Shown piece after piece: positions 1 through 23,419 of a stretch of 23,419 nt of DNA. Under the pieces are notes generated by a model that made no database searches, had not been told where the DNA came from, and was given only the letters and a program-made list of their open reading frames with translations. Made by a program: the position numbers and the translations under genes. Source of the stretch: a virus; the IMG/VR virus record IMGVR_UViG_3300035698_010301, positions 1-23,419 of that record. One strand, 5' to 3'. Position 1 is the first letter of the stretch. Each line of letters begins with the position of its first letter.

Positions 1-753
1 AACCGCTGAGACGCCGATTTCAGCAAGGCTTGATTGTGCGGCCTCTTTGGAGAGATTTTTGTAGGCGCGGGCAAGCTGGTTGCCTGCCATTGATCCCTTG
101 ATTCCGTTGTTTGCGAGAACGCCTAGCGCAGCGGCAGTATCTTCCAGGGATTCCCCGGCGGCTGAGGCCTGTGGGGCGACGTACTTCATTGCCTCGCCAA
201 GGTCTGTCAAATTTGTTGCGGAACGGTTGGCGGTAGCAGTCAGGATATCTGAAATTCGGAGCGTGTCTTTGGCTTCGAGTTTGAACCCGCGCATGGTCGC
301 TGCGGCGATGGTCGCGGCCTCGCCGAGGTCTGTTCTTGTGGCGCGGGCAAGATTGAGAACAGAGGGAATTGCATCCTCAATATCTTTGGACTTGAATCCA
401 GCGCGGCCAAGCTCGGTCATGCCCTCCGAAACCTGTTGAGCGGTGAATGAAGTCGTTCGGCCAAGCAAACGCGCTTGATCTGTCATCCGCTTGAATTCTT
501 CGGACGTGGCCGATGTCACGGCCTTGGCCTCAAGCATCTGGTCGGAGAACTTCAAAAACGTGTTTGCGGATAGCGCCATGGGCAAGAGCGCTGCTGCCGA
601 AGCTGCCGTCATGGCCGCGCCGACTTCTCCGGCGACGCGGGCAAACGAACGCAAGCGGGCCTGTGCGCGCAAAAGGCCACGCTTCATTTTTGAGTCATCA
701 GCGCTTATCTCAACGTAAGCGCCACCTGCTTTAATGTCTGCGCCGAATGCCAT
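1..753 (-). CDS. Phage tail tape measure protein, N-terminal part (partial)
   Basis: The frame is open for 251 codons from an ATG at 753 to the window edge, where it is cut, so only the N-terminus is visible. Residues from about 90 carry the conserved core of the TP901-type tape measure family: a segment with LGRTTSFTAQQVSEGM, then GFKSKDIEDAIPSVLNLA and LGEAMKYVAPQASAAG, ending in a NGIKGSMAGNQL motif. This protein sets tail length and is threaded through the tail tube. It begins inside the end of the frameshifted tail chaperone frame (23-base overlap), the normal gene order for siphovirus-like tails. Its own Shine-Dalgarno is weak, which suggests coupling to translation of the chaperone frame. 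Family assignment is confident; total length and C-terminal domains are unknown. Confidence 0.93.
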   Translation of the reverse strand, partial: MAFGADIKAGGAYVEISADDSKMKRGLLRAQARLRSFARVAGEVGAAMTAASAAALLPMALSANTFLKFSDQMLEAKAVTSATSEEFKRMTDQARLLGRTTSFTAQQVSEGMTELGRAGFKSKDIEDAIPSVLNLARATRTDLGEAATIAAATMRGFKLEAKDTLRISDILTATANRSATNLTDLGEAMKYVAPQASAAGESLEDTAAALGVLANNGIKGSMAGNQLARAYKNLSKEAAQSSLAEIGVSAV

Positions 754-1177
754 TAGCGTTGTCCACAAAAAGCTTTTTTAGAATCTTGATATTCTGTTTG
801 TTGATCGGGATGCCTGGCGGCGGCGAAGGCGGCGTGAACGGGTTGAAATCGTTTGGCGTGAACGGGCGCGACTTCGGATCGCGATTCACGTTTGCAGTCA
901 AGGCCATGATTGCGCTTGTCTGTGTCCATTCGCTTTTCAACCGCCTTTCCGCATACTCAACCAATTCGCCGAGAGTGAAGGAATCAGGCGAGACGCCTAG
1001 GATTCCTGCGCATTGAGCGACGAAGTCCCACCCGTCAAGGCGAGATTGGTCACGTTGTCCAGCACTTTCTCCAGGTCCATTTCGTCTAGTGCCTTCTCGG
1101 CTCGATCCGCTGCCATGTTCTGGGCCTGATTTACCTTCGACACGGCCTTCTTCAGAAGCGTCCGCCTTCGGCCTGGG
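731..1177 (-). CDS. Tail assembly chaperone C-terminal (T-like) domain, reached by -1 frameshift
   Basis: This frame has no stop from 1177 down to 731 and lies at -1 relative to the chaperone gene at 997..1473. The protein-like part starts at least as early as LDGWDFVAQCAGILGVSPDS, continues with TLGELVEYAERRLKSEW and ends with a DPKSRPFTPNDFNPF segment. From memory this resembles domains encoded between tail chaperone and tape measure in many siphoviruses. There is no ATG or GTG that could start it: the only in-frame candidate is a TTG at 964, inside the domain. The frame runs back through a G/S/E/R-rich linker to a slippery heptamer at 1177..1183. The fusion product would have 99 residues of the first frame plus 148 of this one, 247 in all. 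This is analogous to lambda gpGT. It is inferred from sequence. Confidence 0.75.
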   Translation of the reverse strand, partial: PRPKADASEEGRVEGKSGPEHGSGSSREGTRRNGPGESAGQRDQSRLDGWDFVAQCAGILGVSPDSFTLGELVEYAERRLKSEWTQTSAIMALTANVNRDPKSRPFTPNDFNPFTPPSPPPGIPINKQNIKILKKLFVDNANGIRRRH

Positions 1178-1473
1178 AAAAAATTTGCTAACTCCTCCAG
1201 GAATGCGGCAGTCGCGGAGTCGATAACATCACCAATCATGGCGCGCCCAAAATCCTCGTCTGTGATGTTGGCTGCGTCGGCTTCGGGTTTGCAGAGGACA
1301 TAAATGATGTCCACGAGAAGGCATGGGTCGCCGTCCAACTTCATGAGAAGGCGCCCGGAATCTGAAATGGCGTCCATAAGGTCAACCTTGAGCAGGTCGC
1401 GAATGCGCTTGACCGCACCCACGTCAATGCTGAGGTTCCAGGCTCGCCCGGTTGAATCTTTGAATGACTGCAT
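997..1473 (-). CDS. Tail assembly chaperone (lambda G-like, unshifted product)
   Basis: The product is 158 aa and mostly helical, opening with MQSFKDSTGRAWNLSIDVG followed by VKRIRDLLKVDLMDAI. It sits between the tail tube and tape measure genes, which is the position of lambda gpG. These chaperones bind the tape measure protein during tail assembly and are made in excess over a frameshifted longer form. The start ATG at 1473 has a near-consensus Shine-Dalgarno, AGGAGG, seven bases upstream, fitting high expression. The reading frame runs through TTA GCA AAT TTT TTC CCA, where slippage would give the longer form. The last roughly 50 residues (after position 99) are rich in K, A, E and D and share their DNA with the linker of the -1 frame. 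Assignment rests on position, size and the frameshift architecture. Confidence 0.8.
   Translation of the reverse strand: MQSFKDSTGRAWNLSIDVGAVKRIRDLLKVDLMDAISDSGRLLMKLDGDPCLLVDIIYVLCKPEADAANITDEDFGRAMIGDVIDSATAAFLEELANFFPGRRRTLLKKAVSKVNQAQNMAADRAEKALDEMDLEKVLDNVTNLALTGGTSSLNAQES
1177..1183 (-). promoter_or_regulatory. Putative -1 programmed frameshift slippery heptamer (T TTT TTC)
   Basis: On the minus strand the chaperone codons read GCA AAT TTT TTC CCA. T TTT TTC fits the X XXY YYZ rule for tandem -1 slippage, and A AAT TTT one codon earlier also fits. Slipping here enters a frame with no stop for 148 codons that carries the T-like domain. A GC-rich stretch follows (GGCCGAAGGCGGACG), which could form a stimulatory structure; I did not fold it. 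Confidence 0.7.
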
Positions 1474-1498
1474 GAGGTTCCCTCCTGGTGTGTATGCG

Positions 1499-1768
1499 TC
1501 AGGTTTTTTTGGTAATCAGCGGCATTGCAGAAGGCCCGGCGGGTTCGCTACAAAGCGACCGGCCTTGGTTTTCAGATGGCTTGGGCTTATGTGCTGGCTT
1601 GGGTGCTGGCTTGGGTGCTGGCACGGGCTTGGGTAATACTGGCGGGTTGCATCCGGCGGGGCACCGGAAAGCCGCTGCGCCCCCAGGGCGAACGTAACCG
1701 ACCGCGCCGCAGGTTGGGCAGCGAACCGGTTCAAAGGGTTTGAAAGTCTGAACGTTTTTTCTTGCCAT
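1499..1768 (-). CDS. Small zinc-ribbon protein with Pro-Lys-Ala repeat tail
   Basis: The product is 89 aa when started at the ATG at 1768, which is preceded by CGGAG at a good distance; a longer version starting further upstream lacks this support. Residues 17-40 contain a CPTC...CPAGC pattern (C17, C20, C36, C40), typical of a small zinc ribbon. Residues 46-64 are a run of PKPAPKPA-type repeats, encoded by three 12-base units at 1591..1626. The tail is basic and probably disordered. The gene sits between the tail tube and the tail chaperone. I do not recognise a named family. A DNA- or protein-binding accessory role is possible, but no function can be assigned. Confidence 0.7.
   Translation of the reverse strand: MARKNVQTFKPFEPVRCPTCGAVGYVRPGGAAAFRCPAGCNPPVLPKPVPAPKPAPKPAHKPKPSENQGRSLCSEPAGPSAMPLITKKT
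1591..1626. repeat. 12-bp tandem repeat, three copies
   Basis: GTGCTGGCTTGG occurs at 1591..1602 and 1603..1614, with a third copy differing at two bases at 1615..1626. It encodes the Pro-Lys-Ala repeats of the zinc-ribbon protein on the minus strand. Its size is a multiple of three, so copy-number change would keep the frame. Confidence 0.85.
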
Positions 1769-1792
1769 GATGTTCTCCGAGTTATCGCGAAA

Positions 1793-1825
1793 CAGGCGCG
1801 GCGAAAGGAGCAAATTCCGCGCCTG
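1793..1825 (-). terminator. Intergenic hairpin downstream of the tail tube gene
   Basis: A perfect 9-bp inverted repeat, CAGGCGCGG and CCGCGCCTG with a 15-base loop, lies in the 72-base gap after the tail tube stop. On the minus strand only three T follow it, so it may be a weak terminator, an attenuator or an mRNA-stabilising 3' structure. Confidence 0.45.
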
Positions 1826-1840
1826 CCTCGCGTGGGCTGT

Positions 1841-2281
1841 TTAGCTGGCGACGGTCATCCACGCGGCCGCGTTCGCCGTTTTGGCGATGGCAAATTCCAG
1901 ACTGGCGAGAACTGCCCCGTCCATGGTTTCCTGGCGTTCGCACTTGGTGACGTAGACATCTGCGTGAAGGCCTTCGGACCCGGCCGCGTCGCTCGCGCCG
2001 TCGAGGATGGCGAGTTCAACCGTGGTCTTCGCGATGAAGGCGTCCAGCAGGGCCGCAAAACCAGCGTCAGAGGGGTCCCAAAGCGCTTCGCCCGTGAGAG
2101 GCGCGTCGATGAGCCCGGCGACATATGCCTTGAACGTGTCGCCTCGGGTTGAGGCGTCGCCTTTGTCGCGAGTCATGGGCAAAGTCATAGACCGAATCAC
2201 GTCAATTTCGCTCCAGGTGGGGGCGGCCCAAGAGGCAGTGTTTCGGTACAGCTTGCAGTCTATTCCGTGCGTTGCGGACAT
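1841..2281 (-). CDS. Major tail tube protein
   Basis: The product is 146 aa. It opens with MSATHGIDCKLYRNTASW and contains a TRDKGDASTRGDTFKAYVAG segment, then LTGEALWDPSDAGFAALLDAF and LDGASDAAGSEGLHADVYVT. This is the layout of phage tail tube proteins of the TP901-1/lambda V-like group: a beta-rich fold with the D/E-x-x-x-TRGD loop and the VELAILDG strand. It forms the stacked rings of the tail tube. The start at 2281 has AGGAG upstream. The gene is followed by a hairpin (1793..1825) and preceded by the gp10-like gene. Size and order fit; no truncation is seen. Confidence 0.85.
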   Translation of the reverse strand: MSATHGIDCKLYRNTASWAAPTWSEIDVIRSMTLPMTRDKGDASTRGDTFKAYVAGLIDAPLTGEALWDPSDAGFAALLDAFIAKTTVELAILDGASDAAGSEGLHADVYVTKCERQETMDGAVLASLEFAIAKTANAAAWMTVAS

Positions 2282-2293
2282 GGCAGTTTTCTC

Positions 2294-2731
2294 CTATGCG
2301 TGTTGTCTGACGGAATTTCGCCACATCTCCGCGAGTCGCGGTGTGGCGTCGGAAAGTGTTGGGCGCATGAACGGACGGGCGGGGTAATGACGACCGCGCG
2401 TTTGATTTTTGCGTTCATTGCCTTTTAGGTTGTATTCGCGCCCGCCCCATTCGTGAGTGTGGGCAATGCCGCCAATCAGGCTTCTGGCGGGGCCAATAAC
2501 CGCGGACACGTCACCTACGCCGAATAAAATAGAGCGCTTGAGCGCCATGTTGTGGGTATAAGGCGGTGTTCCTGCGGCAGACGCAGCACTGACTTTGCGT
2601 TTACTGATTTTCCTGCGAGCCACGCCGCGGGTGTACGCAGCCTGTCTCATGAGCACTGAGCGAGCGGCGTTGCGGACGGGCCGTGCAATTGCCTTCGGAT
2701 TGAAATATTCACGGGTGGAAATATTTAGCAT
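2294..2731 (-). CDS. HK97 gp10-like head-tail/tail completion protein
   Basis: The product is 145 aa and basic. It ends in a conserved-looking block that includes THEWGG, RHYPARPFMRPTLSDATPRL and AEMWRNSV. The Y-P-A-R-P-F-M-R-P segment near the C-terminus is typical of HK97 gp10-like and Mu gpG-like virion morphogenesis proteins that act at the head-tail junction or in tail completion. The start overlaps the end of the upstream gene by seven bases, and a GAGGTGG ribosome site lies inside that gene. Its place directly before the tail tube gene matches the usual siphovirus order (adaptor, gp10-like, terminator, tube, or similar). The family call is good; the exact role is less certain. Confidence 0.75.
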   Translation of the reverse strand: MLNISTREYFNPKAIARPVRNAARSVLMRQAAYTRGVARRKISKRKVSAASAAGTPPYTHNMALKRSILFGVGDVSAVIGPARSLIGGIAHTHEWGGREYNLKGNERKNQTRGRHYPARPFMRPTLSDATPRLAEMWRNSVRQHA

Positions 2732-3159
2732 TGTCTGTCCACCTCGTATTCCAGATGGATCACGCTCAGGAATTGATTCTTTTCTCGGAGTGTCGCTGGA
2801 TCATAAACTGGCTCAACGCCAACGCTCTTCCAGGTTGCGGTTTCGGAATTGGCCGTGAGTTTCAGGCGCGAGAAATGGTTTGCAAGTTCTGTGACGAAAG
2901 AAACCAACGGATCGATGCTGGCATTCGATTTGTCATCGGGCCGAATTTGAACGCCGATATCCACGCCCATGCGGTGAACGTCTGAACCACGGGAGCGCAT
3001 GCTGATATCCAGTTCAGCCGGGGCAACAGTCACATGGAGCGTTTCCATGTCCTTCAGTTTGAACTCAGGGACAGCCACGCGGACGGCAGTAAAAGCCATG
3101 GTGAAGTCAGCGCCGTTGATCGACGTTTTGACGGCTTCCGCGAGTTGGGTGATGGTCAT
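2725..3159 (-). CDS. Probable tail terminator / minor tail protein
   Basis: The product is 144 aa with an alpha/beta pattern: an N-terminal helix (TITQLAEAVKTSING), then strands and a helix at SIDPLVSFVTELANHFSRLKL, ending in LSVIHLEYEVDRQC. Size, a C-terminal strand ending in I-H-L-E-Y-E, and position between the head-tail adaptor and the gp10-like gene suggest the tail terminator (lambda gpU-like) group. These proteins cap the tail tube and join it to the head. The start ATG at 3159 overlaps the upstream stop as ATGA. I do not see a diagnostic motif, so the call rests mostly on gene order. Confidence 0.55.
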   Translation of the reverse strand: MTITQLAEAVKTSINGADFTMAFTAVRVAVPEFKLKDMETLHVTVAPAELDISMRSRGSDVHRMGVDIGVQIRPDDKSNASIDPLVSFVTELANHFSRLKLTANSETATWKSVGVEPVYDPATLREKNQFLSVIHLEYEVDRQC

Positions 3160-3527
3160 GAGTCGGCCCCCACAAATTTCGTGTGGATGCGGAAGATTTG
3201 CCTGTAGGGGTCGGCGTAGCGGAAAAGCGGCTCATCGGCGGGCGCCATGACCTCAAAGACCTTGTCAACGCCGTCGATGGTTTCAATGATTTCGTCGCCA
3301 CTTTCCGGCTCGTCAAACGCGGACAGAGCAGAGATGGCAATCAGGTAATCGCGTGAGTCGTATGTCTCGAACTGTCCGTATTCGTGCGAGACGCGGAATT
3401 TGGTTCTGCCGATGACGGCGGCGACGATCGCGGTTGTGGAGCTACGGCGGTAGGTAACGGAAATGGCGCGATGCGCGGCGTTTTGCGTGTTGAGCCAGTC
3501 GGACGCGGTTTTCAGGATATCGGTCAT
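3156..3527 (-). CDS. Head-tail adaptor / stopper-like protein
   Basis: The product is 123 aa. It has an N-terminal helix (ILKTASDWLNTQNAAH), then a beta-rich body with the pattern YDSRDYLIAISAL, a GDEIIET turn, DKVFEVMAP and a terminal RIHTKFVGADS. The P-x-x-GD-x-I...YEVMAP style is typical of small phage head-tail joining proteins such as HK97 gp9- and lambda FII-like stoppers. From memory very similar proteins occur in planctomycete-type prophages. Its ATG overlaps the stop of the upstream glycosyltransferase gene as ATGA. A structural gene is thus translationally coupled to a sugar-transfer gene. Confidence 0.65.
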   Translation of the reverse strand: MTDILKTASDWLNTQNAAHRAISVTYRRSSTTAIVAAVIGRTKFRVSHEYGQFETYDSRDYLIAISALSAFDEPESGDEIIETIDGVDKVFEVMAPADEPLFRYADPYRQIFRIHTKFVGADS

Positions 3528-5137
3528 GCCATGGCCTTTCTAACGAGAGAGGCCAGGACCTTGCCGTCGCGCCATTCGCCTTGGTTCCACTGGCGGCAGG
3601 CAAGCCGCTGCAGGTAGTTGCGGACCTTTGCTGTATCTGGGAGGTATCCGTCCAGCATGCGTTGAAAGTTGATCTGGAAGTCGGCAACGGACGTTTGCAG
3701 GGCGACGCCCGCCTTGGCGTAGACAGCGGGCCCAAAACACAGGACGGGGCAGCCCATCGCAAGGCATTCATTCCCTGCGTTGGAATTTATCATCACGGCA
3801 AACCGCGCCTGGGCAATGGCATCAACAATCGTGGGTTCAGTGCATCTAGGCATGTATTTGGCGAGTTTCTGCCGCGACACGGGGTGAGGGCGAAAGACCG
3901 CTTTCACTCCACGCGGGAGAGAACGCGCAACCATTTTTTCAAGCGGGGTTGACAGCTGAATTTCAGAATCGTCAAGTTGCGCATCACCCGCGACCTGGCC
4001 GATGACCAAAATATTACCGTGACGCTTGGTGAACGACTGAGGGGGGTAAGGCCAAACCGCGGTGAGGCGATCCGCGCCAGAAGTGGGAGCGGGACGGTTG
4101 AGGCTGTCCGTCCATGACGCCCAATGGAGAATGCCCGCGTGGTCGGCCTGGGTGTAGGCGCGGCGGTCGAAGAACCCGTGCTCTATGTGGATCGTAGGGA
4201 TATTGGCCTTGGCGGCAGAGTCGGCCCATTCGAGGTATTTTCCTTTACGCCCGTTCCAGATGACCATCAGGTCGGCTGTGGCAAGTTTTACCGGCGCCCC
4301 GAGGTCAGGCGCGTCAACCTCAAACCCGATACGTTCGAGCCCTTCCAGGATCGCGCGGAAGGGTTGTGTGTCGTCTCGCCGTTGGCAATCGAGCATCGGG
4401 AAAACGGCGCGCAGGCCGGAGAACTCGCCGACAGTCGGCACAACTCGCGGGGGTGAGGTCAGGTCGTGCTTGTTAGCGTTTGCCCAGAGGTGCATGACGA
4501 AAGGCAATTGACCGCATGTGGGGGCGATCCGGGCCGCGTAGTGGTCGCCGTTCTGGCGGCAGGCGTGGTATACGCCCACGGCCTCAGAAATAGAGGCTGG
4601 ATAAAAGAAGGGCCACGCGCCCAGTGTGATTTGATTCCGGTGTGTGCGGTAAAGTTTGGTGGTCAGAACTGGGCCAAAAGTGCAGCGGTCATATGGCGGG
4701 TTCGTAAGCGTGATTGCCCTGTTTATTTCAGCCCAAAGCGGATGGTCTGGGGTTGCCGCGAGAACGCCATTCGCAACCGTCAGGCGCGGGTTCATTTGCC
4801 CGTGCTGCTCGGTCATGAAAAACTTGGACCCGTCAAGCTGGTAGGCATTGGCGATGTCGTCAATGGGCCGGAACGGGGTAAAGTCGACGTCAAAATACCA
4901 TCCCCCGTGAGTTTGCAGGGCCGAATACCTAATCAAGTCAGCTTTGCTGCAAAGCCTGCTCGTGTGGTTGTAGGCGTAGGCATGCTCTGGCCGCAGAGCG
5001 TGTTCGTCATGGATCAGGATTTCGTAGTCCGGGTTGAGCTCCGCGAATCGTCTGACATTGCGAGCGGCCCATGTGGGCATGGGCTTGCCGCCAATCCAAA
5101 CAAAATTGATGATCTTAGGAATTCCGGTGTGGCTCAT
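3524..5137 (-). CDS. Bipartite glycosyltransferase: GT32-like domain plus capsule-synthesis-like domain
   Basis: The product is 537 aa from the ATG at 5137, which overlaps the upstream stop as ATGA; a longer start would run into the neighbour in another frame. Residues 1 to about 225 are a GT32/OCH1-like domain: IPKIINFVWIGGKPMP at 6-21, SKADLIRYSAL at 64-74, GGWYFDVDF at 78-86 with the metal-binding DxD (D83, D85), and a late histidine in VMHLWAN. Residues from about 245 to 537 resemble capsule polysaccharide (KpsS/KpsC-like) transferases: VIWNG, HIEHGFF, RPHP at 417-420 and a NSNAGNECLAMGCPVLCFG segment at 452-470. The protein therefore probably transfers two sugars. It is soluble, with no membrane segment. 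Substrate is unknown. It is the last gene of a three-gene sugar cassette inside the virion operon. Confidence 0.85.
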   Translation of the reverse strand: MSHTGIPKIINFVWIGGKPMPTWAARNVRRFAELNPDYEILIHDEHALRPEHAYAYNHTSRLCSKADLIRYSALQTHGGWYFDVDFTPFRPIDDIANAYQLDGSKFFMTEQHGQMNPRLTVANGVLAATPDHPLWAEINRAITLTNPPYDRCTFGPVLTTKLYRTHRNQITLGAWPFFYPASISEAVGVYHACRQNGDHYAARIAPTCGQLPFVMHLWANANKHDLTSPPRVVPTVGEFSGLRAVFPMLDCQRRDDTQPFRAILEGLERIGFEVDAPDLGAPVKLATADLMVIWNGRKGKYLEWADSAAKANIPTIHIEHGFFDRRAYTQADHAGILHWASWTDSLNRPAPTSGADRLTAVWPYPPQSFTKRHGNILVIGQVAGDAQLDDSEIQLSTPLEKMVARSLPRGVKAVFRPHPVSRQKLAKYMPRCTEPTIVDAIAQARFAVMINSNAGNECLAMGCPVLCFGPAVYAKAGVALQTSVADFQINFQRMLDGYLPDTAKVRNYLQRLACRQWNQGEWRDGKVLASLVRKAMA

Positions 5138-5991
5138 AGTCGTTTGGCCCCCTCCAACGCCATCCACTTGAGTGCGCCGAGTGGTGAGGCGTAATCCATC
5201 CAGACGTATTTGTTTTGGATGTGGGCGGTCGCCCATCGTTTGCGCAGGTCGGAATCCCATTCCGAGCGAAGCTCTTCTGGGGTGGTCGCGTAGCTGATAA
5301 CGACGCGGTTGGCGATTTCTGGCGGGATCGCGTGTTGACCTTTGGGGACAACCGGAATGCGGCCAGCGGCCAGTGTTTCATAGAGGCGATAGCTGAATCG
5401 GCCCACGCCTGGGGGGCACAACACAAAATGGGACTCCCGAATCATGCCCAGGAAAGCGCCCGTGCCCGGGTGAGCAAATTTGGCGCGGGTCGTCAGACGG
5501 AAATCAACGGCGCTGGTATCACGAAACGCTTCAATCATTGCAGCGCGGCATTCTGGGCGATTTGCAACGCCGCAAAAGCTCACAACCGGGCATTCCGTCC
5601 GTTCGACAAGCCCAAAGTTCAGCCCGAGGGTCTCTTTTCTAGGCCATGCAGGATAAACAACTGTGTTGGCATACGGGGTGGGTGTGGGTGAGCGCTTGAA
5701 CACGAGGGGAACGCCGTCATGTGAGCGGGTGTTGGCGTCGTCCCAAGGGTCAAACAGAATATCGGCATTGCTGGCGGGGTGAAGTGCAACGCGGAATCCG
5801 TCAGGGTCATAGCGCCAGTAATCGCGGGCGTCGGTCCATTGTTTTTCGCTGGCGACGGCGTCTCCAAATAATTCAATGGCCGCGCCTTTTGAGTAGTCAT
5901 CGCCTGTTGCGACGGCGCGTAAAACCAACGACGTAGGCCACGCCACGCCATGACACAAATCAAAATTGACAGGGATCGGGAGATCACACAT
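5134..5991 (-). CDS. Exostosin-like glycosyltransferase (GT47 family)
   Basis: The product is 285 aa from the ATG at 5991, whose first bases overlap the end of the methyltransferase gene by eight bases; a longer frame extends upstream but overlaps that gene heavily. The C-terminal half carries the exostosin signature: SFCGVANRPECRAAMIEAF at 138-156, then SHFVLCPPGVGRFSYRLYE at 187-205 and LAAGRIPVVPKG at 207-218, where a glutamate (E205) near the donor site is conserved in the family. The N-terminal half contains IELFGDA and DILFDPWDD. GT47-type enzymes transfer sugars using nucleotide-sugar donors. Acceptor and product here are unknown. The stop overlaps the next gene's start as ATGA, so the two transferases are probably made together. 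Confidence 0.85.
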   Translation of the reverse strand: MCDLPIPVNFDLCHGVAWPTSLVLRAVATGDDYSKGAAIELFGDAVASEKQWTDARDYWRYDPDGFRVALHPASNADILFDPWDDANTRSHDGVPLVFKRSPTPTPYANTVVYPAWPRKETLGLNFGLVERTECPVVSFCGVANRPECRAAMIEAFRDTSAVDFRLTTRAKFAHPGTGAFLGMIRESHFVLCPPGVGRFSYRLYETLAAGRIPVVPKGQHAIPPEIANRVVISYATTPEELRSEWDSDLRKRWATAHIQNKYVWMDYASPLGALKWMALEGAKRL

Positions 5992-6601
5992 AGCGCCAGA
6001 ACCTCCCCACGGTTTGGACGCCGAATCCGCGACGGTCGGCGATTTCGTGAACGGCTTTGGCAACGCCCGCAGGCTCCCATTCGTAGTCATCGTCACAAAT
6101 GATTGAGCGGGGAAAAAGCGCGATCGCGTGTTCCACGTCGCGCTTGACAGCGGCATAGGAATGGTCGGCGTCAATGTAAACGACGGCGGGAATTACGTGC
6201 TGTGAAACCGCGCGCATGCCAGAACAAGAATCATCCTGGACCGTTACCACACGATCGATGTGCCCGGCACGGGCCACGTTGACGCGGTAAAGGTCCAGCA
6301 TGGTGTTCTCGGACGTGACCCGGCCTTCGGATATCCAGCGTGACCAATACGACTTCGTGTATTCGCTGAAGTTTGAGTTCCAAAGGTCCACGGCGACAAG
6401 GCGCAAGCCCGGAAACTCATCCAACAAAAACAGAGAGGTCTTGCCCGTCCACGCGCCGACCTCAAGAACGATGGGGTCTGTGAGGCGGGAAAGGGTGTCA
6501 CGCCATGCGTCTTCGTGCAGCACCCACCCATGGACATAGGGGTCCATGGCCGGAAGCGAGTCCGGCCACGGGCATTGTGTTTTGAGTGAGTTCCAGGACA
6601 T
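5984..6601 (-). CDS. Class I SAM-dependent methyltransferase (Methyltransf_24-like)
   Basis: The product is 205 aa. Motif I is VLEVGAWTGKTSLFL (45-59), with the acidic end of strand 2 at VAVDLWNSN (D72). The later block PAVVYIDADHSYAAVKRDVE (139-158) followed by SIICDDDYEW (166-175) matches the Methyltransf_24 group. That group includes sugar and cephalosporin-type methyltransferases and is common in polysaccharide clusters. The acidic cluster IDADH...CDDDY probably binds a metal. The start at 6601 lies five bases after the decoration gene stop; the stop overlaps the GT47 gene. Capping or decorating a glycan by O-methylation is the likely role given the neighbours, but the substrate cannot be read from sequence. 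Confidence 0.85.
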   Translation of the reverse strand: MSWNSLKTQCPWPDSLPAMDPYVHGWVLHEDAWRDTLSRLTDPIVLEVGAWTGKTSLFLLDEFPGLRLVAVDLWNSNFSEYTKSYWSRWISEGRVTSENTMLDLYRVNVARAGHIDRVVTVQDDSCSGMRAVSQHVIPAVVYIDADHSYAAVKRDVEHAIALFPRSIICDDDYEWEPAGVAKAVHEIADRRGFGVQTVGRFWRYV

Positions 6602-6606
6602 GGCGC

Positions 6607-6939
6607 CTACTGGTTGAGATTGATGTCAACGGTGGTGTCGTCGGCGTCCGCAGCGCCAACGCTTTTTCCGATGAGCTTGTTGGACCCAGCGGTAGTTGTG
6701 GGGATTTCGTTTTCCGCGTCCCAATAGCAATTCACACCGTCTGCGATCGCGCTGGAGGAAGTGGCGGCTTTTACAAAGGCAAACACCCCGGCAACGGTCA
6801 CGGAGCCCTTGGTATTGGCCGCGATATCTTTTTTTGCAACAGCCACAGTGTCACCAATGACAATCACATCACCCGCGGATACGGCAGTTCCGGGGGTGTA
6901 ATCAATCGAGTCGCCGTCTTGCACAAAAGTTGCAGACAT
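6607..6939 (-). CDS. DUF2190-like capsid decoration protein
   Basis: The product is 110 aa. A beta-rich pattern of TAVSAGDVIVIGDTVAVAKKDIAANTKG followed by SVTVAGVFAFVKA and a C-terminal DTTVDINLN strand is characteristic of the DUF2190 family, found immediately beside major capsid genes and regarded as capsid decoration or head-stabilising proteins. The start at 6939 has AAGGAG seven bases upstream, a strong ribosome site fitting a protein needed in many copies. It follows the capsid fusion gene after a 74-base gap with a GC-rich hairpin. It is also the gene directly upstream of the glycan cassette, which makes it one candidate surface protein for modification. Confidence 0.85.
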   Translation of the reverse strand: MSATFVQDGDSIDYTPGTAVSAGDVIVIGDTVAVAKKDIAANTKGSVTVAGVFAFVKAATSSSAIADGVNCYWDAENEIPTTTAGSNKLIGKSVGAADADDTTVDINLNQ

Positions 6940-6980
6940 TTGGTTTTCTCCTTACGGAAGAGGGTTACAGGTCAAAGTCA

Positions 6981-7001
6981 GGGGCGGGGGAAACCCGCCC
7001 C
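6981..7001 (-). terminator. GC-rich hairpin downstream of the major capsid gene
   Basis: GGGGCGGG and CCCGCCCC pair perfectly over 8 bp around a 5-base loop, 12 bases after the capsid stop. No T-run follows on the minus strand, so this may be an RNA-stabilising or attenuating structure and not a simple terminator. Confidence 0.45.
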
Positions 7002-7013
7002 GTTGTGGTTCGC

Positions 7014-9104
7014 TTACGCGCCGGCCATCTTCACGCCAGCGCGGTATTCCTGCTGTGCGACACCAAAGTCGTGATAACCACGCATCTGGATGCCGAGCAC
7101 GTTGAAGTCGGCGTCGGCGCTCTCGACGGTCGGGGTCTGTTTCCCGTTCAGGAATGCAACCTCGATAACCGGGAGCGTTTTGGGGTCTGCGAGCAGATAC
7201 CACGCAGCGGCTGAGTAGCCGGTGATGCTGGAGCTGCTGAGGTAGCTGGTCTTGGCCACCTGGAACTTGCCAGCGTGCGGGTTGCTGATGGGTGCCTTGG
7301 TGCTGGCTGTGGTGTCTCGGATTTCCAGCGACTTCATCAACGCGGTCGCGGTGACGAACAGCGCGTTTGGAACCAAGAGAATGGCCGGGTCGACGCCAAG
7401 CGGGTCGCCGTCCGGGTCGGTTTGATTCAGGAACAACAGTTCGGCGGCGGTAAGAGCATTCACGCCCAGGGCGGTGCTGGCGCCACTGGCGTAGTTGCTG
7501 TTTCCGCTCGCAAAGAACGTTGAGTTGTCCATGAACGCGGTCCAGAAGACCTTGTTGAGCTTGAGGGCGGCGCCGCGACCAATGCGCTGGGGAAGCGCGG
7601 ACAAAGCGCCGAGGTCGTCGTTGATGATGTCCTGCCGGGTGATGGCGAACATCCGGCCATAGGTTTTGGCCTGGTTGGTGTAGGATTCCTCGTCCACGGT
7701 TCCGTGGGTGAGTTCACCGCCTGCGCCCACTTCGGCATACTCCATGTTGCCAGTGAGGCGGTACGAGGTGATGGCCTTGAAGTCGTTCACGGCGCGAATG
7801 GCCGCGATGGATCGCCAAGAGTCCTCGACACCGTTGAACCCGGCCAGCAAAAACTTGTTGGCGGTGTTGCCAAGAATCCCGGACAGCCCGACGGTTGAGA
7901 ACGCAGCGCGAAGAACGCCCCGTTCGTCGCGCCGGTAAGAATTCCCGGCGTAGCCGCTCATTCGGGCGGCTTCAAGCAGAAGCTCTTGCAGTCCGATGCG
8001 GCCCTTGAAAGCCTTGTGCGCGGCCTCCAGTGTGGGCGCTTCAAACTGATCCTCGGATTTGTCGAGCCCGCCAGCCTGGCACAGCGCGGCCTCCAGGATT
8101 TCTGGGGTGCTTGCGACATTGGCGCCACTGCGAACCGCCGGGGCTTTGGGGTGCGAGGCGCGGAGCAAAGCCAATTCGGTAGCGTCCGCAGTCCAACCTT
8201 CCGCAATGGCGTTGGCCTGAATCTCGTCGAGTTTGTCGACGTTGCCTTCGGTGCTGTACTTCGCACACAGAGCGTTGACGGCGTTGATGCGTTTGGCGTC
8301 GGCGGCGACTTGCGCGCGCATCTCAGCCACGGGGTCAACGGCGGGATCGGGATTCGCGGCGGCCTGAACGGGCTTGGCCGGTTCCGGCTTGATCGCGGTC
8401 TGCTTGTTGGCAGCAGCCTCAATCTCTGCGTCGTAAATCAAACGCATTGCGGCTTCCTGCTCTTTGCTGATTTCACCGGGCGTGAAGCCCTTGGCTTGTA
8501 GCCACTTCTCAAAAGGCATATCGAACTCCTCCTGCTGGTTGGCGGCGGAAGCCGCGACACGCGCGGAAGTCTTGTCGTCCGCGCCAAACGTGACAAACGA
8601 GATTTCGTACAACTGCGACTTGCGAGCGATATAAATCGGGCCGTCAAATTTCTGGCCGTTGCATTCGCCGGATTGCCCCTCGGAGATAAAGTCAACCTTG
8701 GTAGTCCTGACACCAACGGACGCTTGCCAGGGAAAGCCGTTGGCGCTGGAGCTTGCGACTTCGCGCGCAACGGTCCCCGCGCCAGACACAACGCCATTGG
8801 CAGTAATCCGGTTGTCTGTGATTTCAACTGCGGTGGTGTGGCCCACGACAAGGCTTGGGATGTGGTCTTTGATAACTGCTATGCTCTTCGCCGCTGGCTT
8901 GACTCCGGCCAGGTCAATCACGACGGGGTAGGGCCACCACGCGATGAGCATCGCGCCCCCGGTGTAGGCTTTGATTGAAAAGGTTTTGAGCGTCTTTTCT
9001 TCGCCTGCGGCGGCTTGGATATCTGCAAACTCGACCGGGCCGGTCAGATCGAGCGGCCGCTCGGTCAATTTGCGGGCGGCGAGAATCGGGGGGAATTGGT
9101 TCAT
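7014..9104 (-). CDS. Prohead protease / scaffold / major capsid protein fusion
   Basis: The product is 696 aa in one frame. Residues 1 to about 190 are a prohead protease of the Mu-I/HK97 serine type: a histidine in VIKDHIPSLVVGH (H81), then GFPWQASVG with the likely nucleophile S129, and YEISFVTFGADDKTS. Residues about 195-330 are a charged, helical, Ala/Glu-rich scaffold-like region. Residues about 340-696 are the capsid protein: MSGYAGNSYRRDERG, YRLTGNMEYAEVGAGGELTHG, ITRQDIINDDLGAL, then NPHAGKF and MRGYHDFG near the C-terminus. Protease-capsid fusions of this kind are a recognised annotation class. The start overlaps the portal stop as ATGA. A strong ribosome site before M196 (8519) suggests a second, 501-aa product with scaffold plus capsid but no protease, which would explain how capsid subunits outnumber protease. 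Confidence 0.92.
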   Translation of the reverse strand: MNQFPPILAARKLTERPLDLTGPVEFADIQAAAGEEKTLKTFSIKAYTGGAMLIAWWPYPVVIDLAGVKPAAKSIAVIKDHIPSLVVGHTTAVEITDNRITANGVVSGAGTVAREVASSSANGFPWQASVGVRTTKVDFISEGQSGECNGQKFDGPIYIARKSQLYEISFVTFGADDKTSARVAASAANQQEEFDMPFEKWLQAKGFTPGEISKEQEAAMRLIYDAEIEAAANKQTAIKPEPAKPVQAAANPDPAVDPVAEMRAQVAADAKRINAVNALCAKYSTEGNVDKLDEIQANAIAEGWTADATELALLRASHPKAPAVRSGANVASTPEILEAALCQAGGLDKSEDQFEAPTLEAAHKAFKGRIGLQELLLEAARMSGYAGNSYRRDERGVLRAAFSTVGLSGILGNTANKFLLAGFNGVEDSWRSIAAIRAVNDFKAITSYRLTGNMEYAEVGAGGELTHGTVDEESYTNQAKTYGRMFAITRQDIINDDLGALSALPQRIGRGAALKLNKVFWTAFMDNSTFFASGNSNYASGASTALGVNALTAAELLFLNQTDPDGDPLGVDPAILLVPNALFVTATALMKSLEIRDTTASTKAPISNPHAGKFQVAKTSYLSSSSITGYSAAAWYLLADPKTLPVIEVAFLNGKQTPTVESADADFNVLGIQMRGYHDFGVAQQEYRAGVKMAGA
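8517..8533 (-). promoter_or_regulatory. Internal ribosome binding site and in-frame start inside the capsid fusion gene
   Basis: AGGAGGAG at 8526..8533 is followed after six bases by ATG at 8517..8519, in frame with the fusion. It lies exactly at the junction between protease and scaffold domains (residue 196, MPFEKWLQAKGF). The Shine-Dalgarno is near-perfect and in ideal position. The predicted product spans 7014..8519 and is 501 aa. Confidence 0.75.
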
Positions 9105-10525
9105 TTGGCGGGTTCCTCCTGCGTGGCAGGCTGGGGAAGTTTTTTCTCTTGCTCGATATCGAATTGGCGTTCTCTGTATCGCTGCAATCGCTGTGTTTCC
9201 CAGTCCTGGCCATTCGACGCGTAGAACGTGTCGTAATTCAGCAGGTCGGCATCTTTGAGAACACGGGCCGCATTGGCTTCTTTCAGCGGGTCAACATGCG
9301 GGCGACGCGGCCAAAAATAGCGGTGTGGCATGGAGGGATTGATAACTCGGAAAGTCTGCGGCAGGAAACCCTCGACCAGTGACGCTTCGCGGGTAAACTG
9401 ATACAGGGCAGAGTCAAGCGCGATAACGTCAATCTCAGAGCGGTCAACGCCTATCTGCATGTCGTAGGTCTGATGGTCGAGGCGGCCAGAAGCGTAGTTG
9501 TAATCGGAGGAATCACAGGCAGCGATGTTGTAGGGAATGCTCATGCAGCGGGCGATTTCGGTCACGATCTCGCGTTTGAACATCTGGTATGTGGTGGACG
9601 GCTGCTCTGCCCGGATTTGGCCGAGCTTGTAGCCAGCGGGCAGGGTGGTCATCATGCGCTTTTCGAGCGCCATGACGTTGAAGTCGTCGTCTTCGTCATA
9701 ATCGTCGGATGACCCAGCGGCGGTGGCTTCCAAAACGGCTGCAAAGTCGGCGGCGGTTTCAGCAGCGGCCAGAACCGCGAGTGTGAACCTGCGGAGTTGG
9801 GCAAACAGGGGAAGCGCAGGCGTGATTTCAGGTACGCCTCGGTGTTGCCCGGGGCGGTCTTCGCGGAACAGATGAATCACATGATCCGCGACGATCCGGT
9901 CATATTTGGTAGAGCCGATAATTGAGTCTGAGCCGGGGTGTTCTCGCAGGACGTGATATTTAAACGGATTCCCAAACGCGTCAAATTCAATGCCGTCCAC
10001 CGCGTTCGTGGCGTCAAACGCGAGGTCTGGGGTTGTGACCTGGTCACACTCAATGAGCTTGAGGTCAAGCTTGACTGGACCTGAAAGCCGTGGGTTGGTT
10101 ACCCAAAGGGCAAAGGCCTCACCGTCACAAATACGAGCCTTTGCCATCGTTCGGAGTTTGCTGGCAAGGTGAATCTGACGAGCCCAACCCATAAACAGGG
10201 CTTCAAACGTCGAATTGGCCTTGCTGTCGGGCGTCAGGAGTTGCAGTCGAGGGCCCACGCCAACGGTGTCATTGGCTACTGTCTGGGTTATTCCGCGCGC
10301 ATAGCAGTTATTTGCAACCTCATATCGAGCACGTTTGCGCAGATACTTGCGAACACTCAGGGAGTTTGATGCGTCGGCGCTCAGTTCATCTGCGTTCGAC
10401 CAGTGGCGCACGTTGTCAGTGGTGGTTTGGGCCGCGTCGTATTTGGCCTGGACCGCGTGGTTGACGCGAGGTTTTGTAGCCTGCGTCATGGGCTTGCCGT
10501 ATTGGTCAAGGATGCTGTTTGCCAT
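9101..10525 (-). CDS. Lambda-type portal protein
   Basis: The product is 474 aa. It has the lambda gpB-like portal pattern: LRKRARYEVANNCYARGITQ near residue 65, GVGPRLQLL, DGEAFALWVTNP, IECDQVTTPD, ADHVIHLFREDRPGQHRGVP and CMSIPYNIAACDSSDYNYAS. The last block (GVPEI...SSDYNYASGR) is diagnostic of this portal family. The portal dodecamer forms the vertex through which DNA is packaged and to which the tail joins. The C-terminal tail is charged (RQFDIEQEKKLPQP). Its ATG overlaps the preceding stop by one base (TAATG) and its stop overlaps the capsid fusion start as ATGA, so portal and protease-capsid synthesis are coupled. Length fits the family. Confidence 0.95.
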   Translation of the reverse strand: MANSILDQYGKPMTQATKPRVNHAVQAKYDAAQTTTDNVRHWSNADELSADASNSLSVRKYLRKRARYEVANNCYARGITQTVANDTVGVGPRLQLLTPDSKANSTFEALFMGWARQIHLASKLRTMAKARICDGEAFALWVTNPRLSGPVKLDLKLIECDQVTTPDLAFDATNAVDGIEFDAFGNPFKYHVLREHPGSDSIIGSTKYDRIVADHVIHLFREDRPGQHRGVPEITPALPLFAQLRRFTLAVLAAAETAADFAAVLEATAAGSSDDYDEDDDFNVMALEKRMMTTLPAGYKLGQIRAEQPSTTYQMFKREIVTEIARCMSIPYNIAACDSSDYNYASGRLDHQTYDMQIGVDRSEIDVIALDSALYQFTREASLVEGFLPQTFRVINPSMPHRYFWPRRPHVDPLKEANAARVLKDADLLNYDTFYASNGQDWETQRLQRYRERQFDIEQEKKLPQPATQEEPAK

Positions 10526-10722
10526 TAGGCTGTGCCCGGCGGCTTGAGTTGGTTGAAGCGCATGCCCTTGTGCACTTTGGCGACTGCACGATTTGATGCG
10601 AGGTATCTATCCACTTCAACGAGGTCTTTGAGCGGGTGGGCTTCCATTTCCCCCTGGTCGCCCTTGGCGCTTTTTGGTGCGGCTGCGGCTTCTTCGATGG
10701 TCGAGTCAAGCGCTTCGGTCAT
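10525..10722 (-). CDS. Small protein in the gpW (head completion) position
   Basis: The product is 65 aa from the ATG at 10722; an alternative ATG at 10789..10791 adds 23 residues that are encoded by a strong inverted repeat and so look non-coding. The C-terminal half reads HPLKDLVEVDRYLASNRAVA then a basic MRFNQLKPPGTA end. A small helical protein with a K/P-rich tail between large terminase and portal occupies the place of lambda gpW, which joins head and tail. I recall similar small proteins in other prophages but see no proof of the gpW fold. No strong Shine-Dalgarno precedes the chosen start, so the structured leader upstream may matter for its translation. Confidence 0.6.
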   Translation of the reverse strand: MTEALDSTIEEAAAAPKSAKGDQGEMEAHPLKDLVEVDRYLASNRAVAKVHKGMRFNQLKPPGTA

Positions 10723-10744
10723 GTGCTTGCCGTCCAAAAACAAA

Positions 10745-10788
10745 CAGCGCCAGCTAGGCGGGGTGGCGGCCCCGCCAGGCCAGCGCTG
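10745..10788 (-). repeat. GC-rich stem-loop overlapping the 5' side of the gpW-position gene
   Basis: An outer CAGCGC/GCGCTG pair (10745..10750, 10783..10788) encloses a perfect GGCGGGG/CCCCGCC stem (10757..10763, 10770..10776) with a six-base loop. It lies just upstream of the ATG at 10722 and could hide or present the ribosome site. Its right half (TGGCGGCCCCGCCAGGCC) is repeated with one mismatch inside the loop and right arm of the next hairpin. Confidence 0.5.
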
Positions 10789-10798
10789 CATGTAAAAC

Positions 10799-10842
10799 AG
10801 AAAGTCGGCCAGCAGGTGGTGGCCCCGCCAGGCCGACTTTCT
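10799..10842 (-). terminator. Perfect 12-bp hairpin in the leader of the head operon
   Basis: AGAAAGTCGGCC (10799..10810) and GGCCGACTTTCT (10831..10842) pair perfectly around a 20-base loop. On the minus strand GTTTTA follows, so it might act as an intrinsic terminator or attenuator; it might also stabilise the 5' end of the transcript from the promoter at 10870..10897, which starts about 20 bases upstream of it. Confidence 0.5.
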
Positions 10843-10869
10843 TAGAAGTCCGGTTGATTCTCTATCTAA

Positions 10870-10897
10870 ATTCTACAATGTCAGTTTTCTTTGTCAA
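10870..10897 (-). promoter_or_regulatory. Sigma70-like promoter for the head/tail operon
   Basis: On the minus strand TTGACA (10892..10897) is followed after 16 bases by TAGAAT (10870..10875), a 6/6 -35 box and 5/6 -10 box. It lies in an AT-rich gap of about 220 bases, the longest gene-free gap in the window, between the zinc-ribbon gene after terminase and the gpW-position gene. Transcription would start near 10863. A second TTGACA lies at 10907..10912 but lacks a matching -10 box. Confidence 0.65.
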
Positions 10898-10922
10898 TCC
10901 ACTTTCTGTCAAATAGTAGTAA

Positions 10923-10944
10923 AAAGTGACAGATGTGTCACTTT
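10923..10944 (-). terminator. Dyad AAAGTGACA/TGTCACTTT: terminator or operator
   Basis: A perfect 9-bp inverted repeat with a GATG loop. On the minus strand the right arm runs into five T residues, as in a weak intrinsic terminator for the packaging genes. It also lies just upstream of the promoter, so it could be a protein binding site. Confidence 0.5.
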
Positions 10945-11011
10945 CTTAGTTTTGGCCGGGGTTTTTTACTGCAAGGATGTTTTTTGTTGGCCGATGGGAG
11001 GTAAAACGTAG

Positions 11012-11170
11012 CTATTGTTCGTAGGTCCAGAATAGCAGCCCGCAATGGCGACATCCGCGCTGCCGTTCAATTCTGCCATTGCGCTGCCGCGTTTGAACCA
11101 CGGGCAGGTGTGAGCATCCACACCGTCTGCAACAAAGACGCCCATTATCGTCAACGTTCTGCTTTTTCAT
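11012..11170 (-). CDS. Small zinc-ribbon protein downstream of terminase
   Basis: The product is 52 aa from the ATG at 11170, which overlaps the terminase stop as ATGA; a longer frame extends into the terminase gene but is not supported. It contains CCRRCGCSHLPVV (C13, C14, C17, C19) and a second CRHC knuckle (C40, C43), followed by GLLFWTYEQ. The two knuckles are separated by basic residues (QTRQRNGRIERQR), as in small zinc ribbons resembling the NrdR N-terminus. From memory proteins of this type are frequent beside head genes in prophages of Planctomycetes-like hosts. It may bind nucleic acid. No specific function is known to me. Confidence 0.75.
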   Translation of the reverse strand: MKKQNVDDNGRLCCRRCGCSHLPVVQTRQRNGRIERQRGCRHCGLLFWTYEQ

Positions 11171-13344
11171 AGCAAGCCCCTCTCCCGCAATTTTGCCTGT
11201 TGGCGTTGTTGCATGTTCAGCCCTGATTTTTTCCGGCGCGTTTGTCCGTCCTGACCGTGAAGTTTGATGCCTTCCATTGAGGCGGCCACGACGCAACCAA
11301 TCATGCAGTCAAGGAGGTGGTTGTCTGGGTGGTTTGGGCGCTCCTTTGATTCGTCAACGGTTCGGCCGCGGCCTTCGACGCGGACGAAATATTCAGCGAC
11401 AAGGTGTTCGGCCAGCATGCGGTGGTCTTCTGGCTTTGAACCATAGAGGCTGATGCTACCAGGGCCGCCCATCGGCACAAGCAGCCTGGAGCGTAGAAAC
11501 GACTTCCAGAAGTTTGTGTCAAACTGGATGTGCCGGACAACACGGCGGCCGCGCTTTGCAGGAATTCGCCAGTTGAACCCGGCCCGGTCGCCTGGTTTGT
11601 TGTCGTATTCGCCCATTGGCTTGTTGCTGGCCGTGATGCCCTTACCATGACTCGGCAGGATAATTGGCGCATGGGCGCTCTGCCGGGCGAACTGGTACAC
11701 GACGTCAGTCGTTTGGCCCCAGTTGGCATCAATCAGGCAACGGGATACACGGAAAATGGCGCCGTCGTCACGTCGCCATTCTCTACCCAGGATTTCGTCT
11801 GTCAGTTTGGTCAATCCGTTAGTAATGGCGGCTTCGAGCCCGGCCCCTGGTAGGGAGCGCCGAAGCGTACCACGCGCCTCGCGCATGGTGAACTGGCGGC
11901 GCGATTGCTTTGGCCACGCGCCATAGTCGATGACGGCGCCAGTGAAACCCTCGCCCCAGGCGCAGACTGCGTAATACAAAAGTTTATCGTGAATGTCGAT
12001 CATGGCCGTGAGCGTGGTGGTGTTGAGCGGCATAACGCCCCTGGCGTGTCTGTTGATTTTGGCCGCGATATCGTCGGCGGTCAGGTCGCCTTCAACTAGG
12101 GTTTCGTCAACGGGCTCGTTCTGGCATTCAGCGGCAAAACCTGCGGAGTCTGTCAGGTACAGATTCATGGCATGCTGAATACCTGTGAGTTCGTCTTCCT
12201 CAAAGTTGGCTTCCCACGCGACATGGGCGCCCGCGTCCATTTTGGAGCGGTTGGCCTTGTAAAATTCGGTTGCTGTTTTCAGAAATCCAAACTTCTTGAG
12301 GTCTGCACGACGTAGCTTGTCATATTCGCCCTCCCACATTTTTATGTTCTTTGGGAAGGCATACAGCATTTTTGTGCGCTCACCGCGCCATTCCGGGTGT
12401 CGTTCAGTGTCAAGATATTCGTCAGCGAGGTCGTCTTTGCGTATCACTGTGCAGGGCATGACGGCAGTGAGTTTGACGCCTGGGCCCGCAAGGCGCGCCA
12501 CGTCGCGGGCAATGATTCTACCCCGGCTCAGGCATTGTTGAGGTGACCAGGCGCTTTCGGCGGTCTGCGGGTCGTCAAGCAAAACAAAATCTGGCCTGAC
12601 GTTCTGGCCGTCGTGCCTGGTGCGCTTCATTCCGCGAAGTTGTCCGGTCAAACCGGCCACAGTGATAATGGCGCCCGAGGCCACGGACCCTGGAATCATG
12701 GGGAACACGAGTTCGTCTGCGCCCCAGCGCATATGTGTTCGGTTGCCCTGGTAGGTTTGGCTGTTCGATCGTTGGGCTACGCCCTCTAGGCAGCGGACGG
12801 GGTAAAAAATTTCCGGGAAATCCGCCAGCAACAGGTCGTTGTCTTCGACCTCGGCGCGTATGGACATGAGCATTGTTTTTGCCAGGTCGTCGGTCGGGCC
12901 AATTAGGACGCCGTACTTGCGATATCCATAGGACGTTGCCCATAGTTCGGCGACCTCGCAAATGGTAGTTTTTCCTGAGCCACGCGGCATGGCGACGGCA
13001 AACGAACCGCCACGCCGGGCAGCCAATTCAATCTTGCTGAGAACAACGTCATGATCTGTGGACCAGCCGAGAAAAAAGCGATTTGGAAAGTACGTCTCGC
13101 AGTAGAGCTTGAACGATTCGCCCGCGGCTTTTTTGCGTTCCGGGTTTTGGACTGGCGGTATGGCGCCAATCTCTTTTACAGAGGCTGAGGCATCCCGTGA
13201 CCGGCGGGCTGCGCTGTCGCGCTGTCGCATCCCGGCGGCAGATGAAGTGTCACCCAGGCGCTTGAGCTGCGTTATTTCCGCAGGTGTCAGGCTCCTAGGG
13301 TCGAGTTTCGCCTGATCGATAAGTTGCTGTAGGGATTTAGCCAT
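11167..13344 (-). CDS. Terminase large subunit (GpA-type)
   Basis: The product is 725 aa. The packaging ATPase has Walker A MPRGSGKTT at 119-127, the switch region GPTDDLAKTML, GLTGQLRGMKRTRHDG, and Walker B DFVLLDDPQ at 252-260. The C-terminal nuclease domain has MIDIHDKLLYYAVCAWG with acidic residues suited to metal binding, SRCLIDANWGQ and, near the end, HPDNHLLDCMIG. The long length and C-terminal RPNHPDNHLLD block fit the GpA-like group. The enzyme cuts concatemeric DNA and drives it into the prohead through the portal. The N-terminal 60 residues are basic and probably recruit the small subunit; no small terminase gene is recognisable upstream. Start follows the previous stop by six bases. 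Confidence 0.93.
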   Translation of the reverse strand: MAKSLQQLIDQAKLDPRSLTPAEITQLKRLGDTSSAAGMRQRDSAARRSRDASASVKEIGAIPPVQNPERKKAAGESFKLYCETYFPNRFFLGWSTDHDVVLSKIELAARRGGSFAVAMPRGSGKTTICEVAELWATSYGYRKYGVLIGPTDDLAKTMLMSIRAEVEDNDLLLADFPEIFYPVRCLEGVAQRSNSQTYQGNRTHMRWGADELVFPMIPGSVASGAIITVAGLTGQLRGMKRTRHDGQNVRPDFVLLDDPQTAESAWSPQQCLSRGRIIARDVARLAGPGVKLTAVMPCTVIRKDDLADEYLDTERHPEWRGERTKMLYAFPKNIKMWEGEYDKLRRADLKKFGFLKTATEFYKANRSKMDAGAHVAWEANFEEDELTGIQHAMNLYLTDSAGFAAECQNEPVDETLVEGDLTADDIAAKINRHARGVMPLNTTTLTAMIDIHDKLLYYAVCAWGEGFTGAVIDYGAWPKQSRRQFTMREARGTLRRSLPGAGLEAAITNGLTKLTDEILGREWRRDDGAIFRVSRCLIDANWGQTTDVVYQFARQSAHAPIILPSHGKGITASNKPMGEYDNKPGDRAGFNWRIPAKRGRRVVRHIQFDTNFWKSFLRSRLLVPMGGPGSISLYGSKPEDHRMLAEHLVAEYFVRVEGRGRTVDESKERPNHPDNHLLDCMIGCVVAASMEGIKLHGQDGQTRRKKSGLNMQQRQQAKLRERGLL

Positions 13345-13350
13345 TCAGCG

Positions 13351-13767
13351 TTAGCCCTCAATCAGTTTTGGTGTCTTGCCAGTTGCGTCTGCCCATCGCT
13401 GGATTGCGACGGCGACATAGCCGGGAGCAATTTTCCCGGCGTCGTATAGCTCAAAAAGTTCGATGACCGATTGGCGATTTATCACCCAAGTGGATGCCCA
13501 AAGATGGTCTGCCTTGCCAAGCCACCCGATGATTACGGGGACCCAGGTCCAAAAATCATAGCGGGCGTTTGAAATGACATGGACTGATTCTCCCGGCAAA
13601 GGCACGCTATCCATGACGTCTTGAAGGTGTTCTTGTTTCAGCATATTTTGAAGGCGTATCTTTGGCGAAATCTTCACAGAGCAGCCTTCGGGCATGTCGC
13701 CCTCGAGGCTCTGCCCGGTCCCGAGTGCGGCGTCAATGAGAAGCGAAGTGAGTGGATCATCCACCAT
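13351..13767 (-). CDS. Chimeric remnant: PLD-like N-terminal segment joined to a DNA methylase C-terminal tail
   Basis: The product is 138 aa; the start at 13767 has GGGAG seven bases upstream. Residues about 50-110 (GESVHVISNARYDFWTWVPV, IIGWLGKADHLWASTW, NRQSVIELFELYDAGKI) match my memory of the N-terminal part of phospholipase-D-like phage proteins. In those, the DAGKI segment is normally followed by a strand and a YFKRRE motif, then the HKD site, all absent here. Instead the last 25 residues, APGYVAVAIQRWADATGKTP then KLIEG, look like the final helix of phage/ParB-linked DNA methyltransferases (PxYVDVAVxRWxxxTG). The simplest reading is a deletion that fused two neighbouring genes. The product may still be made. 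Both family matches are from memory and need a profile search. Confidence 0.6.
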   Translation of the reverse strand: MVDDPLTSLLIDAALGTGQSLEGDMPEGCSVKISPKIRLQNMLKQEHLQDVMDSVPLPGESVHVISNARYDFWTWVPVIIGWLGKADHLWASTWVINRQSVIELFELYDAGKIAPGYVAVAIQRWADATGKTPKLIEG

Positions 13768-13813
13768 ACAGGTACTCCCGAAAAGAAAGTTTGTAGTCTT
13801 TGATGCCTACTTC

Positions 13814-13843
13814 CCTGGCCCGAAACAAGCAAAAAGGGCCAGG
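13814..13843 (-). terminator. Hairpin CCTGGCCC/GGGCCAGG with T-rich loop
   Basis: A perfect 8-bp stem with a 14-base loop containing five T on the minus strand. It is the second of two consecutive hairpins in the 120-base gap between 13768 and 13887. Confidence 0.4.
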
Positions 13844-13848
13844 AAGGA

Positions 13849-13880
13849 CCCAAAGGGCGGGCTTACACCCGCCCCTTGGG
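13849..13880 (-). terminator. 13-bp GC-rich hairpin after the gene at 13888
   Basis: CCCAAAGGGCGGG and CCCGCCCCTTGGG pair over 13 bp with one mismatch around a 6-base loop, eight bases beyond the upstream gene's stop. On the minus strand the next bases are TCCTTCC and then the T-rich loop of the following hairpin. The pair probably marks the end of the replication-side transcript before the packaging genes. Confidence 0.55.
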
Positions 13881-13887
13881 CGCCCGG

Positions 13888-14328
13888 TTACTTGGCCGCG
13901 CGGATGTCCTTCAGGCACAGGGCAACAATCAGCTCAACGGTTTTCCATCGATCGGAGGGCATGCCGAGTAGCATCTCTGCCGTTGTCAGCGAGTATAGCC
14001 ACCGCTCAACGAGCGAACGCTGGACCGCATAGTCCGCGCTCTCCAGATCCTTGAAGTCCAGCATTTTTTGCGCGGATTGCCCACGGCTAGACTGTTCAAG
14101 TTCGAGCGCGTCAAGCGATTCCACGAGCGCCTTTGCCGTTTTGGTGAGATCCTTCAGCCGCTCCATGGCTGCTACCATCTCCCCACGCAATGCAGCCGCG
14201 TTGAACACGCGTTCCCAAGCGGGCACCTGTATACTATGCGGATCAGGCTCAATCGCCTCACCGTCAGGCCCAACGCCCTCGGGCATTTGCTGCTGTTCCG
14301 GCTCTACCGTCTGCGTTGCTGTCGTCAT
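13888..14328 (-). CDS. Hypothetical protein, helical, acidic N-terminus
   Basis: The product is 146 aa from the ATG at 14328, which overlaps the resolvase stop as ATGA and has AAGGAG upstream; a longer frame to 14628 has no such support. The first 35 residues are Gln/Glu/Pro-rich and probably disordered. The rest is helical: an amphipathic stretch (ALRGEMVAAMERLKDLTKTA) that could form a coiled coil, then LERW-like LVERWLYSLTTAEMLLGM, a basic SDRWKT and a hydrophobic VELIVALCLKDIR end. I do not recognise a family. It is the last gene before a double hairpin and sits upstream of the terminase side, so a small terminase or a packaging helper is conceivable but unproven. Confidence 0.7.
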   Translation of the reverse strand: MTTATQTVEPEQQQMPEGVGPDGEAIEPDPHSIQVPAWERVFNAAALRGEMVAAMERLKDLTKTAKALVESLDALELEQSSRGQSAQKMLDFKDLESADYAVQRSLVERWLYSLTTAEMLLGMPSDRWKTVELIVALCLKDIRAAK

Positions 14329-14837
14329 ACTGCTCTCCTTTCTCTGCCATACAGCGGACGCGCGCCGATGCTGTCCGCAAAAGTGACGGCCACTCCCAGG
14401 GCCGCCCAAAGGTCTGCCTTGAATCCATACAGCGGGCCCGGCTGCGCCTTCGTCCCCACGGCCGGGGTCTTGCCCCCGCCTGTCGCTGGGAAGAGGTCCA
14501 TCAACGCAGCCCGGATGTTTGAGTCTTTGGCTTTGCATTGGCCGCACACGGCAAGCTTTACCTCGCGACGGTACACGAGCACTGCCGGGGTACTCCCGCG
14601 CCATGCCTCCTGAAACCGCCCAACCCAACGAGCCGTGTCAAACACGGTCGCGCCAACGGCCATGCCATAGCAGGCAACCATCTCGATTGCGCACAGGTCG
14701 CAACCTCTGCCGTCCGCAACAACCTGCTTGATGGTTTCATTGTCCGCGAGGTCTTTGCTGGTTACTCGGTGGGTTTCCGTGTCATAGGCCACATAGGCGG
14801 TTCGCACGTTTCCCGGGTCCAGCGCGAGAATTTTCAT
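14325..14837 (-). CDS. RuvC-like Holliday junction resolvase
   Basis: The product is 170 aa. It opens with MKILALDPGNVRTAYVAYD, the classical first strand of RuvC-type RNase H folds (D7). A second acidic site is the glutamate of CAIEMVACYGMAVG (E52), followed by the helix TVFDTARWVGRF. The C-terminal GFKADLWAALGVAV supplies the late aspartate (D142). These fit the D-E-D active site of RuvC. Phages use such resolvases to trim branched DNA before packaging. A central insertion, VCGQCKAKDSNIRAALMDLF then a Gly-Lys-rich loop, seems typical of phage versions. ATGA overlaps join it to both neighbours. Length fits the family. Confidence 0.85.
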   Translation of the reverse strand: MKILALDPGNVRTAYVAYDTETHRVTSKDLADNETIKQVVADGRGCDLCAIEMVACYGMAVGATVFDTARWVGRFQEAWRGSTPAVLVYRREVKLAVCGQCKAKDSNIRAALMDLFPATGGGKTPAVGTKAQPGPLYGFKADLWAALGVAVTFADSIGARPLYGRERRAV

Positions 14838-15100
14838 ACCTTCCCCTTCAGTTCATCTTCGGCCCGGTTGAGTAGTGCAATGCGTTTATCGTCTCGGCAG
14901 ATCAAGGCAAGCGCACGATCCAGCATCACGAGTTTGACGAGCGCGTATTTGACGTCGTCGCTCAAAGCCACGGCTGTTCTAGGTGCTGGCGGTTCGGATA
15001 TGGCCCCGTCACTGATCGAGTCACGGGCTTCGCGGGCGAGAGCAATACAGCCCTTTTTCTCTCGGTATTTGTTTGCGTAACGGTTCTTTGGGTATGGCAT
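14834..15100 (-). CDS. Small basic hypothetical protein
   Basis: The product is 88 aa. The start at 15100 has TAGGAGA eight bases upstream, and the stop overlaps the resolvase start as ATGA. The N-terminus is basic (PYPKNRYANKYREKK), resembling the opening of small nucleic-acid-binding phage proteins. The C-terminal half is helical, with VKYALVKLVMLDRALALICRDDKRIALL forming an amphipathic segment. No family is recognised. Its place between a probable replication protein and the resolvase suggests an accessory role in DNA replication, which is inference. Confidence 0.7.
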   Translation of the reverse strand: MPYPKNRYANKYREKKGCIALAREARDSISDGAISEPPAPRTAVALSDDVKYALVKLVMLDRALALICRDDKRIALLNRAEDELKGKV

Positions 15101-15115
15101 AGGTTCTATCTCCTA

Positions 15116-15841
15116 TCAAAACGGCAGATTATACGGGTCGTCGTCTGCCCCAACGGCAGCCAACTCAGGTGATTCAGAAGGTTCGGCCATCAGTTCCCTG
15201 GCCTGATCCAGCATTTCCAGCCGTCGTGTCCCTGTGTCAGTGGCCCCCCCCGAAATCCGTACAATGTTCATACGCTCCAGGTCGGCCATGAAGTTTGCCC
15301 ATGCCTCGGGGCTCGCGTCCCGGTCGCTGCCCGTGATGCCGTGATCCAGTTCAAACTTCGCCAGAGTTAGAATGACAGCGTTGCGCGTGTGGCCGTTGAC
15401 GTTGCCGTGTCCCGCGGGCGCATTATCACAACTGCACGGCATCACCACGTCGTAATATCCTGCGGGGCGTTCATCCAACGGGTGCAGCGCTTCTCCCCAC
15501 CCAACAACCCTGACGCCGTCTGAGACACGTATGGGGGCCGCCACGGCAATCAAACCGCTGCCGCCACAGTCTGGGCAGTCAACGTGCGCTGAAGCCCGTG
15601 ACGCCTCTCCCCTGGCCTTGTACAGATCCTTGATGGCGGTGATCCAGACCAGGGGCGTGGGTAAAGCCGATCGACCTAACACCAAATCCTGGGCCGCATG
15701 CTTCGCGGCCGCATACCGAAATTCCTTGAATTGGTGATACATCGTCTGGGCCTGGAAGGCGGGCGTCCATTTGTCGGTGACTTTCGGCCACCGTGGCGCC
15801 AATACGTCTGTGATGATTTCGCTTAGTTGATCTTGTGTCAC
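15116..15841 (-). CDS. Probable replication accessory protein (helicase-loader position) with zinc site
   Basis: I place the start at the GTG at 15841: it overlaps the initiator's stop as GTGA and is preceded by AAAGGG at a good distance, whereas the ATG at 15877 has no clear ribosome site and overlaps 40 bases. This gives 241 aa. The N-terminal 75 residues are helical (LSEIITDVLAPRWPKVTDKW, YHQFKEFRYAAAKHAAQDLV), in the style of phage helicase-loader N-termini. A CPDCGGSGL knuckle (C89, C92) pairs with a later CSC (C136, C138), resembling a DnaJ-type zinc site. The C-terminus is acidic and ends ADDDPYNLPF, like the SSB C-terminal tip. Lying directly after the initiator it corresponds to lambda P in position; no direct homology is claimed. 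Confidence 0.6.
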   Translation of the reverse strand: MTQDQLSEIITDVLAPRWPKVTDKWTPAFQAQTMYHQFKEFRYAAAKHAAQDLVLGRSALPTPLVWITAIKDLYKARGEASRASAHVDCPDCGGSGLIAVAAPIRVSDGVRVVGWGEALHPLDERPAGYYDVVMPCSCDNAPAGHGNVNGHTRNAVILTLAKFELDHGITGSDRDASPEAWANFMADLERMNIVRISGGATDTGTRRLEMLDQARELMAEPSESPELAAVGADDDPYNLPF

Positions 15842-16557
15842 CGCGTGCCCTTTCGTTGGTTTTTTCTTCGTTTCCATGTCAGCCGATTGTCAATGTCCCA
15901 TGGTTTGTCACCGGGCCGAATGTTTTCAATCTCGGAGTAAACCTCCTCAGCAGAATATTTTTTCAAAGTTTTTTTTATGTGATCGCTTGGCTTGGCGTCC
16001 GTCCCGTCCCAATCTGCCATGGCCATGAATTCTTTGATGAGGTTGTTCGTTTTAAGATGATCTAAATCAGGGGGGGGGGGATTGGTGGTGTAGTGTGTTT
16101 CAGGCTTTTCTTGCGCGTGCGCATTAACATCCTCCCCTGGTAATGTTAATGGTGATGTTAATAACGAGGGTGACACGGGTGTCATACCTAAATCGCCGTT
16201 TTTGTCATACCTAAAAATTTTAGGTATGACCTGGGCGTCACACCGTACCTTGTTTAGGTATGACGTGGGTGTCACACCTAAACGCTGCCATTGGTAGATA
16301 TTGGTGTCGTGTTTCCGGCCGTGATTTCCCCCGGCCGCGACCTCAAGCAAACCTCGTTCCGCAAGATCGGAAATACTTCTAAATACCTGACGTTGTGATA
16401 CGCCAGCCTTACCAGCAAGCATTTTGGCACTCGGATGGCACGATCCTTGCAGTCCTGGCATGTAGCTGGCGATTGCCACGGCCACGCGGACCGTAGCCGA
16501 CGACATGTCGGCCATGGCTTCCAGTACGTTTCCCGGTATAATCGCGTACCCGCTCAC
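15838..16557 (-). CDS. Winged-helix replication initiator (lambda O-like in role)
   Basis: I place the start at the GTG at 16557, which overlaps the preceding stop as GTGA and has GGGGGA eight bases upstream; the product is 239 aa. The N-terminal domain (about 1-95) is a helix-turn-helix/winged-helix: SGYAIIPGNVLEAM, VRVAVAIASYMPG, HPSAKMLAGKAGVSQRQVFR (recognition helix), DLAERGLLEVAAGG. The middle is a poorly conserved linker, containing a run of prolines encoded by eleven C bases. The C-terminal part, LIKEFMAMADWDGTDAKPSD then HIKKTLKKYSAEEVYSEIE, is helical and may contact the loader. The DNA for residues about 90-130 carries iterons and an AT-rich stretch, as in lambda O. The role is inferred from architecture. 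Confidence 0.75.
   Translation of the reverse strand: MSGYAIIPGNVLEAMADMSSATVRVAVAIASYMPGLQGSCHPSAKMLAGKAGVSQRQVFRSISDLAERGLLEVAAGGNHGRKHDTNIYQWQRLGVTPTSYLNKVRCDAQVIPKIFRYDKNGDLGMTPVSPSLLTSPLTLPGEDVNAHAQEKPETHYTTNPPPPDLDHLKTNNLIKEFMAMADWDGTDAKPSDHIKKTLKKYSAEEVYSEIENIRPGDKPWDIDNRLTWKRRKNQRKGTR
16070..16080. repeat. Homopolymer of eleven G (C on the coding strand)
   Basis: An uninterrupted run of eleven identical bases lies inside the initiator gene and encodes four prolines. The frame continues sensibly on both sides. Such a tract is prone to slippage in replication, transcription or sequencing. Confidence 0.85.
16136..16284. other. Putative phage replication origin: iterons and AT-rich unwinding region
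   Basis: Copies of GTCATACCTAAA or its complement lie at 16181..16192, 16204..16215, 16219..16230 and 16253..16264, with a one-base variant GTCACACCTAAA at 16271..16282 and a degenerate copy near 16237. Two of them form a perfect 13-bp palindrome around a central A (16204..16230). A TGACAC/GTGTCA dyad lies at 16171..16184. Next to them, 16139..16166 is AT-rich with the repeats TAATGTTAATGG and TGATGTTAATAA. Iterons beside an AT-rich stretch inside an initiator gene is the lambda ori design. Confidence 0.72.
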
Positions 16558-16826
16558 GCCTGTTTTCCCCCGGACACCCACACAAGGAGATGTTCATACG
16601 CATAGCCGTTGGGGTCCGCAAGCGGGTGTTCTTTACCAACTCGAATTTTTGGATAGCCGCCGCTTGACACGATTTTGCCAGTGTTCCACCTCCCGTGGTT
16701 TTGTCCACAGGCTTTTGTGTTCGACCCCCTTTTGTCTGGAAGTTGCTCTACGTCGCACCCAAGAGCCTTAGCTTCACGTGTGCGCAGGTAACGCGTCGTT
16801 CTGCTTACGGGTCCACGTTTACGCAT
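16554..16826 (-). pseudogene. HNH endonuclease N-terminal fragment
   Basis: The frame encodes 90 aa from the ATG at 16826, with AAGGGA upstream. The last third, GGYPKIRVGKEHPLADPNGY then AYEHLLVW, matches the conserved region that precedes the HNH motif in phage HNH homing endonucleases (HP-A-x-x-x-GYVYEH). The protein stops right after, at VSGGKQA, before any His-Asn-His site. The N-terminal part (MRKRGPVSRTTRYLRTREAK) looks like a small DNA-binding tail. It is therefore a truncated relic or a captured N-terminal domain. It is joined to the initiator by a GTGA overlap and overlaps the end of the DUF5131 gene by eight bases. Confidence 0.6.
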
Positions 16827-17658
16827 TGAACCATTCCCTTATTCTGAGGTCGGGTGGAAGTTCGTTGGTATGTTTGCGCATTTTGCCGTCAACTACCATT
16901 TGTTTCATCAGGAATTGCGTTCCAGCGGCAGCACACTGGTCCCGAACGGACCTGAACCGATCGGGGTGGCTCGGCCTCGCCTTGGGTCCGCTCTCGCCGC
17001 CCGCAATAATGAGGTCGAGGTCTGGAAACCCATAAAACGGGTCCATAAAACCCACCGCCCCCAGCGCGGGCTCGTAGCTCACGAATCGGTATGTGGCAGG
17101 TGTTTGCAGCAGGTGGGGAACGCGGATATCCGCCCAATGCTGATTCTCAGCCGTCACGCCAAGGGCCACGTTGGGAAGCGGCCAGCCATTGTCATGTTCC
17201 GAGTCCATGACCGTAAACTGACCGTCAATATCCAGTCCCTTCCCTTCTGGTGAAGTGTTCGCCATGCAATAATAAGTGGGGTCCGGCCAGGAAACGCTCT
17301 GTTCACCCACCCACGCAAACCACTCCGGCAACCGCTCGGCCCGCTTGGTCAGAACCATGAAAACGTGTTGTGGGCACGCCGCCATGACGCCAAACGCTGC
17401 AGCTATCTCTGCGTTGCTCACGTCTTCGTGAAACAAATCATTCCACACGGCCCACACGGTCGGCTTTTTGCGCCGCAGCGGGATATCCAGCCGGTCGTCT
17501 CGGAATTTTGGCGTCCAGTCCTTTTTGAACCGTCGCGCAATGTCCCGACTCCAACAATTCGCGCAACCCTCACTCACCGCCGTACACCCGTCAACCAGGC
17601 TCCACGGTCGGTCCCACCACTTGCCCGTTTCCAGTTCGCTCGGCCTAACTATTGGCAT
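16819..17658 (-). CDS. DUF5131 (phage Gp37/Gp68-like) protein
   Basis: The product is 279 aa from the ATG at 17658; a TTG start 24 bases further upstream is less likely. Features of the family: WWDRPWSLVDGCTAVSEGCANC at the N-terminus with C25, C32 and C35, LRRKKPTVWAVWNDLFHEDV, QHVFMVLTKRAERLPEW, LPNVALGVTAENQHWADIRV, RFVSYEPALGAV, LIIAGGESGPKARP and a terminal LMKQ segment. The triplet of cysteines and the TIM-barrel-like pattern suggest a metal or iron-sulphur centre, as proposed for this group; the biochemical activity is not established. It is common in phages and integrated elements. Here it lies between the SbcD-SbcC fusion and the HNH fragment. Confidence 0.88.
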   Translation of the reverse strand: MPIVRPSELETGKWWDRPWSLVDGCTAVSEGCANCWSRDIARRFKKDWTPKFRDDRLDIPLRRKKPTVWAVWNDLFHEDVSNAEIAAAFGVMAACPQHVFMVLTKRAERLPEWFAWVGEQSVSWPDPTYYCMANTSPEGKGLDIDGQFTVMDSEHDNGWPLPNVALGVTAENQHWADIRVPHLLQTPATYRFVSYEPALGAVGFMDPFYGFPDLDLIIAGGESGPKARPSHPDRFRSVRDQCAAAGTQFLMKQMVVDGKMRKHTNELPPDLRIREWFNA

Positions 17659-17699
17659 TTGCAATCTCTTTCGCAGAACCAAAATACGTCAAGATTCAT
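17649..17699 (-). CDS. Possible 16-aa leader peptide before DUF5131
   Basis: AAGGGA seven bases before the ATG at 17699 is a good ribosome site. The frame reads MNLDVFWFCERDCKCQ and its stop lies ten bases inside the DUF5131 gene, whose own ribosome site is weak. It could couple translation. It is short and may be chance. Confidence 0.3.
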   Translation of the reverse strand: MNLDVFWFCERDCKCQ

Positions 17700-17725
17700 C
17701 GATCATTCCCTTTCCTCTGTGGCGC

Positions 17726-17747
17726 GGCCCGGACCACCCGGCGGGCC
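17726..17747 (-). repeat. Short GC-rich hairpin in the gap after the SbcD-SbcC gene
   Basis: GGCCCG and CGGGCC pair around a ten-base loop in the 128-base gap between the SbcD-SbcC stop and the DUF5131 start. No T-run follows on the minus strand. Apart from this and the short leader frame I see nothing else in the gap. Confidence 0.35.
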
Positions 17748-17786
17748 ATCTTACGAACCCAACCGCGCCACCACATTCCGAAGGTT

Positions 17787-20700
17787 TTACGCCGCCTCAA
17801 TTCGGATGACGCTTGGCAGTCCGGCCAACAATTCGCTGTTGTGACTGATGATGATTATCTGCCTAAACCACTTTTCCAAGCGCTCAAAAACTAACAACAT
17901 ACGAGCTGCGTTGTCTTCGTCCAGAGCGTCAAACGCCTCGTCGAAAATAAACACTTCGAGACGTCGGCCGCTTCGTTGCGCCTGGAGCGCGGAAAACGCG
18001 ATTCGGAGCACGGCCCTGAGTAGCTTTTTCTCTCCGCCTGAATAGGTCGAGATGTCGCGGACGCCCGCGCCATCGTCAACCAAAATGTTCAAAACCTCGC
18101 GGGAATCGCCGGTTTTGGTGGCTCCTACGGTTTGGATGTGGATTGCCCAACGCCCGTCAAACTCGCTCAACAGGTCGGCCAGGATGTCTTGAAACATGGG
18201 AAGGGCAGAGTCCACCACGAGTTGGGGGATACCGTCACGCCCAAACGCCTGCTGTAGCGTTTCGTAGACTGCGGCGGCCTCGGCAATGTCACAAAGCTTA
18301 GACTCGGCTTCACATTTCCTGACGTTCAGCGTTTCCAGTGCTGCGAGTTTGGCAGTAAATGCGCCACGTTCCTCGATGTGCGTTTCTTTGCTCTTTGTCG
18401 CGCCAGAGACTACGGATGTGATCCGTAGTTTGTCGGCGGTCAACGTGTCACGGGTCGCGCTCAAATCCACCATGCCACTGAGGCGAGTTTCAAACTCGGC
18501 AAGCTTCTGCCTCTGGCTATCGAGTGCGGCAGTAAGTTGGCTGAGTCGGCTTTTTACCGCGTCCAGGCTGGCTTGTACGCCTGACAGTCCTGCAAGTTCA
18601 GCCTCGGCTTTGCGGACGGTTTGCAGCGCGGTTTCGGTTGGGGTTGCGTCTGGCGCCACCGGCACCGCGGCGCGTTCGGCTTCCATTTTGGTTATGGTGG
18701 CAGTAAGCGCTTTCCCTTCGGCTACCATTTCCGGTGCTACGCTTTCGGCGGTGATTGTGACATTGCTAAGGGCTTTGAGGTCGTCTTCATATCCCATTTG
18801 CTCTGCGGCCAGATACGTCTTCGCTAAGTCTGATTCGCGCTGTGCCTCTGCAAGCGTGGCTTCGGTTCCAGGAATACCGTCTCGGGCCTGCCGGGCCGAT
18901 TCCGTGAGCGGACATTGCGCACACTCGGGCGCGCCCGGTATCCGTTCCATAAGCGCGGCTTGCTTTTGCAGGTCGGCAAGTTTGGTCTTGGCTTGCGCCA
19001 GCGCCAGTTGGGTTTGCCCTTGTCTCGCGCTCTGCTTCTTATTTATGGCCGCTAGTTGATTGGCGCATTCCTGGTATTTCTTCGTGGTTTTCCGTTGTCT
19101 TTCGGCCACGGCTTCGCGTACAAATTCCCGGAGCGCGTCGCGCTTGTCCTTGAGCTCTCCTATTTCGCTGGTGTCTTCGTCGCGTTTGGTTCGGTATGCG
19201 TCTGCCTGGGTCCTGATCGCCTGTAGTTCCTTTTCAAGGCCAGGGGCCTTGGCTGCTTCGGCCTCCAGCGCCCCGCGATTTGCCAGCATGCCCTGATACT
19301 CGGTAACCTGGCCGTTCAGTTTGGGCCCAAGGGTTTCGGCGTCGGCAAGGTCGGCCTTGAGTGTGGTGATCTGCGCCAAAAGCGCTTGGCGCGCCTCGTC
19401 GGCGTGGTTCAGTTCGGCCTCGCGTTGCGCAATCGCTGCCAGCGCGTCAGCTTGCGAGTCAATACGCTTCTCGTCGTTGGCAATGTGATAATTACATTCG
19501 GCAAGGTTTTCTCTGACCGTGTCAATGCCTGCGCTCTCAAGCTCCAGATCGGTAATCCGTTGCCGGAGCATGGCTGCTTCGCCCGTGACGCTCTGGCCCG
19601 CCTCCTTGGCGTCCTGGCGCAGGCGGCCAAGGCGTTCGGTTCCAAGCAACTTGGCCAGCAATTCCTTTCGTTCGCGTGGCGCTGCGTCGACCAGGTCGCC
19701 GCTCTGGCCCTGAGCGCTAAACACACTCGCCAGCATCAACGCGGAATCCCCAAACAACTCGCGGCATTTGGCGTCCACGTCGCTGCTCAAAGGTCCGGCA
19801 AGCGCTTTGCCGGAGCGGGTGATAAACGCCTTCTGACTGGCGGTCTTGCCAGATTTCGACCGGCTCAACTCGCGGCGGATGTTGACAATCTCTCCGGGTT
19901 CGCGCTCAAGCTCAACCGCAATCATTCCGCTGGTTTCGCCCGTGGTAATTTGGTCCATCAACCGGCCAGGACGGCTGGGGAACTCGCCAAAGATCGCGGC
20001 AAAGAACGCCTCGACCAGGAAGGTCTTGCCAGCGCCGTTGTGCCCGCAAAGCCCTGTCAGGCCTGGGTAGTCAGACAGAACGACTTTATAGCCTTTGTGG
20101 GTGCCGATGTTAACGAGCTTGATCCGGTTGATGCTGCGGATACACCCGAGGGCCCCACTCGTGGCCTCAACCTGTGTATCCAGCGCCAGCTTGGCCGCTC
20201 CGGTTTGCAGTGACTCAAGCGGAGTCTCGCACTCCGTGGCCTTATGCCAAGCGGCAAGCAGCGCCGGGATCGGTGTGTCGCCCGTCAGCACCTCATCGGT
20301 TCGGCTGTGAATCTCGACCGGCGCGGGCGTGGGCTGAAATACCGCGTTGGGCGCGAGCTCAAACGTAGGCCGCGTCTGCCCTACAATCCGCACATGATCC
20401 TGCGGCCGCGTGGTCTCTGGGTTGTAGTGCTCGCTGGCAACGGTGAAATAGCGCGGGGTGTCCAACTCAACGAAACGATCGGCAACAACTTTGCCGCCAT
20501 CAAAATCGATGACGCGGAATCCTGACGGGTTGCCATCGTCGCCGAAGTTGTGCTGGCAAAGCGCGCCCACGTAATACCCCTGGCGGCGGTGGCAATCGCC
20601 CAGCGCAATCACGTCCGCGCCTACGCTTTCAAGCTGCTGAGGCGTGAGCTCAAACGTGTTGCTTTTCAGACTGAACCCGCTGGCCGTGGTTGTGCCTGAC

Positions 20701-21239
20701 ACCACGCAATGGCCCATGAGGATTGACGGGACGCCTGCCGCTCTGGCTGTGTCTGCGGCTTTGCGCAACATCGCCAACGCGGAGTCAATCAGCTGCGTGT
20801 AGGCCGCGTGGGCATCTTCCGGGCTCATGCGTCTGTATTTGTCTATGATCATCATGTGGGCCGGGCTACACCACGGCAGGCAAAGCCAGCATATGTCCTG
20901 TGTGTGTGCGCCGGGCGCGTCGGCAACCGTGATACCGGGCTGGCCTCTCAAGATGGACAGGCTGTCGGTTTCATCGCCCGTGCCCTGGTCATGCTGGCCG
21001 GGGATGGCCATGATGGGGATGGGTTTTGCCGCCCGGGGCGCGGTAAACTCCTCCACAACCTGGCCCACGGTGGCGCGTCTGTGCGGGCAAATAAACGGGC
21101 TATGCCATGTATCACCCGCAAGGCCGATGACATGAACGTCGTTTGCTGCACACCAGTCGTACATCATGCGCCAAGCCCCGCCCCGTTCGGCCAGGTGGCG
21201 GTCCTCCAAATGTAAGTCGGCTCCTATCGCGATTCGCAT
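17787..21239 (-). CDS. Single-chain SbcD-SbcC (Mre11-Rad50) nuclease fusion
   Basis: One uninterrupted frame of 1150 aa. Residues 1 to about 300 are an SbcD/Mre11 phosphoesterase: GADLHLEDRH (D8, H10), GLAGDTWHS (D43), IPGQHD (H83), ILMGHCVVSG (H177) and IALGDCHRRQ (D215, H217). Residues about 366-1150 are SbcC/Rad50: INRIKLVNIGTHKGYKV, Walker A GHNGAGKT (399-406), a QGQSG loop near 511, coiled-coil arms of about 230 residues on each side of a zinc hook CAQC (773-776), the signature TYSGGEKK (1065-1072), Walker B FIFDEAFDALD (around 1098-1108) and an IIIISHNSELL switch. The complex processes DNA ends and hairpins and resembles T4 gp46/gp47, normally two proteins. The fusion enforces equal amounts. 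A GGAGG-rich leader precedes the start. Confidence 0.93.
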   Translation of the reverse strand: MRIAIGADLHLEDRHLAERGGAWRMMYDWCAANDVHVIGLAGDTWHSPFICPHRRATVGQVVEEFTAPRAAKPIPIMAIPGQHDQGTGDETDSLSILRGQPGITVADAPGAHTQDICWLCLPWCSPAHMMIIDKYRRMSPEDAHAAYTQLIDSALAMLRKAADTARAAGVPSILMGHCVVSGTTTASGFSLKSNTFELTPQQLESVGADVIALGDCHRRQGYYVGALCQHNFGDDGNPSGFRVIDFDGGKVVADRFVELDTPRYFTVASEHYNPETTRPQDHVRIVGQTRPTFELAPNAVFQPTPAPVEIHSRTDEVLTGDTPIPALLAAWHKATECETPLESLQTGAAKLALDTQVEATSGALGCIRSINRIKLVNIGTHKGYKVVLSDYPGLTGLCGHNGAGKTFLVEAFFAAIFGEFPSRPGRLMDQITTGETSGMIAVELEREPGEIVNIRRELSRSKSGKTASQKAFITRSGKALAGPLSSDVDAKCRELFGDSALMLASVFSAQGQSGDLVDAAPRERKELLAKLLGTERLGRLRQDAKEAGQSVTGEAAMLRQRITDLELESAGIDTVRENLAECNYHIANDEKRIDSQADALAAIAQREAELNHADEARQALLAQITTLKADLADAETLGPKLNGQVTEYQGMLANRGALEAEAAKAPGLEKELQAIRTQADAYRTKRDEDTSEIGELKDKRDALREFVREAVAERQRKTTKKYQECANQLAAINKKQSARQGQTQLALAQAKTKLADLQKQAALMERIPGAPECAQCPLTESARQARDGIPGTEATLAEAQRESDLAKTYLAAEQMGYEDDLKALSNVTITAESVAPEMVAEGKALTATITKMEAERAAVPVAPDATPTETALQTVRKAEAELAGLSGVQASLDAVKSRLSQLTAALDSQRQKLAEFETRLSGMVDLSATRDTLTADKLRITSVVSGATKSKETHIEERGAFTAKLAALETLNVRKCEAESKLCDIAEAAAVYETLQQAFGRDGIPQLVVDSALPMFQDILADLLSEFDGRWAIHIQTVGATKTGDSREVLNILVDDGAGVRDISTYSGGEKKLLRAVLRIAFSALQAQRSGRRLEVFIFDEAFDALDEDNAARMLLVFERLEKWFRQIIIISHNSELLAGLPSVIRIEAA

Positions 21240-21276
21240 GCTGTCCTGCCTCCCTCCTGAAGTTTTCTGAAGCGCG

Positions 21277-21525
21277 TCACCACGGCCCGTCTGTCGTGGG
21301 CTCGGGTGTGGGTTTACGGGGCGCGGGCCGCTGCCCTGTCAACGCCTCTTCGTGGTAGTCCAGGCGTTCTTCGACCATGTTCAGCAGTCGAACCGTGGCC
21401 GTGTCTACGTCTTCGCCGTCGGCCAGAGTGGCTTTGATCGTGACGTCCGTCCGGTGCATCCGGTATTTCTCTTTTGGGTCCGGGATCGTGCGGCCTGCGG
21501 CAACATTCACTTCAATGATGTTCAT
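21277..21525 (-). CDS. Small hypothetical protein
   Basis: The product is 82 aa from the ATG at 21525, which has a perfect AGGAGG five bases upstream; a longer frame exists but lacks this. The N-terminal two thirds alternate strands and a helix: MNIIEVNVAAGRTIPDPKEK, HRTDVTIKATLADGEDVDTA, TVRLLNMVEERLDYHEEAL. The remainder is Pro/Lys-rich and disordered. The strong ribosome site points to high expression. I do not recognise a named family, though small proteins with the VxxGRTI...LxDGED pattern seem familiar from phage replication regions. Its position between the gp3-like protein and the SbcD-SbcC fusion suggests an early replication accessory role, which is inference. Confidence 0.75.
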   Translation of the reverse strand: MNIIEVNVAAGRTIPDPKEKYRMHRTDVTIKATLADGEDVDTATVRLLNMVEERLDYHEEALTGQRPAPRKPTPEPTTDGPW

Positions 21526-21551
21526 GCTTCCCTCCTGTTCTGGTGTGTGCG

Positions 21552-23063
21552 TCAAAACGGAATATCCTCCACGGCACCCGTGGTCCACGTGACTGCCTTG
21601 TCTGACACGAGTTGCGCGAGTCCGTCACGCTGCCCGCTGGTGAGCTCTTCCAGTGTGTTTTTCAGATAGTGGGCGTCCAGGACGACGGTGAGCTTTTCCC
21701 CGCGTTGTGCTGCCGGAATCTGCTCAGCGATCATCTGGCGGTTGATGTCAACTTTGAGTTGCTGCATTGCGCTGGGCGCTGGCGTGGGCCTCGCGCTTGG
21801 CTCTGCGGGTGGCGCTGGCGTGGGCCTCGCGCTTGGCTCTGCGGGTGGCGCGGGCGCTTGCGGCTCGTCGTTCGCGGCGGGCGCGGTCGGGCTTTTATTT
21901 TCGTCCGGGTCGGACGGCCACAAAACGCCACCGCATTCCTTGTCTTTGCACTTCCACGCGGGCGGCGCTTTTGCTGTCCGGGTTCCGGCTGCGATCTCGG
22001 CTTGGGCCTGTTCGCGGCGGTCGCGGTTGTCCCACATTTCCCCGCCACACTTCGGGCAAGCTGGTTCACCGGCGGACGGGGGAGGTCCAGGCTCCTCCCC
22101 CTGTGTCGCACACGCTGCGGCACGGCCTGGCGCGTCCGGCTCGCGCGTGTTTTCCGGGGGCATGTCGTCGACCGGTTCAGCGTTCACGGATCGCGGAGGG
22201 GGTTCCGGTTCAAACACCTCGCCTGTTTCCGCGTCATAGTTTGCGGGGGGCGGCAGCGCGCGCCCGGTCAACTCCTGATAATCTTGCGCCTCGTCTCGCG
22301 ACGGCGGCAGAGCAAACAAGGCCCGTGCGGTCGGCTCGTTCAGCATGCGTTCCACTTGCGCCAACTCGTCTGGCAGCAGCAGGCTGAGCGTGTGCTTTGT
22401 GGCTGTGCGCCCGTTGGGGTGGACGGTCATGGGTTTGCGTTCCAGCACGGCGGGGACGTTGGCGAGTCGGCCCACAATGGCGCGGGCCATATCCATGCCG
22501 GACAGAACATCGACCACGCTGTTTTTGCTCCCCGTGGTAATCTCAAACACCCCGGCCATGGTGATTTTGTACAGGAAAAACCGGATCGTCCCAACAAGCG
22601 AACATCGATTGTTGGCGTTTGGCGTCAGATCCGGGTCGAGCAGGTCACACGGGCAGGGCACAATCTCGTACTGTGTCGGCGCGTGACATTGGCAGCTCAT
22701 TTCGTGGCATTTTGAGCAGTAGCGGCGGTAAGCGGTGCTGCCGTCGCCCCTGCACTTCAGGCCGCTATGGCCATATAGCTTGTAGTTCTGACCAAAATTC
22801 GCGTGGTTGTCCTCGGCTGGGAAACACACGTCCAGGCGGGTGGGTTCGTCACCGTACAGTTCGCGGATTGTGGGCCAGCGTTCCAAGGTTTCATCGTCAA
22901 ACCTGAAATACGGAAGCTCTTCTGGATGCTGGCCGTTGCCGCTCGCGTTGGGCACGAGGTGGCCCAAGCGAACCTTGCCCAGCCTTGGCATTCTGCGGCT
23001 GTCAAACATCCCAGCGATATGATTGCCAGGGGGCATCAGGTCGGTGGTTTTACGTGGTTTCAT
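21552..23063 (-). CDS. phiC31 gp3-like (recombination directionality factor family) protein with zinc ribbon and SSB-like tip
   Basis: I use the ATG at 23063, which has AAAGGA upstream; an ATG at 23078 overlapping the previous stop as ATGA is an alternative. The product is 503 aa. Residues 1 to about 250 resemble the gp3-like family: MPRLGKVRLGHLVPNASGNG, LPYFRFDDE, LYGDEPTRLDVCFPAEDN, YKLYGHSGLKCRGDGSTAYR, two Cys pairs, then FFLYKITMAGVFEITTGSKN. Residues 336-378 are a zinc ribbon (CPKCGGEMWDN...CKDKECGG). Residues 383-432 are a disordered Pro/Ala/Ser linker built on a 36-base repeat. The last 70 residues are helical and end VEDIPF, like the SSB acidic tip. The gp3 family controls serine integrases in phiC31; no integrase is visible here, so a replication or single-strand-binding role is at least as likely. 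Confidence 0.7.
   Translation of the reverse strand: MKPRKTTDLMPPGNHIAGMFDSRRMPRLGKVRLGHLVPNASGNGQHPEELPYFRFDDETLERWPTIRELYGDEPTRLDVCFPAEDNHANFGQNYKLYGHSGLKCRGDGSTAYRRYCSKCHEMSCQCHAPTQYEIVPCPCDLLDPDLTPNANNRCSLVGTIRFFLYKITMAGVFEITTGSKNSVVDVLSGMDMARAIVGRLANVPAVLERKPMTVHPNGRTATKHTLSLLLPDELAQVERMLNEPTARALFALPPSRDEAQDYQELTGRALPPPANYDAETGEVFEPEPPPRSVNAEPVDDMPPENTREPDAPGRAAACATQGEEPGPPPSAGEPACPKCGGEMWDNRDRREQAQAEIAAGTRTAKAPPAWKCKDKECGGVLWPSDPDENKSPTAPAANDEPQAPAPPAEPSARPTPAPPAEPSARPTPAPSAMQQLKVDINRQMIAEQIPAAQRGEKLTVVLDAHYLKNTLEELTSGQRDGLAQLVSDKAVTWTTGAVEDIPF
21775..21846. repeat. 36-bp perfect tandem duplication
   Basis: Two identical 36-base units (21775..21810 and 21811..21846), followed by a partial third, encode a 12-residue Pro/Ala/Ser unit (PAPPAEPSARPT) in the linker of the gp3-like protein. 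Perfect identity implies recent duplication. Length is a multiple of three, so the frame is kept. Confidence 0.9.
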
Positions 23064-23074
23064 ATCATTTCCTT

Positions 23075-23308
23075 TCATGCCGTCGCCGGTTTGGCGAGTA
23101 GCTTTCTGCGGCAAACGTTGCAGATGTTGGCCGGGTTTCCGGCAAGGTCTGTCAGCTTGTTGAGGTAATTTGCAAGAGCTCCGCACTCCGCACACCGGTG
23201 GCTGTTGCGGGGCCGCGTGACGCGGAAATGCGTCACCTCGACCAGTCCATCCCGGATGGGCGCCACGTCAAACACGTCCGTCCGTTCGGCCAATTTCCCG
23301 TGTGTCAT
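23075..23308 (-). CDS. Small zinc-finger protein
   Basis: The product is 77 aa, starting at an ATG that overlaps the upstream stop as ATGA. Two cysteine pairs, CAEC (C39, C42) and CNVC (C63, C66), are separated by 20 residues and flanked by basic residues (HFRVTRPRNSH before, RRKLLAKPATA after). This is a four-cysteine zinc finger likely to bind nucleic acid or protein. Its stop lies next to the gp3-like start (ATGA at 23078), suggesting coupled expression. No family is recognised. Confidence 0.75.
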   Translation of the reverse strand: MTHGKLAERTDVFDVAPIRDGLVEVTHFRVTRPRNSHRCAECGALANYLNKLTDLAGNPANICNVCRRKLLAKPATA

Positions 23309-23418
23309 TTGCTCACCCTTTTCTGTAGTCCGGCAGCCTCAAGACATTTATAGGCCGTATCTATCGCCGAGTTCAGCTTGCCCAGGCGCACGGCCATACG
23401 CCGCATGTGTTGATTGGC
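23305..23418 (-). CDS. Hypothetical protein, C-terminal end (partial)
   Basis: The frame is open to the window edge and ends in a TGA that overlaps the next gene's start as ATGA. Visible residues include MRRMAVRLGKLNSAIDTAYK and CLEAAGLQKRVSK, a basic helical end. It could be a very short gene starting at an internal ATG or the tail of a longer one; the window does not show which. Confidence 0.5.
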   Translation of the reverse strand, partial: ANQHMRRMAVRLGKLNSAIDTAYKCLEAAGLQKRVSK

Positions 23419-23419
23419 G

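Follow-up and report, generated by a model that had tools for sequence, protein, structure and literature searches.

Why would a tailed phage keep three sugar-related enzymes among its head genes, and on what would these enzymes act? The question is raised by a viral sequence of 23,419 nucleotides (IMG/VR record IMGVR_UViG_3300035698_010301; the whole stretch analysed, hereafter the window), in which a methyltransferase and two glycosyltransferase genes lie between the genes for the decoration (cement) protein and the head-tail adaptor. Such an arrangement had been proposed in a sequence-only reading of the window, and both the Pfam assignments and the coordinates bear it out:

7014-9104, minus strand: major capsid protein (MCP) with a fused protease-like N-terminus (PF25209, 151.7 bits; phrog_4523, 'major head and protease protein')
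6607-6939, minus strand: decoration (cement) protein (PF09956, 78.6 bits)
5984-6601, minus strand: MTase, a SAM-dependent methyltransferase (Methyltransf_24; PF13578, 33.8 bits)
5134-5991, minus strand: GT47, an exostosin-like glycosyltransferase (PF03016, 31.5 bits, and predicted fold)
3524-5137, minus strand: GT32cap, a fusion of a GT32 and a Kdo-transferase-like domain (PF04488 and PF05159, both over cut-off)
3156-3527, minus strand: head-tail joining protein (joiner; PF25138, 108.9 bits)

The enzyme genes, in the order MTase, GT47, GT32cap from cement to joiner, are packed tightly against each other and against their structural neighbours. The junctions are exactly as first described: a 5-base gap between cement and MTase, an 8-base overlap between MTase and GT47, and ATGA overlaps at GT47/GT32cap and GT32cap/joiner, the joiner start codon overlapping the GT32cap stop. 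The suggestion that the cassette lacks its own promoter was likewise upheld, as no sigma-70-like consensus site was found on the cassette strand within positions 2700-10600; the single site in this interval (2.7 expected) is located on the opposite strand. At 57.6-58.5% GC, the cassette does not differ from the structural genes and thus bears no mark of recent foreign insertion, while conservation of the frames in relatives (31-57% identity) indicates that they are not open by chance. Serotype-converting modules of the gtrABC type place a membrane flippase and a bactoprenol glucosyltransferase beside the glycosyltransferase; the interval described here holds three enzymes only, with head genes on both sides.

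The largest of the three proteins, initially read as a single GT32/capsule-like transferase, belongs to both of these families but comprises two enzymes in one chain. Its N-terminal half (approximately residues 1-230) is a GT32-type GT-A domain matching Gly_transf_sug (PF04488, 35.8 bits; cut-off 23), with structural matches at Z 14-17 for the AF2 model (pLDDT 93.7) and a DXD motif, D83-x-D85, that is invariant in 23/23 sequences. The C-terminal half (approximately residues 240-537; PF05159, 31.7 bits) has the GT-B fold of KpsC and WbbB (Foldseek E 1.5e-9; for KpsC, VIA Z 17.3, rmsd 3.6 over 249 residues). Invariant in the same 23 sequences are the QXXXD motif Q381/D385, which includes the nucleophile Asp and aligns with the KpsC Asp160 segment, the HP motif H418-P419, the candidate base E319, aligned with the KpsC LEDGF segment, and H338, a candidate counterpart of the general acid His94. 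By fold and motifs, this half is predicted to be a retaining beta-Kdo-transferase-like enzyme, although likeness of fold leaves the substrate unspecified. No CMP-sugar synthetase over cut-off was detected in 17 records, and donors are therefore expected from the host.

The other two enzymes are less easily assigned. GT47 matches exostosin PF03016 just below the curated cut-off (31.5 bits versus 33.4; E 1.5e-7), and its AF2 model (pLDDT 86) resembles EXT1/EXT2 (Foldseek 1e-7) and AO75L (5e-6). The MTase contains a class I SAM domain (cut-off 26.3 bits; E 6.5e-8) in which E47-x-G49, D72, D144/H147 and D171/D172 are invariant among 6 sequences. Judging from its genomic context and from TylF-type sugar O-methyltransferases at the equivalent locus in relatives, it is probably a sugar O-methyltransferase.

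GT32cap was found in 25 distinct contigs and lies between cement (upstream) and joiner (downstream) in all 18 in which both neighbours are readable, with no contig contradicting this; the insertion between the same two structural genes that the sequence-only reading had proposed looking for is thus a recurrent one. Moreover, among the 18 contigs with a measured GT32cap/joiner junction, GT32cap runs into the joiner start in 16, in 12 of them exactly by ATGA/GTGA, and the 8-base overlap of MTase and GT47 is seen again in L009, L018, L094 and L169. Distances of GT32cap and of the capsid protein correlate equally strongly with those of the joiner (Mantel 0.47 and 0.46, respectively). We looked for the genes in variable accessory positions with separate promoters and found the core gene in one place in all readable relatives. 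What does vary is the set of genes ahead of it, which encode O-methyl-, pyruvyl- and GT2-type enzymes, that is, interchangeable sugar modifiers; of the three-gene set originally recognized, only GT32cap is constant, the MTase/GT47 pair not being fixed. Most capsid relatives have no cassette at all.

Beyond this group, 50,697 phage records searched at the DNA level returned no match, and for GT32cap a protein search yielded nothing more than weak GT32 matches, with none for GT47; near-identical records were further contigs of the same phage only. A full GT32cap fusion of apparently bacterial origin came from a sole MAG contig (L247), which is itself a phage head operon, and 388 genomes of the phylum of that MAG contained partial matches but no other full-length fusion. 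The host is probably Gram-negative.

Comparison of phages with and without the cassette reveals a candidate acceptor that goes with these genes. Residue 61 of the cement protein, in the loop KAATSSSAI, is serine in 25/25 cassette phages versus 4/106 phages without the cassette (p 5e-23), the top result of 22,230 column tests over cement, MCP and joiner. Nine supported independent contrasts were available, of which 8.8 pointed in the same direction and 0 against (p ~0.004), on a tree whose branches are long and whose support values were obtained by a quick method. Ser61 was the best of 110 cement columns, with more high-scoring columns close by, at 56-63 and 78-83; E78, for instance, follows the cassette in 7.4 of 9 contrasts. 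Serine and threonine are also more abundant in the cement proteins of cassette phages (17.5% versus 12.8%, p 4e-4). A sequence search for solved structures returned no close relative of the cement protein. The near confinement of Ser61 to cassette phages suggests a sugar coat made there by the virus itself, and the O-methylated glycan on the decoration protein, first raised as one of several possibilities, is favoured by this covariation over the other targets then listed.

The four phages with Ser61 but no cassette between cement and joiner are L090, L312, L313 and L404, the last of which has a GT25 gene elsewhere. In three contigs picked for having Ser61 and no visible cassette (L364, L332 and L259), the region directly after cement starts with MTase-GT2-like or GT2-like genes. 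A different gene follows cement directly in L032 and L338; L338, which is without Ser61 and whose gene has no Pfam match, was not counted as a cassette case.

Could Ser61 simply travel with the cassette? Cement and cassette genes are adjacent, and some of the covariation could stem from their joint transfer; cassette presence requires 7 changes when mapped on the cement tree, which is poorly resolved, versus 10 on the capsid tree. A single transferable module, in which Ser61 would be co-inherited but not serve as the acceptor, has a modest but real chance of being correct and fits any target of the enzymes. It sits poorly with the behaviour of most cement columns, which do not follow the cassette (mean 1.0 of 9 contrasts, sd 2.1), the signal being concentrated around Ser61. 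Unlikely, in our view, is that the glycan resides on another virion protein (joiner, capsid or tail), with Ser61 as a structural companion. Coupling links GT32cap to the joiner, and the serine and threonine content of the latter is slightly higher with the cassette (p 0.012); in mycobacteriophages, moreover, glycans have been reported on capsid and tail tube subunits, at their C-termini (PMC12619734). Yet the columns of MCP and joiner all fall well short of Ser61 (7e-14 for the best one in MCP), and the serine and threonine content of MCP and tail tube shows no rise with the cassette.

We consider it distinctly unlikely that the enzymes alter the LPS or capsule of the host late in infection, whether to keep progeny from being lost on debris or to prevent superinfection. 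Bacterial surface polysaccharides typically involve such families (KpsC-type Kdo transferases, PS_pyruvyl transferase and GT47/GT32 enzymes), Kdo is a sugar of LPS and capsule, and integrases in two records indicate that some relatives may be temperate; however, the coupling to head genes has been kept over large divergence, and an envelope target gives a serine of the decoration protein no reason to follow the cassette. Action on phage DNA or a small molecule, to which the match of the MTase to phrog_2675 ('DNA methyltransferase') and the existence of DNA-modifying phage glycosyltransferases (PMC12619734) might point, is very improbable given families and folds of polysaccharide/protein glycosyltransferases, the head-operon location and the Ser61 covariation.

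On balance, we favour the view that the cassette encodes an assembly line for a glycan, operating in the cytosol and translated together with the head genes, which would glycosylate the decoration protein. Its product would most likely be a Kdo-type, O-methylated glycan, with Ser61 as the probable attachment site. In a first step, the GT32-type domain would place a sugar on the decoration protein, at a serine that is most likely Ser61, although this domain could extend a glycan instead of initiating one. The GT-B domain of GT32cap would then add Kdo or a Kdo-like acid from the CMP-sugar pool of the host, by a double-displacement mechanism as in KpsC/WbbB; GT47 would extend the chain and the MTase would cap it by O-methylation. 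Any benefit might lie in shielding, particle stability or adsorption. Since relatives swap the last two steps for other modifiers, virion glycans would vary from phage to phage, much as O-antigens vary among bacteria. More tentatively, and as a proposal falling a little short of probable, the locus may represent a widespread modular virion-glycan locus of tailed phages, in which a joiner-coupled GT32/Kdo fusion O-glycosylates Ser61 and swappable neighbours (O-methyl, pyruvyl, YdjC-like deacetylase, GT2 and possibly sulfo enzymes) make the glycan phage-specific.

The literature surveyed describes phage-particle glycans in only a few cases. Should our view be correct, a whole group of uncultured phages would itself produce its surface sugars, within the cytosol of a probably Gram-negative host, from a locus diversifying like an O-antigen cluster and with one residue named as the attachment site. 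Ser61 would then serve as a genomic marker of glycosylated virions in metagenomes, and the question of why phages carry many glycosyltransferases would become experimentally testable.

A comparable head-operon insertion is already known, a precedent missed by the initial remark that no standard phage module with this set in this place is known. In the cluster J mycobacteriophages Omega, Thibault, LittleE and Courthouse, 8-10 genes separate the major capsid gene from the head-tail connector gene, including glycosyltransferases (one of them two-domain) and varying SAM methyltransferases, to which the published account assigns no role (PMC3706429). The place in the operon is nearly the same and the content likewise differs from phage to phage, but the hosts are mycobacteria, the BAKA capsid shows no decoration protein, and the published description reports no Kdo-type enzyme, joiner-coupled fixed core gene or covarying acceptor residue (PMC3706429). 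Virion glycosylation in mycobacteriophages such as Che8 also relies on phage-encoded glycosyltransferases and leaves glycans covalently on capsid proteins; the reported sites differ, being C-termini of capsid and tail tube subunits, and the genes of the Che8 relative Maravista are found close to the 3' end of its genome, outside the head operon (PMC12619734, PMC11256854). Among the phages studied here, C-terminal extensions of capsid and tail proteins were considered as acceptors and set aside, the tails being alike by eye and differing little in length.

In the chlorovirus PBCV-1, virus enzymes (A064R, A061L, A075L), most of them predicted to be soluble, make an O-methylated glycan on the capsid protein, and a multidomain protein combines two glycosyltransferases with a methyltransferase; unlike the present case, this is a eukaryotic algal virus with an N-linked glycan and dispersed genes (PMC9614988). 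The likeness of the GT47 model to AO75L, and of the GT-A half of GT32cap to a PBCV-1 capsid glycosyltransferase (2p73, Z 13.7), is one of fold only. KpsC and WbbB, with which the C-terminal half of GT32cap shares the fold, the QXXXD nucleophile and the HP motif, and probably further catalytic residues, act on capsule linker or O-antigen saccharides; the phage domain, unlike these enzymes, is fused to a GT32 domain and encoded within a head operon.

The window spans an entire IMG/VR virus record of 23,419 bases, probably part of a genome. The structural operon lies on its minus strand in the order terminase, portal, capsid (whose N-terminus is protease-like), cement (the capsid decoration protein, PF09956), methyltransferase (MTase), GT47, GT32cap, head-tail joiner (PF25138), more connector genes and tail tube. 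The four cassette junctions described in the sequence-only reading proved exact on re-measurement. The three cassette genes have the same GC content as their neighbours, and the sole sigma-70-like site in the cassette region lies on the opposite strand.

As single queries, the cassette proteins retrieved 10, 3 and 75 viral loci, and more were found with alignment queries. GT32cap, a fusion of GT32-type and KpsC/WbbB-like domains, was present on 25 distinct contigs (duplicates removed), flanked by cement before and joiner after in 18, by cement only in 4, by joiner only in 2 and by neither in 1 (L183); among these 25, none carried it outside the cement-joiner place. In 18 contigs its junction with the joiner gene was measured; 16 show an overlap, 12 of them as ATGA/GTGA, and the sequence distances of the two proteins are correlated (Mantel 0.47, p 2e-4), to a degree similar to those of capsid and joiner (0.46). 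Judging by this fixed place, the overlap and the correlated distances, GT32cap appears to have been a long-time companion of the head genes and not a recent insertion. Most capsid relatives have their joiner within about 6-100 bases after cement. The GT32cap-joiner pair of L177 (10-948) comes downstream of a major capsid protein from another family (GP7-like), suggesting that head modules have been exchanged around this pair.

The genes between cement and GT32cap differ among relatives. GT32cap stands almost alone in L168, L181 and L247; the other loci contain:

MTase and GT47: window, L167, L169, L185, L183; also L016 and L018, whose contigs stop before GT32cap
TylF-type methyltransferase: L010, L018, L170, L174, L177, L178, L183
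GT2 enzymes: L173, L176, L182, L186
Polysaccharide pyruvyl transferase-like: L176, L182
YdjC-like: L174
Nitroreductase: L176, L182
Radical SAM: L179
Family without a Pfam match, bearing a P-loop-like GTGRCGTRT motif: L176, L186

The last family reads like a sulfotransferase. The cement-joiner interval of L065 (2951-4625) holds, by eye, a gene that resembles trypsin-like proteases and has a signal-like start, together with a desaturase-like membrane protein rich in His; the site therefore also takes other cargo. Two phages without the glycan cassette carry related genes of a family with no Pfam match directly after cement (L032:6259-6978 and L338:8772-9464).

The AlphaFold2 model of GT32cap is confident (pLDDT 93.7). 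Residues 243-527 match the fold of KpsC (Z 17.3) and WbbB, while residues 2-225 match GT32/GT44-type GT-A enzymes (Z 14-17) and, more distantly, the PBCV-1 capsid glycosyltransferase 2p73 (Z 13.7). For KpsC, Glu66 is reported as base, His94 as acid and Asp160, within a QXXXD motif, as nucleophile, besides an HP motif (PMC10148158). Its nucleophile was located in the sequence via the PDB variants D160N and D160C, and in the profile alignment D385 of the window protein falls on Asp160. Across 23 sequences, Q381, D385, H418, P419, E319, H338, D83 and D85 do not vary. The GT47 model (pLDDT 86) matches EXT1/EXT2 and AO75L, a chlorovirus enzyme implicated in xylose addition to the capsid glycan (PMC9614988). 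A search of 17 records, many of which are fragments, gave no CMP-sugar synthetase (PF02348) that reached the cut-off.

In the search for an acceptor, structural proteins were compared between phages with and without the cassette. Serine plus threonine content was higher with the cassette in cement (0.175 vs 0.128, p 4e-4) and slightly so in the joiner (p 0.012), with no difference in capsid and tail tube. In a first cement alignment the column of Ser61 (KAATSSSAI in the window) was outstanding, with Ser in 21/21 cassette phages and Ser or Thr in 1/47 others, which usually have Gly, Val or Ala. With 152 loci added, Ser61 was found in 25/25 phages with the cassette and 4/106 without (p 5e-23), the negatives being drawn from capsid relatives ranked by similarity, and 26 of the 132 being excluded because of a gap in the loop at this column. 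The 25 include three contigs that stopped too early to reveal a cassette (L364, L332, L259), picked after Ser61 was seen and before the DNA behind was read; in each, the DNA after cement starts with MTase-GT2 or GT2 genes, as in known cassettes.

By the same p value, the next cement column was E78 (5e-17). The best capsid column reached 7e-14, a level attainable by shared ancestry alone. The covariation is statistical, and the adjacent cement and cassette genes may have moved jointly. A capsid tree requires 10 or more changes of the cassette label; over 9 pairs on supported branches, Ser61 follows the cassette in 8.8 on average and does the opposite in 0 (sign test, p about 0.004), the capsid and cement trees being made by a quick method and having long branches. 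Among the 110 columns of cement, Ser61 takes the top rank, and the other high-ranking ones lie mostly at 56-63 and 78-83. Ser61 occurs without the cassette in L090, L312, L313 and L404. The last has a GT25-family gene behind its tail genes (13807-14373), which could explain this exception. L274 (19393-20010) and L376 (about 19494-20045), phages with neither cassette nor Ser61, carry GT32-type genes at the distal end of their structural region, which thus represents a second location type for such enzymes.

Virion glycans of mycobacteriophages have been reported and are said to serve as a shield (PMC12619734, PMC11256854), and PBCV-1 encodes the enzymes for its O-methylated capsid glycan (PMC9614988). 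The cassette locus, known here from sequence alone, would work alike through different enzymes, its core gene being fixed, its periphery variable and one residue a candidate acceptor. A Lentisphaerae MAG contig offers a hint only as to the host.

Elsewhere on the minus strand of the window, 17787-21239 is a single open frame of 1150 residues with an N-terminal part that is phosphoesterase-like by eye and SbcC/Rad50-type ATPase motifs; its putative product resembles a fusion of SbcD and SbcC (Mre11-Rad50). A DUF5131 protein (16819-17682, 182 bits) is encoded within the phage replication part, and 21552-23195 encodes a Gp3-like 'recombination directionality factor-like' protein (PF18897), whose long tail is proline-rich and built of near-repeats (PSARPTPAPPAEPSARPTPAP).
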